Of a stretch of 64,000 nt of DNA, positions 1-64,000 are shown piece by piece (the stretch's first letter is position 1; each line of letters starts with the position of its first letter). The translations under genes were made by a program, and so were the position numbers. Origin of the DNA: Haloplanus sp. CK5-1. Its GTDB lineage: Archaea; Halobacteriota; Halobacteria; Halobacteriales; Haloferacaceae. The notes under the pieces were generated by a model. The model did no database searches. It was not told the origin of the DNA and worked only from the letters and a program-made list of their open reading frames with translations. The stretch is from NCBI RefSeq assembly GCF_037201915.1, contig NZ_CP147505.1, positions 1,860,001 through 1,924,000 of the forward strand, in the 5' to 3' direction.

Positions 1-887
1 GGATGGTCGAGGAGGGGATCGCTCGCCCCGTCCTCCTGGGCGACCGATCGACGGTCGAGTCGACGGTCGCCGACCTCGGCCTCGACTTCGATCCCGAGGT
101 CGTCGACCCCTCGGTCGACGCCCACGCGGACGCCTACGCCGACCGCCTGTACGAACTCCGCAAGCGAAAGGGGATCACGCGCCGCGAGGCGCGGGACCTC
201 GTCCGATCGGACACCGACTACTTCGGCAGCGTGATGGTCGAGGTGGGTGACGCCGACGCGATGCTGACCGGACTCACTCACCACTACCCCTCCGCGCTGC
301 GCCCGCCCCTACAGGTGATCGGTACGGCCGAGGACGCCGACTACGCGGCCGGCGTGTACATGCTCACCTTCCGCAATCGGGTGATCTTCGTCGCGGACAC
401 GACGGTGAATCAGGATCCCGGAGCCGACGAACTGGCCGAAATCGGTCGACACACGGGGGAGTTGGCCCGGCGGTTCAACGTCGAGCCCCGGGCGGCGTTC
501 CTCTCCTATTCGAACTTCGGGAGCGTCGACAACGCGGGAACGCGCAAACCTCGGCAGGCCGCGGAAACCCTGCGTGAAGACCCCGCAGTCGACTTCCCGG
601 TCGACGGCGAGATGCAAGCCGACACCGCGGTGGTCGAGGACATCCTCGAGGGTACGTACGACTTCGCGGAGTTGGAGGATCCGGCGAACGTGCTGATCTT
701 CCCCAACCTCGAAGCCGGGAACATCGGATACAAACTCCTGCAACGACTCGGCGGGGCCGACGCCATCGGCCCGATGCTCGTCGGCATGGACAAGCCGGTC
801 CACGTCCTCCAGCGGGGCGACGAGGTCGAGAACATCGTCAACCTGGCCGGCGTCGCCGTCGTCGACGCACAGGAACGCGACGGCTAA
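1..887 (+). CDS. maeB: NADP-dependent malic enzyme, C-terminal phosphotransacetylase-like domain (5' end outside window)
   Basis: The visible 294 residues match the phosphate-acetyltransferase-like domain that forms the C-terminal part of large MaeB-type malic enzymes, which decarboxylate malate to pyruvate. Landmarks are a PTA-like core (FRNRVIFVADTTVNQDP), the stretch AAFLSYSNFGS and the ending GPMLVGMDKPVHVLQRG. The frame is open to the window edge, so the first Met at base 3 is not the start; the malic and NAD-binding domains lie outside. The PTA-like domain of MaeB proteins is usually regulatory rather than catalytic (family knowledge). A stand-alone phosphate acetyltransferase is less likely but cannot be excluded without the missing 5' part. 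Confidence 0.82.
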   Translation, partial: MVEEGIARPVLLGDRSTVESTVADLGLDFDPEVVDPSVDAHADAYADRLYELRKRKGITRREARDLVRSDTDYFGSVMVEVGDADAMLTGLTHHYPSALRPPLQVIGTAEDADYAAGVYMLTFRNRVIFVADTTVNQDPGADELAEIGRHTGELARRFNVEPRAAFLSYSNFGSVDNAGTRKPRQAAETLREDPAVDFPVDGEMQADTAVVEDILEGTYDFAELEDPANVLIFPNLEAGNIGYKLLQRLGGADAIGPMLVGMDKPVHVLQRGDEVENIVNLAGVAVVDAQERDG

Positions 888-1321
888 TCGCCCGCGCCGA
901 TGTCGACGACGAGCACCGGAACGGTCGCGTTCTCGACGACGCGCTCCGTGACGCTCCCGAGGTGGGCGAGTCGGTCCCGACCGGTCCGGCCGTGGGTGCC
1001 CATCGTGATCACGTCGACCTTGGCGTCGTCGGCGTAGCCGAGGATCGTCTTGTAAGGGATCCCCTCTCGTACGTCGGTCACGACGTCGACGCCGGCCGTC
1101 TCGCACCGGTCGGCGACGGCGACGACGGCGTGCTCGCCCCGTTCGGTCAGGCGATCGATCAGGTCCTCGCGGTCCTCCTCGGCCGCGAGTTCGAACCGAC
1201 GGTCGATCACGTACAGCGCGTGGATCGTCGCGTCGTGATTCCGCGCCATCTCGACGGCGTGGTCGAGCGTCCGGTCGACCCCGTCGCTCCCGTCCGTCGG
1301 AACGAGTATCGCGTCGTACAT
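884..1321 (-). CDS. Universal stress protein, UspA family
   Basis: This 145-residue single-domain Usp protein starts with MYDAILVPTDGSDG, the usual beta1 strand and Asp of the family. Near the end it has an ATP-binding loop, GTHGRTG followed by GSVTERVV. The gap between the two glycine elements is 10 residues rather than the common 9. I chose the start at 1321 because it gives the canonical N-terminus; an upstream Met adds ten unrelated residues. It converges on the malic enzyme gene and their stop codons overlap. Usp proteins bind ATP or AMP and act in stress tolerance; the specific role is unknown. Confidence 0.9.
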   Translation of the reverse strand: MYDAILVPTDGSDGVDRTLDHAVEMARNHDATIHALYVIDRRFELAAEEDREDLIDRLTERGEHAVVAVADRCETAGVDVVTDVREGIPYKTILGYADDAKVDVITMGTHGRTGRDRLAHLGSVTERVVENATVPVLVVDIGAGD

Positions 1322-1428
1322 GCGCGTCAGTTCTCCCGCGGCCCACTTCAAACGGCCCCATTCCAGTGGGGGAGGCGATCCGTCGCCCCCGCCGAACGAC
1401 TTTACTTCGGGACGACCGACGTGTGGCT

Positions 1429-2172
1429 ATGAGCCGGATCGAGGTGCTACGGGAGGACGTCTCGCTCGACGCGCCGACGCTGATCGAAGGCTTACCGGGT
1501 GTCGGCCTCGTGGGGAAACTCGCGACGGACCACCTCTCCGAGGCTCTGGACATGTGTCACTACGCGAACGTCCACTGCGACGGGTTACCACCCGTCGCGA
1601 TGTACGGCGGCGGCGACCCCGACCTGTCGACGCCGGTTCGACTGTACGCCGACACCGAACGGGACTTACTCGCCCTCCGAAGCGACGTCCCGGTCTCGCC
1701 GTCCGCCGCCATCGAGTTCGGCGGCTGCCTAGAGGGCTGGTACGACGAGGATCGCGTGACGCCCATCTATCTCAGCGGGATCGGCCGGGAGCGCGAGGAG
1801 GGAGCGGCGTCCGACCTGTTCGGCGTCGGGACCGGCGGGGCGAGCGACCGACTGGCCGACACCGGGATCGCCCCGCCTCCCGAGTCGGGACTGGTGTCGG
1901 GACCCACCGGTGCGCTGTTGAGTCGCGCGGTGCGGACGGGGACGACGGCGACGTGCCTGATCGTCGAGGCCAGTCCGCGGTTCCCGGATCCCGAGGCGTC
2001 CGCCCGTCTCATCGAGGACGGCGTCGCGCCGCTCACCGGTGTCGACGTTCCGGTGACGGATCTCCGCGAACACGCGGCGGAGATCAGACAGGCCAAACGA
2101 CGGCTGGCGGAGCGGATGCAGGCGGCAGACGAGACGAGTTCGCAGGCCCGGCCGCTCGGCATGTATCAGTGA
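1429..2172 (+). CDS. PAC2-family proteasome assembly chaperone-like protein
   Basis: This 247-residue protein resembles the archaeal PAC2 family, related to eukaryotic 20S proteasome assembly chaperones. It has an early glycine-rich turn (LIEGLPGVGLVGKLATDHL) and a later segment SGPTGALLSRAVRTGTTATCLIVEA with a conserved PTG turn. The C-terminus is helical and charged. The start at 1429 follows an A/T-containing promoter-like stretch (ctttacttc) about 25 nt upstream; the in-frame Met at 1366 would add unrelated sequence. A proteasome role in archaea is inferred from the family. The only other proteasome gene in the window is the beta subunit at 26.6 kb. Confidence 0.82.
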   Translation: MSRIEVLREDVSLDAPTLIEGLPGVGLVGKLATDHLSEALDMCHYANVHCDGLPPVAMYGGGDPDLSTPVRLYADTERDLLALRSDVPVSPSAAIEFGGCLEGWYDEDRVTPIYLSGIGREREEGAASDLFGVGTGGASDRLADTGIAPPPESGLVSGPTGALLSRAVRTGTTATCLIVEASPRFPDPEASARLIEDGVAPLTGVDVPVTDLREHAAEIRQAKRRLAERMQAADETSSQARPLGMYQ

Positions 2173-2217
2173 CGACGTTCTGCAAGTCTTAAGCGACCCG
2201 AGGCGTTTCGTCCCACC

Positions 2218-2805
2218 ATGCAAGAGGACGCGGCCGACGAGCGGAGCGGGGCCGAAGACGAGTCGACGGACGAGGAGCGAAGCCTCGCCGACCGTGTCGA
2301 GGAGTACGACGCCGACCTCGGCGAGGCCGTCGCGGACCTCGAAGCACAGATCGAGGACCTCGAAGCACAGGTCGACGAAACGGAGGCGCGTGCCGATGAT
2401 CTCGAGTCTCGGTTGAAACGCAAGCAAGCCGACTTCCAGAACTACAAGAAACGCGCCGAGAAGCGCCAAGAGGAGATCGAGGAGCGAGCCACCGAGGACC
2501 TGGTCGCCCGGCTGGCGCCGGTGCGAAACGACCTCGTTCGTGCCCTCGACCAAGACGAGGACGTCGACATCCGCGACGGTGTCGAATCGACGCTCGACGC
2601 GTTCGACCGCGTCCTCGACGAAGAGGGTGTGACCGTCATCGATCCCGCACCCGGCGACGACGTCGATCCGGTCCGTCACCAGGTCATGATGCGCACGGAG
2701 AGCGACCACCCGGAGGGGACCATCGTCGACGTCTACCGCCCCGGCTACGAGATGGCGGGGACGGTCATCCAAGAGGCACAGGTCACCGTGAGCGACGGCG
2801 ACTGA
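2218..2805 (+). CDS. grpE: Nucleotide exchange factor GrpE
   Basis: This 195-residue protein has the GrpE layout. It begins with an acidic tail (residues 1-35), then a long coiled coil with heptad-like Leu/Ala spacing (about 35-90) ending in ADFQNYKKRAEKRQEE, then a C-terminal beta domain with HQVMMRTESDHPEGTIVDVYRPGYEMAG. GrpE releases ADP from DnaK so the chaperone can cycle. It lies just upstream of dnaK on the same strand, but a 148-nt gap with its own promoter-like element separates them. A TTAAG element at about 2189 precedes the ATG by a leaderless distance. Confidence 0.95.
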   Translation: MQEDAADERSGAEDESTDEERSLADRVEEYDADLGEAVADLEAQIEDLEAQVDETEARADDLESRLKRKQADFQNYKKRAEKRQEEIEERATEDLVARLAPVRNDLVRALDQDEDVDIRDGVESTLDAFDRVLDEEGVTVIDPAPGDDVDPVRHQVMMRTESDHPEGTIVDVYRPGYEMAGTVIQEAQVTVSDGD

Positions 2806-2871
2806 TCGGGTGGGTTGCAGTTCTACATAAAACCCTCCGATTGTGTGTCGATGACACGATCGGAAATCGGG

Positions 2872-2913
2872 AGACGGGACCGAGGTGTTCGATCTCACCG
2901 TCTCGTCCCGTCT
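2872..2913. repeat. Long inverted repeat upstream of dnaK
   Basis: The arms AGACGGGAC (2872-2880) and GTCCCGTCT (2905-2913) are perfect reverse complements. Further pairing (CGAG with CTCG) extends the stem toward the loop with one bulged base. It sits between the grpE stop and the dnaK TATA-like element, ending about 6 nt before it. It could be a heat-shock regulator binding site or a transcript-end hairpin for grpE. The sequence shows only the symmetry. Confidence 0.6.
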
Positions 2914-2918
2914 AGTAA

Positions 2919-2927
2919 CCTTTAACC
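2919..2927 (+). promoter_or_regulatory. TATA-like element of dnaK
   Basis: The stretch CCTTTAACC is centred about 31 nt before the dnaK ATG at 2954. That places the likely transcription start within a few bases of the start codon. This supports ATG 2954 over the longer in-frame option at 2885, which would lie upstream of the promoter. Confidence 0.55.
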
Positions 2928-2953
2928 GATCTAAACCGGTAGTCACTGGCAAG

Positions 2954-4849
2954 ATGGCGAGCAACAAGATTCTCGGAATCGACCTCGGGACCACGAACAG
3001 CGCCTTCGCGGTGATGGAGGGTAGCGACCCGGAGATCATCGTGAACGGCGAGGGCGACCGGACGACGCCGTCGGTCGTCGCCTTCAGCGACGACGAACGC
3101 CTCGTCGGGAAACCGGCGAAAAACCAGGCCGTCCAGAACCCCGAGCGCACGATCCAGTCGATCAAGCGGCACATGGGCGAGGAGGACTACGCCGTCGAGA
3201 TCGACGACGAGGAGTTCACACCGGAGCAGATCTCGGCGATGATCCTCCAGAAGATCAAGCGCGACGCCGAGGAGTACCTCGGTGACGAGGTCGAGAAAGC
3301 AGTCATCACGGTGCCGGCGTACTTCAACGACCGGCAGCGACAGGCGACCAAGGACGCCGGCGAGATCGCCGGCTTCGAGGTCGAACGCATCGTCAACGAA
3401 CCGACCGCGGCGTCGATGGCGTACGGCCTCGACGACGAGTCGGACCAGACGGTCCTCGTCTTCGACCTCGGGGGCGGCACGTTCGACGTGAGCGTCCTCG
3501 ATCTGGGCGGTGGCGTCTACGAAGTCGTCGCCACGAACGGGGACAACGACCTCGGCGGCGACGACTGGGACCAAGCGATCATCGACCACCTCGCCGACGA
3601 GTTCGAGAGCGACCACGGTATCGACCTCCGCGAGGACCGCCAAGCGCTCCAGCGGTTGACCGAGGCCGCCGAGGAGGCCAAGGTGGAACTCTCCTCGCGC
3701 AAGGAGACGGACATCAACCTGCCCTTTATCACCGCGACCGACGACGGCCCGATCCACCTCGAAACCTCCATCACGCGGGCGAAGTTCGAGTCGCTGACGA
3801 GTGACCTGCTGGAGCGGACCGTCGGCCCGACGAAGCAGGCCCTCGAGGACGCGGGCTACGACACGAGCGACATCGACGAGGTGATCCTCGTCGGCGGGTC
3901 GACCCGGATGCCCCAAGTGCAGGAGAAAGTCGAGGAACTCGTCGGCCAGGAGCCCAAGAAGAACGTCAACCCGGACGAGGCGGTCGGGCTGGGTGCGGCG
4001 ATCCAGGGCGGGGTCCTCGGCGGCGAGGTCGACGACATCGTCCTGCTCGACGTGACGCCCCTCTCGCTGGGCATCGAGGTCAAGGGCGGCCTGTTCGAGC
4101 GACTGATCGAGAAGAACACCACGATTCCCACCGAGGAGTCGAAGATCTTCACGACCGCCGCGGACAACCAGACGATGGTGCAGGTGCGGGTGTTCCAGGG
4201 CGAACGCGAGATCGCCGAGGAGAACGAACTGCTCGGCGAGTTCCAGTTGACGGGCATCCCGCCCGCACCCGCCGGTACACCCCAGATCGAGGTCGGCTTC
4301 GAGATCGACGAGAACGGCATCGTCAACGTCGAGGCCGAGGACAAGGGCTCGGGCAACGCCGAATCCATCACCATCGAAGGCGGTGCCGGCCTCTCCGACG
4401 AGGAGATCGAGCAGATGCAGGAGGAAGCCGAGGAACACGCCGAGGAAGACCAGCAGCGCCGCGAGCGGATCGAGGCGCGCAACGAGGCCGAGAGCGCGGT
4501 CCAGCGGGCCGAGACGCTCCTCGAGGAGAACGAGGAGGAGGTCGACGACGATCTCCGGGAGTCCATCGAGGACGCCATCGCCGACGTCGAGGAGACCCTC
4601 GACGACGAGGACGCCGACACCGAGGAGATCGAGTCGGTTACGGAAGCGCTGTCGACCGAACTCCAGGAGATCGGCAAGCAGATGTACCAAGAGCAGGCCC
4701 AGCAAGCACAGGCCGGTGCCGGCGGTGCCGGCGCGGGTGCGGCGGGCGCCGGCCCCGGCGGCATGGGCGGCGACGAACCGGGTGCGGGCGACGGCGACGA
4801 GTACGTCGACGCCGACTTCGAAGAGAAAGACGACGAAGACGACGCCTGA
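2954..4849 (+). CDS. dnaK: Molecular chaperone DnaK (Hsp70)
   Basis: This 631-residue Hsp70 folds client proteins in an ATP-driven cycle with DnaJ and GrpE. The ATPase domain begins [19 protein letters not shown] and includes [16 protein letters not shown] and [13 protein letters not shown]. The substrate-binding domain includes [16 protein letters not shown]. It is followed by an acidic helical lid and a Gly/Ala-rich tail ending in acidic residues. Length and motif order are normal. Flanking grpE and dnaJ are on the same strand with separate promoter-like elements, so the three may be transcribed independently. Confidence 0.98.
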
Positions 4850-4860
4850 TCGTCGGCGAG

Positions 4861-4872
4861 CCACGTTTTTCA
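4861..4872 (+). terminator. Possible T-run terminator after dnaK
   Basis: A run of five T follows the dnaK stop by about 15 nt. T-rich stretches are typical archaeal transcription termination sites. No hairpin is needed or seen. The assignment is weak because the following AAATAG stretch could instead be the dnaJ promoter. Confidence 0.3.
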
Positions 4873-4903
4873 AATAGGTAGGACCGGTAACTCACACCAA
4901 CTG

Positions 4904-6064
4904 ATGACAGAGGATTTCTACGACGTGCTCGGGGTGTCTCGGGACGCCTCCGAAGACGAGATCAAACAGGCGTACCGAAAGAAGGCCTCGGAGTACCATC
5001 CGGACGTGAGCGACGACCCGGACGCCGAGGAGAAGTTCAAGAAGGCAAAGAAGGCAAAGGAGGTGCTCACCGACGAGGAGAAACGGCAGGCGTACGACCA
5101 AATTGGCCACGAGCGCTTCGAACAGGCCGAGAAGCGCGGGGGCTTCGACGGCGGTGGCGGGGGCGCTGGCGGCGGCGCTCGCGGCAACCCCTTCGGCGGC
5201 GGTGGCGGCGGTGCCGGCGGCTTCGAGGACATCTTCGAGCAGTTCTTCGGCGGTGGCGGCGGCCGCGGTGGCAGCGACCGCCCCCGACAGGGCCAGGACC
5301 TGCGCACGTCGCTCCGTCTCGACTTGGAGGAGGCCTACGAGGGCGTCGAACGCGAGTTCACCGTCACCCGTCCGACGCGGTGTTCGGACTGCGACGGCGA
5401 GGGGCATCCGCCCGGCGCCGACGCGGAGACGTGTCCGAACTGCGACGGAAGCGGACAGGTGACACAGGTCCAGCAGACGCCGTTCGGTCGGATGCAACAG
5501 ACCGGGACCTGCCGCCGGTGTGACGGCGCGGGAACCCTCTACAGCGAGACGTGTTCGACCTGTGGCGGCGAGGGCCAGGTCCGCGAGGAATCCACCCTCT
5601 CGGTCGACATCCCGGCGGGGATCCGCGACGGTCAGACCCTCCGGATGGAGGGCGAGGGTGCCCCCGGGCAGAACCGCGGCCCCAACGGCGACCTCCTGAT
5701 CGAGGTGTCGGTCGCGGACCACCCCGACTTCGACCGCGACGGCGACGACCTCCACTACCAGCATCCCATCTCCTTCCCGCAGGCCACGTTCGGCGACACC
5801 GTCGAGGTGCCGACGCTCGACGGCACCGTCGAGATGGACGTCCCTTCGGGCACCCAGAGCGGCGAGACGTTCCGGCTCAAGGGCAAGGGGATGCCGCGTC
5901 TGCGACGCCGGGGACAGGGCGACCTCTACGTGCAGGTGCAGGTCGTCACCCCGGAGGACATGAACGCCGAACAGCGCGAGGCGCTGGAACGCTTCGCCGA
6001 GGCCGGCGGCGAGGAGGTCGACGTGAAAGAGGGCTTCTTCGAGCGGATCAAGAGCAGCTTTTGA
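4904..6064 (+). CDS. dnaJ: Molecular chaperone DnaJ (Hsp40)
   Basis: This 386-residue type I DnaJ stimulates the DnaK ATPase and delivers substrates. The J domain covers residues 1-70 with HPD at 32-34. A Gly/Phe-rich linker runs from about 80 to 125. Four zinc-finger CxxCxGxG repeats follow (CSDCDGEG, CPNCDGSG, CRRCDGAG, CSTCGGEG). The C-terminal beta domain includes GDLLIEVSV and FRLKGKGMPRLRRRGQGDLYV. All expected parts are present. Its stop codon overlaps a possible TTG start of the next gene. Confidence 0.98.
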   Translation: MTEDFYDVLGVSRDASEDEIKQAYRKKASEYHPDVSDDPDAEEKFKKAKKAKEVLTDEEKRQAYDQIGHERFEQAEKRGGFDGGGGGAGGGARGNPFGGGGGGAGGFEDIFEQFFGGGGGRGGSDRPRQGQDLRTSLRLDLEEAYEGVEREFTVTRPTRCSDCDGEGHPPGADAETCPNCDGSGQVTQVQQTPFGRMQQTGTCRRCDGAGTLYSETCSTCGGEGQVREESTLSVDIPAGIRDGQTLRMEGEGAPGQNRGPNGDLLIEVSVADHPDFDRDGDDLHYQHPISFPQATFGDTVEVPTLDGTVEMDVPSGTQSGETFRLKGKGMPRLRRRGQGDLYVQVQVVTPEDMNAEQREALERFAEAGGEEVDVKEGFFERIKSSF

Positions 6065-6765
6065 CGACCCTCGCCGACCTCGTCGGGCGCGACCGACGGA
6101 GCGACAGACCGGCGCTTCGGATCGTCGACCGGGACCGAACCCACACCTACCACGACTTCTGCACGACGGCGTGGAAGGCGGCCCACGCGCTCCGACACCT
6201 CGGCGTCCACGAGGGATCGCGGGTCGCGCTCTCCCCCGATCCGGCCCCGCAGGTCCTCTCGACCTTGTTCGGTGCCGCGTCGCTCGGCGCTCAACTGACC
6301 TTCGACGTGGCCGCCGAGAGCCGCGTGGTGGTCGTCCCCGTCGACCGCGAGAGTGAGGTCGACGACGGCCGATCGGTCGTCGTCTACGGCGGGGCACCCG
6401 CGGCGGCGACGACGACCCACTGGGAGGAGGTAGTCTGGAGCGAGAACCCCGCAATGTGGCCGACGACGCCGTCGCCGTCCGATCCGGTCCTCGACGCCGA
6501 CGGTCGGTCGTTCACGCACGGCGACCTGTACGCCGGGGCGGGGACGGTCGTCGCCGACGCGGGACTCGACGACGAGATGAGCGTCGCACTCCGGGCGTCG
6601 CTCGCGGATCCGCAGGCGGTCGTCGCGGGCGTGATCGCGCCGCTCCTGGCCGGCGGCACCGTCGTCGTCCCCGGCGGGGCCGAGGGGGGCGTGGCCGACG
6701 TAGCGGCCGGCGACGGTGCGGTTCCGGAGCGGCGGCGGATCGGTCTCGACGCCGTCTCGTGGTAG
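6061..6765 (+). CDS. Acyl-CoA synthetase-like N-terminal fragment protein, function unknown
   Basis: This 234-residue reading frame directly follows dnaJ. A TTG start at 6061 overlaps the dnaJ stop (TTGA). The N-terminal part (DRPALRIVDRDRTHTYHDF and HALRHLGVHEGSRVALS) resembles the beginning of AMP-forming acyl-CoA synthetases; compare the menE product in this window. The adenylation core motif (TSGTTGxPKG) and the C-terminal domain are absent, so catalysis is unlikely. It may be an adapter or regulator derived from that superfamily. Coding use matches its neighbours, so it does not look decayed. The start codon is uncertain. Confidence 0.65.
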   Translation: MTTLADLVGRDRRSDRPALRIVDRDRTHTYHDFCTTAWKAAHALRHLGVHEGSRVALSPDPAPQVLSTLFGAASLGAQLTFDVAAESRVVVVPVDRESEVDDGRSVVVYGGAPAAATTTHWEEVVWSENPAMWPTTPSPSDPVLDADGRSFTHGDLYAGAGTVVADAGLDDEMSVALRASLADPQAVVAGVIAPLLAGGTVVVPGGAEGGVADVAAGDGAVPERRRIGLDAVSW

Positions 6766-6808
6766 CCTCCAGCAAATCCTTTTGTTGTCCCGCCCACTAT
6801 CAAGCGGT

Positions 6809-7390
6809 ATGTACGTCCGGGATGCCAAGAACCGAGACGAGGTCTGGTTGCTCGACAACATCGAGGAGATGGCCCTGGACGACGCCGCCTTCCGATCTCG
6901 GGACTACGTCATCGCGGTCGACGAAGGATCGAACGACCGCGCGGGGTTCGGCCGTATCCGCGTCCACAAGGTCGACGGCGGCGAGGTGTGTGAACTCACG
7001 GGCATCGGCGTCCTGCCCGCGTGGCGGGGCCAGGGCGTCGGCGCACACGTCGTCGAGCGACTGGTCGAGACGGCCGCCGACGAGGGTTTCGAGACGGTCT
7101 ACTCGATCACCGATCAGCCGTCGTATCTCGCCCGCTTCGGGTTCGAACCGGTCGAGTCGAGCGCGCTACCGCCGAAGCTCCGCGACCGCCTGCACGAGAA
7201 ACGCGAGACGATACAACCCGACGCCGTCGCGACGAGTCTCGACACCGGCGGCTTCTCGATGCCCGCCCGCCTCCGCGAGGCGTTCAAGAGCGCCGCCCCG
7301 CACGACCCCACCGACGACGACGCCGTCGAGGACGCCGAGGACTTCGGGATCGACCCCGACAGTGCCACCTACAAGTACGACACCGGCTAA
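6809..7390 (+). CDS. GNAT-family N-acetyltransferase
   Basis: This 193-residue protein has the acetyl-CoA-binding core of the GNAT fold: GIGVLPAWRGQGVGAHVVERLVE (motif A, RGQGVG) around residues 66-88. It is followed by GFETVYSITDQPSYLARFGFEPV, a motif B-like end. The substrate cannot be inferred. I chose ATG 6809 because it begins the conserved MYVRDAKNRDEV stretch; the longer frame from 6716 overlaps the previous gene. The acidic C-terminal tail after residue 150 is lineage-specific. Its stop overlaps the stop of the convergent small membrane protein gene. Confidence 0.88.
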   Translation: MYVRDAKNRDEVWLLDNIEEMALDDAAFRSRDYVIAVDEGSNDRAGFGRIRVHKVDGGEVCELTGIGVLPAWRGQGVGAHVVERLVETAADEGFETVYSITDQPSYLARFGFEPVESSALPPKLRDRLHEKRETIQPDAVATSLDTGGFSMPARLREAFKSAAPHDPTDDDAVEDAEDFGIDPDSATYKYDTG

Positions 7391-7602
7391 GTCCGGTCGT
7401 CGAGGAAGTCGGTGCTGAACGCGAGCCACGCGAGCACCGTCGAGAAGAGGATGGGCGGCAGGATCGCGAAGGCCCAGAGGGGTTCGATGCCCCAGAAGAG
7501 CAACAGGAGTACGTCGGCGAGGCCGAGCATCAGGAACGGCGTCACCGCGAGGAGGGCACGGCGACGGTTCGGGGTCGACTCCTCCCCCTGCGAGAGTGAC
7601 AT
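7387..7602 (-). CDS. Small two-helix membrane protein, unknown function
   Basis: This 71-residue protein has a short polar N-terminus and two hydrophobic helices, ALLAVTPFLMLGLADVLLLL and LWAFAILPPILFSTVLAWLA, followed by a short acidic tail. The loop carries a conserved-looking FWGIEPLW motif. The size and layout recall small permease-associated membrane proteins, but I cannot assign a family. The start at 7602 is preferred over 7656 because the longer N-terminus is unlike a membrane protein leader. It is convergent with the GNAT gene and divergent from the cytidine deaminase gene. Confidence 0.75.
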   Translation of the reverse strand: MSLSQGEESTPNRRRALLAVTPFLMLGLADVLLLLFWGIEPLWAFAILPPILFSTVLAWLAFSTDFLDDRT

Positions 7603-7696
7603 AGTCGGACTCTGCGTTCGACGGGCAAAAACACCTCGGGTGTCCGGCGGCGCCACCCCCTCCAGATATATATCCGTCTCGACCGTAGCGTCGGCC

Positions 7697-8113
7697 GTGA
7701 CCGACGAACTCGTCGACCGCGCCAGAGAGACGCTCGACTCGGCGTACGTCCCCTACTCGGACTATCCGGTCGGGGCGGCGCTTCGAACCGCCGACGGAAC
7801 GGTGTTTACGGGCTGTAACGTCGAGAACGCGAACTACAGCAACAGCCTCCACGCCGAGGAGGTGGCGCTCGGTCGGGCGGTCACCGCCGGCCACCGCGAG
7901 TTCGACGCGCTGGCAGTCGCCTCCGGCGCGCGCGACGGCGTCACGCCCTGTGGGATGTGCCGCCAGTCGCTCGCGGAGTTCTGCCACGACGACCTCCCGA
8001 TCCTCTGTGACGAGGGCGACGGGGACGTGGCCGAGTACACCCTCGGCGAGTTGCTCCCCGCGACCATCAGTGCCGACACGCTCGACGCGGCCGACCGATC
8101 CGGGGAGTCCTGA
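7697..8113 (+). CDS. cdd: Cytidine deaminase
   Basis: This 138-residue homotetramer-type cytidine deaminase converts cytidine or deoxycytidine to uridine for salvage. Zinc and catalytic motifs are visible: NSLHAEEVAL (His and catalytic Glu) and TPCGMCRQSL (two Cys). The substrate region VGAALRTADGTVFTGCNVENANY is canonical. GTG 7697 gives the normal family length; no nearer ATG precedes the conserved sequence. It is followed by the uridine phosphorylase gene, the next step in pyrimidine nucleoside breakdown. Confidence 0.93.
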   Translation: MTDELVDRARETLDSAYVPYSDYPVGAALRTADGTVFTGCNVENANYSNSLHAEEVALGRAVTAGHREFDALAVASGARDGVTPCGMCRQSLAEFCHDDLPILCDEGDGDVAEYTLGELLPATISADTLDAADRSGES

Positions 8114-8170
8114 TCGGTCACACGCCTCGGACCCCGGCGCTATTTCACCGCCGTCACCGTACCCACGGCC

Positions 8171-8977
8171 ATGGGTGACGACATCGATCGACAGTATCAC
8201 ATCGAGGCGGCGTCGGGCGAGGTGGCGGAGACGGTGTTGCTCCCCGGCGACCCGGACCGCGTGGACGTGGTGACCGACCGCTGGGACGAGGCGACGACCG
8301 TCGCCGACCACCGCGAGTACCGGACGGTCACCGGCCGGTACGAGGGTGCCCCGCTGTCGGTGACCTCGACCGGCATCGGAAGCCCGTCGGCGGCCATCGC
8401 CGTCGAGGAGTTGGCCCGGATCGGCGCGGAGACGTTCGTCCGCGTCGGCTCGTGTGGCGCCATCGACCCCGACGTCGACGTGGGTGATCTGGTCATCACG
8501 ACCGGCGCGGTCAGGGGCGAGGGGACGAGCGACGAGTACGTCCGCGGGGACTACCCCGCCGTCGCCGACCACGCGGTGGTGTCGGCGCTCGTCGCCGCGG
8601 CCGAACGCCTCGGCTACACCTACCACTGTGGCCTGACGATGAGCACCGACAGTTTCTACGCCGGGCAAGCCCGCCCCGGGTTCGAGGGGTTCGAGGCCGC
8701 CGGGAGCGCGTCCCTACTCGACGACCTGCGCGAGGTGGACGTGACGAACGTCGAGATGGAGGCGAGCGCCGTCCTGACGCTCGCGAACGTCTACGGGCTC
8801 CGCGCCGGCGCGGTGTGTACCGTCTTCGCCAACCGCTCGACCGGCGAGTTCCGCACCGAGGGCGAGGCCCGCGCCGCCGAGGTCGGGAGTCTGGCGGCCG
8901 CGCTCCTCAACGAGATGGACGCCCGTCGGGACGACGCCGGGGCGGGCGCGTGGCACGCCGACCTCTCGATCGAGTGA
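8171..8977 (+). CDS. udp: Uridine phosphorylase / nucleoside phosphorylase
   Basis: This 268-residue PNP_UDP-family enzyme phosphorolyses nucleosides to base plus ribose 1-phosphate. Family landmarks are VLLPGDPDRVD near the N-terminus, TSTGIGSPSAAIAVEELARIG, VRVGSCGAIDPDV and NVEMEASAVLTLANVYGLRAG, which holds the ribose-binding Met-Glu. Placement just after cdd fits conversion of cytidine to uridine and then uracil. Specificity for uridine rather than purines is inferred from sequence resemblance and context. The gene has its own A/T-rich element (GCTATTTCAC) upstream. Confidence 0.9.
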   Translation: MGDDIDRQYHIEAASGEVAETVLLPGDPDRVDVVTDRWDEATTVADHREYRTVTGRYEGAPLSVTSTGIGSPSAAIAVEELARIGAETFVRVGSCGAIDPDVDVGDLVITTGAVRGEGTSDEYVRGDYPAVADHAVVSALVAAAERLGYTYHCGLTMSTDSFYAGQARPGFEGFEAAGSASLLDDLREVDVTNVEMEASAVLTLANVYGLRAGAVCTVFANRSTGEFRTEGEARAAEVGSLAAALLNEMDARRDDAGAGAWHADLSIE

Positions 8978-9060
8978 GGAGTGTCAGCACCGATCGTCGA
9001 CGAACGACCGTCTGCTGGCGGTTTCAACACCCCTATACCTGCCCGCGGCGGAGTGGGCGT

Positions 9061-10239
9061 ATGACCGCTCAGGTCGTCGTTCTGGGTGCCGGGTACGCTG
9101 GTGCCGGTGCCGTCTCACGCTTCGAAGAGATGAACGACGGTGACGCCGAGTTGACCTGGATCTCCGAGCACGACTACCACCTCGTCCTCCACGAGACCCA
9201 CCGTGTCATTCGCGACACGAGCGTCGCCTCCAAGGTCGCCATCCCCGTCGACGAGATCAAGTCCACCGCGACGACGTTCCGACAGGACCGCGTCACGGGC
9301 ATCGACGTCGACGACCGGCAGGTCCACTGCCGTGACGGTGACCCCGTCGACTACGACTACTTGCTCGTCGCACTGGGGAGTCGGACCGCCTTCTACGGGA
9401 TCGAGGGGCTCCGCGAACACAGCCACACGCTCAAGGGACTCGAGGACGCCCGCGAGATCCACGACGACGTGGCTGCCGCGGCGGCCGACGCCACCCGATC
9501 GGATCCCGCACAGGTCGTCGTCGGCGGGGCCGGTCTCTCGGGTATCCAGTCCGCGGGCGAGATTGCGGCCTATCGCGACGAACACCGCACGCCGATCGAC
9601 GTGACACTCGTCGAGGGCCTCGACGAGGTGCTCCCCGGTCGAGACCCCGAGTTCCAGGGCGCACTCAGGAAGCGACTCGAGGCCGCCGACGTCGACATCA
9701 TGTGTGGCGAGTTCATCTCGAAAGTCGACGACGAGACGATCTACGTCGGCGGCGGCGAGGAGGAAGACCCGACCGAACTCGACTACGACGTACTCCTCTG
9801 GACCGGTGGCATCACCGGTCAGGACGAACTCGACGAGGCCGCGGTCGACAAAGACGAGCGGAGCAACCGACTGTACGCCGACCGCGACTTCCGGACGAGC
9901 GACGACCGGGTGTTCGCCATCGGCGACACGGCGATGATCGATCAGGGACCGGAGGAGTTCGCGCCGCCGACGGCACAGGCCGCGTGGCAGGCCGCCGACG
10001 TAGCCGGGGAGAACCTCGCCCGTGCCGTTCGTGGCGAGGAACTCGCGACGTGGCGGTACGACGACAAGGGGACGCTCGTCTCGGTCGGCGACGAGGCGGT
10101 CGCCCACGGCGTCGACGTCCTCCCGATCGACACGTTCGGCGGTATCGGCGCGGAGACGCTGAAGAAGATCGTGGCGACACGCTGGATCGCGGACGTCTCC
10201 TCGATCGGTCGAGCGATCGACGCCTGGTCCGATATGTAG
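9061..10239 (+). CDS. Type II NADH dehydrogenase-like FAD oxidoreductase
   Basis: This 392-residue flavoprotein has two dinucleotide-binding folds. The N-terminal FAD site is VVVLGAGYAGAGAV and the central NAD(P) site VVVGGAGLSGIQSAGEIA. The segment RVFAIGDTAMI is the second FAD-contacting motif. The overall pattern fits single-subunit NDH-2 enzymes, which pass electrons from NADH to quinone at the membrane without proton pumping. No transmembrane helix is obvious; membrane association would be through the C-terminus. A CTATACC element about 28 nt upstream supports ATG 9061. Confidence 0.88.
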   Translation: MTAQVVVLGAGYAGAGAVSRFEEMNDGDAELTWISEHDYHLVLHETHRVIRDTSVASKVAIPVDEIKSTATTFRQDRVTGIDVDDRQVHCRDGDPVDYDYLLVALGSRTAFYGIEGLREHSHTLKGLEDAREIHDDVAAAAADATRSDPAQVVVGGAGLSGIQSAGEIAAYRDEHRTPIDVTLVEGLDEVLPGRDPEFQGALRKRLEAADVDIMCGEFISKVDDETIYVGGGEEEDPTELDYDVLLWTGGITGQDELDEAAVDKDERSNRLYADRDFRTSDDRVFAIGDTAMIDQGPEEFAPPTAQAAWQAADVAGENLARAVRGEELATWRYDDKGTLVSVGDEAVAHGVDVLPIDTFGGIGAETLKKIVATRWIADVSSIGRAIDAWSDM

Positions 10240-10278
10240 CGGCGGTGGCGGCCGGTATCGAGACCGGCCTCCCTCAGT

Positions 10279-10812
10279 TCAGTGGTTCGGCTCTTCTGCG
10301 GGCGCTCGCATGTCGTCGATGCGGAGGATGAGGATGTTGTCGGTGTCGTCCTTCCCGTCGACCGTCCCGTCGATGACCAGTTTCGAGAGCGGTGTGGGGC
10401 CCACGCGTACTTTGTCGCCCTCGTGGAACTCGCGGACCGACCCCTGGACGTGGATCTCGGCACGACACAGGTCGGGATGGTGGACCGACGAGAGGTCGAT
10501 CTCGCCGACGTTCGCCGTGTCGACCGGTTCGCCGTCGTGGAACAACGGGACTGCGGCGGGTTCGTCCATCTGGTCCACGTCGAGGGCCTCGTACGCGTTC
10601 GCTGTCGGTTTGTACCCTCCTTTCGGTCCCGGTACGCCCTCGACGAGTTGGAGGGCCTTCAGACTCTGCATCTGGTTGCGGATCGTCCCCGGGTTCCGGT
10701 CGACCTCGTCGGCGATGTCTTCGCCCTTGACCGCGTCCTCGGTTTCGCGGTGGAGGTTGATGAGGGCCGTGAGGATAGTCTTCTGACTCGACGTCAGTTC
10801 GATTGATGACAT
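10279..10812 (-). CDS. HTH transcriptional regulator with C-terminal small-molecule/nucleotide-type domain
   Basis: This 177-residue protein begins with a winged-helix DNA-binding domain (residues 1-70). Its landmarks are SSQKTILTALINLHRE, VKGEDIADEVDRNPGTIRNQMQSL and GPKGGYKPTANAYEAL. This type is widespread in haloarchaea and often labelled Rrf2-like. The C-terminal half (about 90-177) is a compact beta-rich segment (GDKVRVGPTPLSKLVIDGTV) that resembles neither an Fe-S cluster site nor a known ligand domain I can name. A TTTAATATC element about 28 nt upstream supports the start at 10812 over an in-frame Met at 10941. It is divergent from the arginase gene, which it might regulate (inference). 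Confidence 0.85.
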   Translation of the reverse strand: MSSIELTSSQKTILTALINLHRETEDAVKGEDIADEVDRNPGTIRNQMQSLKALQLVEGVPGPKGGYKPTANAYEALDVDQMDEPAAVPLFHDGEPVDTANVGEIDLSSVHHPDLCRAEIHVQGSVREFHEGDKVRVGPTPLSKLVIDGTVDGKDDTDNILILRIDDMRAPAEEPNH

Positions 10813-10982
10813 ACCCCGGAGTTGCACGCTCGTGATATTAAATTCGGGGGATGTCCGGAACGACTCCCGATTTCGGGACTCGTGTCGGGGATCGGTCGAT
10901 GCGGGTGTAAGTGCGTCGAACGCCGGCGACACCGACTGCACGGCGGCCTCGGCCTTTTGACCCCGCCATTCGAAAGGAGGCC

Positions 10983-11879
10983 GTGGAGCCAGTTCGCATC
11001 GTCGGCGTCCCGACCGACTACGGCGCGAGTCGCCGCGGGGTCGATATGGGACCCTCGGCCATCCGGTACGCCGGCCTCGCGGCCGAACTCGAGTCGCTTG
11101 GACACGACGTCCGCGACGTCGGCGACCTGCCGGCCCCGCGGACCGAGGAGGCGGCGCGGGCCGACCCCGGCCGGTCCGACGCGAAGTATCTCGACGCTAT
11201 CTCGTCGGTGTGTGGCCGATTGGCAAACGAGGTAGCGGGGGCCGCAAACGTAGGCGAGACGCCTCTCGTCCTCGGTGGCGACCACTCGCTCGCCATCGGT
11301 ACGCTCGCCGGAGCGAGCCGCGGCGCCGACCTCGGGGTCGTGTGGTTCGACGCACACGGCGACTTCAACACCCCGGGGACGACGCCGAGTGGCAACGTCC
11401 ACGGCATGTCGCTGGCGGCGGCGCTCGGGCGCGGCGAGTTCGAAACCTCGCCCTGGGCGCGGTCGGACGGCCTCGACGGGGAGAACGTCGCACTGGTCGG
11501 CGTCCGCGACTTGGACTCCGAGGAGCGCCGAACCCTCCGGGAGAGCGACGTGACCGTCTTCACCATCTCCGAAATCGACGACCGCGGCATCACGGCCGTC
11601 GTCGACGACGCCCTCGGCGTGGCGTCGTCCGGCACCGACGGCGTCCACGTCAGCCTCGACCTGGACTGGCTCGACCCTACGGAGGCACCGGGTGTCGGGA
11701 CGCCGGTCAGAGGGGACGTCACCTACCGCGAAGCACACGCCGCGCTGGAACGGGTGGCCGACGTCGACCTCCGGTCGCTCGAACTCGTCGAGGTAAACCC
11801 CATCCTCGACGACCACAACCGGACTGCGGAACTCGCCGTCGAACTCGCCGCGAGCGCGCTCGGCAAGCGGATCCTCTGA
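10983..11879 (+). CDS. rocF: Arginase (ureohydrolase family)
   Basis: This 298-residue ureohydrolase is predicted to hydrolyse arginine to ornithine and urea with two Mn ions. Metal ligand motifs are intact: VLGGDHSLA, WFDAHGDFNTP and SLDLDWLDP. The N-terminus (VRIVGVPTDYGASRRGVDMGPSAIRY) and the DFNTPGTTPSGNVHGM loop fit arginase better than agmatinase, but the two are hard to separate by eye. The GTG start at 10983 lies 2 nt after a GGAGG, too close for a standard ribosome site, so it may be leaderless. The HTH gene is divergent. Confidence 0.88.
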   Translation: MEPVRIVGVPTDYGASRRGVDMGPSAIRYAGLAAELESLGHDVRDVGDLPAPRTEEAARADPGRSDAKYLDAISSVCGRLANEVAGAANVGETPLVLGGDHSLAIGTLAGASRGADLGVVWFDAHGDFNTPGTTPSGNVHGMSLAAALGRGEFETSPWARSDGLDGENVALVGVRDLDSEERRTLRESDVTVFTISEIDDRGITAVVDDALGVASSGTDGVHVSLDLDWLDPTEAPGVGTPVRGDVTYREAHAALERVADVDLRSLELVEVNPILDDHNRTAELAVELAASALGKRIL

Positions 11880-11889
11880 GTCGAGGTCG

Positions 11890-16506
<4,617 letters not shown>

Positions 16507-16528
16507 TCGTCCCGGTATGCCTCCACGG

Positions 16529-19500
16529 ATGACATCGTTCCAGTCGACGCTCGGCGAGGAGGGAGACATCGCCGAGGAGCTGGCCGAGAACCAGCGGGCC
16601 ATCTCCATCGCCGAGTTCTTCGAGAAGAACAAACACATGCTCGGGTTCGACTCCGGGGCCAGAGGGCTGGTGACCGCCGTCAAGGAAGCGGTGGACAACG
16701 CCCTCGACGCCACGGAGGAGGCCGGTATCGCACCCGACATCTACGTCGAAATCGCCGAAGCCGGCGACTACTACCGGCTCGTCGTCGAGGACAACGGGCC
16801 GGGCATCACGAAAGAGCAGGTCCCTCGCGTGTTCGGGAAACTGCTGTACGGCTCGCGGTTTCACGCCCGTGAGCAGTCGCTAACCCCGGATCAACGGATA
16901 CTCGTCCGTCGTGACGGCGACGTGGAGTTCGTTCCCATCGGCGTGCTATGCGACGCGTACCTCCCACACGACGAGGCGGCGACCGCTCGGATCCCCGATG
17001 ACATCGAAGCGCCCTCTTTCGACCGCGAAACGCACGAAATGACGTGGGAGCCGGTGACCCACGCGATCCGACACGAGACCGAGGAGCGAACCTACGAGAT
17101 CACGACCGAAAAGGGACGATCGGTGGAGGTAACGGGGAATCACAGCGTCTTCGGCGTCACCAAAGACGGTGAGACGACGGAACTGAAAGCCGGTGAACTC
17201 GAAGTGGGGGACGCAATTCTGACGCCACGTCAGCTCCCCTCGCCGGTCGGGACGGTCAAGTCGGTCAATCTCCTCGAACACATCACGTCCGATCAACTCG
17301 ACGGTCGGCACGTCTACGTCTATGGTTTCGACGAGGAGACTCTCGCCGAGATTCGAACCGGCGAACGGGTTCGAAAGAAGCCGTCTCCCGACAGTACTCG
17401 GAAACGGTACTACTATCGGTACGACGGCGTCGACATCCTCCGCGACAGTCTGGAGAACAACTACATCGAGAAGGGGTATCTACCGGCCGAGACGGTACTC
17501 GAACTCGGCTGGGAGGAGAAGGCAACGGACTGCGAGTTCAAGACGTATCAGGTTGGAGGAGAGGAGACGACCGTGCCGGTCACGCTCCCGGTCGACGGCT
17601 CCCTCGTCGACATGCTCGCCTACTACATCTCGGAGGGCCACGCCGAAACTCGCCAAGTCGGATTCACGTTCGGCACCCACGAGACCGAACTGATCGAATC
17701 GGCCGAGCGCGCAGTCGCGGGAATCGCCGGATCGACGACGACCGTCGAGCGCGAACGAAACTCGACGCGTGTGAAGGCCTTCGGCTCGCCGCTGGCGATG
17801 TTCCTCGAATCCGTCTGTGGCGACGCCGCGACGAACAAGCGCGTTCCAGGGTTCGTCTTCGAGGTGGAGCCGGCGTACCAGCGGCGGTTCGTGGCTGCCC
17901 TGTATCAGGGCGACGGCTCGGACAGTCACCCCAGCAACGAACTCTCTCACACCACGACGAGCGAGACGCTCGCGCGACAACTCTCCGTCCTCTGGAACAT
18001 GCTGGGCGTCTTAGCGAGTACGGAGATCCACGAGAACCCGGACGGCTACGCCGACGATCCCTCGACGGTCTACCGGACCAAAGTGTACGGCGAGGACGCG
18101 AGTCTCACCGACGTGTTCGAGACGACGACGCCGGGTGAACAGGGATACAAACGGCTCCCAGTCTCCTTACTCGACGACGTCCGCGTGGACGACGTGACAC
18201 GGGAGACGGTTCCGGACACCGTCCCGGGACTGTTGATGGGTGCCGGTATCGGGTCAGGGGTCGATCACGCGGCGGAGTACCGGTCGCTGATTGAGGCCGC
18301 CCTCGACGGCGAACGCGTCGACGCGCCGCGATACGCCCACAACCTCCGGCAGAAGGGTCTGCTCGACGACGAGGGTCGCCCGACCGAGCGGCTGGACGAA
18401 CTCTGGGAGACGGTGACGGGCCTCCACGGGCTCACGGAGACGGACATGTGTCTGCTCCCAGTGCAGTCAGTCGAAGAGACCGAGTCACCCGACTACGTCT
18501 ACGATATCTCCGTCCCGGGTGCGACCGGGCACGACGAAAACTTCGTCGTCGCCAACGAAGGGGCGTTGAGCGTGAAAAACAGCCGCGGCCAGCAGGGGAT
18601 TGGAATTTCCGCGGCCGTCCTCTACTCTCAGCTCACCTCCGGCAAGCCCGCCAAGATCACCAGTCGGACCCAGGGGAGTGCCGACGCCCAGTACTTCGAA
18701 CTCGTCGTCGACACCGACGACAACGAACCGGAGATCAGAAGCGAGGAGACGACGTCGTGGGATCGCCCCCACGGTACCCGGATCGAACTGGAGATGGAGG
18801 CGAACATGCGGGCACGCAGCCAACTCCTAGACTACATCAAACACACGGCGGTCGTCAACCCACACGCGCGCGTCGAACTGCGCGAACCCGGCCTCGACGA
18901 ACCCCTGAAGTTCGAACGCGGCACCGACCAGTTGCCCGCCGAGACGGAGGAGATCCGTCCCCACCCCCACGGTGTCGAACTCGGAACCCTCCTGAAGATG
19001 CTGGAGGCCACGGAGTCGTACTCCGTCTCGGGCTTCTTACAGAGCGAGTTCACCCGCGTCGGCAACAAGACGGCGACGAAGGTGTGTGACCGGTTCCGGG
19101 ACCACCACTACGGTCGTGAGATGGCGTGGGCGACGCCGACACCGACCGACGACGCCGACATCGAGGACGCGGTGGTCGACGCCGTCGCCAACAAGAGCGC
19201 CGAGGCGACCGACTGGTTCGCCGCCCGCGTCGCCGAGACGGTCGGCGACCGGGAGCGGGTCGCCCACTCGGACGTCGTCGAACTCGTCGGGAACCTCGCC
19301 GACGCCGCCGAGGAGGAGTTCGACCAGACGTTCGGCTCCACGGTCAGGGAGAACGCTGTCGACGCGGCGTGGGCCGAACTCACCCGCGCGGACCTGCTCG
19401 TGACCTCGCTGTACGAGCGGATCGACGCCGCGACCAGCACCCGGAAGGACGACGCGACCAAGCGGGGGTTGGCCGAGCGCCTCGCCGACAAGTTCGCCGA

Positions 19501-20635
19501 GGCCGACGACCACCGACACCGAGCGACCCGGGACGGCCTCGCGGACTACGTCGACCGCTCGGCCGACCGAGTCGAGGAGGCGGCCGACGCCACCGTCGGC
19601 GACACCGCCCGCGAGAACGTCGTCGAGGCCTGCTGGTCGGTCATGCGGACCGTCCCCGACGACCTCCCGAAGGTGTCGGCGGCGGCCGACGACCGCGACA
19701 CCGCCTCCGAACTGCTGGAGGCGATGCGCGAGACGGACATCCTCGCACCGCCGACGGACTGTCTCTCGCCCATCACGGCCGACCTCGTCGAGGCGGGGTT
19801 GCGAAAGGAGTTCGACGCCGACTTCTACGCCGCGGCGACCCGCGACGCCGAGGTCCACGGCGGCGACCCCTTCATCGTCGAGGCCGGCATCGCCTACGGC
19901 GGCGAGATGGAGAGCGAGGGATCGGTCGACGTAATGCGCTTTGCCAACCGCGTCCCGCTGGTCTACCAGCGGGGGGCGTGTGCCGTCACCGACGTGGTGA
20001 AAGGGATCGGCTGGCGCAACTACGGGCTGGATCAGCCGGGCGGGAGCGGCCTCCCCTCCGGCCCCGCCGTGGTGATGGTCCACCTCGCGTCGACGAACGT
20101 CCCCTTCACCAGCGAGTCGAAAGACGCGGTGGCGAACGTCCCCGAGATCGAAGACGAGATCGAACTCGCCATCCGCGAGGCGGCCCGGGAGTTGAAGTCC
20201 TACCTCAACCGCCGACAGTCCCTGGAGAAACGCCGGCGCAAGCAGGACGTCCTCGGTCGGATCCTCCCCGAGATGGCCGACAAACTCTCCGCGGTCACCG
20301 GGCGCGAGCGGCCGAACATCGACGTGGCCTTGGGGCGGATCATGAACAACGTCCTCGTCGAGCGGTCCGTCGAGGACGGCACGGTGACGCTGTCGGTCCG
20401 GAACCACTCCGAGCGAAAGGAGTCCCTCGACGTGACCGACATCGTCACCGCGGAGCCGACGGCCGTGAACGACGGCGCGTCGGTCGTCGACATAGACGAC
20501 GAGTGGTTCGTGCAGTGGTCCCCGTCGGTGTCGGCGGGCGAGACGGCGACGCTCACCTACGAGGTGAGCGACGAGGCGACCTTCGACGTCGACGTCGAGG
20601 GCGTCGAGAGCGAGAAACTCACGGTGGACACATGA
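16529..20635 (+). CDS. top6B: DNA topoisomerase VI subunit B containing an intein
   Basis: The precursor is 1368 residues; removing the 568-residue intein leaves about 800 residues, normal for haloarchaeal Top6B. This subunit binds ATP through a GHKL fold: [43 protein letters not shown], then [16 protein letters not shown] after the intein. It drives strand passage with the Spo11-like A subunit. The intein interrupts HAREQ / SRGQQGIG within the ATP-binding region, so activity requires splicing. An extra domain of about 300 residues after the transducer-type region is lineage-specific. The stop overlaps the top6A start (ATGA). Confidence 0.96.
16877..18580 (+). other. Intein with LAGLIDADG-type homing endonuclease domain inside top6B
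   Basis: The 568-residue insertion begins [15 protein letters not shown] (block A with Ser at position 1). Block B is [11 protein letters not shown] with Thr and His. [15 protein letters not shown] and [15 protein letters not shown] look like the two LAGLIDADG helices, each with an acidic residue at the expected place. The end reads [13 protein letters not shown] followed by the extein Ser of SRGQQGIG. The C-terminal Asn and +1 Ser are present, but the penultimate residue is Lys rather than the usual His. The exact borders rest on restoring the uninterrupted Top6B sequence. It looks slightly less GC-biased than its host gene. Confidence 0.93.
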
Positions 20636-21717
20636 GCTCACAGGAGGAGGCCAGACGGCAGTTGATCGACCTCGCGGCGGAGTTTTACGACCAGTTCGAC
20701 CGCGGGGAGGTGCCCGAGATGACCCTCCCCACGCGGACCAAGAGCAACATCGAGTACGACGAGGAGAGCGGCGTCTGGGTGTACGGCGACCGCACGTCGA
20801 CGCGGTCGGCCAACTCCGTTCGAGGGGCTCGAAAGCTCCTGAAGGCGACCTACACCATCGAGTTCCTCGCCCGCCAACTGGAGGAGGGTCGCTCCTCAAC
20901 GCTGCGGGAACTCTACTACCTCTCGGAGTCGTGGGACTCCGACGAGGCCGCGTTCTCGGACCAGGACGAGTCCAACCAGTTGATCGAGGACCTCGAAATC
21001 GTCTCGGACGTGACCCGCGAGGACTTCCACATGCGTCCCGAGGAGTCGGGGGCGACGCTGATGGGTCCCTTGGAACTGCGCGAGCAGACCCGGCGTGGCG
21101 AACGTGAGATCCACTGCCAGAAGGACGTCGGCGAGGGCGGCTACCAGATCCCGAACAACCCCGACACCATCGACTTCCTCGACCACGACGTCGAGTTCAT
21201 CCTCTGTGTCGAGACCGGCGGCATGCGGGACCGCCTCGTCGAGAACGGGTTCGACACCGACCACGACGCCCTGATCGTCCACCTGAAGGGTCAGCCCGCC
21301 CGGGCGACACGCCGGATCACCAAACGCCTCCACGACGAACTCGGCCTGCCCGTGGTGGTGTTCACCGACGGCGACCCGTGGTCGTACCGGATCTACGGCT
21401 CCGTCGCCTACGGGTCGATCAAGAGCGCTCACCTCTCGGAGTATCTCGCCACCCCCGAGGCCGAGTTCGTCGGGATCCAGCCCGAGGACATCGTCGAGTA
21501 CGACCTCCCGACCGATCCGCTCGCGGATTCGGACGTCAACGCCCTCGAATCGGAACTCGACGACCCACGGTTCATGACCGACTACTGGGAGGAGCAGATC
21601 GAACTCCAACTCGACATCGGGAAGAAGGCCGAACAGCAGGCGCTCGCCTCGCGGGGCCTGGACTTCGTCACCGACGAGTACCTCCCCGAGCGGTTGGGCG
21701 AGATGGGCGTCATCTGA
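20632..21717 (+). CDS. top6A: DNA topoisomerase VI subunit A (Spo11-like)
   Basis: This 361-residue DNA-cleaving subunit has the catalytic tyrosine in [12 protein letters not shown] (5Y-CAP domain) and TOPRIM residues in [18 protein letters not shown] and [17 protein letters not shown]. It forms a heterotetramer with Top6B and makes two-nucleotide-staggered double-strand breaks during relaxation and decatenation. The start ATG overlaps the top6B stop, so the two are probably co-translated. Length and motifs are complete. Confidence 0.97.
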
Positions 21718-21782
21718 CGGGTCGGCCACACGAGCGGTAGTCGTCCGGCCTGTCGTCGGCGGACCGACCGCCGTTGGGCGCG

Positions 21783-22598
21783 CTATCCGGTCGTCCAGGC
21801 GAAGACGTCCCGCTGGTGGTCGAGGAGGGTTCCGAGATGGTCGCTCTCGGAGGTGACGACGGAGCCGCCGGTCCCGCGGAGGAACTTCCGGACGGGTCGG
21901 ATCGGGGCGTTCCCGTCCCGCGTCCCGTGCCACGCACGAACCGGGACGTTCGACGGGGGCCCGTCGAACGGGTCCTCGGCCAACAGCCGCGTCTCGCGGA
22001 CGAACGCCCGTGCTCCCTGCCGGAATCCCTCGTGAAAGTCCTCCGAGACGGCCCTCCGAACGTCTCCCGCCACGGATTCGTCCGTGAACTGCCGAACGAC
22101 TGCGTCCGGTCCACGCACGCCGGCGAGCGTCACCGCCAGCCGCGACAGGAATCGGAGCAACAGCGGGGCTCGAGACAGCGTCGCGAACCCGTTCTCCACC
22201 GGCGGGATCACGCTACTGATCAGACCGATCCGCGTCGTCCGGTCGTCCGTCGCCGCCGCGAGGGCGAACGGCCCGCCACCGGAGTAGCCGACGAGTGCGG
22301 TTCGTTCGATCCCCTCGTGGTCCAGTAACTGGTGGAGGTCGGCTCGCCAGTCGCCCCACGACCACCCGCGTGGCGGTGGGGTCGACGTCCCGTATCCGGG
22401 CCGTTCGGGCACGACGAGATGAACCCCTTCGACCGCGGCGGTGTCGGAACACACCGCTGCGAACGACCGCGAACCCGGGGTTCCGTGACAGACGACGACC
22501 GGCGCACCCTCCGGGTCGCCGGCGGTCGCGTACGTGAGCGTTCGGCCGTCGGCGAGTGGACACTCCTTCGTGGACGAGCCGGGGTGCTGGTGTCTCAT
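21783..22598 (-). CDS. Alpha/beta hydrolase
   Basis: This 271-residue hydrolase-fold protein has the oxyanion segment VVVCHGTPGSRSF and the nucleophile elbow ALVGYSGGGPFAL (Ser in GYSGG). The catalytic His is probably the one in TSESDHLGTLLDH near the C-terminus, with the acid around HGTRDGNAP. The substrate is unknown; candidates are esters or epoxides. It is a monocistronic minus-strand gene between top6A and the ligase gene. Confidence 0.88.
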   Translation of the reverse strand: MRHQHPGSSTKECPLADGRTLTYATAGDPEGAPVVVCHGTPGSRSFAAVCSDTAAVEGVHLVVPERPGYGTSTPPPRGWSWGDWRADLHQLLDHEGIERTALVGYSGGGPFALAAATDDRTTRIGLISSVIPPVENGFATLSRAPLLLRFLSRLAVTLAGVRGPDAVVRQFTDESVAGDVRRAVSEDFHEGFRQGARAFVRETRLLAEDPFDGPPSNVPVRAWHGTRDGNAPIRPVRKFLRGTGGSVVTSESDHLGTLLDHQRDVFAWTTG

Positions 22599-22728
22599 GG
22601 CGTGTCGGTGGTGTCACGAAACGGTCGTCACCGACTCACAAGTACGCTTCGATGGGGAGCGATTCGCTCGCCGTGGCTCACATCGCCACCGCTGGACACG
22701 CTCCCCGGTCGACGCAGCGCGATGTCTG

Positions 22729-24387
22729 TCACTCCCCGGTCAGTCGATCGACCCGCGACAGCGAGTCGGCTTCCTCGGGCGACTTGTCCTCCCGGACGGC
22801 GACGAAGCGGGGAAAGCGGAGCGCGTAGCCCGACTCGTAGGTCGGCGAGGATTGGATCTCTTCGTACCCGACTTCGAACACCACCTCGGGATCGATCACC
22901 ACGTCGGCCCCCTCTTCCTCGTTGATCAGCGGCTCGAACCGCTCGGTCAACGCGGCGAGTCGCTCGTCGGTGATCCCCGTCGCAACCTTGCCGATGCTGG
23001 CGAACTCCCCGTCCCCGTCGTCGATCCGGGCAGACAGCAGGAACGTCCCGAGGTGGTTCGCCCGCCGCCCCTCGCCCCACTCGGCCCCCGTCACCACGAG
23101 GTCCAGCGTCTCGACGTCGGGCTTGCGCTTCAGCCAGTTTCGCCCCCGCTTGCCCGGCGTGTACGCCGATTCGGGGTTCTTGAGCATGATACCCTCGTGG
23201 CCGGCGTCGAGGGCGGCGGCCTCGCGGCCGGCGATCGTCTCGACCTCGTCGGTGAGGGTGAGCGGCGAGACGCCCGTGCCGAGGATCGACGTGAGTCGGT
23301 CGCGGCGGTCCAGCAACGGGTCGTCCAGAAGGTCCGTCCCGTCGGCGTGGAGGCAGTCGAAGGCCCGGAGTTCGACCGCGACCTCCTCGCGCATCCGTTC
23401 GACGTCGTGTTTCCGCCGGAAGCGGCGGAGCACCTCTTGGAAGGGGCGGGGATCGCCGTCGTCGTCGACGGCGACTACCTCGCCGTCGAGGATGGCCGGC
23501 ACGTCCACCTCGCGGTCGACGAACTCGACCACCTCGGGGAGCGCGGCGGTGACGGACTCCATGTTCCGCGAAAAGACGGCCGTCTCCCTCTCCGGATCGT
23601 GGTGGACCTGCACCCGCGCGCCGTCGAACTTGGTCTCGACGGCGACGCTCCCCCACGATCCGACGGCGTCGGCGGCGGTCCCCGTCTGGGCCAGCATCGC
23701 CCGCACCGGCCGGCCGACGGTCAGGGTCACGTCCTCGAGTCCGGTCGGTCCCTCTTCGCGGGCGCGGACCGCGACCGCGCCGTAGTCGTTGGTCACCTGC
23801 AGCGCTCGCTCGACGGTCTCGACCGGTACGTCGAACGCCTCGGCGATAGCGTCGCGGACGGTACCCTCGCCGACCCCGATGCGCATCTCGTCGAGGACGA
23901 TCCGGGCCAAGTAGCGCGCGGAGACGGGGTCGGCCCGGGTGAACAGACCGAAGAGTTCCTCGACCTTGCGGTCGTGGCTCCCCGCGCCGTCGGCGGCGGC
24001 CAGCGCTCGGAGGCGGTCGTCCACCTCGGCGACGGTCAGAGGGTCGATCCCGCCGTCGCCGAAGGCGGCCAGGCCGCGCTGTCCGCCGAGGTCCAGTGAC
24101 TCGGCGACGGCACCGATCTCCCCCGCGTCGGCCAGTCGGTCGGCCACGTCGTCGGCGGTGACGTTCGGGCCGGCGGCGCGGGCGAGCGCCTCGTGACAGA
24201 GGCTCGGCCCCACGTCGAGGGTCGTCGACTCCCAGGCGGGGACGACCCGCCCGAGGGACAGGCGGACGACGACCGGGAGATCCGACCCGGCGTCGGCGAA
24301 CAGTCCCGCGACGAGCGACGTGATCTCGAGGTCGGCCGTCTCTGCCTCGACGGCCGCGACGCGGTCGGCGAACTCCGAGAACTCCAT
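22729..24387 (-). CDS. lig: ATP-dependent DNA ligase
   Basis: This 552-residue archaeal type I ligase seals nicks in replication and repair. The nucleotidyl-transfer Lys lies in VETKFDGARVQVHHDP (motif I). Other motifs are ILDGEVVAVDDDGDPRPFQ (motif III), GHEGIMLKNPESAY (motif IV) and WLKRKPDV (motif V). The N-terminal DNA-binding domain occupies about residues 1-220. Start 24387 (MEFSEFADRVAAVE) matches the archaeal pattern; an upstream in-frame Met adds unrelated sequence. Haloarchaea may also carry an NAD-dependent ligase, not in this window. Confidence 0.96.
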   Translation of the reverse strand: MEFSEFADRVAAVEAETADLEITSLVAGLFADAGSDLPVVVRLSLGRVVPAWESTTLDVGPSLCHEALARAAGPNVTADDVADRLADAGEIGAVAESLDLGGQRGLAAFGDGGIDPLTVAEVDDRLRALAAADGAGSHDRKVEELFGLFTRADPVSARYLARIVLDEMRIGVGEGTVRDAIAEAFDVPVETVERALQVTNDYGAVAVRAREEGPTGLEDVTLTVGRPVRAMLAQTGTAADAVGSWGSVAVETKFDGARVQVHHDPERETAVFSRNMESVTAALPEVVEFVDREVDVPAILDGEVVAVDDDGDPRPFQEVLRRFRRKHDVERMREEVAVELRAFDCLHADGTDLLDDPLLDRRDRLTSILGTGVSPLTLTDEVETIAGREAAALDAGHEGIMLKNPESAYTPGKRGRNWLKRKPDVETLDLVVTGAEWGEGRRANHLGTFLLSARIDDGDGEFASIGKVATGITDERLAALTERFEPLINEEEGADVVIDPEVVFEVGYEEIQSSPTYESGYALRFPRFVAVREDKSPEEADSLSRVDRLTGE

Positions 24388-24507
24388 GCCGGACGGGTCG
24401 GCCCCGCCGATCCTGAGCCTATCGGTTGGCGACGCCGACACGTCGAACGTGGGGCCGGGACGGTGTTGTTCGGAGGTAGGGAGCGGGAGTGGGGACCGCT
24501 CCGGCGG

Positions 24508-24996
24508 TCAGTCCTCGGTCTCGGTGAGCATTCCGAGGCTACGCACCCGCTGTACGAACGTCTCGACCGACGCGGGGACTTCGTTGTCCGGCATCGCGTC
24601 CGTCGTCTCGATCCGTTCGAACGCGGCGGAGATGCCCTCGGTCGTCGACTCGATCGTCGCGACCGCTTCCGGATGCTCCTCTCGCCACTCGGCGATCTCG
24701 TCCTTGTCGAGGACGCAGTTCACGTTCGCGACGCCGTCGTCACCGACCCGTTCGCCGAGCGCCCGGAGGGCGGGGACGAGCGTCCCGTACTGGGCGACGA
24801 CGTCGCCGAAGGTCTCGACGACGTCGGCGCGGTCACCGTCGACGGTGATACCCTCGATGTCGAGCATCCGATCGAAATCCTCGACGAGGGCCGCCTCGTC
24901 GGGAGGCTCCTCCGGAACCTCGACGACCAGAACGCCCGTCCCGTCGTCATCGGTGTCCTCGCGAATGCGCAACAGGTCGCGGAGCCGATCGAGCAT
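24508..24996 (-). CDS. Conserved haloarchaeal protein, unknown function
   Basis: This 162-residue acidic protein has an N-terminal stretch MLDRLRDLLRIRE, two alpha/beta-looking segments and a C-terminal helical part (VPASVETFVQRVRSLGMLTE). I do not recognise a family and see no membrane segment or metal motif. A TATA-like element (CGTTTATGAC, about 25022-25031) lies a leaderless distance before ATG 24996, which supports that start over 25023. It is divergent from the glutamate-cysteine-ligase-like gene. Confidence 0.75.
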   Translation of the reverse strand: MLDRLRDLLRIREDTDDDGTGVLVVEVPEEPPDEAALVEDFDRMLDIEGITVDGDRADVVETFGDVVAQYGTLVPALRALGERVGDDGVANVNCVLDKDEIAEWREEHPEAVATIESTTEGISAAFERIETTDAMPDNEVPASVETFVQRVRSLGMLTETED

Positions 24997-25101
24997 GGTC
25001 AGGCCCTGTCGGTGGCGCGTCATAAACGTACTGCCGTCGTGGAGCTGGCTCCGTTTTCCCGAGTCATCGGATTGAAGACGATGTGTGGTGCAGGGGAGGG
25101 T

Positions 25102-26640
25102 ATGAACGGCGAGTTGGCGGCGCGCGTCCGGGACGTCCTCGACGTGAGCGTCTCCGAGTTCGACGCGCAGGCACGGGCCGACGCCGAGGTGGTCAAGTCC
25201 GAACTCAGGGACGGCACCTTCGACAACCACCGGTCGATCATCGGTCTGGAGTACGAGTTCTACGCCGTCGCCGACGGCCGGTGGCGGCGCGAGACCGGCG
25301 ACGACGACGGCGCGGAACTCGTCCGCGTCCCCCGTCGCCTCCTCGAACTCATCCGCTTCGAGAAGGAACTCGGCCTCCACAACGCCGAGTTGACGACCAG
25401 TCCGCAACCGCTGAACGCCGAGGGACTCCGGGCACAGGCCGCGGGCGTCCGTTCCCACCTCGAATCGGCGCTCCAGACGACCCGCATCGAGGGGATGCGC
25501 CTCGTCAGCGACGGCCTCTGGACGGTCCCGCCGTCGGGCGAGACGGCGCGTGGCTACCTCACCGACAGCATCTCCGATGGGGGGATCCGAATCGCCACCA
25601 ACATGACCGACGCCGTGCGGTACCACGCCATGGCCAACGGGACGAACGCACCGAGGCCGTTCGTCCTCGACGCGCCACACGTCAGCCTCGAGGCCGACAC
25701 CGTGATGCCCGAGAGCCTCATCACCTCGATCCAGCCCCACTATCAAGTGCCACACGCCTCCGACCTCCCCACCTACCACAACTACGCGCTGCGGATCGCC
25801 GGCCCGCTACTGGCGCTCGCGGTCAATTCGCCCTTTTTTCCGCCGGATCTCTACGACGAGAACGCCGACCCGGCGGCCGTCGTCGACGACGCGTGGGCCG
25901 AGAACCGCATCTTCGTCTTCGAGTCGGTGCTCAACGACGACGAGTCCGCGAAGGTGCGGTTCCCCGACGACCTCGGCACTGTCGAGGAGGCGGTCGACCG
26001 CGTCGCCAACGATCCGACCGTCGTGCCGATGCCCGTCGACCGTGGCGACCGCTTCGACGACAAGTTCGCCACCCTTAGGCGCAAGCACGGCACCTTCTGG
26101 CGGTGGGTGCGCCCGGTGTTCGACGGGGCTACCCGCTCCTCGGCGAACGCCCGCATCGAGTTCCGTCCCATCGCCGCCCAGCCGACCGTCCGTGACTCGA
26201 TGGCTTTCATGGCGACGTTCGCCGGGCTGATGGAGAGCCTCCCGCGCCACGAACACCCGGTCATCGGGCAGGAGTGGTCGGTCGCGAAGGAGAACTTCTA
26301 CACCGCGGCTCGCCGCGGTCTCGAGGGCGAACAGCGCTGGATCACCAACGACGGACAGGAGACGACCGACGAGGAACGGCTCTACGACGACCTGCTCTCC
26401 CACGCAGTCGAGGGGCTCCGGAGCGCCGGGTGTACGACCGAGGCGGCCGAGTCCTACGTCGCGCCGCTTCGCGCACGCGTCGAGTCGGGGGTCACACCCG
26501 CCGGCTGGAAGCGGTCGCGGGTCCACAGTCGAATCGAAGCCGGGGACTCCCTGTCCGTGGCGATTCCAGCGATGCAGCGGGCGTACGTCGACGAGCAGAC
26601 CAATACGCTACTCGACGGTGCGTTCACCGACTGGTGGTGA
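25102..26640 (+). CDS. Glutamate-cysteine ligase-like (GCS2 superfamily) protein
   Basis: This 512-residue protein resembles carboxylate-amine ligases of the glutamate-cysteine ligase fold. IIGLEYEFYAVADG carries the acidic metal-binding pattern near the N-terminus, and LHNAELTTSPQPL and SANARIEFRPIAAQPTV contain further conserved acids. Haloarchaea make gamma-glutamylcysteine as their main thiol, but the characterised enzyme is, as I recall, shorter than this. The product could therefore be a different amide-forming enzyme. ATG 25102 follows a purine-rich GGGGAGGG; ATG 25081 in frame is an alternative. Confidence 0.75.
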   Translation: MNGELAARVRDVLDVSVSEFDAQARADAEVVKSELRDGTFDNHRSIIGLEYEFYAVADGRWRRETGDDDGAELVRVPRRLLELIRFEKELGLHNAELTTSPQPLNAEGLRAQAAGVRSHLESALQTTRIEGMRLVSDGLWTVPPSGETARGYLTDSISDGGIRIATNMTDAVRYHAMANGTNAPRPFVLDAPHVSLEADTVMPESLITSIQPHYQVPHASDLPTYHNYALRIAGPLLALAVNSPFFPPDLYDENADPAAVVDDAWAENRIFVFESVLNDDESAKVRFPDDLGTVEEAVDRVANDPTVVPMPVDRGDRFDDKFATLRRKHGTFWRWVRPVFDGATRSSANARIEFRPIAAQPTVRDSMAFMATFAGLMESLPRHEHPVIGQEWSVAKENFYTAARRGLEGEQRWITNDGQETTDEERLYDDLLSHAVEGLRSAGCTTEAAESYVAPLRARVESGVTPAGWKRSRVHSRIEAGDSLSVAIPAMQRAYVDEQTNTLLDGAFTDWW

Positions 26641-26644
26641 CGGT

Positions 26645-27376
26645 TTACAGAAGCGCGTCGAAGTCCTTGTGTTTCGTGATGTCGACGCCGTCGTCGGTGA
26701 CCACGGCCACGTTGATGCCGTTGCCGGAGGCCAGGTCACGCTCGACGGCGCTCTGGATGGCGTGGGCCGCGACCGAGCGGGCCTCGTCGACGGAGAGGTC
26801 CGACTCGTACTCCTGTTCGAGGACACCGAGCGCGTACTGACTCCCGGAGCCCGAGACGGCGTACTCCTCTTCCATCATGCCGCCGAGTGGGTCGAGGCTG
26901 TAGACGTGTGTGCCGTCCTCGTCGACGCCACCCAGGAGCGGCGAGACGATGAAGAAGCCACCCGAGCGCAGGAAGTTGCTCGTGAGCGTCGACAGCGCTT
27001 CCATGCTCATGTCTTTCCCACGGCGGGTCTCGTAGAGACTGGTTTCCGACCGGAGCGCGCGGATGAGCGACTGGGCGGCCGACACCGACCCCGCGATGGT
27101 GAGGGCGGCGTTGGGATGGATCTGTTCGACCTTCTGGACGTCCTTGCTGGAGACCATCCGGCCGGCGCTTGCCCGCATGTCCGTCGCCATCACGACGCCC
27201 TCTTCGGTCGCGAGACCGACGGTCGTCGTTCCGGTCTTCATCTCCTCGTCCTCCGCGGCGGCGAGGCGCTCGTCCCTGTCGGTGAACTCGCCGATCTCCG
27301 GACCGAACACCTGTTGCTCGTTGCCGTCGAGGTGGTCCTGCGTCCGCGAAAAGTCCTGATTCGTGGGGGTACGCAT
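26645..27376 (-). CDS. psmB: 20S proteasome beta subunit
   Basis: This 243-residue proteolytic subunit has a propeptide of 49 residues, predicted to be removed autocatalytically at MKTG / TTTVGLAT. That leaves Thr50 as the N-terminal nucleophile. The Lys-containing GVVMATDMRASAGRMV and later SGSGSQYALGVLEQEY motifs are intact. The propeptide length equals what is known for Haloferax beta. A TGCATTTATC element (27401-27410) sits a leaderless distance before ATG 27376. Alpha subunits are not in the window. Confidence 0.97.
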   Translation of the reverse strand: MRTPTNQDFSRTQDHLDGNEQQVFGPEIGEFTDRDERLAAAEDEEMKTGTTTVGLATEEGVVMATDMRASAGRMVSSKDVQKVEQIHPNAALTIAGSVSAAQSLIRALRSETSLYETRRGKDMSMEALSTLTSNFLRSGGFFIVSPLLGGVDEDGTHVYSLDPLGGMMEEEYAVSGSGSQYALGVLEQEYESDLSVDEARSVAAHAIQSAVERDLASGNGINVAVVTDDGVDITKHKDFDALL

Positions 27377-27424
27377 CACCCGTTCTTGTAGAGGCGCGCT
27401 GATAAATGCAGCCCTTCCCGACCG

Positions 27425-27592
27425 TCAGGCGGCGTTCTCGTAGGCTCGGCCGGCCGCTGCCACGGCCTCGCCCAGCGGGAGCGTGACGCCGAACCGGCGG
27501 GTCAACAGCGCGACCGGCATCAGCGCGATGCCGAGGACGAGGGTCAACTGGTAGCACGCGAACACGACTGCACGGGACGGTGACTCGATCAT
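27425..27592 (-). CDS. Small single-helix membrane protein
   Basis: This 55-residue protein has one hydrophobic helix (VVFACYQLTLVLGIALMPVA) followed by a basic LLTRRFG and an amphipathic tail ending AYENAA. A strong TATA-like GTATATATAC (27621-27630) lies a leaderless distance before ATG 27592. This argues against the longer in-frame starts and supports real expression. Function unknown; the convergent-free position beside psmB gives no clue. Confidence 0.72.
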   Translation of the reverse strand: MIESPSRAVVFACYQLTLVLGIALMPVALLTRRFGVTLPLGEAVAAAGRAYENAA

Positions 27593-27840
27593 CTGCGTGG
27601 TCGTCCCACCGGCGGTCGGGGTATATATACTTTCTTCCTTCCGGGAGGGGACGACCCCGATCACGTCTCCCAATTCGCTCCCACGACGACTCGCGGCCGC
27701 CGTCGATCCCGGATCGGCTCCGATCGACGGATACTGGGCGTGGCGTACCTCCGACATACGCATAACTTACGACGCCCATCGACAGGGCGTACGCGCCGGC
27801 GTGGGAAACGCTGATACCTCACGTCTCCCTACGACGGCCC

Positions 27841-28275
27841 ATGTCAAACTGGACCGACAGGATCGTCAGCGACCGGATGGCCGTCGACCGGGAGTTCAGC
27901 GATCGGGTCCGCTCCTCCGAGTTCACCAATCAGGAGTGGGGGCTGATCATGACCGCCGTCGAGTTCGAGATCGAACACGCGGACGACCCCGAACGCGCAC
28001 GGGTCGTCCCCGACACCGAGAACCTCCCGCAGATGATCCCCGAACTGGAGAAGGTCCAGGGTGGGATGGGTCCCGGTGGTCAGGGCGGTGGCGGTGACAG
28101 CGGCGACGGCGTCTTCGACGCCATCCGCGGCGCACTCGGTCTGAGCGGCGACGACGAGGCCGAGCGACTCGACGCGGCCGAACGACTGGTCGAGGAGTAC
28201 GCCGACGCGCTTCAGGAACGCCTCGAGGATCGCGGAAAGTGGGACGACGTCCGCGACGCGTACGACGGCGACTAA
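27841..28275 (+). CDS. Conserved haloarchaeal protein (possibly DUF5799)
   Basis: This 144-residue cytosolic protein has a conserved-looking N-terminus (MSNWTDRIVSDRMAVD and NQEWGLIMTAVEFEIE). A Gly-rich linker around residues 75-90 joins it to a charged C-terminal helix. The pattern recalls an uncharacterised haloarchaeal family, possibly DUF5799, from memory and unverified. The Gly linker suggests two small helical modules. Its stop overlaps the stop of the antisense 49-residue gene that follows. Confidence 0.8.
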   Translation: MSNWTDRIVSDRMAVDREFSDRVRSSEFTNQEWGLIMTAVEFEIEHADDPERARVVPDTENLPQMIPELEKVQGGMGPGGQGGGGDSGDGVFDAIRGALGLSGDDEAERLDAAERLVEEYADALQERLEDRGKWDDVRDAYDGD

Positions 28276-28421
28276 ACCTCGTCGCCGCCGTGGAACAGCG
28301 TCAACTCCTCGGCTTCGTAGATGTTGATCAGCTCCGTGACGATCTCGTCGTACTCCTCGTCGTCCTGTCGGAGGCTGTCGAGGCGTGCGACCGTCTCGTC
28401 GTCGAGGTGAACTTGTGGCAT
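28272..28421 (-). CDS. 49-residue antitoxin-like/RHH-like small protein
   Basis: Reading the minus strand from ATG 28421 gives a 49-residue acidic protein beginning MPQVHLDDETVARLDSLRQ and ending LTLFHGGDEV. The short beta-like start and two helices (TVARLDSLRQDDEEYDEIVTELI has the helix-turn-helix spacing) resemble ribbon-helix-helix or VapB-type small proteins common in haloarchaea. No toxin partner is adjacent. It converges with the preceding gene and the two stop codons overlap. Function unknown. Confidence 0.72.
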   Translation of the reverse strand: MPQVHLDDETVARLDSLRQDDEEYDEIVTELINIYEAEELTLFHGGDEV

Positions 28422-28446
28422 ACGTGAACGAAGGGGACCCGAGCTC

Positions 28447-29433
28447 TTAACTCTCCGGCAGACGCTCGATCACCCTATCGGTGAACGCGTCGGTGCCCGC
28501 CGAGCCGCCGAGATCCGGCGTCCGTGGTCCCTCTGCGAGCGTCGACTCGACGGCCGTCCGGACGTCGGCGGCCGCGTCGTCGTGGTCGAGGAAGTCCAGC
28601 AGCATCGCCGCCGAGAGGATGGTCGCCGTCGGATTGGCGACGCCCTCGCCCGCGATGTCGGGCGCACAGCCGTGGACCGGTTCGAAGAGTCCCCGATCGG
28701 AGCCGACGTTCGCGCTCGGGAGCAATCCGAGGCCGCCGACCAGTCCAGCCGCCAGATCGGAGAGCATGTCGCCCGCCAGATTGGGACAGACGATCACGTC
28801 GTACCCCGTGGGATCCATGGCGAGGTGTGTCGCCATCGCGTCCATGTACCCGTCGTCGACGTCGACGCCGCGGTCGCTTGCCACCTCTCGGATCGTGTCG
28901 ACGAACAGGCCGTCCGTGACCCGCATCACGTTGTTCTTGTGGGCGACGGTGACCCCGTCGTGGCCGTTCGCGTCGGCGTAGTCGCAGGCGAACTCGCCGA
29001 GTCGCCGCGACGCGGACTGGGTCACCAGCCGCGTCAGCGTCGACACGTCCTCCGAGAGGCGGTTCTCGATGCCGGCGTAGACGCCTTCCGTGTTCTCCCG
29101 CAGGATGACCAGATCCGTCTCCGGTTGGACGGCGTCGACGCCGGGGTACGTCCGCGCCGGGCGCACGTTGACGAAGGAGTCGACCGCGTCCCGGAGCGGG
29201 AGGATCACGTCCGCCGACGTCTCGCCCGTCGCACCGAACAGCGTCGCGTCCGCGTTCGTGACCGCCTCGACCGTCTCGTCGGGGAGGGGGTCGCCGGTCC
29301 GCTCGGCGACGGCGTCGCCCGCCTCAACGTGGACGAACTCGAAGTCGGCAACCGCCTCCAGTACCCGCAGGGTCGCCGGGACGACCTCGTGGCCGATCCC
29401 GTCGCCCGGGAGCACCGCGACGGTCTCGGTCAT
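28447..29433 (-). CDS. leuB: 3-isopropylmalate dehydrogenase
   Basis: This 328-residue enzyme oxidises and decarboxylates 3-isopropylmalate to 2-oxoisocaproate with NAD in leucine synthesis. Family motifs include [35 protein letters not shown] and [22 protein letters not shown] (metal-binding Asp), then [18 protein letters not shown]. It is the last gene of the ilv/leu unit and overlaps leuD (ATGA). Acting on methylmalate in a citramalate route to isoleucine is also possible, since related enzymes do both. Confidence 0.95.
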
Positions 29434-30077
29434 CGCGACTCGACGTACGGCAGGTCGGCCGCCGTCTCGTCGATGGCGTCCATGTTCGACCGGAGCAGGG
29501 CGACGGTGTCCCAGATGCCCTGCACCAGCGCGCCGTGCATCGCCTCGTCGATGTCGACGTCGACGGTCTCGCCGTCGTAGGTGACCTGTCGATCGACCAC
29601 GTCGAGTTCGACCCCCGCCTCGGGGTTCGCCTCAACGAAGTCCTGGAGGTCCGCGACCGTCTCGGGATCGGTCGTCGCGGCCGGGATGCCGAGGGACTTG
29701 CAGTTGTCGGCGAAGATCTCGGCGAAGGACTCGCCGACGATGGCCTCGACGCCCCACCGGGCCAGCGCTCGCGGCGCGTGTTCCCGCGAGGAGCCACAGC
29801 CGAAGTTGTCGTTGACGACGAGGACGTTCGCGCCCTTGTACTCGTTGAACGGGTGGTCGTTGAGTTCGCCGTCGTCGTCGCGGCGGGCGTCGTAGAAGGC
29901 GTACTCGTCCATCCCCTCCCACGTCGTCGTCTTGAGAAAGCGGGCGGGGATGATCTGGTCGGTGTCGATGTCGTCGCCACGGACGGGGACGCCCGTCCCG
30001 GCGACGCGGCGGACCTTCATCTCCTCGACGCCGACGCCGTCTTCACGCGGGCTCTCCGACCCCTCGCCGTCGCTCAT
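29430..30077 (-). CDS. leuD: 3-isopropylmalate dehydratase small subunit
   Basis: This 215-residue subunit of the aconitase-type isomerase converts 2- to 3-isopropylmalate together with LeuC. Landmarks are [33 protein letters not shown] and [12 protein letters not shown]. Start 30077 overlaps the leuC stop (ATGA); Met at 30020 ([10 protein letters not shown]) is the alternative and gives the usual LeuD N-terminus. The extra 19 acidic residues are typical of haloarchaeal extensions. Confidence 0.95.
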
Positions 30078-31492
30078 GCGCCCACCTCCATGCCGCGCAC
30101 GTCGGTCACTTCGCCCGCGACGGCGGCGGCGGCGACCATCGCCGGACTCATCAACACGGTCCGGCCGTCCTTGCTCCCCTGTCGACCCACGTAGTTGCGG
30201 TTCGACGACGACGCACACCGCTCGTCGCCCTCGAGGGAGTCGTCGTTCATGGCCAGACACATCGAACAGCCCGCTTCGCGCCACTCGAAGCCGGCGGCGC
30301 GGAACACGTCGTCGATCCCTTCGGCTTCGAGTGTCGACTTCACCGTCTGTGAACCGGGGACCGCGAGCGCGCGCACGTCTGGGTGGACCTCGCGGCCCTC
30401 CAACACGGCCGCGGCCTCGCGGAAGTCGCTCGTCCGGCCGTTCGTACAGGTGCCGAGGAAGGCCACGTCGATGGGGTAGCCCGCCATCGGCTCGCCGGGT
30501 TCGACGCCCGTGTGTTCCTGTGCGGTCCGGGCGGCCTCGCGTTCGCCCTCGGGCAGATCCTCGGGGGCCGGAACCGGATCCGAGACGCCGACGGCCTGCC
30601 CGGGGTTCGTCCCCCAGGTGACCATCGGTTCCAGGTCGTCGACGTCCAGGTGGACGACGTCGTCGTAGTCGGCGTCGTCGTCGCTGGCGACGGACTCCCA
30701 GTACGCCTTTCGCTCCTCGAAGGCGTCACCCTCGGGGACGAACTCGCGCCCCCGGAGGAACTCGTAGGTCGTCTCGTCGGGGTTGATGTAGCCCGCACGG
30801 GCACCACCCTCGATGGACATGTTACACACCGCAAGTCGCTCCTCCATCGAGAGGTCCCGCACCGCCTCGCCGCCGTACTCGTAGACGTAGCCGACGCCGC
30901 CGTCGACGCCGAGTTCGGCGATGATCTTCAGGATGAGATCCTTCGAGTGGACGCCCTCGCCGAGCGTGCCGTCGACCTCGATCCGACGGACCTCGGCCTT
31001 GTCGGCGGCGACACACTGCGAGGCCAACACGTCCCGGACCTGACTCGTCCCGATGCCGAAGGCGATGGAGCCGAAGGCCCCGTGGGTGGCGGTGTGGGAG
31101 TCGCCACAGACGACGGTCATCCCGGGTTGGGTCAGCCCCAACTCGGGCGCGACGACGTGGGTGATCCCCTGTTTGTCGGAGTCCAGTCCGTAGAACTGGA
31201 TGTCCGATTCGGTGGTGTTTCGCTCCAGCGCGGTGAGCATCCCCTCGGCGGAGTCGTCGGCCAGCGGGCGCTCGCGACCCTCGGGTCGCGTCGGGACGAT
31301 GTGGTCCACCGTCGCGACGTTGCGCTCGGGGTAGGGCACCTCGACACCACGTTCGCGCAGTTCCGAGAACGGCTGGGGGCTGGTCACCTCGTGGATGAGG
31401 TGGAGGCCGATGAACAGTTGGTCCTGCCCGTTGGGCAGGTCGGCCACCTTGTGGCGGTCCCACACCTTGTCGTACAGCGTACCCTCGCTCAT
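30074..31492 (-). CDS. leuC: 3-isopropylmalate dehydratase large subunit
   Basis: This 472-residue aconitase-family subunit carries the 4Fe-4S cluster. Cysteine ligands are visible in FLGTCTNGRTSDF and in EAGCSMCLAMN. The active-site pattern MTVVCGDSHTATHGAFGSIAFG is intact. It acts with LeuD. Its ATG overlaps the stop of a 38-residue ORF on the same strand, and its stop overlaps the leuD start, so translation is probably coupled across the unit. Confidence 0.96.
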   Translation of the reverse strand: MSEGTLYDKVWDRHKVADLPNGQDQLFIGLHLIHEVTSPQPFSELRERGVEVPYPERNVATVDHIVPTRPEGRERPLADDSAEGMLTALERNTTESDIQFYGLDSDKQGITHVVAPELGLTQPGMTVVCGDSHTATHGAFGSIAFGIGTSQVRDVLASQCVAADKAEVRRIEVDGTLGEGVHSKDLILKIIAELGVDGGVGYVYEYGGEAVRDLSMEERLAVCNMSIEGGARAGYINPDETTYEFLRGREFVPEGDAFEERKAYWESVASDDDADYDDVVHLDVDDLEPMVTWGTNPGQAVGVSDPVPAPEDLPEGEREAARTAQEHTGVEPGEPMAGYPIDVAFLGTCTNGRTSDFREAAAVLEGREVHPDVRALAVPGSQTVKSTLEAEGIDDVFRAAGFEWREAGCSMCLAMNDDSLEGDERCASSSNRNYVGRQGSKDGRTVLMSPAMVAAAAVAGEVTDVRGMEVGA

Positions 31493-31605
31493 CGGTCGGC
31501 GCTCGTACGGGAGAGGCGTCCCCGTCCCGCACCCAGGCGTGGCTCGTCCCCCCGCCCTCCGGCGGCGCGCTCCGTGCGGTCGACCGTGTCCGTCCGCTCA
31601 GTCAT
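31489..31605 (-). CDS. 38-residue ORF bridging ilvC and leuC
   Basis: ATG 31605 overlaps the end of ilvC by 8 nt. The 38-codon frame ends in a TGA that overlaps the leuC ATG, exactly filling the 105-nt gap. The peptide begins [17 protein letters not shown] and is rich in Arg, Gly and Asp with no hydrophobic segment. The double overlap mirrors the ATGA couplings of the real genes on either side. That suggests translation, at least to carry ribosomes from ilvC to leuC. From memory, an extra small gene sits at this place in Haloferax too; unverified. Confidence 0.55.
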
Positions 31606-32638
31606 CCGCCGGGGCCTCTGCTTCTTCGGTGGACTCCTCCTCGGCCCAGGAGAACAGGGCGCGCAGTCGCTCGCCGACGTCCTCGATGTCGTGGTTCCGG
31701 TCGGCCTCGTGGAGTTGGGTGTAGGAGGGTCGTCCGGCCTGGTTCTCGAGGATCCACTCGCGGGCGAACTCGCCGTTCTGAACCTGCTCCAGCGCCTCGT
31801 CCATGTTCTCGCGGACGCCCTCGTCGACGATCTCCGGCCCCACCGCGAGGCCGCCGTACTCGGCAGTATCGGAGACCGAGTTCCACATCTCGGCCATCCC
31901 GCCCTCGTACATCAGGTCGACGATCAACTTCATCTCGTTGAGACACTCGAAGTACGCCATCTCCTCGCTGTAGCCGGCGTCGACCAGCGTCTCGTACCCC
32001 TTCTTGATGAGCTCCGTAATGCCGCCACAGAGGACGGCCTGCTCCCCGAACAGGTCCGTCTCGACCTCCTCTTGGAACGTCGTCTCGACGACGCCGGCGC
32101 GGGTGCAGCCGATGGCCTGAGCGTACGCGAGGGCTTCCTCTTTCGCGCTCCCGGTCTCGTCTTGGTACACGGCGAGCAGCGCCGGGGTCCCCGTCTCCTC
32201 GACGTAGTTGCGACGCAGGAGGTGTCCCGGCGTCTTCGGGGCGATCATCGTCACGTCGACGCCCTCGGGGGGTTGGATCTGGTTGTAGTGGATGTTGAAT
32301 CCGTGGGCGAACTGGAGGGTGTCCCCCTCTTCGATCCCGTCGCTGATGGCCTCGAACACCGCGGGCTGGACCGTGTCGGGAACCAGCATCGAGACGATGT
32401 CGGCCTCGGCGGCCGCGTCGTCCGGCGTCGCCACGCGCAGGCCGTCGTTCTCGGCCTGTGACCAGGAGTCCGAATCCCGTCGCAGACCGACGACCACGTC
32501 GATCCCGCTGTCCGAGAGGTTCTGTGCGTGGGCGTGGCCCTGGCTGCCGTAGCCGAGGACGGCCACGGTCTTGCCGCTGATTTCGTCGCTGTTCGCGTCG
32601 TCGTCGTAGTATACCGGTGTGGTGAATTCGTCTGTCAT
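31598..32638 (-). CDS. ilvC: Ketol-acid reductoisomerase
   Basis: This 346-residue class I enzyme catalyses the Mg- and NADPH-dependent step of valine and isoleucine synthesis. The Rossmann motif is [17 protein letters not shown]. Catalytic and metal residues are in [29 protein letters not shown] and [18 protein letters not shown]. An acidic C-terminal tail with several Glu is a haloarchaeal extension. It lies 2 nt after the ilvN stop. Confidence 0.97.
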
Positions 32639-32640
32639 GG

Positions 32641-33231
32641 TTACGTAGTCTTCCGCGTGCCGCGTTCGAGCGCCGCCGTCCCGGTCCGGACGATTTCGTG
32701 GATGCCGAACCGACCGAACGTCTCGACCGCGGCGTTGATCTTCTGCTCGCTGCCCGTGATCTCGACCGTCACCGACTCCTGGGAGACGTCGACGGTCTTG
32801 CCGTCGTACATCTCCGCGACCGCGCCCACCTGATCGGGGGCGGAGCCGTCCACCTTGATCAGGGCGAGTTCGCGCCGGATCGCGGTGGGTTCGAGTTCCG
32901 TGACGGCGATCACGGGGACGAGTTTCTGGAGTTGTTTCTTGGCCTGTTCGATGCCCGGTTCGGACTCCTCGATTTCGAGCGTGATCCGCGCCCGGTCGGG
33001 ATCGGTGGTCGGACCGACGGTGAGGCTTTCGATGTTGAACTGGCGTCGCCGGAACAGTCCGGAGATGTTCGCCAGCACGCCGGGTTCGTGTTTCACGAGC
33101 GCCGACAGGACAGCCCGTCTGTCCTCCGGCTCCGCCTCGACCTCGGGGTCGATCCGAATCCCCTGAGAGTTGCGCCGTCCGTCCGGGTCGGGGCGCTCCT
33201 CCGGTTCGGGGCCGTCGAGTCCATCGCTCAT
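32641..33231 (-). CDS. ilvN: Acetolactate synthase small (regulatory) subunit
   Basis: This 196-residue subunit has an ACT domain at about residues 38-115 ([33 protein letters not shown]). A C-terminal domain follows ([24 protein letters not shown]). It activates IlvB and confers valine feedback inhibition in the family. A polar 35-residue N-terminal extension is unusual compared with bacterial IlvN. The ATG overlaps the ilvB stop. Confidence 0.95.
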
Positions 33232-34982
33232 AGTTGGTCCTCCGAGAGGGCGAACTTGTCGTTCGCGCCGCCGCTCGGCACCATCGGGTAGACGTTCTCC
33301 GCCGGGTCGATGTGGAAGTCGACGACCGACGGACCGTCGTAGTCGAGTGCCTCCTCGACGGCGTCGGCCACCTCGTCGTAGTCGTCGACGCGCCAGCCGC
33401 GCGCGCCAAAGGCCTCGGCGAGTTTGTCGAACTCCGGGATCCAACTGTAGCCGGCGGCCATGTGTCGCCCCTCGAAGAAGGCGTCCTGCCACTGACGGAC
33501 CATCCCGATGTACTCGTTGTTGAGGATGGCGACGGTGATGTCGAGGTCCTCGCGAACGGCCACCGAGAGCTCTTGGACCGTCATCAGGAAGGAGCCGTCG
33601 CCGTCGATGCAGACGACCTCCTCGCCGTCGTCGGCCGCCATCTTCGCCCCGATGGCCGCGGGGAGGCCGTAGCCCATCGTCCCCAGCCCGTGCGAGGAGA
33701 CCCACGTCCGTGGCTCGCGGAACGTCCAGTACTGCGACGCCCACATCTGGTGTTGGCCGACCCCCGAGGTGACGATGGCCTCGTCGCTCGTGGCCTCGTC
33801 GAGCGCCTCGACGACGAACTGCGGCTTGAGCGGTTCGTCGTCGGGGGCCGCGTAGTCCATCGGATACTCCTCCTGCCACGCCAGACACTGCTCGCGCCAC
33901 TCGTCGGCGTCGGGCGCGGTCGTCAACGCCCCGTCCAACTGCTCGAGGACGCGCCCCGCGTCGCCGATCAGCGGGTAGTCGGCGTGGATGTTCTTGCTGA
34001 TCTCGGCGGGGTCGATGTCGACGTGGATCACCTCCGCTTCGGGAGCGAATGACTCGATACCGCCCGTGAGGCGGTCGTCGAACCGCGTGCCGACGGCGAT
34101 CAGCAGGTCCGTGTGGTTGATCGCCATGTTGGCGTAGCCGGTGCCGTGCATCCCCGCCCACGACAGACAGAGGTCGTGGTCCTCGGGCATGGTGCCGATG
34201 CCGGGCATCGTCGTCACGACCGGGATGTCGTAGGCCGTGGCGAACTCGCGGGCCGTCTCCGCCGCGTTCGCCTTCACGACGCCGCCGCCGAACAACAACA
34301 GCGGCTTGTCGGCGGCTTCGATGGCCCGGGCAGCCGTCTCCACGTCCGCGTGGTCGGCCTCGTCTTGGGGCATGTACGTCTCCGGCGTCTGTGCCATCCC
34401 CGGGTCACGGTCCGTCTCGGCGTTGGTCACGTCCTTCGGGAGATCGACGAGTGTCGGCCCCGGCCGGCCCGTTCCCGCGAGCGCCACCGCCTCGCCGACG
34501 GTGTCGCCGACGGTGTCGGCGTCGTTCGCGAAGTAGTTGTTCTTCGTGATGGGGGCGGTGATGCCCGTCGTGTCCGTCTCCTGGAAGGCGTCGCTCCCGA
34601 CCATGCTCTGGGGCACCTGCCCGGTCAGCGCCACGACGGCGTCGGAGTCCATGTTGGCGTCGGCGATGCCTGTCACGAGGTTGGTCGCGCCGGGACCCGA
34701 GGTGGCCAGGCAGACGCCCGGCTCTCCCGACACCACGTTGTAGGCGTCGGCGGCGTGGGCCGCTCCCTGCTCGTGGGCCATCATGACGTGGTCGATATCG
34801 GAGTTCCACAGCGCGTCGTACACCGGCATGATCGCGCCGCCCTGCACACCGAACATCACCTCGATACCGGTGTTCTCCAGGGCACGGACGACCGACGTCG
34901 CGCCGGACGACACCGTCGTCGGCGTCGTCTCCGTGTCGCTGTCGGCCTCCGTCTCGGGTGGCTGGGTCGTTCGTTCGCTCAT
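33228..34982 (-). CDS. ilvB: Acetolactate synthase large subunit
   Basis: This 584-residue thiamine-diphosphate enzyme condenses two pyruvates, or pyruvate with 2-oxobutyrate. The N-terminal catalytic Glu is in [16 protein letters not shown]. The ThDP/Mg site is [15 protein letters not shown] ending in [13 protein letters not shown]-domain and central-domain lengths are normal. GGAGG lies 8 nt before ATG 34982, a good ribosome site. A 17-codon ORF ends on the start codon. It is the first long gene of ilvBNC-leuCDB. Confidence 0.96.
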
Positions 34983-35032
34983 GCTGTCCTCCAGTGACGA
35001 TGTCTCGGTGGCTGTCGGTGTGAGTCGGTCAT
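34979..35032 (-). promoter_or_regulatory. 17-codon leader ORF overlapping the ilvB start
   Basis: ATG 35032 opens a frame encoding [17 protein letters not shown], whose TGA overlaps the ilvB ATG. The peptide is rich in His and Arg and contains no Leu, Ile or Val, so it does not look like a classical branched-chain attenuator. It could couple translation into ilvB or be chance. The ilvB ribosome site GGAGG lies inside its last codons. Confidence 0.4.
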
Positions 35033-35096
35033 GGTTGGGTGGCTGTCTGGCTCCCTGTGTACGTGTGGTGCGGTCGCGTCGGAGAATGGGGTGTGA

Positions 35097-35112
35097 GGGG
35101 CTATACAGCCCC
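35097..35112. repeat. Perfect palindrome GGGGCT-ATAC-AGCCCC upstream of ilvB
   Basis: Six-base arms flank ATAC (GTAT on the minus strand). On the minus strand this places a TGTATAG TATA-like core inside the palindrome, about 115-130 nt before ilvB. It is a candidate operator overlapping the promoter of the ilvBNC-leuCDB unit. The promoter assignment is inferred. Confidence 0.5.
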
Positions 35113-35203
35113 TACAATAGGATCGATCCGTCCCTCGGCACCGCGGCTGTGGCGGGCCGACGGATCGCGGCGCGTGGCCGAACTGCGGGCTGGATCGAAC
35201 CCT

Positions 35204-35221
35204 CGCATCGTATCCGATGCG
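35204..35221. repeat. Inverted repeat CGCATCG-TATC-CGATGCG between leuA and ilvB
   Basis: Seven-base perfect arms surround a 4-nt loop. It follows the leuA stop by about 90 nt on the transcribed strand. It has no T-run after it, so it is not an obvious terminator. It may be a regulator site for ilvB. With the entries at 34979 and 35097 this accounts for the otherwise gene-free stretch 34983-35310. Confidence 0.4.
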
Positions 35222-35310
35222 TTCTTCTCCGACGACATAACTGTTTCCGTCGCGGTCCACGTGGGGAGCCACCCGCCGCTCCACGGGTGGAGCGAGCGGG
35301 GACGACCCCA

Positions 35311-36532
<1,222 letters not shown>

Positions 36533-36557
36533 TGTACTATGTTCGAGGCCACGCCCG

Positions 36558-36567
36558 ATATATAAAA
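36558..36567 (-). promoter_or_regulatory. TATA element of leuA
   Basis: On the minus strand the sequence TTTTATATAT is centred about 31 nt before ATG 36532. Transcription should then begin within a few bases of that ATG. This makes the GTG at 36552 an unlikely start and points to the frameshift explanation for leuA. Confidence 0.6.
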
Positions 36568-36721
36568 CTGTCCTTGTGCGTGCCGGGTTCGTCGTCCCGG
36601 CCGGGTCGGTAGTGTCTCTCCCCGAACCGGTCCGTCGACCGCCCGACGGTACCGACTCCGACGGGCCGTGGCGCACACGTTCGGGACAACCCTCTGGACG
36701 CCACGGCGTCGATCCGGACCG

Positions 36722-37096
36722 ATGCCAGTAATCGACTTCGACGCCCAGCGCGAGTACGACGACGAGCGCTTCGCTGCACACGGTGTGTTCCGGAGCGACC
36801 GGACGAAGGTCGTCTGTGGCTTCTTCGAACCCGGACAGTTCATCCCGGTCCACGCGCCGGACAGCGACGTGGTCGTCTCCGTCCGGTCGGGGACGGGCCG
36901 CGTCCGCGAAGGTGAGACCGATCACGCGGTGGAACCCGGCGACGTGGTCGTCGTCGCCGCGGGGACGGCCCGCGGGGTCGAGGCCGACGACGACGCCCGA
37001 CTGGAGGCGCTCCTGGTGACCGCGCCGCCGCCGACCGACGCCGAACACGACCCGGTTCGGAAGGGACTGCGGGAGGGTGAGTTCGAACCGGAGTGA
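36722..37096 (+). CDS. Cupin-domain protein
   Basis: This 124-residue single cupin has the first motif region VVCGFFEPGQFIPVHAPDSDVVVSVRSG. The second motif region is HAVEPGDVVVVAAGTARGVEA. Metal ligands of the first motif are reduced to one His (VHAPDSD), and the second motif lacks the usual His (ARGVEA), so metal binding is doubtful. It may be a ligand sensor or an isomerase-like protein. The acidic tail is typical of halophiles. ATG 36722 starts the conserved part. It is divergent from leuA. Confidence 0.8.
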   Translation: MPVIDFDAQREYDDERFAAHGVFRSDRTKVVCGFFEPGQFIPVHAPDSDVVVSVRSGTGRVREGETDHAVEPGDVVVVAAGTARGVEADDDARLEALLVTAPPPTDAEHDPVRKGLREGEFEPE

Positions 37097-37146
37097 GGGA
37101 GTTCGGACGCCCGAACGCTTTTCTCCCGCCCCGTCGATTGGGTTCC

Positions 37147-37443
37147 ATGAGCGAGTTCGACCTCGACCTCCGGAACGCGGAGGAGCAACTGGGGGAGGGC
37201 GGCGACGACGGCGGCTCCGAGGTCGTTCTCGGCGTCCTCGACGGGAGCACCGACCCCGAGGAGTGGATCGCCGCCGTCGAGGCCGGCGAGATACTGGTGT
37301 TGAACGTCGAGGGCGACCTGAACCGACTCGCGGCGGGGTTCGCCCGCGAGGTGCGCGACGCCGGCGGGACGCTGATGCGATTTCGTGGCTTCCTCGTCGT
37401 GACGCCGCCCGGCGTCGGCATCGACACCGACCGGCTCTCCTGA
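37147..37443 (+). CDS. Conserved haloarchaeal protein (possibly DUF5779)
   Basis: This 98-residue protein begins MSEFDLDLRNAEEQL and has an alpha/beta-looking core (VVLGVLDGSTDPEEWIAAVE, GEILVLNVEGDLNRLA). It ends with a Gly/Pro-rich strand (FLVVTPPGVGID). The pattern fits an uncharacterised haloarchaeal family I recall as DUF5779, unverified. It precedes a gene of unknown function on the same strand. ATG 37147 gives the family-like N-terminus. Confidence 0.78.
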   Translation: MSEFDLDLRNAEEQLGEGGDDGGSEVVLGVLDGSTDPEEWIAAVEAGEILVLNVEGDLNRLAAGFAREVRDAGGTLMRFRGFLVVTPPGVGIDTDRLS

Positions 37444-37510
37444 CGGACTCGCCCGTCACCCCGCCACGACCGATCGAGGGTTTATGCGCGTCCCGACCCC
37501 ACCTCGTGGT

Positions 37511-38191
37511 ATGCCACTGAAGGGAGGCCGTGCGACCCTGCACGAGATCGACCGCTGGGAGGGTGGCGTCGGCTGGATCGCCTACCCCGACGAGGACATG
37601 CAACGGGCGAGTCACGCCCTCGCCGTCGACGGCGAGGTGTGGGCCGTCGACCCGGTCGACGCACCGGGCGTCGACGACTTGCTCGACGACGTGGGCGAGG
37701 TCACCGGCGTCGCGCTCTGTCTCGACCGCCACAAGCGCGACGCGGCCGCCGTCGCCAACAGACACGATGTCCCCGTCTCCGTCCCGGAGTGGATGGACGG
37801 CGTCGCGCCGAAACTCGACGCCCCGGTCGAGACGTTCGGGGATGAACTCGGCGACACGGGCTACCGCGTACGACGGGTCCGGGACGCCTCGTTCCCACCG
37901 TGGCAGGAGGCCGCGCTCTACCGTCCGGGCGAGACGCTGCTGGTGCCCGAGGCGGTGGGTACCGCCTCCTTCTTCCGGGCCGACGGCGAGCGACTCGGCG
38001 TCCACCCCATGTTGCGGCCGATCCCGCCGCGGGGCGCGCTCGCCGACTGTTCGCCCGAGCGGGTGCTCGTGGGCCACGGTGAGGGGATCTTCGACGACGC
38101 CGAGGGCGCACTTCGTGACGCCCTCGCCGGCGCGCGCCGCCGACTCCCGGCCGCGTACGCGAAAATGATTCGCGAGATGGTGCTGGGGTGA
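37511..38191 (+). CDS. Metallo-beta-lactamase-like fold protein lacking the metal motif, unknown function
   Basis: This 226-residue protein has the strand pattern of MBL-fold hydrolases in outline: WAVDPVDAPGVDDLLDD, ALCLDRHKRDAAAVANRH and VLVGHGEGIFDDAEGALRDAL near the end. The catalytic HxHxDH is absent; CLDRHKRD occupies the place. It may be an inactive or divergent member, and the assignment is tentative. GTTTATGCG about 28 nt upstream supports ATG 37511. The stop overlaps the GTG of the next gene, so the pair is probably co-translated. Confidence 0.68.
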   Translation: MPLKGGRATLHEIDRWEGGVGWIAYPDEDMQRASHALAVDGEVWAVDPVDAPGVDDLLDDVGEVTGVALCLDRHKRDAAAVANRHDVPVSVPEWMDGVAPKLDAPVETFGDELGDTGYRVRRVRDASFPPWQEAALYRPGETLLVPEAVGTASFFRADGERLGVHPMLRPIPPRGALADCSPERVLVGHGEGIFDDAEGALRDALAGARRRLPAAYAKMIREMVLG

Positions 38192-38628
38192 CTCGGAGCC
38201 GGGACACGACCGGCGTCCACGTGACCCGGGGGCTGATCGAGGTGTTGGTCGACCGGGCCGCGGACGCCGAACCCTCGCGAGTGAACACCGTCCTCGACGC
38301 GACGCCCGCTTCGGAGTTCGACGCCGACCTCGGTCTCGATCCGTCGACGCTCGTGTTGACACACCTCTACTTCCCCGCGGCCGGTCGCTCCGTCAGCGAC
38401 GTCTTCGGCGTCGACCTCGGAACACCCGCCGGCCGGGGGCGCGCACGCTTTCTCACGCATCCGCAGGGTCCGCCCGAACTCACCCGTCGTGACGACCTCG
38501 CGGGCGTCGTGTTGCTCGCGGTGCCGCCGTGGGAGGTGGCGTCCGTCACCGCGTTCGACCGGCGAGGACGACGGCTCGAACTGACGGTCGTCGACGCCGA
38601 ACCACCGGTCGAGTCGCTGCCCGAGTGA
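38188..38628 (+). CDS. Conserved haloarchaeal protein, unknown function
   Basis: This 146-residue protein starts at GTG 38188, overlapping the previous stop. It shows an N-terminal helix (TRGLIEVLVDRAAD), then THLYFPAAGRSVSDVFGVDLGTP and a final beta-rich segment. It has no membrane segment, metal motif or recognised domain. Coupling to the MBL-like gene suggests a shared role that cannot be named. Codon use is like its neighbours. Confidence 0.7.
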   Translation: MTRSRDTTGVHVTRGLIEVLVDRAADAEPSRVNTVLDATPASEFDADLGLDPSTLVLTHLYFPAAGRSVSDVFGVDLGTPAGRGRARFLTHPQGPPELTRRDDLAGVVLLAVPPWEVASVTAFDRRGRRLELTVVDAEPPVESLPE

Positions 38629-38712
38629 TACGGACGATTGCAACTGTGTGCCGGTGGTTCGCCGGATCGTCTCGGTGAACCACCGGGAAGGACTCACAGG
38701 AAACCGTACGAG

Positions 38713-38922
38713 TCAGTCCAGGTAGCCGAGGTCGGCCAACTGGTCCGTGATCTCGTCGAACTCGGCCTCGGTCAACTCCCCTTGGCGCTGGTGCTGGATG
38801 ACGATGCTCCGGAGCAGGAAGCGAACCAAGTCGCTCGTGCTCGAGAAGCTAGTGCCCTCGATGGTGTCCTCGACGCGGTCGCCGAGTTCCTTCGGGATCG
38901 AGACGGTAGTGTAGTCGGTCAT
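38713..38922 (-). CDS. Ribbon-helix-helix (CopG-type) protein
   Basis: This 69-residue protein begins MTDYTTVSIPKELGDRVEDT, the strand and first helix of an RHH DNA-binding domain. The second helix, SSTSDLVRFLLRSIV, and a polar tail follow. Such proteins act as dimeric repressors or antitoxins. No toxin gene is adjacent. An AGTGTAATG element lies a leaderless distance upstream of ATG 38922. Confidence 0.85.
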   Translation of the reverse strand: MTDYTTVSIPKELGDRVEDTIEGTSFSSTSDLVRFLLRSIVIQHQRQGELTEAEFDEITDQLADLGYLD

Positions 38923-39055
38923 GGTCGTAGCACGACCGCAGGACGCATTACACTTACTCCCGCAGTCGACGGGGCTGACCGTCGCTCCGGACACGAGTCG
39001 ACGGCGACAGGTCGAATGGCGGTCGTTTTTAGTGTCTCGGTGACAACCCCCGGTA

Positions 39056-39382
39056 ATGGCAGCGAGGCCGCCCCAGCAGGACACGTCGTCGCCCGATTCG
39101 GTCGAGTTCGGCATCGCCGCCCTCGTCGGCCACCTCGATCAGGCGGATCTGGAGTTTCCCGCAACCCGCGACGAGGTGGTTCGGGCGCTCGGTGACCCGG
39201 AGATTCCGTACGACGGGTCGGGAAGCGCAGTCGCCCTGTCCGAGGCGATGGAGTCGCTTCCGGAGCGGACGTTCGACTCCGAGTCGGAACTCCTCGACTT
39301 GCTCCACCCGGTGTTCGAGGAGTACCGCGTCTCCACGGGCGGTAGCCTCATCGGGCGGCTCCGATCCATCCTCCCCTTCTAG
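39056..39382 (+). CDS. Small conserved haloarchaeal protein (DUF5789-like)
   Basis: This 108-residue acidic protein resembles small haloarchaeal helical proteins I recall as DUF5789. A pattern of short helices (VEFGIAALVGHLDQADLEFP, ATRDEVVRALGD) is followed by SALSEAMESLPERTF-like sequence and a hydrophobic end. It has no enzymatic signature. A TTTTTAG element lies upstream at leaderless distance. Its stop overlaps the stop of the convergent bat-type regulator gene. Confidence 0.72.
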   Translation: MAARPPQQDTSSPDSVEFGIAALVGHLDQADLEFPATRDEVVRALGDPEIPYDGSGSAVALSEAMESLPERTFDSESELLDLLHPVFEEYRVSTGGSLIGRLRSILPF

Positions 39383-40047
39383 TTCGGCGCGACCCGCGGT
39401 TCGTCGCCGAGCGGCGTCTCGAGTTGTCCCGTGACGAACTGCTTGATGACCGACTCCTCCGCCCGGTGGAGGGTGACGCTGGCCGTCGACTTCGCCAACC
39501 CCACCTCGTCGGCGAGTTCGGTCAGCGTACACTCCCGGGGCGTGTCGTAGTAACCCGACTCGGCCGCCGTCACGAGCAGTTCGCGCTGTTGGTCGGTGAG
39601 CAGATCCGGCTGTTCGACGGCGTCGTACACCTCGTTGAGCGTGTACGACATCCCGAACGCCTCCAGTTGGTCGCCGAACTCCGAGAGCCGATCCCGCGAG
39701 GCCGTGAGTTCGATCAGCGCCTGTCCGTCGCGGATCGTCAGCGGCAGTTCCAGCGGCGCACCGGACTCCTGGATCGACAGCAAGAGGAGCGGTTCGTCCG
39801 TCTCGAACTGCGTGACTGTGGTGTCGTCCGACCGCTGCATCACCCGCAGCGAGGTGATGCCGTCCCTGCTCTCGACGGCCCCGAGGACGGCCGGCAGGGA
39901 GTCGCTCTCGATCTCGAGCAGTCCGAACCCCGTCTCCCCCGACGGGACGGCCGACAGCACCCGGAACGTCGTCGAGGGGAACTCCCGCGACACCTCCCCG
40001 ATCCAGATCACCTCCGGCAGATCGATCGTGAGTTTGGCGTAGGGCAT
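39379..40047 (-). CDS. Bat-type HTH transcriptional regulator
   Basis: This 222-residue regulator resembles the bacterio-opsin-activator family. The N-terminal part is an all-beta sensor-like domain (residues 1-150). The C-terminal HTH_10 domain carries LLTDQQRELLVTAAESGYYDTPRECTLTELADEVGLAKSTASVTLHRAEESVI. This domain is widespread in haloarchaea and controls varied targets. It is divergent from an MFS transporter gene, a plausible target. There is no PAS/GAF domain, unlike full-length Bat. Confidence 0.9.
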   Translation of the reverse strand: MPYAKLTIDLPEVIWIGEVSREFPSTTFRVLSAVPSGETGFGLLEIESDSLPAVLGAVESRDGITSLRVMQRSDDTTVTQFETDEPLLLLSIQESGAPLELPLTIRDGQALIELTASRDRLSEFGDQLEAFGMSYTLNEVYDAVEQPDLLTDQQRELLVTAAESGYYDTPRECTLTELADEVGLAKSTASVTLHRAEESVIKQFVTGQLETPLGDEPRVAPN

Positions 40048-40227
40048 AATCTCCGTAGTCGGACCAACGCCGTCACGTCCCTCGGCGGTTTGCCCGAACA
40101 TGTTCCGCGTTCCGGCGGGGCTGAGGGCCCCCCGACGGCGCGGGTCGTCGTCCCGGTCACGTGAACCGCGTTCACACGACACCGCGAAAACGAACCGTTC
40201 ACGTAGCGGAGTTCTCGACACCACGTC

Positions 40228-41484
40228 GTGTTCGGATCGACGCTGGGGACGGTCCGCGGATTCAGGCGTCCCGTCTACGCCGTCGCGGGCGGGCGGCTGA
40301 TCAACGTGTTCGGCTCGGGACTGGTCTACCCCTTCGCGACCATCCACTTCCACCTGCAGGTGGGCATCCCACTGAGCGTCGTCGGCCTCGGCCTCCTCGC
40401 CAACAACGTCGCCACGGCGACGGGGACGGCCGTCGGGGGCTACCTCGCGGACCGGTACGGCCGACGGCCGGTGATGGTCGGGAGCATGGCTCTCTCGGCG
40501 TTCACGCTCGCGGCGTACGCTCTCGTGACCACGGGCGCGGGCTTTATCGCCGTCGCGACGGCCGCCGGCCTGACGACGGGGCTGTACGCCCCGGCGAGTC
40601 AGGCCATGATCGCCGACCTCACCGACGCGGCGGAGCGGGAGCGCGGTTACGGCCTCCTGAAGGTCGCCAGTAACGTCGGCTTCGGGTCCGGCTTCGTCGT
40701 CGGTGGGGTGCTCTACGAGGTGGCGAACGTCGCCGTCTTCGTCGCCGACGGACTCACCTCCGCCGTCGTCGCCGCCGTCCTCGTGGTCGCCCTGCCGCGG
40801 GTCCACGACGGCCGGGCCGCTTCCCTCTCCGAGAGCGCCGGCGACTGGCGACGGATCGTCTCCCGACGCCGACTCCTCGGACTCGCGCTGCTGAACGTCG
40901 GGTTCGCGGTCCTGTACGCCCAGATGCAGGCGACCGTACCGGTGGTCGCCAGCGAGCGCCTCGGACTCGACTCCGCCCAACTGGGGACGCTGTACGTCCT
41001 GAATCCGGTCGTCCTCGTCCTCTTCCAGATGCCGATCATCGACGCGGTCGGCGACTGGCGACGCACCCGCGGGCTACTCGCCTCCGTCGCGTTCTGGGGA
41101 GGCAGTTTTCTGGCCGTCGCCGGCGTGACGCCGGTGGTCACCGCTGTGGGCGGTACCGTGGCGACGGCCGTCGGCGTCGGTCTACTCGGCGTCTTTCTCG
41201 TCCTCCGGACCGTCGGCGAGGTACTTCACTCGCCGCTCGTCACCTCGCTCGCCAGCGACTTCGGCACCGCCGACGGCCGCGGCTCGCGTCTCTCGCTCGT
41301 CGAAATCGCCAAGCGCCTCGGGATGGGGCTGGGCGCGGCCCTGGGTGGGGCCTTCTTCGACTACGGGTTCGCGGCCCTGCTCTGGCCGGCGCTGATCCTC
41401 GCGTGTGTCGGCCTCGCGGTTGGCTTGCTCGTCCTCGAACGCCGCGTCTCGCCGGCGGAGAACGGCGTCGCCGGCGGCGAGTGA
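40228..41484 (+). CDS. MFS transporter
   Basis: This 418-residue major facilitator protein has about twelve hydrophobic segments. The loop 2-3 signature GGYLADRYGRRPVMVGS is intact and a second half-signature is weaker. Members export drugs or sugars; the substrate is unknown. The GTG start (40228) begins MFGSTLGTVRGFRRP. It is divergent from the bat-type regulator gene, so it may be regulated by it. Confidence 0.9.
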   Translation: MFGSTLGTVRGFRRPVYAVAGGRLINVFGSGLVYPFATIHFHLQVGIPLSVVGLGLLANNVATATGTAVGGYLADRYGRRPVMVGSMALSAFTLAAYALVTTGAGFIAVATAAGLTTGLYAPASQAMIADLTDAAERERGYGLLKVASNVGFGSGFVVGGVLYEVANVAVFVADGLTSAVVAAVLVVALPRVHDGRAASLSESAGDWRRIVSRRRLLGLALLNVGFAVLYAQMQATVPVVASERLGLDSAQLGTLYVLNPVVLVLFQMPIIDAVGDWRRTRGLLASVAFWGGSFLAVAGVTPVVTAVGGTVATAVGVGLLGVFLVLRTVGEVLHSPLVTSLASDFGTADGRGSRLSLVEIAKRLGMGLGAALGGAFFDYGFAALLWPALILACVGLAVGLLVLERRVSPAENGVAGGE

Positions 41485-41534
41485 CGATCCGGAACCGCGA
41501 CCGGCCGGAGTAGCGACGTGCCGTCGACGGCTCC

Positions 41535-43019
41535 TTACTTCAGCCGGTCCCGAACCGCGTCCCGACGCACCGTTCCGGAGTCGGTCCGGGGGACCGCATC
41601 GCCGAACCGGATGGTCCGGGGAATCTCGTAGTCGGCGAGCCGCTCCCGGCAGTACGACTCGACGGCGGCGGTCGAGAGGTCGACCCCGTCGCGGGGGACG
41701 ACTAGCGCGGCGACGCGTTCCCCCCACTCGTCGTCGGGGAGCCCGACGACCGCCGCGTCCGCCACGTCCGGGTGTGTCAGGATCACCTCGGTCACCTCGG
41801 CGGGGGCGACGTTCTCCCCGCCGGTAACGATCAGGTCGTCGGTGCGGCCGACGACCCACACCCGCCCGTCCTCGTCGCGGTACCCCACGTCACCGGTGTG
41901 GAGACCGTTCGGGCCGAACGCCGACCGGTCGTCGTCCAGGTAGCCGGGAGCGACGGTCGGCCCCGAGACGACGAGTTCGCCGACCTCGCCCGGCGGCCGC
42001 TCGTCGCCGTCCTCGCTCCGGACCGAGAGGTCGGTCCAGAACAGCGGTCGACCGACCGTCCCCGGGTATGCCCGCGCCTCGGCGGGCGTCGCCGTCGCGA
42101 TCTGTGAGGCCGTCTCGGTCATGCCGTAGGTCGGGAAGACCGGCACGTCCCGATCCCGACACCGGTCGAGGAGGTCGCCGGTCGCCGGCGCGCCACCGAG
42201 CAGGACTGCCCGCATCGACGGGCCGAGCGATCCCTCGGTCGCGTCGAGGAGGCGACCGAGCGTCGTCGGTACCAGCGACGTGGCCGTCACGTCGTAGGCT
42301 TCGAAGTCGGCGGCGACGGCGTCGGTCTCGAACGACTCCCGGACGACGACCGTCATGCCGTAGAGGGGCATCCGGACGAGCGGCGTGAGGCCGCCGACGT
42401 GGTGACAGGGGAGGGTGACGTGCCAGGTCTCGGCCCGATCCAGCCCGAGGCGGATCGCCGAGGCGACGGCGCTGGCGAGGACGTTCCCGGCCGTCAGGCG
42501 GACGCCCTTCGGCCGTCCAGTCGTCCCCGAAGTGAATGGGACGAACAGCGTCGAATCGAGGCCCCAGTCGTGGGGGACGACCGCCTCCGGCGTTCGGGCC
42601 GACAGCGCCGTCGCACCGGACGCGGGGTCGTCGACGGACACGACGGGCACGGTCGCTTCGTCGACCGCCGCCGCGGCGTCGACGGCGTCGGCCTCGGTCG
42701 TCGCGTCACAGATCAGGGCCGTGGCGCCGGCACGATCCAGCCGCTCGGCGAGGTCCGCTGGCGTGAGTCGCGGGCCGAGCGGAACGGTGACCGCGCCGAG
42801 TCGAATCGCGGCGTGAACCACCTCGACGGCCGTCCGACCGGTGGGGAGGAGAACGCCGAGGTGGTCGCCGGGACGGACCCCGAGCGTGGCCAGTCGGCCA
42901 GCCGTCCGCTCGACCCCGGCGTCCAGGTCCGCGACCGTCAGTCGCTCGTCCCGGTCGGCGTCGATCAGCGCCGTCGCCCCCGGAGTCACGTCTACCCGGT
43001 GTGTGAGCGGGTCGTTCAT
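41535..43019 (-). CDS. menE: o-Succinylbenzoate-CoA ligase
   Basis: This 494-residue AMP-forming acyl-CoA synthetase has the P-loop TSGTTGRPKGVRLT, FPTYGMTETAS and LHTGDVGYRDEDGRVWVVGRTDDLIVTGGENVAP, with the C-terminal Lys in DSGTVRRDAV. It most resembles MenE of menaquinone synthesis, activating o-succinylbenzoate. No other men gene is in the window, so the substrate is inferred from family resemblance; other acyl-CoA ligases are possible. It overlaps the epimerase gene (ATGA), a likely operon. Confidence 0.85.
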   Translation of the reverse strand: MNDPLTHRVDVTPGATALIDADRDERLTVADLDAGVERTAGRLATLGVRPGDHLGVLLPTGRTAVEVVHAAIRLGAVTVPLGPRLTPADLAERLDRAGATALICDATTEADAVDAAAAVDEATVPVVSVDDPASGATALSARTPEAVVPHDWGLDSTLFVPFTSGTTGRPKGVRLTAGNVLASAVASAIRLGLDRAETWHVTLPCHHVGGLTPLVRMPLYGMTVVVRESFETDAVAADFEAYDVTATSLVPTTLGRLLDATEGSLGPSMRAVLLGGAPATGDLLDRCRDRDVPVFPTYGMTETASQIATATPAEARAYPGTVGRPLFWTDLSVRSEDGDERPPGEVGELVVSGPTVAPGYLDDDRSAFGPNGLHTGDVGYRDEDGRVWVVGRTDDLIVTGGENVAPAEVTEVILTHPDVADAAVVGLPDDEWGERVAALVVPRDGVDLSTAAVESYCRERLADYEIPRTIRFGDAVPRTDSGTVRRDAVRDRLK

Positions 43020-43405
43020 GCGTGTTCGACGAGTTCGACGAGGACGCCGCCGGTCGAGTCGGGGTGGAGGAAGGCGACGTCGTGGCCCCACGCACCCGGT
43101 CGGGGACTGTCGTCGACGGTCTCGACGCCGGCGGCGCGGGCGGCGTCGAGAGCCGACTCGACGTCGTCCGTCGCGAGCGCGACGTGGTGGAGTCCGGGTC
43201 CCCGACCGTCGAGGTAGCGGGCGATCGGTCCCTCGTCGGTTCGGGGTTCGAGCAGTTCGAGGTAGCCGTCGCCCACGTCGAGGAATGTCACGTCGAGTCC
43301 GTCGAACGTCTCCCGGTGGGCGACCGGCGTATCGAAGAGGGATCCGAACAGATCGGCCAGGGCGTCGCCGTCGCGCGTCGCGACGCCGACGTGATCGAAG
43401 CGCAT
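43016..43405 (-). CDS. mce: Methylmalonyl-CoA epimerase
   Basis: This 129-residue VOC-fold protein interconverts the (R) and (S) forms of methylmalonyl-CoA. It has the His/Glu metal pattern: FDHVGVATRD, FLDVGDGYLELLEP, LHHVALATDD and GVLVELVEHA. The mutase large subunit lies about 6.5 kb away on the same strand, consistent with propionyl-CoA or succinate metabolism. ATCTATATG upstream at leaderless distance supports ATG 43405 over 43432. Confidence 0.92.
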   Translation of the reverse strand: MRFDHVGVATRDGDALADLFGSLFDTPVAHRETFDGLDVTFLDVGDGYLELLEPRTDEGPIARYLDGRGPGLHHVALATDDVESALDAARAAGVETVDDSPRPGAWGHDVAFLHPDSTGGVLVELVEHA

Positions 43406-43447
43406 ACCGATACCACCGACCCGCGCGGACATATAGATTGGTGGGCG

Positions 43448-43732
43448 TTACGAGTCGTCGACGGCGAACGGCGAATCGTCGCGGTGGACGTAGTCGACCC
43501 GTCGGGCGCGGTCGGCGAGCTGGGTGAAGTAGTCGAGCGCGATGTTGGTGATCTCCCCGTCGGCCGCGAGTTTGAACCGGCCGTCGATGAAGCCGAGGTG
43601 TTCGGCCTTCTCGCCCAGCGGGTCGATCTTCAGCACCCACTCGGGACCGTTCGCGTTCAGCCAGTTCGCGATCTCGTTGCCCGTGATCGTGTCCCGGTCG
43701 AGCACCTCGTCCGATGGTTCGCTCTCGCTCAT
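43448..43732 (-). CDS. Conserved haloarchaeal protein, unknown function
   Basis: This 94-residue acidic protein contains TGNEIANWLNANGPEWVLKI and FIDGRFKLAADGEITNIALDYFTQLADRAR. It has no membrane segment, Cys pair or known domain. The GTTTAGTT element upstream sits at leaderless distance from ATG 43732. It may form a small alpha/beta fold. Neighbours give no clear functional link. Confidence 0.75.
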   Translation of the reverse strand: MSESEPSDEVLDRDTITGNEIANWLNANGPEWVLKIDPLGEKAEHLGFIDGRFKLAADGEITNIALDYFTQLADRARRVDYVHRDDSPFAVDDS

Positions 43733-43799
43733 CGTCCGGTGAAAGGACGGTGGTAACTAAACGTTGTTCCCCGAACGCGACCCCGAACCCCCGTTTCTG

Positions 43800-45107
43800 T
43801 CAGTCTCGAGCGACGTTCAGGTCCCGCTGGACGTCTTCGGTGAACGCGTCGTCGACGTCGATGGCGGTGCCCGTGTTCCGGATCGTGTTCGTCGCGACCA
43901 CGCCCGACGCTCCGGACCGGATACGGATGCCCGCGGCCTCGCAGTCGTTGATCGCGTTGCCCGTGACGGTGAAACTGTACGGGCGTCGCTCCTCGCGTGG
44001 GTCGGTGTCCGCGGCGTCTGCGGGCACCGTCCGGGAGATGAACCCGACCTCGCAGTTCTCGATCTGATTGCCCGAGACGGTGATGTCGTAGGACGTGGCC
44101 GCGGGCGTGCCGGCGACCGCCTCGCTGAGGTGGGTCTCCTTGTACTCGATTTCGATTCCCGCCTCGCCGCCGGGATCGCCGCCGAACTTGTTCAGATTCC
44201 GACAGACGTTGCCGACGATCGTCCCCTGTTGGGCCGGCGAACACGCGATCAGGCTGTGACCGCCGTCGAAGACGACGTTGCCCACGACGGCGAAGTTGCT
44301 GACGTTGTAGGTGGCGATGTTGTTGAACTTCATCCCCGAGACGCGGTTCTCGGCGACGACCACGTCGGTCGAACGCTTCAGGTCGCGGTCGCCCCCCTCG
44401 GGCGCGCCCCGACTCGTGATCCCGTACCAGTTCGGGTTCACTACCTCGTTGCCCCGGACGACCACGTTCTCACAGCCGGTGAAGGAGAGCGCCATCTGGA
44501 ACCCGTTGACCGTCCGGTTGTTCGCGATGAGGACGCCGGTGCAGTCGTCTGCCTGAACCGCGTGGCTGTCCAGTTGCGTGCCCGCACCGTCGAACTCGAC
44601 GTTCGTGACGGCGGCGTTGTCGCCGCGCACCCGGATCAGGTCGTGACCCCTCGGCAGGGGGTTCTCCTGGTCGTCGGTCGGGAGTGGATCGTCCCGGCGT
44701 CCGACCTGTGATCCGACGAAACGGGTTCCTCGCTGTCCCGTCAGCGCGGTGTCGTCCCCGAGGGTGGCCGGCCCGCCGAAGCGGAACGTGTCCGCGGCGG
44801 CGACGACGGTCCCGCCCCCGTCCGGGACGGCGTCGAAGGCGTACTGGAACGCCTCCTCGGCGTTGCCGTCCGCGGTCGTCCGGAACGCGACGCCGGTGCC
44901 GTCGGTGACGCGGTACTGGCCGTTCTCCCGGTAGACCAGAGACACCGCCCCGCTACGCACCGGATCGCTCCCCATCTGTGCCGCGCCGTTCCCGGTGAAC
45001 GCCCCGAGTCCGGCGGCCGATCCGACGCCCGCGACGAACGACCGGCGGGTCGACCGCCAGTCGGAGACGCGCGAGACGAGTCCCGTTTCGCTGGTGTCGT
45101 CTGCCAT
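43800..45107 (-). CDS. Tat-exported right-handed beta-helix protein
   Basis: This 435-residue protein starts with a twin-arginine signal (RR at 21-22 in STRRSFVAGVGSAAGLGAF). The rest is a series of short repeats such as TVVAENRVSGMKFNNIA, VVGNVVFDGGHSLIA and TVSGNQIENCEVGF, the parallel beta-helix pattern of NosD/pectate-lyase-like proteins. It is predicted to act outside the cell, perhaps on polysaccharide, but catalytic residues cannot be identified. ATG 45107 immediately follows an in-frame GTG. Confidence 0.85.
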   Translation of the reverse strand: MADDTSETGLVSRVSDWRSTRRSFVAGVGSAAGLGAFTGNGAAQMGSDPVRSGAVSLVYRENGQYRVTDGTGVAFRTTADGNAEEAFQYAFDAVPDGGGTVVAAADTFRFGGPATLGDDTALTGQRGTRFVGSQVGRRDDPLPTDDQENPLPRGHDLIRVRGDNAAVTNVEFDGAGTQLDSHAVQADDCTGVLIANNRTVNGFQMALSFTGCENVVVRGNEVVNPNWYGITSRGAPEGGDRDLKRSTDVVVAENRVSGMKFNNIATYNVSNFAVVGNVVFDGGHSLIACSPAQQGTIVGNVCRNLNKFGGDPGGEAGIEIEYKETHLSEAVAGTPAATSYDITVSGNQIENCEVGFISRTVPADAADTDPREERRPYSFTVTGNAINDCEAAGIRIRSGASGVVATNTIRNTGTAIDVDDAFTEDVQRDLNVARD

Positions 45108-45354
45108 CACGCAGACCTGTCCCCGATCCGATCATAACCCTATATAATAGCCGTCCGGACGGTCACCGCCGGGTCCCGAGCGGTCCGAACCTGGTACCGG
45201 CCCACCCCGATATCCACCACCACTCCGTGGGGAACAATAGCGCTACCGAGAGCCACGTTCGTCTCCCGACCGACACGAACCCCTCACACGACTACACCCC
45301 CGAATATATCAATATTACAATAGTTAATGTCCTCTCGGTCGCTTCGTTCGCGTG

Positions 45355-46533
45355 ATGTCGGAGAAACACTCCGGACGACGGCGACGATTCCTGAAACTAT
45401 CGGCGGCCGCCGTAGCGACCGGCCTGGCGGGTTGTGCCGGTGGGGCCGGCGGTGGCGGGAGCGAAAGCGGAAGCAACGACGTCAGCGGCGGGTCGGGGTC
45501 GGGCGACTCGATGCTCGCGGACGCATCGAGTTTCGACCCCGCCGACCCGGGCTGGGAGGAGAACAACTACCTTTCGGGGCCGCTGATCGATTCCGGGTAC
45601 GAGCGCGGCGGTCAGTCGGACCTCGAGAGTATGAGCAATCGGGAGGTAGAGGAGGTGCCCCACGGCGACCCGGTCCGGGACTCCCCTGAGGACGAGAGCG
45701 AGTATCTCGACCCCGATACGCTGATCTTCACCGAGAGCCCAAGCGAGGACGTCGAGGGCCGCTACGAGGAAGACTTCCAGGCTGTCTTCGACCGCATCGA
45801 GGAGGAGACGGGCAAGCCGGTCGAGTACAACCGGGTCAACAGCTACGCCGCCTCCGTCGAGGCGATGCGCTCCGAACGCGCACACATCGCCAACTTCTCG
45901 ACCGGGACAACGTGTTTCGCGGTCAACCTCTGTGGCGCGGTGCCCTTCGCGGCCGGCGTCGCCCCGGACGGTGCCTTCGGCTACCGCCTGTTCGCCACGA
46001 CGCGGGCCGATGCGAGCAGTATCCAGTCCGTCGAGGACTTCGCGGACGACGACGTCCGGATGGCCCACGCCGAACCGGCCTCGAACTCCGGCCACCAGGC
46101 CCCCTCGGCGCTGTTCGACCAGTACTTCGACGTGACTGCGGGCGAGGACTACGAGATCAACTTCTCGGGCGGCCACTCCCAGACCACCCGCGGTATCGCC
46201 GCCGGCGACTACGACGCCGGCCCGATCTGTTCGACCTGTTTCAAGGACACCGTCGAGGGCGACAGCAACCTCGGCTACGACGACTTCAAGGTCGTCTGGG
46301 CGTCCGCCCCGTTCCCCAACGGTCCGATCGCCTACCGCTACAATCTCCACCCGGACATCGTCGAGGGCATCGAGGCGGCGTGGCTCGACTCCGACTTCGC
46401 GGGAACCACCTACGCCGACCGCACCGGCTACGACGAGTACGTCCCCGTCGAGTACCGGCGACACTGGTACGACATCATGGTCATCCAGCGGTACAACGGC
46501 GTCGAGTATACGCAGAGCGCCCTGAGCGAATGA
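45355..46533 (+). CDS. phnD: Phosphate/phosphonate ABC transporter substrate-binding lipoprotein
   Basis: This 392-residue protein has a Tat-type signal ([16 protein letters not shown]) and lipobox LAGC with Cys27, so it is a membrane-anchored binding protein. A Gly/Ser linker follows. The body has a PhnD-type type-2 binding fold: [43 protein letters not shown] and [19 protein letters not shown]. Its stop overlaps the ATP-binding gene. In haloarchaea such systems may import phosphate or phosphite as well as phosphonate. Confidence 0.92.
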
Positions 46534-47372
46534 CCCTCGAAGCGATCGACCTGTCGAAGACGTACCCGACCGGCGACGAGGCGCTGCGGGGCGTCAGCCT
46601 CTCGATCGAGGGGAGCGAGACGGTGGCGATGATCGGTCCCAGCGGCGCTGGCAAGAGCACGTTCGTCCGGTGTGTCAACCGCCTCACGGAGCCGACGAGC
46701 GGCACGCTTCGCCTCGACGGGACGGAGCTGACGGCACTCGACGCGGACGGACTCCGGGCGGCCCGCCGCGACATCGGGATGATCTTCCAGGAGTACAACC
46801 TCGTCGAACGGCTCACCGTGATGGAGAACGTCCTCACCGGTCGGTTGGGCTACGTCTCGGCTTGGCGTGCGTTCCGGCGCGACTTCCCACCCGAGGACGT
46901 CGAGCGTGCCTACGAGATCCTCGACCGCGTCGGCCTCGGCGACATGGAGGACAAGCGCGTCGACGAACTCTCCGGCGGGCAGCGCCAACGGGTCGGCATC
47001 GCGCGAGCCGTGATCCAGCAGCCGAAGATCCTGCTGGTCGACGAGCCAACCTCCAGCCTCGACCCCGAGACGTCGAACACGGTGATGGACCTCCTCACCG
47101 ACATCGCGGCCGAGCGGGGCATCCCCGTCCTGATCAACATCCACGAGGTCGACCTCGCACTGGAACACGCCGACCGCGTCGTCGGGCTCCACGACGGCGA
47201 ACTCGTCTTCGAGGGGACGCCCGGGGACTTGGACGAGACGGCGCTCGGTCGGGTCTACCGCGGCGAGGAACCCCCCGATTCGGAGGTGTCGGAGCCGACG
47301 GACGATCCGTCGTCGGGGCCGACACTCGGCGTCCCCGAACAGCCGGATCGGTCGATTCCGGGAGGGTCTTGA
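46530..47372 (+). CDS. phnC: Phosphate/phosphonate ABC transporter ATP-binding protein
   Basis: This 280-residue ATPase energises the importer. Walker A is [14 protein letters not shown], the signature is [15 protein letters not shown] and Walker B is [13 protein letters not shown], with the switch His in INIHEVDLA. It has a C-terminal Pro/Asp/Ser-rich tail of about 30 residues beyond the usual family end. Its start overlaps the phnD stop (ATGA). It is followed by the two permease genes. Confidence 0.95.
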
Positions 47373-47373
47373 C

Positions 47374-48174
47374 GTGGCCGCCGGCGAACGAACCTGGCAG
47401 CGACCCAGCGTCTTCGGCCGTCGCGAGATCAAGTGGGGCGTCTACGCGGCCGTCGTCGCCTTCTTCGCGTGGTCCGCGCTGGGGATCGGTGCGGACCCCT
47501 CGCGGATCGTCCGGGGGCTGGGCCGAGGCGTGACGCTTCTGGGAGACTTCTTCCCGCCGGACGCGACGCCGAGACAGGCACAGCGCATCGTCGACAAGAT
47601 GATCGAGAGCGTCGCGATGGCGATGGTGGCGACGGTCACCGGTATCGCACTCAGCGTCCCGATAGCCTTCATGGCGGCGGAGAACCTCTCACCCACGCCG
47701 CTGTACTACCTCAACCGCGGGTTCATCTCCATCTCGCGGGCGTTCAACGCCATCATCGTCGCCATCCTCGTCGTGAAGGCGGTGGGACTCGGCCCGCTTG
47801 CCGGCATCGTCACGATCACGTTCAAGACGGTCGGCTTCTTCTCGAAACTGCTCGCGGAGGACATCGAAGACATCGACGGGGGGAGCGTCGACGCGGTCCG
47901 CGCGGCCGGCGCGTCGCCCCTCCAGACGCTGCTGTACGGCGTCGTCCCACAGATCGTTCCGCGCTTTGCCGGGCTGTCGGTCTACCGCTGGGACATCAAC
48001 ATCCGCACCTCGACCGTCGTCGGCATCGTCGGCGCTGGCGGCATCGGATCGGTCCTGCTCACCGCATTCAACCGCTACGACTACCAGTACGTCTCGGCGA
48101 TCCTGCTCGCCATCGTTCTGGTCGTCCTCGTCGCGGAGGGCGTGAGCGCGGTCGTCAGACGGAGGTACCAGTGA
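47374..48174 (+). CDS. phnE: PhnE-type ABC permease (first)
   Basis: This 266-residue inner-membrane permease has about six hydrophobic segments, beginning WGVYAAVVAFFAWSALGIG. The EAA-like loop is AVRAAGASPLQTLLYGVVPQ, which contacts the ATPase. It starts at GTG 47374, one base after the phnC stop. The final YRWDINIRTSTVVGIVGAGGIG segment is characteristic of PhnE. It is paired with a second, distinct permease. Confidence 0.92.
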   Translation: MAAGERTWQRPSVFGRREIKWGVYAAVVAFFAWSALGIGADPSRIVRGLGRGVTLLGDFFPPDATPRQAQRIVDKMIESVAMAMVATVTGIALSVPIAFMAAENLSPTPLYYLNRGFISISRAFNAIIVAILVVKAVGLGPLAGIVTITFKTVGFFSKLLAEDIEDIDGGSVDAVRAAGASPLQTLLYGVVPQIVPRFAGLSVYRWDINIRTSTVVGIVGAGGIGSVLLTAFNRYDYQYVSAILLAIVLVVLVAEGVSAVVRRRYQ

Positions 48175-48968
48175 TGTCGGGGGAGACCCGCAGTTGGGAG
48201 CGGTTCGATCGCCGCCGTCGACTCGGCCGCTCGATCGGCTGGCTCGTCGCGCTGGTCGTCTTCGTCGGCTCGTGGCAGTTCCTCGACATGGATCTGGTCG
48301 CAGCGGAGACGGTCCCACGGGAAGTGAACGACCTGCTGACGCGGATGTACCCGCCCGACGTGGCCTACGCGGGCGACATCGTCGCCCCGCTTATCGAGAC
48401 GCTCCACATCGCCGCGCTCGGCACCGCCGGGGCGTTGGTACTCGCAGTGCCGGTCGCCCTCCTCGCCGCCGAGAACACGACGCCCAACCGCGCGACCTAC
48501 TGGCTCGGGAAGGTGATCGTCACCGTCAGTCGCTCGGTGAACACCATCATCTGGGCACTCGTCTTCGTGGTGGTGTTCGGCTCCGGCCCGCTCGCCGGTG
48601 CCGTCGCCATCGCCTTTCGCTCGGTCGGCTTCCTCGGCAAACTCCTCGGTGAAGAGATCGAGGAGATCGACTTCGGGCAGGTCGAGGCGGTCCGTGCGGC
48701 CGGTGCGTCGCCAGTCCAGACACTCCTGTACGGCATCCTCCCACAGGTGAAGCCGGCACTAGTCGGGCTGTCGGTCTACCGCTGGGACATCAACGTCCGG
48801 GACTCGACGATCCTCGGGTTCGTCGGGGCCGGCGGGATCGGCGTTCAACTGTTCCGGGCGGTCAACGCCTTCGCCTGGGGGTCCGTGGCGACGATCCTCC
48901 TCGTGATCCTCGGCGTCGTGATCGCGAGCGAAGTGATATCCGCGTACGCACGGGGGCTGGTCCGATAG
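48174..48968 (+). CDS. phnE: PhnE-type ABC permease (second)
   Basis: This 264-residue permease is similar in layout to the preceding one. Segments include AVRAAGASPVQTLLYGILPQ and YRWDINVRDSTILGFVGAGGIG, but the N-terminal part differs clearly. ATG 48174 overlaps the previous stop. The two permeases probably form a heterodimer in the phnD-C-E-E importer. They look like an old tandem duplication. Confidence 0.92.
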   Translation: MSGETRSWERFDRRRRLGRSIGWLVALVVFVGSWQFLDMDLVAAETVPREVNDLLTRMYPPDVAYAGDIVAPLIETLHIAALGTAGALVLAVPVALLAAENTTPNRATYWLGKVIVTVSRSVNTIIWALVFVVVFGSGPLAGAVAIAFRSVGFLGKLLGEEIEEIDFGQVEAVRAAGASPVQTLLYGILPQVKPALVGLSVYRWDINVRDSTILGFVGAGGIGVQLFRAVNAFAWGSVATILLVILGVVIASEVISAYARGLVR

Positions 48969-49007
48969 CGTGACGATCATCAGCCTCCACCGGCTACTGG
49001 TGATCGG

Positions 49008-49706
49008 ATGACGCCACCGAGATCGTACGGCGACGCTGCGACCGACGGTCACGCCCTGCTGTTCGACATGGACGGCGTCCTGATCGAGGGCCGTGGGGCC
49101 GACGACGCGGTCCACGAACGCGCCCGCGACGACGCGCTCCGAGCGTTCGACGTCGAGGTGCCGGACCACCACCGCCCGGCGCTCGCGAGCTACGAGTACA
49201 CGGAGGCCTTCGTCGAGGCGTGTCGGGCCGTCGACCTCGATCCGGTCGAGTTCTACGCCGCCCGCGAGCGACACAGTGCCCGCCGGATCGTCGACCGACT
49301 CCGAGCCGGCGAACGCGGCCTCTACCCCGACGTCGACGCGCTCGATCCGATCGCCGACCGTCACCACCTCGGCCTCGTCAGCAACAACTACCATCCGGCC
49401 GTCGAGTTCGTCGTCGATCACCACGGCCTCGACGCGTTCTCCTTCGCCCGCGGCCGCGAGCCGGGGGTCGAGGGCTTCCGCCGCCGCAAGCCCGACCCCC
49501 ACTACCTGTTCGAGGGACTCGACGCCCTCGACGCCGAGGCGGGCTACTACGTCGGCGACCGCGAGACCGACCTCCTCGCGGCCGAACGCGCCGGTCTCGA
49601 GGGCGTGTTCGTCCGGCGCGACCACAACGTCGAGACACGTCTGGGCGTCGAGCCGGCCCACGAGATCGACTCGCTGTCGGACCTCGGCGATCTGCTCGAC
49701 CGGTGA
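49008..49706 (+). CDS. HAD-family hydrolase
   Basis: This 232-residue haloacid-dehalogenase-fold phosphatase has motif I ALLFDMDGVLIEG (catalytic Asp), motif II LGLVSNNYHP, a Lys in RRRKPDPHYLF (motif III) and GYYVGDRETDLLAAERAG (motif IV). A helical cap lies between residues 30 and 110. It resembles phosphoglycolate phosphatase-like enzymes. It follows the phn transporter by 39 nt, so a role in releasing phosphate is possible but not shown. Confidence 0.9.
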   Translation: MTPPRSYGDAATDGHALLFDMDGVLIEGRGADDAVHERARDDALRAFDVEVPDHHRPALASYEYTEAFVEACRAVDLDPVEFYAARERHSARRIVDRLRAGERGLYPDVDALDPIADRHHLGLVSNNYHPAVEFVVDHHGLDAFSFARGREPGVEGFRRRKPDPHYLFEGLDALDAEAGYYVGDRETDLLAAERAGLEGVFVRRDHNVETRLGVEPAHEIDSLSDLGDLLDR

Positions 49707-49762
49707 CCACGCGGGACCCCAACCTATAAGATCGACCCCTCCGTCTTCTATAACGAAAGACC

Positions 49763-49918
49763 ATGAATAATACTGGTCGGGACGGCTGCCCACTCTGTCC
49801 GCACGCGGTGTCCGGTCTCGAGGAACTCAGACTCCACCTGCAGGTCGACCACCGGAAGAGTGCGGTCGTCGACGAGTACGTCGACCGGCTCGACCGGTCG
49901 CCCGCAGTGTCCCCCTGA
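49763..49918 (+). CDS. 51-residue C2H2 zinc-finger protein
   Basis: The frame from ATG 49763 encodes 51 residues. It has a classic Cys-X2-Cys-X12-His-X4-His finger: CPLCPHAVSGLEELRL through HLQVDH (Cys9, Cys12, His25, His30), with Leu residues in the finger core. A CTATAAG element at about 49724-49730 precedes the ATG by a usable distance. Small zinc-finger proteins are common in haloarchaea and often act in regulation. The gene ends 3 nt before the mutase gene on the other strand. Confidence 0.75.
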   Translation: MNNTGRDGCPLCPHAVSGLEELRLHLQVDHRKSAVVDEYVDRLDRSPAVSP

Positions 49919-49921
49919 CGC

Positions 49922-51598
49922 CTACATTCCGGGCTGGTACTCCCCGAACTCCTCGCGGAGGGCGTTCGATATCTCGCCGACCGACGCGTACGCCTTGACC
50001 GCGTCGACGATGGGCGGGAGGAGGTTGTCGTCGCCGCGGGCCGTCTCCCGCACCGCGGCGAGGGCTGCCTCGACCGCCTCGTCGTCGCGTTCGGCCCGCA
50101 CCGTCTCCAGTCGATCGACCTGTCGGCGTTCGTCCTCCTCGGTGACCTCCTCCAGATCGACCTCGGGGTCCTCGTCGACCTGGTACTCGTTGACGCCGAC
50201 GATGATCCGCTTGCCCTCCTCGATCTCCTGTTGGCGGTCGAACGCCACGTCCTGAATCCGTCCCTGTACCCACTGGGACTTCACCGCGTCGAGCATCCCC
50301 CCGCGGTCGTCGACCTCGTCGAGGATGTCGAACGCCTCCGCCTCGAGGTCGTCGGTGAGCGCCTCGACGTAGTAACTCCCCGCGAGGGGGTCGATCGTGT
50401 CGGCCGCGCCGGACTCGTGGGCGAGGATCTGCTGGGTGCGAAGCGCCGTCCGGACGCTCTTCTCGGTCGGCAGCGACAGCGCCTCGTCCTTGCCGTTGGT
50501 GTGGAGGCTCTGCGTGCCGCCCAGGACGGCCGCGAGCGCCTGGTAGGCCACCCGGACGACGTTGTTGTCGATCTGTTGGGCCGTCAGCGTCGACCCGCCG
50601 GTCTGGGTGTGGAACTTCAACTGCTTGGACTTGGGGTTCTCCGCGCCGAAGCGCTCCTCCATGATCTTCGCCCACATCCGCCGGGCCGCCCGGAACTTCG
50701 CCACCTCCTCGAAGATGTTGTTGTGGGCGTTGAAGAAAAAGGAGAGCTGTGGGGCGAACTCGTCGACGTCGAGGCCGGCGTCGAGGGCGGCGTTCACGTA
50801 CTCGATGCCGTTGCCGAGGGTGAACGCAATCTCCTGTGCGGCCGTGGACCCGGCCTCGCGGATGTGGTACCCCGAGATGGAGATGGTGTTGAACTTCGGC
50901 GTCTCCGCCGCACAGAACTCGAAGATGTCGGTGATCAGGCGCATCGACGGCTCGGGGGGGTAGATGTAGAGGTTGCGCGCGATGTACTCCTTCATGATGT
51001 CGTTCTGGATGGTCCCCCGCAGTTCCGACCGGTCGACACCCTGTTGGTCGCCGATGGCAACGTACATCGCCAGCAGGATCGCCGCCGGCGCGTTGATCGT
51101 CATGCTCGTCGACACCTCGGAGAGCGGGATGCCGTCGAACACCGTCTCCATGTCCCGCAGCGTGTCGATGGCGACGCCCGACTTGCCCACCTCGCCTGCG
51201 GCCATCGCGGCGTCGGAGTCGTATCCCATCTGGGTCGGCAGGTCGAACGCCATCGAGAGGCCGGTCTGTCCCTCGTCGAGCAGGTAGTTGAACCGCTCGT
51301 TGGTCTCGGCAGCCGTTCCCATGCCCGCGTACTGGCGCATCGTCCACAGGCGGCCGCGGTACATCGTCGAGTAGACGCCGCGGGTGTACGGCTCCTCGCC
51401 CGGGACACCCACGTCCTCGCGGTAGTCCAGATCGGCGACGTCGGCCGGCGTGTAGAGGGGATCGACTTCCTGCCCGCCCGTGTCGGTCGTGAAGACGTCC
51501 TTGCGTTCCCCGAACCGATCCACGGTCGGCCCGTACGAGTCGGCCTCCCAGTCGGCCTTGGCCTCGCGGATGGTGTCGAGATCGTCGGGGTCGAACAT
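49922..51598 (-). CDS. mcmA1: Methylmalonyl-CoA mutase large (alpha) subunit
   Basis: This 558-residue subunit of the B12 enzyme isomerises methylmalonyl-CoA and succinyl-CoA. The substrate barrel is recognisable ([50 protein letters not shown]). The cobalamin-binding DxHxxG domain is absent, as usual when a separate small subunit exists; that gene is not in the window. ATG 51598 is preceded by AGTATAAG at leaderless distance, which decides against the longer start at 51679. Confidence 0.96.
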
Positions 51599-51753
51599 AC
51601 CCGGGTCGAGGAGTGCCGCGAACTTATACTGTTGGCTGCCCGTCGGCCGGGATCCTCGACACGGCCCACTGGCTGGCATCTCGGAACCGGGACGGTCGAC
51701 AGCACTGCGCCGTCGACTGCGACGGTTCCCGCCAGTTGAGAATCTGCGGTGCG

Positions 51754-51767
51754 GTTACGTTCGTAAC
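51754..51767. repeat. Palindrome GTTACG-TT-CGTAAC between mcmA1 and the SHOCT gene
   Basis: Six-base arms are perfect reverse complements with a 2-nt spacer. It lies in the divergent region, about 30 nt upstream of ATG 51797. It is a possible dimeric regulator site. Nothing else in the sequence identifies the binding protein. Confidence 0.45.
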
Positions 51768-51796
51768 ACGCTGACTGACAGGTGGAGGCAAGGCCA

Positions 51797-52132
51797 ATGG
51801 AATTTCAGACACACGCGCCGATCGACGCCCTCGCACAGGTACAGCCCGGGCCACACGGCCCCCACCCCGGGCCACACTGGGGCGGTGGACCGATGAGCGG
51901 CGGGGCGATGGGCGGCGCGGGTGCAGTCGGCGGGTTCGGTGGCTGGCTCGCGCTCCTGTTCGTCGGCCTCCTGCTCGCCGCGCTCGTCGCCGCGCTGGCG
52001 TACGCGTGGACCCGTAGTGCGGATCGCGGTGACGACGGGGCGATGGCCACCCTCCGCGAGCGGTACGCCGCCGGCGACCTCGACGACGAGGAGTTCGGCC
52101 GTCGACGGGAGCAGCTCCTCGACGGTGACTAG
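51797..52132 (+). CDS. SHOCT-domain single-pass membrane protein
   Basis: This 111-residue protein has a Gly/Pro/His-rich N-terminus (QPGPHGPHPGPHWGGG), one transmembrane helix (WLALLFVGLLLAALVAALAYAW) and a C-terminal SHOCT module (TLRERYAAGDLDDEEFGRRREQLL). SHOCT modules mediate oligomerisation in many unrelated proteins. The His-rich segment could bind metal or face the outside. GTGGAGG before the ATG is a good ribosome site, choosing 51797 over GTG 51782. Function unknown. Confidence 0.82.
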   Translation: MEFQTHAPIDALAQVQPGPHGPHPGPHWGGGPMSGGAMGGAGAVGGFGGWLALLFVGLLLAALVAALAYAWTRSADRGDDGAMATLRERYAAGDLDDEEFGRRREQLLDGD

Positions 52133-52301
52133 CCTCCGAGCGCGAGCCGATCGTCCCGCGGCCTCCGATTTTCTCGGCTGATAATTTCCCCGGTCGGTTT
52201 TTCACCGTCGAATGTTCCCCAGCTGATATGCGCGAACGGACCGAATCAGCGGTTGCCCCGGGGTGCTCACGGCCGATCCGATCGGCGGAGGAGGTGGATC
52301 G

Positions 52302-54713
52302 ATGACGTGGGTTCCGTCCGCCGTCACCGACAGTTACCTGAAACGATTCGCGGCGATCGTCGCAGTGGTTCTCGTCGTCGTCGCCGGTGTGGGGGTCTTC
52401 TTCCAGGGACAGATCGCGGCGGAACTCCGCCACGAACAGCAGGCGGAACTGCGGACCGTCGCCGAACTCGAAGCCAACGCGGTCGGGGAGTGGATCGACC
52501 GCAACAGCGAGAACACGCGGTTACTGTCCGAGTTCCGAGAAGTAGAAACGGACGACCGGGACCGAATCGACGCCACGCTCGACTCGGAACTGGATCGGAT
52601 GCCCGAGTCGACCCATTCGATCCACTACGTCGACCTCAACTCGGACACCATCGTCGAGAGCACCGACGACGACCGTCTCGGAGCTAGTGTCGGGGGCGTG
52701 CAGTGGGCGCGTGGCTCCCTCGAGGAGTTCTACCACCGTGACTCCTCGTCGGTGGCCGTCTCCAGAGCCTACCGACAGGGCGGCGTCACGCTCATCGCGT
52801 TCGTCAGCCGGGTCGAAGGGACCGAAAAGGCGATCATGGTGACCGTCGACGCAAACGAGCGAGCAACCGGGTTCCGGACGCCGACGGAGAGCGGCTTCAC
52901 GCAGGTCGTCGACGGCGAGGGCGTCGTCCCACTGGCACAGGACGACGACGTGGTGCTCCAGGAGTACGAGCACGGTATGGGTCACGTCCGGATGGCCCGA
53001 GACGGTAAGACCGGGACGATGGACATGACCGACATGAACATGGTCGCCGGCTACGCGCCGGTCCCGGTCGAGGGCACCGACTGGGTCGTCGTCACGCACG
53101 CCCCACGCTCGGAGGCGTTCGCGCTCGTCGGCACCGTCACGCGCGACCTCTTCGCGCTCATCGGCATCTCGATCGCGGGCTTCCTGTTGATCGGCGCGAC
53201 CCTCGGGCGGAACACGGTGGGCGCGCTGGATCGCCTGACCCGGGACGCCGAGGCGATCGCCCACGGCGACCTCGACACCGAGATCGAGTCGTCGGACCGC
53301 GACGACGAGATCGGCCAACTGATCGACGCGTTCGTCGACATGGAGGCGTATCTCTCGACGGTCGCGGCACAGGCCGACGCCGTCGCGGACCAGCGGTTCG
53401 ACGCCGACATCCTCGACCAGGACGTCCCGGGGACGTTCGGCGAGACGATCGACCGGATGAGCGAGGACGTCGAACGCGCACAGCGGGACGCAGAACGGGC
53501 ACGCCGGGAGGTTGAGGACCTGAACGCCACGCTCGAAGCGGAGGCGGACGCGTTCGGCGCGACGATGTCCCGGGCCGCAGCAGGTGATCTGACCCAGCGG
53601 ATGGACGCCGACAGCGAGAGCGAGGCGATGGTCACCGTCGCCGAGTCGTTCAACGCGATGATGGACGAGATCGAGGAGACACTGGGACGGGTCCGATCCT
53701 TCGCCGACGAGGTGGCGGCAGCGAGCCAACAGGTGACCACGAGCGCCGAGGAAGTAGAGCGCGCGAGCGCGAGCGTGAGCGAATCGATCCAAGAGATCTC
53801 GGCCGGGGCGGATCAACAGGACGACCGCCTGACCACCGTCTCGACCGAGATGCAGAGCCTCTCGGGGGCCATCGAAGAGGTAGCGTCGTCCGCCGACGAG
53901 GTGGCGACGACGGCCGACGAGGCGGCCGAGACGAGCGAGGCCGGGAGCGACGCCGCCGCCGACGCCGTCGACGAACTCCAGCGAATCGAGTCGCAGGTCG
54001 ACGCGACGGCGACGGAGGTGACCACACTCGCCGAGGAGGTCGACGAAATCGGCGACATCGTCGAGATGATTGCGGACATCGCGGAGCAGACGAACATGCT
54101 CGCGCTGAACGCGTCGATCGAGGCCGCCCACGCCGACGGCGACGGCGACGGGTTCGCCGTCGTCGCCGACGAGATCAAGAGCCTCGCGGGCGAGGCCGCC
54201 GAGGCGACCGAGCGCATCGACCGGCGCATCGCCGAGATACAGGAGACCGCCGACGCGACCGTCGACGACATGGACGAGATGCGTGACCGCGTCACGCACG
54301 GCGGCGAGACCATCGACGAGGCGCTGGCGTCGCTCTCCGACGTAGCGGGGGCGGTCGAGGACCTCCACACTGGGGTCCAGGAGATCAGCGAGGCGACGGA
54401 CAGTCAGGCGTCGTCGACCGAGGACGTCGTGTCGATGCTCGACGAGGTGTCCGATCTGGCCGATCAGTCGAGCGCCGAGGCGGCGAACGTCTCCGCCGCG
54501 GCCGAGGAGCAGACGTCGACGCTCGCGGACGTCTCCGAGAGCGCTCGGTCGCTCTCCGAGCGTGCCGAGTCGCTCCGAGATCTGCTGGGTGAGTTCGACG
54601 TCGACGTCGAAGCGGGACCGCGCACCGAGGACGCGGTCGAGGCGATGGGCGATCGTCCGACCGCCGACGGCGGCCCGAACGGTAGCGCGTCACACGTCGA
54701 GTGGCACGATTGA
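52302..54713 (+). CDS. Methyl-accepting chemotaxis (halobacterial transducer) protein
   Basis: This 803-residue transducer has TM1 near residues 14-34, a Cache-like extracellular sensor region up to about 275 and TM2 in LFALIGISIAGFLLIGATLG. A HAMP domain (LTRDAEAIAHGDLDTEI) follows. The long signalling coiled coil has the conserved tip EQTNMLALNASIEAAHADG and FAVVADEIKSLAGEA. It relays a signal to CheA/CheW to bias swimming. Ligand unknown; methylation sites are likely in the helices. ATG 52302 follows an acidic/Gly-rich alternative start at 52263. Confidence 0.94.
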   Translation: MTWVPSAVTDSYLKRFAAIVAVVLVVVAGVGVFFQGQIAAELRHEQQAELRTVAELEANAVGEWIDRNSENTRLLSEFREVETDDRDRIDATLDSELDRMPESTHSIHYVDLNSDTIVESTDDDRLGASVGGVQWARGSLEEFYHRDSSSVAVSRAYRQGGVTLIAFVSRVEGTEKAIMVTVDANERATGFRTPTESGFTQVVDGEGVVPLAQDDDVVLQEYEHGMGHVRMARDGKTGTMDMTDMNMVAGYAPVPVEGTDWVVVTHAPRSEAFALVGTVTRDLFALIGISIAGFLLIGATLGRNTVGALDRLTRDAEAIAHGDLDTEIESSDRDDEIGQLIDAFVDMEAYLSTVAAQADAVADQRFDADILDQDVPGTFGETIDRMSEDVERAQRDAERARREVEDLNATLEAEADAFGATMSRAAAGDLTQRMDADSESEAMVTVAESFNAMMDEIEETLGRVRSFADEVAAASQQVTTSAEEVERASASVSESIQEISAGADQQDDRLTTVSTEMQSLSGAIEEVASSADEVATTADEAAETSEAGSDAAADAVDELQRIESQVDATATEVTTLAEEVDEIGDIVEMIADIAEQTNMLALNASIEAAHADGDGDGFAVVADEIKSLAGEAAEATERIDRRIAEIQETADATVDDMDEMRDRVTHGGETIDEALASLSDVAGAVEDLHTGVQEISEATDSQASSTEDVVSMLDEVSDLADQSSAEAANVSAAAEEQTSTLADVSESARSLSERAESLRDLLGEFDVDVEAGPRTEDAVEAMGDRPTADGGPNGSASHVEWHD

Positions 54714-54741
54714 AGGGGGTTCCGCTCGGAACCGTGGACGA

Positions 54742-55512
54742 ATGTACATCGCAGACGAGACCTGGCCGGAACTGGGCGACTACTTCGCGGACGAGTCGCT
54801 GGCGCTCGTCCCCCTCGGATCGACGGAACAGCACGGCCCCCACCTCCCCCTCGCGACCGACCACCTGATCGCGGAGGCCTACGCCCGCGAAGCCGCCGAG
54901 CAGACCGGATTCCTCCGTACGCCGACCATCAACGTCGGCGTCAGCCCACACCACAGACAGTTCCACGGGACGATGTGGGTCGACGCCCCCGTGTTCCGGG
55001 ACTACGTCGAGTCGTTCACCCGCAACCTCGCGTACCACGGCATCGACCGCGTGATCTACGTCAACGCCCACGGCGGCAACGTCGACCACCTCCGCGAGGT
55101 GGGGCGTCGGCTCCGCGACGACGAGGCACTGTACGCCGTCGAGTGGATGTGGAACGACAGTATCCCCGAGTTGGTCGACGACCTGTTCGAGCAGAACGGT
55201 CCCCACGGCGGTCCGAAGGAGACGGCGATGATCCAACATCTCCACCCCGAGTTGGTTCGCGAGGACCGCCTCGCAGACGCCCGCGACGGTGGCGTACCGA
55301 ACGTCGAGGCGGCAGACACGATCAAACACGGCGCGCGGACCTTCTACGACGCCGCCGACAACACCGACAACGGCGTCCTCGGCGACCAGACCGACGCCAC
55401 CGCCGAGAAGGGCGAACGCATGTTCGAGGCGGCCGTCGACCAGCTCTGTCAGCTCTGTGACTGGCTCGACGACCAGCCCTTCGAGGATCTGCTGCCGAAG
55501 CCCCACGTCTGA
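54742..55512 (+). CDS. Creatininase-family amidohydrolase (possible ArfB-type deformylase)
   Basis: This 256-residue metal-dependent amidohydrolase has LGSTEQHGPHLPLATDHLIAE (His and Asp ligands), IYVNAHGGNVDHLREVGR and PHGGPKETAMIQHL. Archaeal members of this family, such as ArfB, remove formate in riboflavin and F420 precursor synthesis. Others act on creatinine-like ring amides. The specific reaction cannot be settled here. It is the last intact gene before the decayed segment. Confidence 0.87.
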   Translation: MYIADETWPELGDYFADESLALVPLGSTEQHGPHLPLATDHLIAEAYAREAAEQTGFLRTPTINVGVSPHHRQFHGTMWVDAPVFRDYVESFTRNLAYHGIDRVIYVNAHGGNVDHLREVGRRLRDDEALYAVEWMWNDSIPELVDDLFEQNGPHGGPKETAMIQHLHPELVREDRLADARDGGVPNVEAADTIKHGARTFYDAADNTDNGVLGDQTDATAEKGERMFEAAVDQLCQLCDWLDDQPFEDLLPKPHV

Positions 55513-55517
55513 GGGCT

Positions 55518-55778
55518 CTTGACCAGAGTGCCGTCTGCTTGACCGAGCGCGATCGCCATATCCGACCACCCGTCGTTCGTCACCGATGTCCACGTCTCGG
55601 GCACCTCGTCGAACGCGACCTCACCGACAGGGAACATCTTGACCGTGTAACTCCCGTCGTCGGCTGTCGTTTGGGTTTCAGTCTCGGTGTTTCACTCGGC
55701 AGGAGTCGCTCCGCTGTCGGACTGACTCACACAACCGGCGAGCAGTCCGCCGCCGATGACGGTTCGGCAACATATCAC
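55518..55778 (-). pseudogene. Decayed substrate-binding lipoprotein gene (iron/cobalamin-type)
   Basis: The minus-strand frame reads RTVIGGGLLAGCVSQSD (a lipoprotein signal and lipobox), a short Thr/Glu linker, then YTVKMFPVGEVAFDEVPETW and DMAIALGQADG. This is the start of an iron- or vitamin-B12-type ABC binding protein. A TGA at 55692-55694 interrupts it. After LVKS the similarity stops and the frame runs into the antisense of the creatininase gene, so the 3' part is gone. The start may be GTG 55778. Confidence 0.68.
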
Positions 55779-55866
55779 GCACACTATGATTCTTTCGCCA
55801 GATGAGGCAAGAGCCTTTCATGGCACTTACTGAACACAGCGAAACAGCGGTCCCACCTCACCATGC

Positions 55867-55880
55867 GTTCTAGTTTAGCG
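55867..55880 (+). repeat. Left terminal inverted repeat of the IS element
   Basis: GTTCTAGTTTAGCG. It matches the reverse complement of the right end at 13 of 14 positions. Confidence 0.8.
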
Positions 55881-55904
55881 AAGAATCCAACCGCCGTCTG
55901 TTGA

Positions 55905-57293
55905 TTGGATATCGTTGCAACTACCCGGTTGAGGAATCCGGTGGGAAGTGTGACCTATACCCCACCGGATTCGGTGATTGTTGACCGGATTCAAAGAGCG
56001 TTTCCCTCCGACGAGTTGCGCGAGCGCGCTCGCGCAACATCACTTGTCGAACGAGAGCGGAAGTTCGACATCGTTGCGCTATTCTACACGCTCTCGTTCG
56101 GTTTCGCCGCTGGATCAGACCGCTCTCTCCAGGCATTTCTCGAACGCTACGTCGAGATGGCTGACTGCGAGGAACTCTCTTACGCGGCGTTCCACGACTG
56201 GTTCGAACCGGGTTTCGTTGCACTCCTTCGAGAGATTCTCGATGACGCCATCGAAAATCTCGATACCGGACGAGCCGAGTTGAACGGACGTCTCGAACGC
56301 TTTCGAGACGTCCTCATTGCCGACGCAACTATCGTTTCGCTGTACCAGGACGCCGCTGATATCTACGCAGCAACTGGCGAAGACCAGGCTGAACTGAAGC
56401 TCCACCTCACAGAGTCACTCTCCACCGGCCTTCCAACCCGGTTCCGTACAACCGACGGAACTACTCACGACCGGAGTCAGCTACCCACCGGAGAGTGGGT
56501 AGCTGACGCCCTCATACTGCTCGATTTGGGCTTCTACGACTTCTGGCTGTTCGACCGCATCGACCAGAACGGCGGCTGGTTCGTCTCCCGCGTCAAGGAA
56601 AACGCGAACTTCGAGATCGTCGAAGAACTGCGGACGTGGCGGGGCAACAGTATCCCACTCGAAGGGGAGTCGCTGCAGGCCGTCCTCGACGACCTGCAGC
56701 GACAGGAGATCGACGTCCGCATCACGCTCTCATTCGAGCGCAAGGGAGGGTCGGGCGCCAGCGCGACCCGGACGTTTCGACTGGTCGGCCTGCGCAACGA
56801 GGAGACCGAAGAGTACCACCTCTACCTGACGAATCTCGGCAAAGACGACTATAGCGCGCCCGATATTGCGCAGCTCTATCGGGCGCGCTGGGAGGTCGAA
56901 CTGCTGTTCAAGGAGCTGAAGTCGCGGTTCGGCTTGGATGAGATCAACACGACCGACGCCTACATCATCGAGGCGCTGATCATCATGGCGGCAATTTCGC
57001 TGCTGATGAGTCGTGTAATCGTGGATGAGTTACGGTCGCTTGAGGCAAGACAACGAGAGGCCGAAGCCGCCGAAGACGCCGACTCGTCGGCGTCGCGGCT
57101 CCCCCGCCGTCGCTGTTCGCTAGCCGTCGAACGCCACGCTCATCTGATCCAGCTGTACCTCATGGTCGAGTTGGGCTACGAACTGCCAGATCTGGACGAG
57201 CTGTTGTTATGGGTGGCACGAAATCCAAATCCACACAGAGATCGGTTACGTGAGCAGGTTGAACGAGGTGAGTTCGGCTTTGACCGCCACTAA
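55905..57293 (+). CDS. IS4-family transposase (ISH8 group)
   Basis: This 462-residue DDE transposase has the first Asp in DVLIADATIVSLYQD and the second in LILLDLGFYDFWLFD. The Y-(2)-R-(3)-E-(6)-K signature with the catalytic Glu is YRARWEVELLFKELKS. It begins at TTG 55905, and GTG 55953 is another possibility. The reading frame is complete, in contrast to the broken genes around it. Its GC content is below that of the core genes. Confidence 0.93.
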   Translation: MDIVATTRLRNPVGSVTYTPPDSVIVDRIQRAFPSDELRERARATSLVERERKFDIVALFYTLSFGFAAGSDRSLQAFLERYVEMADCEELSYAAFHDWFEPGFVALLREILDDAIENLDTGRAELNGRLERFRDVLIADATIVSLYQDAADIYAATGEDQAELKLHLTESLSTGLPTRFRTTDGTTHDRSQLPTGEWVADALILLDLGFYDFWLFDRIDQNGGWFVSRVKENANFEIVEELRTWRGNSIPLEGESLQAVLDDLQRQEIDVRITLSFERKGGSGASATRTFRLVGLRNEETEEYHLYLTNLGKDDYSAPDIAQLYRARWEVELLFKELKSRFGLDEINTTDAYIIEALIIMAAISLLMSRVIVDELRSLEARQREAEAAEDADSSASRLPRRRCSLAVERHAHLIQLYLMVELGYELPDLDELLLWVARNPNPHRDRLREQVERGEFGFDRH

Positions 57294-57301
57294 ACTAGAA
57301 C
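57288..57301 (-). repeat. Right terminal inverted repeat of the IS element
   Basis: CACTAAACTAGAAC on the plus strand; its reverse complement differs from the left end at one position. It overlaps the stop codon of the transposase. Confidence 0.8.
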
Positions 57302-57302
57302 A

Positions 57303-57821
57303 GATGGGTGTTGGGCACATATTCTGCGAGAGGCTGAAGATGCCGCTGAGAAGCAGCCAGAAGGCAAACCGATTTACGACTCTCTCAAGCAGTTGTACGT
57401 CGCTCTCCAGACGCGGCTGGAGAGCGACTTGACTCTTCGTGAGCGAGCAGAACTCCAGCGTGTTGCACGAAGAGAGCTTGAGTCGCTGATTGAGCGGTCA
57501 GTTCCCGACGGACCAGTGGCAACACTCATCAAAAAGATCGAAGGAGGCCTCGACCACTGGCTCACCTTCGTCGGTGAGCCAGCGGTCTCTCCAACGAACA
57601 ATGCCGCGGAAAACGCGCTCCGTGAGCCGGTGGTTCTCCGGAAACTTATCGGAACACTCCGCAACGACCGTGGAATGTTCGCTCATGAGACGGTGCTGTC
57701 CCTGCTGGCGACGTGGCGCCAGCAGGGACGCAATCCCTACGACGAACTCAAGCGAGTCGCCCGAAACAACGAGATGCTTTCACGAGATCAGGCTGTGCCG
57801 GCCGTTGAGTCCTCGGAGTAA
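57303..57821 (+). pseudogene. 3' fragment of an IS66-type transposase
   Basis: The frame is open directly from the IS junction: CWAHILREAEDAAEK, then a helical stretch, then SPTNNAAENALREPVVLRKL with the catalytic Glu of the DDE domain and a normal C-terminus at 57821 (172 residues). The N-terminal and central domains are missing, and no matching 5' part is seen left of the ISH8-type element. So this is a remnant, not just an interrupted gene. The best match is the haloarchaeal ISH10-like group. Confidence 0.82.
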
Positions 57822-57825
57822 ACAC

Positions 57826-58932
57826 GTACGGCACATTAATTTCCTAACGTATATTGGTATACCGGCCGGAATTGGTTTATTTATATTATTAGTAAATGTA
57901 CTAGATACACAGCACGAACCGACAGTTACGGCTCGCCTATCCGGACAAGGGGAACAGTCTATGTCAGGAATAGATACAGACACCCCTGAATACAAAGCTT
58001 ATGTCCGAGATATGTGGAAGCGATCACTGGCGCAGTTTCTCAAACACCCGTTTCGAGCGATCACGCGTCGGCCACTCCGATCGTTCGCAGTAACCATTCC
58101 GGTTGCCGTTCTAAGTTTGGTGGTGATCGTGCTTTCCGGAGTCGCATCGCCATCCGTATCTGCCTATCAGGCGCAACCAATCTGGACGACGACGGTATTC
58201 GTCGTGCTCCCGTTGCTACTTTTGAGTAGTGGACTTATGCTTGTTTACGAGTTTAACCGCCGAGAGATTGCCGCGGTCAATCGTCGGTTCCCGGATGTGC
58301 TATCGTCGCTTGCAAGCGCCAATAAAAACGGCATACGGCTCGTCGATTGCATCACGCTGGTTACGAAGCGATCCGAGGGCGTACTGGCCCACCACTTGGA
58401 GCGATTAGAGGCGGATATTCGTGCGAATCGGGATGTGCATGATGCCTTATATCGATTTGCAACCGATGTCGGTGTCCCCAGAGTGACACGGGTTATCAAA
58501 ATACTTGTTGAAGCCGATAAATCAAGCGAGGATCTATCCGCGATATTAGAAATCGGGGCGCGAGATACGGAAGCACGGTTTCAGATTGATCTTGACCGAA
58601 AACAAGCGATGCAACCGTATGTGCTTATTTTCTTTATCGGGGTGTTGGTCTATTTGGGGATGATTCTTCTCCTCAACGAGTTGTTTTTTCCAATAGTTTC
58701 GGAGATCCCAGCAGGGGGATTCGGTGGCTTCACGAATACTGCTGGAACACCTAGTGAAGCCGAACCAGTACCGATAACAGCGTTTCAGACTGCGTTATAC
58801 CATTCTTCAATAATTCAGTCCTTCGGTAACGGATTACTCATCGGGAAGTTAGTTGATAATAATATTTTAGCCGGGATAAAATACGCTATTCCACTACTTT
58901 TGGCAACCCTCGTCGTGTTTCATGTCGTCTGA
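57826..58932 (+). pseudogene. 5'-truncated type II secretion F / PilC (TadC)-like pilus assembly gene
   Basis: The frame from 57826 to 58932 encodes about 368 residues. A membrane helix (FLTYIGIPAGIGLFILLVNV) comes first, then two more, a cytosolic T2SSF domain (NRRFPDVLSSLASANKNG, DALYRFATDVGVPRV) and final helices ending LLATLVVFHVV. Archaeal PilC/TadC proteins usually have two such domains, so the first half is missing. ATG 57961 is in frame and a shortened protein could be made. The region is clearly AT-richer than its surroundings. No pilus ATPase gene is nearby. Confidence 0.72.
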
Positions 58933-59162
58933 CTCGGTTACTGGTATCCAACTTTACTAAATAAATTGGCTCCTACCGAACGCAGCGGAATACCGTACGT
59001 TATCGTTCCATCTGTGTCAATGATCGTTGCGATGTTGCGCAACCCTTCGACGAGTGTCCGATACGATCAAACGGGGTCCACGACAAAGTGGCACCATCGG
59101 CAAGAGATCTTCTCACAAATCAAGAAAACGACGGCTAGACGGCGGCGAATCCACGGGAAACA

Positions 59163-60033
59163 GTCGATACGGATCCCCGGCCCCCGCTCCAAACTGATGT
59201 CCTCGTCCCGGTTGGTCACGACTACGTGTTGACTCTCGGGACGACGGATCAGGGCGGGTTAGACGACGCGGAGATAGCCACGACCGAGCGACTCGCAGTG
59301 AAGCTTGAAACAGCACTGGCCCGAATCAATCGCAACCGGTCGTTGGCCACGGACCGCCGGCAGGGCCTCCAAGGAACGAAGAGGCAAGCCGAAGCGGACG
59401 CTGCCGCGTTACGCCGCTTGAACGAACTCACGGTGGATCCAGCGGAATTTGACGAGACTGTCGACAGTTACTATCACTCGGCTGTGATCATCTCGGCCTC
59501 GATACGGGCATCCTCTCACACGTCGACGGAGACACTACGAGGTCGATGCTGTCGTCGATGCGACCGGGACACACGAGGCGGGCGCAGTGTCCGACCTCGG
59601 GGACACGATGTGCGATGAGACGCTCGCTTGCGACGCAACCGAATCGCTCGCGTTCGCCGACGTTGCAGACTCCGACCACCGGAGCCACCCAGCAGCCGAG
59701 ACCGTTCGTGCATACATCGCAGCCCCAGTCGTCGTCGACGGCGACGTCTACGGTACGCTAAACTTCTCGATGGGGGAACCACGTTCGGCGGCGTTTCGGC
59801 CGGCGGACGAAGAGTTCGTCACACTCGTCGCACAGTTGCTCGGTACAGCTATCCAACGTCGCCGCCGGGCTGAGGAGTTGGAGCGGTACGAGACGATTCT
59901 CGAAGCGGTCGACGATCCGGTGTACGCGCTGGACGCCGAGGGCCGGTTCACCTTCGTCAACGACGCCGCGCTCGAGTTCGGGGAGATGCTGAACGTGGAA
60001 CCGAGAGGGAATAACTCTCTCGCGACATGCTAG
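59163..60033 (+). pseudogene. Frameshifted GAF/PAS sensor gene remnant
   Basis: Sensor-type coding sequence continues through three frames. One gives DVLVPVGHDYVLTLGTT and LRRLNELTVDPAEFDETVDS. A second (around 59498) gives LDTGILSHVDGD. A third gives YEVDAVVDATGTHEAGAVSD, CDETLACDATESLAF, YGTLNFSMGEPRSAAFRPAD and the beginning of a PAS domain (YETILEAVDDPVYALDAEGRFTFVNDAAL). It then stops at 60033. At least two frame changes and missing ends mark it as decayed. Kinase or HTH output is absent. Confidence 0.68.
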
Positions 60034-60394
60034 CATCCGATCAGGAACTCTCGGTACGCCTCGTTCCGCTGTCTCCCCCGTTTTCATTCCGAAGATATAG
60101 TTCGGCTATCGGTGATCTAAATGAACCATCGTCGACGACAAGTTGATCGATTCGGACGTCTGGGAGGAGGACGCTACTCGGGAGGTGGGATCGCTTTGAA
60201 CGAGGTTCGTACGCATGGCGAGATGAGAGGATTCGTGAAACGCGTGGGAGCCGTCGTCCGTGACTCGGGAGAGCCCGACCCGTCGTTGTATTCCCTCTCA
60301 ATTGTTTGGATGGCGAAATCGAGTACTTTCGAGGGATCATATAGACCCGCCTCGAGCTCGAAATCAGATGATCGGTGTCGACACCGAAATCATT
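60034..60394. other. Gene-free stretch between the sensor remnant and the ars operon
   Basis: I see no supportable gene here. Short frames exist on both strands but show no domain or conserved start. The right end runs into the arsR control region. It may be decayed DNA continuing from the left. Confidence 0.5.
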
Positions 60395-60414
60395 AATTGA
60401 GTAGATATTCAATT
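60395..60414. promoter_or_regulatory. Candidate ArsR operator
   Basis: AATTGA (60395-60400) and TCAATT (60409-60414) form a perfect inverted repeat with an 8-nt spacer. It ends 8 nt before the arsR ATG. Its A/T-rich arms overlap the expected TATA/transcription start region. ArsR-family repressors bind such dyads and release them on As(III) binding. Confidence 0.6.
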
Positions 60415-60421
60415 GATTCTC

Positions 60422-60823
60422 ATGCCACAAGCAACGGAACGGCTCCGACGCTACCTCGAAGACGAACTCGGGGAGTGTCGTAGCGAGGACGTCGAGCGGC
60501 GACTCGACGAACTCGGGACGCTCGAAGCGGCGCTCGGGACTGCTCAAGTGGACGCCGAACTGACGGTCCTCTCGGCGCTCGCCAACGAGACGCGCTACAC
60601 GCTCGTTCGGGTACTCGTCGCAGCTGAAGAAGAGCTCTGTGTCTGTGAACTGAACGGCGTCGTCGACGTGAGCGAGAGCGGCCTCAGTCACGCCCTCTCG
60701 CAACTCGTCGAGGCTGGCCTCGTCGAGGGACGGAAGGACGGCCGCTGGAAGAAGTACCGGGCGACCAACCGCGCAGTGGCGCTCGTCACCGTCCTCGAAG
60801 GGAGCGTAACCATCGATGAGTAA
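60422..60823 (+). CDS. arsR: ArsR-family arsenic-responsive repressor
   Basis: This 133-residue winged-helix repressor starts MPQATERLRRYLEDEL and has the HTH core LANETRYTLVRVL and VDVSESGLSHALSQLVEAGLV. EELCVCELNG carries the Cys-Val-Cys metal-sensing motif. The remaining Cys residues are near the N-terminus (GECRSEDVERR). It is followed within the same unit by acr3 and two arsC genes. ATG 60422 is chosen over the in-frame ATG at 60413 because it follows the operator. Confidence 0.93.
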   Translation: MPQATERLRRYLEDELGECRSEDVERRLDELGTLEAALGTAQVDAELTVLSALANETRYTLVRVLVAAEEELCVCELNGVVDVSESGLSHALSQLVEAGLVEGRKDGRWKKYRATNRAVALVTVLEGSVTIDE

Positions 60824-61979
60824 CGTCGAACACCAGCACGGGCCGAACTGTAGCTGCGAGAGCTGTGGAGATCCGCGATCGATGGATTTCCTCGATAAGT
60901 ACCTCACCGTCTGGATCTTCGGCGCGATGGCGATCGGCGTCGGGCTGGGATTCGTTGCCCCGTCGGTCACGCAACCGATTCAGGACCTCCATCTCGTCGA
61001 GATCGGACTGATTCTGATGATGTATCCGCCGCTGGCAAAGGCGGACTACTCACAGCTCCGAGCCGTCTTCAGCAACTGGCGGGTTCTCGGATTGAGCCTC
61101 GTCCAGAACTGGCTCATCGGCCCGACGCTGATGTTCGGGCTCGCCGTGATCTTCTTCAGCGGGCTCGTTCCCGGTCTTCCCGCACGTCCCGAGTTCTTCC
61201 TCGGTCTCGTGTTCATCGGGATGGCCCGCTGCATCGCGATGGTACTCGTCTGGAACGAACTCGCGGAGGGCTCAACGGAGTACGTGACCGGCCTAGTCGC
61301 GTTCAACAGCCTCTTTCAGATCGTCACCTACGGGGTCTACGTCTGGTTCTTCGGACTCTTTCTCCCGCCGTTGCTCGGCATGGAGAGCCTCGTCGCCGGT
61401 ATCCAAACGTTCGACGTGACGCCGATGCAGGTGTTTCAGGCGATCGTGATCTTCCTCGGGATTCCTTTCGTCGGCGGATTCCTCACGCGGTACGTCGGCA
61501 CCCGAGCGAAGGGCCAGCAGTGGTACGACGACGAGTTCGTCCCGAAGATCGACCCGCTCACGCTCGTCGCGCTCCTCTTTACCGTCATCGTGATGTTCGC
61601 CACGCAGGGCGAGAACATCGTCGCGTCGCCGGGTGACGTGCTCCTGATCGCTGTGCCCCTCACGATCTATTTCGTCGTGATGTTCCTCGTGAGTTTCGGG
61701 ATGGGCAAGGGTATCGGCGCGGACTACTCGACGACGACGGCCATCGGGTTCACCGCCGCCTCGAACAACTTCGAACTTGCCATCGCGGTCGCTGTCGCGG
61801 TGTTCGGCGTTGGCTCCGGCGTCGCGTTCACCACCGTCGTCGGCCCACTTATCGAGGTCCCGGTGCTGCTCGCGCTGGTCAACGTCGCGCTCTACTTCCA
61901 GCGAAAGTTCGATTGGAGTGGTGCCACGACGGGCCAGCTTACACCGACTGGATCGGATCCAACTCCCGAGGACGATTGA
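60816..61979 (+). CDS. arsB: Arsenite efflux transporter ACR3
   Basis: This 387-residue membrane transporter has about ten helices. The N-terminal Cys-rich NCSCESCG stretch and VFIGMARCIAMVLVWNELAEG with the conserved Cys of ACR3 are visible. It extrudes arsenite from the cell. The start overlaps the arsR stop region by 8 nt. The segment AIGFTAASNNFELAIAVAVAVFG is also typical of the family. Clearly part of the ars operon. Confidence 0.95.
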   Translation: MSNVEHQHGPNCSCESCGDPRSMDFLDKYLTVWIFGAMAIGVGLGFVAPSVTQPIQDLHLVEIGLILMMYPPLAKADYSQLRAVFSNWRVLGLSLVQNWLIGPTLMFGLAVIFFSGLVPGLPARPEFFLGLVFIGMARCIAMVLVWNELAEGSTEYVTGLVAFNSLFQIVTYGVYVWFFGLFLPPLLGMESLVAGIQTFDVTPMQVFQAIVIFLGIPFVGGFLTRYVGTRAKGQQWYDDEFVPKIDPLTLVALLFTVIVMFATQGENIVASPGDVLLIAVPLTIYFVVMFLVSFGMGKGIGADYSTTTAIGFTAASNNFELAIAVAVAVFGVGSGVAFTTVVGPLIEVPVLLALVNVALYFQRKFDWSGATTGQLTPTGSDPTPEDD

Positions 61980-61994
61980 GCGCGCTACGATTCA

Positions 61995-62465
61995 ATGACT
62001 CATCAGACAGATTCTGTCGACCCCCTTCGTCTCGCGTTCGTCTGCGTGGAAAACGCGGGTCGAAGTCAGATCGCGACCGCCGTCGCCGAAACGCAACTTC
62101 GGATTCAGGACCGGACGGACGTCGAGATCCGCAGCGGTGGAACGGACCCTGCTGGAGAGATCTATCCGACCGTCGTCGACGTGATGCGCGAGAAGGGCTA
62201 CGATCTGTCGACTCGGACGCCGACACGGATCTCCCGTGAGACCTTGGGAGAGTGCGACGTCGTCGCCCTGATGGGGTGTTCGTTGTTGGTCGACGACCTC
62301 CCGGCGGGCGTGGTCGTCCGTGACTGGGGGTTCATCGATCCGGCGGATGCCGATGTGGAGTCCGTCTGGGCGATCAGTACGGAGATCGAACAGCGCGTCA
62401 TCGAACTGCTCGCTGACCTGCCGACTGAAGCGGAACGACGAACCAACACACACCAGCTACAATGA
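61995..62465 (+). CDS. arsC: Arsenate reductase-like low-molecular-weight phosphatase (first copy)
   Basis: This 156-residue LMW-PTPase-fold protein is predicted to reduce arsenate to arsenite. The P-loop CVENAGRSQ is followed by an Asp in VVVRDWGFIDP. A single Cys in VALMGCSLLVDD is present, but the second Cys of the classic thioredoxin-coupled pair is missing, so the electron pathway may differ. It lies 15 nt after acr3 and overlaps the next arsC (ATGA). Confidence 0.88.
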   Translation: MTHQTDSVDPLRLAFVCVENAGRSQIATAVAETQLRIQDRTDVEIRSGGTDPAGEIYPTVVDVMREKGYDLSTRTPTRISRETLGECDVVALMGCSLLVDDLPAGVVVRDWGFIDPADADVESVWAISTEIEQRVIELLADLPTEAERRTNTHQLQ

Positions 62466-62917
62466 CTGAACACAGCGACACCGATCCGATTCGAATCGCT
62501 TTCATGTGCGTCCAGAACGCTGGCCGCTCCCAGATGTCGACGGCCTTTGCGGAGCGCGAACGGGAGCGACGCGGACTTGAGGACCGCATCGAAATCCTCA
62601 CCGGGGGGACCCATCCAGCCGACCACGTACACGACGAGGTCGTTGAGATAATGGACGAAGCGGGATTCGATCTCTCCGACCGAACACCACGAGAGATCAC
62701 GCTGGACGAGCTCCAGTCCTGCGACTACGTCGCCACGATGGGGTGTTCGACGCTCGACGTCGGTGATGTCGGCGAGGACGTCGATATCCGAGATTGGGCA
62801 CTCGACGACCCGGACGGTCAGGATCCCGATCGAGTGCGCGAAATCCGCGACGAAATCGAGCGTCGGGTTAGTAGTCTGTTCGAGGAAATCGAAGACGCCG
62901 AGATTTCATCACCATAG
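62462..62917 (+). CDS. arsC: Arsenate reductase-like low-molecular-weight phosphatase (second copy)
   Basis: This 151-residue paralogue of the preceding gene has P-loop CVQNAGRSQ, GGTHPADHVHDEVVEIMDEAG, TMGCSTLDVGDVG and an Asp in VDIRDWALDDPDG. As in copy one, only one of the two resolving Cys positions is present. The pair may work together or have different substrates. The start overlaps the preceding stop, so all four ars genes are likely one transcript. Confidence 0.88.
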   Translation: MTEHSDTDPIRIAFMCVQNAGRSQMSTAFAERERERRGLEDRIEILTGGTHPADHVHDEVVEIMDEAGFDLSDRTPREITLDELQSCDYVATMGCSTLDVGDVGEDVDIRDWALDDPDGQDPDRVREIRDEIERRVSSLFEEIEDAEISSP

Positions 62918-63076
62918 AAGGAACACGCGAGGGCCCATAGAAGTTGAGGCCGCACCTCTCAATGCATAAGATTGGATTCGACGGTTGAACGCCAATCGTT
63001 TTCCCCGCTACCCTCTTCGGTTGAATTGTATCGATCGCCGAGTACGTCGCACCGGCTATGTGTACAGATAGAACGT

Positions 63077-63364
63077 ATGCCACTCGCTCAACTCCTCGAA
63101 CAATATGTCAGTCTGGGCATCTTCGTCCTCGCTGCAGGCATGAGTGTACTCAGCTTCCTCGCATGGCGGCGGGAACGTGATCGTCGTATGTGGATCGTTA
63201 CGCTCGGGTACGCGATGTTCGCCGTCTACGGACTTATCGTGTTTCTCGAGTACCCGCTGCTCCCGTACTTCCCGTACGCTACGCTGGAATTACTCGAACA
63301 CGGGAGTGCAATCCTGATCCTCGGTGGCCTCCTGGCGTTTTTCATCGCTTTGACGCGAAACTGA
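63077..63364 (+). CDS. Small multi-helix membrane protein next to a wHTH regulator
   Basis: This 95-residue protein has three hydrophobic segments (LGIFVLAAGMSVLSFLAW, WIVTLGYAMFAVYGLIVFLEY, HGSAILILGGLLAFFIALT) separated by short polar loops. ATG 63077 gives the membrane-protein start; the longer frame from 62972 is non-hydrophobic. It is followed 3 nt later by the winged-helix gene, a pairing common in haloarchaea that suggests sensor-regulator function (inference). No ligand motif is seen. Confidence 0.75.
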   Translation: MPLAQLLEQYVSLGIFVLAAGMSVLSFLAWRRERDRRMWIVTLGYAMFAVYGLIVFLEYPLLPYFPYATLELLEHGSAILILGGLLAFFIALTRN

Positions 63365-63367
63365 GCA

Positions 63368-63889
63368 ATGTCGGACCCGGATCTCGAATTGGCCTCTCGG
63401 CGGGAAATCTACCAGCGGATAGCCGATAAGCCCGGGATTCACTTTCGTGCGCTCCTTGACGACCTTGAGTACGCACAGGGGACGCTCCAGTACCAGCTCG
63501 GGTGGCTCGCCGACGAGACCCTTATCGATGTCTCGGACGACGGCAAGTACACGCGGTACTATCCGGCCGCCGAGTTCGACGAAGCCGATCGGACAGTGAT
63601 GAACGCGTTGCGCCGGGAATACAGTCGTCGCATCCTCGCACATCTTCTCACGGACGGTCCGCTCTCGACGACCGAGCTCAGCGACCGCTTGGACAAGGCG
63701 CAATCGACGGTCTCGTGGCATCTATCAAAGCTCGCCGAAGTCGAACTCGTGACGAAAGAGCGCGACGGCCGAAGTGTCGTCTACGAGGTCAGCGATCCCG
63801 ACCGCGTCAAGTACCTCTACACGGTTCACCGTCGCTCGTTCACAGACAAAGTCGTCGACCGTATCATAGGCCTCTGGGACAGCTACTAA
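63368..63889 (+). CDS. Two-domain winged-helix regulator
   Basis: This 173-residue protein holds two winged-helix domains. The first (ASRREIYQRIADKPGIHFRALLDDLE, GTLQYQLGWLADETLI) and the second (RRILAHLLTDGPLSTTELSDRLD, STVSWHLSKLAEVELV) both have an HTH and wing. A short helix follows at the C-terminus. It is predicted to bind DNA. The tandem domain order is typical of haloarchaeal regulators. The adjacent small membrane protein is probably its partner. ATG 63368 begins it. Confidence 0.88.
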   Translation: MSDPDLELASRREIYQRIADKPGIHFRALLDDLEYAQGTLQYQLGWLADETLIDVSDDGKYTRYYPAAEFDEADRTVMNALRREYSRRILAHLLTDGPLSTTELSDRLDKAQSTVSWHLSKLAEVELVTKERDGRSVVYEVSDPDRVKYLYTVHRRSFTDKVVDRIIGLWDSY

Positions 63890-64000
63890 CCCGGGGTCGT
63901 GTTCGACGGAATCCCTCGAAGCATCAACAGACGCAACAGGAGCACGTACACGAGAAACGCCACTGAGGGTCCCAGCAGAGGACGGATGAGTCCCGTCAGA
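63886..64000 (-). CDS. Partial membrane protein (C-terminal end)
   Basis: An open minus-strand frame enters from the right edge and ends with TAG at 63886-63888. It carries a hydrophobic helix (SVAFLVYVLLLRLLML) and the short tail RGIPSNTTPG. The stop overlaps that of the winged-helix gene. Only the last 37 or so residues are visible, so the identity is unknown. Confidence 0.5.
   Translation of the reverse strand, partial: LTGLIRPLLGPSVAFLVYVLLLRLLMLRGIPSNTTPG

Follow-up and report, generated by a model that had tools for sequence, protein, structure and literature searches.

In Haloferax volcanii, part of the chromosome is described as having been inverted in vivo by recombination between two insertion sequence (IS) elements (PMC6063281, citing Hawkins et al. 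2013), and for Halobacterium salinarum, transposon-triggered genome inversions and mixed populations are described (PMC6624760; see also PMC10264941). A counterexample to frequent rearrangement is the report of two Haloquadratum genomes without any inversion (PMC3119063). Elements of the ISH8 subgroup of the IS4 family are characterized as 1,400 to 1,800 bp long, with 5'-CAT ends, 10-bp direct repeats, and a YREK motif (PMC2266710). Among the papers listed in a literature search on Haloplanus complete genomes and insertion sequences, none had a title on a Haloplanus genome. Here, we describe a group of broken genes around an ISH8-type element in Haloplanus sp. CK5-1 and argue that the site is likely one of the two junctions of a 373,571-bp inversion between inverted, identical ISH8-type copies.

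The window (the whole stretch of DNA analyzed, 64,000 nucleotides) covers positions 1,860,001 to 1,924,000 of the 3.24-Mb chromosome, which is represented by a single contig of 3,243,851 bp in an assembly that is 99.78% complete. Features are listed in Table 1 by window position; G and L numbers are our own handles for genomes and loci. The element in the window is 1,445 bp long and is one of four identical copies in the genome, the other three lying at chromosomal positions 2,290,878 to 2,292,322, 1,491,256 to 1,492,700, and 2,981,030 to 2,982,474. The window copy is on the plus strand and the copy at 2,290,878 is on the minus strand, so the two are oppositely oriented. The transposase matched the NCBIfam IS4 family model NF033592 (2.6e-82, above the cut-off) and contains the YREK motif (YRARWEVELLFKELK), the exact spacing of which is Y-2-R-3-E-6-K. 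The terminal repeats are imperfect (21 of the first 32 positions agree), with CAT reading inwards from both ends. The ends start with CATGCGTTC and CATCTGTTC, both of which fit the 5'-CAT consensus, and the length falls within the range given for ISH8 (PMC2266710, Table 1 for the length). One of the four copies, that at 1,491,256 to 1,492,700, is flanked by a 10-bp direct target repeat (CGGGTTCGAT), and the other three have no repeat of their own. Judged from its sequence by size, ends, 10-bp repeat, YREK motif, and HMM family match, the element is an IS4-family element of the ISH8 type.

Table 1. Features at and around the left and right junctions of the window copy (positions are those of the window)
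Feature	Position	Strand	Evidence
Creatininase-family gene, intact, native edge of left junction	54742..55512	+	PF02633 1.4e-72; beside NAC-side DNA in 11/11 congeners
5' remnant of ABC-transporter substrate-binding-protein gene, in-frame stop	55513..55769 (start approximate)	-	Homology, three-frame translation
Left half of target duplication, CCCACCTCAC	55852..55861	.	10/10 identical to right flank of the 2,290,878-2,292,322 copy
ISH8-type IS4 element, complete	55862..57306	+	CAT ends, imperfect terminal repeats with GTTCTAGTTTAG
Transposase, 462 aa	55905..57293	+	DDE_Tnp_1; Y-2-R-3-E-6-K motif
3' part of IS66-type element, cut at IS boundary	57307..57829 (right end within 57829-57832)	+	DNA identity, NCBIfam
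PilC/T2SSF-like gene, C-terminal half	57833..58932	+	T2SSF 1.7e-12; natural stop at 58930-58932
GAF/PAS sensor remnant, frame-broken, truncated in PAS	59226..60033	+	GAF 1.9e-10, PAS_8 7e-07 in 59587-60030
ArsR-type regulator, ACR3 arsenite exporter, two ArsC-like proteins, open genes	60413..62917	+	acr3 1.1e-112

The flanks of the four copies (10 bp on each side, read in element orientation) were compared over all copies. The window copy has CCCACCTCAC on its left and GGTGTTGGGC on its right, which agree at only 1 of 10 positions; it is therefore without a target duplication, and the complete element with its full-length transposase bears out the initial annotation of an apparently intact ISH8-type element lacking one. 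The copy at 2,290,878 to 2,292,322 has GGTCGAACAC on its left and CCCACCTCAC on its right, whereas that at 1,491,256 to 1,492,700 has a clean 10-bp duplication (CGGGTTCGAT on both sides) and the flanks of that at 2,981,030 to 2,982,474 (ACGGAGAAGG and CGAAATCACC) match no other flank. Among the 12 left-right pairs between different copies, there was a single 10/10 match, that of CCCACCTCAC, and the rest agreed at 5 or fewer positions; the chance of this pairing was estimated at about 3e-5 at 66% GC. The sharing of CCCACCTCAC by two oppositely oriented copies is the signature of an inversion between them, and rearrangement would explain the missing duplications of the three copies. A search of the genome for other copies as recombination partners, which had been proposed for this site, thus led to the copy that carries the matching half of the duplication. 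The reciprocal flanks, GGTCGAACAC and GGTGTTGGGC, do not match. Because of this mismatch, a plain inversion between two insertions is insufficient, and one further event has to be invoked.

The exchanged flanks could also have arisen in a single intramolecular replicative transposition, in which a copy with flanks x and y moves into a target T (CCCACCTCAC) and makes a new copy and an inversion together. Such an event yields the arrangements T-IS-y and x-IS-T, as observed, and is in keeping with the absence of an own duplication at three of the four copies. Elements of the IS4 family are cut-and-paste transposers, however, and would not be expected to give a replicative product, and the donor copy would keep its unmatched flanks; we consider this origin very improbable. 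There is an equally slight chance that the transposase itself, and not homologous recombination, made the exchanged flanks, with an ISH8-type element copying itself within the chromosome and producing single-step inversions and adjacent deletions. If so, transposase-driven copying would also explain the unmatched flanks at three of the four copies.

Gene order was compared with that of relatives. The creatininase region was read in all 11 same-genus genomes and the gcvT region in 10 of them, G004 being left out with its gcvT 605 bases from a contig end. In Haloplanus sp. CK5-1, the creatininase gene and the NAC gene are 374 kb apart, and each adjoins one IS copy. In all 11 congeners, creatininase is followed by the NAC-side DNA (in CK5-1, from 2,290,080 downwards, ending beside the second IS copy), with a gap to the match of 8 to 64 bp in five genomes (G003, G004, G007, G008, and G011) and of 568 to 632 bp in the other six. 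The first genes of this DNA encode a NAC protein (PF01849, 7.2e-17) and a GCD14-like tRNA methyltransferase; both were also found 3' of creatininase at locus L031 and, after a short extra frame, at L032. On the other side, gcvT (PF01571, 1.9e-77) adjoins the second IS copy in CK5-1. The CK5-1 genes at 1,935,716 to 1,940,713, which sit 18 to 23 kb rightward of the IS copy in the window, have homologues divergently upstream of gcvT, 0.6 to 6.2 kb away, in 5 of the 10 congeners (G003, G006, G008, G010, and G011); this neighborhood was not found near gcvT in the other five within the stretch read (3.7 kb upstream only in G007). The distance and relative orientation of creatininase and gcvT differ among congeners, showing that gene order varies in the genus. 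Un-flipping positions 1,917,307 to 2,290,877, a segment amounting to 11.5% of the chromosome, restores both neighborhoods and the CCCACCTCAC duplication at once.

The relatives thus show a gene order that the present junctions disrupt, and the present order was seen in none of the 11 at the creatininase side. Together with the exchanged flank, this supports the initial annotation in reading the site as deletion or recombination between mobile elements, and it rules out a simple insertion without duplication. Several genes in the region are independently broken, as would be the case had an element simply inserted into degenerate DNA that decayed in place, its duplication lost later by point changes or deletions; but the left flank is perfectly matched at an IS copy 374 kb away, where the sequence following creatininase in relatives is also located, and the gene order in 11 of 11 relatives already contradicts such a history, which we regard as negligibly probable. 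More weight attaches to an artifact of assembly, a misjoin at the identical 1,445-bp inverted repeats, or to a population with both orientations of which one was recorded. The identical copies exceed short-read length, and it is un-flipping that brings back the 10-bp duplication and the neighborhoods of the relatives. Nevertheless, the genome is one contig of high completeness, and the second flank pair is unmatched even in the un-flipped order, so that a rearrangement associated with the IS would have to be assumed either way; misassembly or a mixture of isomers is therefore unlikely. The preferred reading remains a true inversion, and the identity of the IS copies suggests that it is recent and perhaps still reversible.

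At the left junction, the nearest named relatives of the creatininase are those of Haloplanus sp. LUM.53 (93%) and Haloplanus ruber (90%). Beyond it, 56 aa encoded at 55515 to 55682 matched 49 plasmid records; of the 10 that were listed, 9 carry the match in a gene annotated as "ABC transporter substrate-binding protein," with 53 to 64% identity over up to 53 aa; the 62-aa piece had no Pfam match. The homology ends at about 55524 to 55530, 12 to 18 bp from the creatininase stop. The start of a binding-protein gene described earlier is thus present as a minus-strand 5' remnant, but it is not what the IS breaks: the element lies about 90 bp upstream of the remnant without cutting it, and the interrupted sequence is the IS66 element to its right. 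The NAC side carries, next to the second IS copy, an insert of 802 bp with 48% GC. In a DNA-level search of the CK5-1 genome, neither the remnant nor this insert had a second copy, and the matches in 39 other genomes were all short (152 bp or less) and all fell in the left remnant. Un-flipping joins the left remnant and the 802-bp stretch into a small insert of foreign DNA that separates creatininase from NAC; in the 11 congeners, no match to either was found at this position.

At the right junction, IS66 homology starts at the first base after the ISH8-type element, and the tail has 80 to 86% DNA identity to elements in 3 of the 60 genomes searched (G005, G016, and G039). The frame at 57393 to 57821 matched the NCBIfam IS66 model at 2.5e-26, with 92.7 bits against a curated cut-off of 180, the low score being what a fragment would give. 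The IS66 tail noted earlier is thereby confirmed, and the ISH8-type element interrupts the IS66 element. The PilC-like half that follows aligns to residues 378 to 734 of a 737-aa homologue; the gene therefore runs through to its own stop and lacks just its front, in agreement with the second half of a pilC-like gene reported at first. This fragment sits in low-GC DNA and has at best 36% identity to a gene of another genome (39 other genomes), and the CK5-1 genome still has pilC paralogues in open frames, two of 688 and 705 aa and a third, weaker one of 660 aa. Of the three-frame GAF/PAS sensor proposed for the next interval, a remnant was recovered in the frame at 59587 to 60030, which covers GAF in its C-terminal part and PAS_8 over its first 33 positions; the upstream frame, from 59226 to about 59615-59618, had no Pfam match, so the three frames are borne out only in part.

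The arsenic genes lie in the same stretch of lower GC content (0.616, versus 0.677 for window positions 1 to 54700). After ACR3, at 61995 to 62917, there are two adjacent, different ArsC-like genes, both well below arsenate reductase cut-offs. The GC content of the inserted stretches is 0.48 to 0.62, in comparison to 0.68 to 0.69 on both native sides, and on this basis the broken-gene region resembles one margin of an approximately 18-kb acquired island. Parts of the same island (CK5-1 positions 1,922,939 to 1,933,913; 77 to 93% DNA identity) are also present in G006 (L140, about 1190 to 8960), where they lie on the other side of gcvT-gcvH in another arrangement with the MarR/PemK-like pair. 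This placement suggests a recurrent insertion spot near gcv.

The second IS copy, at 2,290,878 to 2,292,322, cuts a MarR-like regulator gene. In G006, this gene has an open frame, and a PemK-like gene comes after it (a weak match, 0.0033, below the curated cut-off). With the G006 sequence as the query, neither the remainder of the MarR-like gene nor the neighboring PemK-like gene was found in the CK5-1 genome, where nothing extended past the known 374 bp; the seven other matches of the query were a NikR-like gene (named by eye) and pieces of 39 to 100 bp outside the missing MarR/PemK part. Similarly, the front of the IS66 element was not found in the genome with the front of a relative's element as the query (one weak match of about 80 bp), nor was a separate front half of pilC with a homologue as the query (three matches, all within the 688-, 705-, and 660-aa frames). 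These searches used sequences of relatives and could miss diverged pieces. Because all three parts were not found, an IS-associated deletion is also likely, and it probably took place in addition to the inversion. Its simplest form would be a deletion by recombination between a pair of ISH8 copies in direct repeat, or one made by a single copy in the DNA next to it, before or after the inversion. The initial annotation had proposed the loss of a pilus/secretion and a sensor locus. This is right in part: the IS66 front, the pilC front, and the MarR-like rest with its PemK-like neighbor were not found in the genome; loss of a native pilus locus is not required, since the pilC fragment is at most 36% identical to a gene in the 39 other genomes and of low GC content and the paralogues remain.

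A history that accommodates these observations would have three steps: (i) an ISH8 copy would have inserted into the small foreign insert between creatininase and NAC, duplicating CCCACCTCAC; (ii) beside gcvT, one ISH8 copy in the MarR-like gene and another in an IS66 element that had inserted into a pilC-like gene would have recombined, or one of them would have made an adjacent deletion, removing the intervening DNA and leaving a copy with the unmatched flanks GGTCGAACAC and GGTGTTGGGC; and (iii) homologous recombination between the resulting inverted copies would have flipped the segment, giving the two present junctions. We infer homologous recombination as the agent, as well as the order of the steps and the detail of the second.

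The other two copies and one further part of the window provided separate observations. The copy at 1,491,256 (L112, 1,483,001 to 1,501,000; IS at 8256 to 9700) disrupts an SNF2-type helicase gene whose product resembles DISARM DrmD and BREX helicases, below NCBIfam cut-offs. Its neighbors are a PbeA/Dnd-type helicase-like gene, a methyl-directed endonuclease/HNH-like gene, and a gene for an 862-aa Cys-rich protein that had no match in the two libraries tried; by these predicted functions, L112 is possibly a defense island that the IS has inactivated. The copy at 2,981,030 (L113, 2,973,001 to 2,991,000; IS at 8030 to 9474) truncates a short unknown open reading frame, and beside it is an integrase gene (PF00589) that, judged by eye, seems to be interrupted by an IS6-like fragment; for the 701 bp to the left of this copy, the matches in other genomes were all short, none exceeding 76 bp. 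At 43774 to 49040, the window holds a phosphonate-type ABC transporter block (binding protein, ATPase, and two permeases, named by eye) that is absent at that place in G004, G007, G008, and G010, where the flanking matches are 65 to 213 bp apart. At least part of this block is present in G006.

What looked like a heap of broken genes is therefore best read as a base-exact record of a large inversion, and to find the rearrangement partner it sufficed to compare, within one closed genome, what flanks each copy of a single IS. The features of the element that were tested all agree with those given for the ISH8 subgroup in PMC2266710. As in the H. volcanii case described in PMC6063281, IS-IS recombination would here have inverted part of a haloarchaeal chromosome; that inversion was detected in vivo, whereas the Haloplanus inversion is deduced from exchanged flanks and the gene order of relatives, with an additional IS-associated deletion proposed. 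With the ISH rearrangements described for H. salinarum (PMC10264941 and PMC6624760), it has in common ISH8-type elements, 10-bp duplications, and inversions; it differs in genus and in that three of the four Haloplanus copies are unmatched, with one pair that can be matched exactly. IS-mediated inversion is thus already known in haloarchaea, and the Haloplanus case is a new and well-resolved instance of it.
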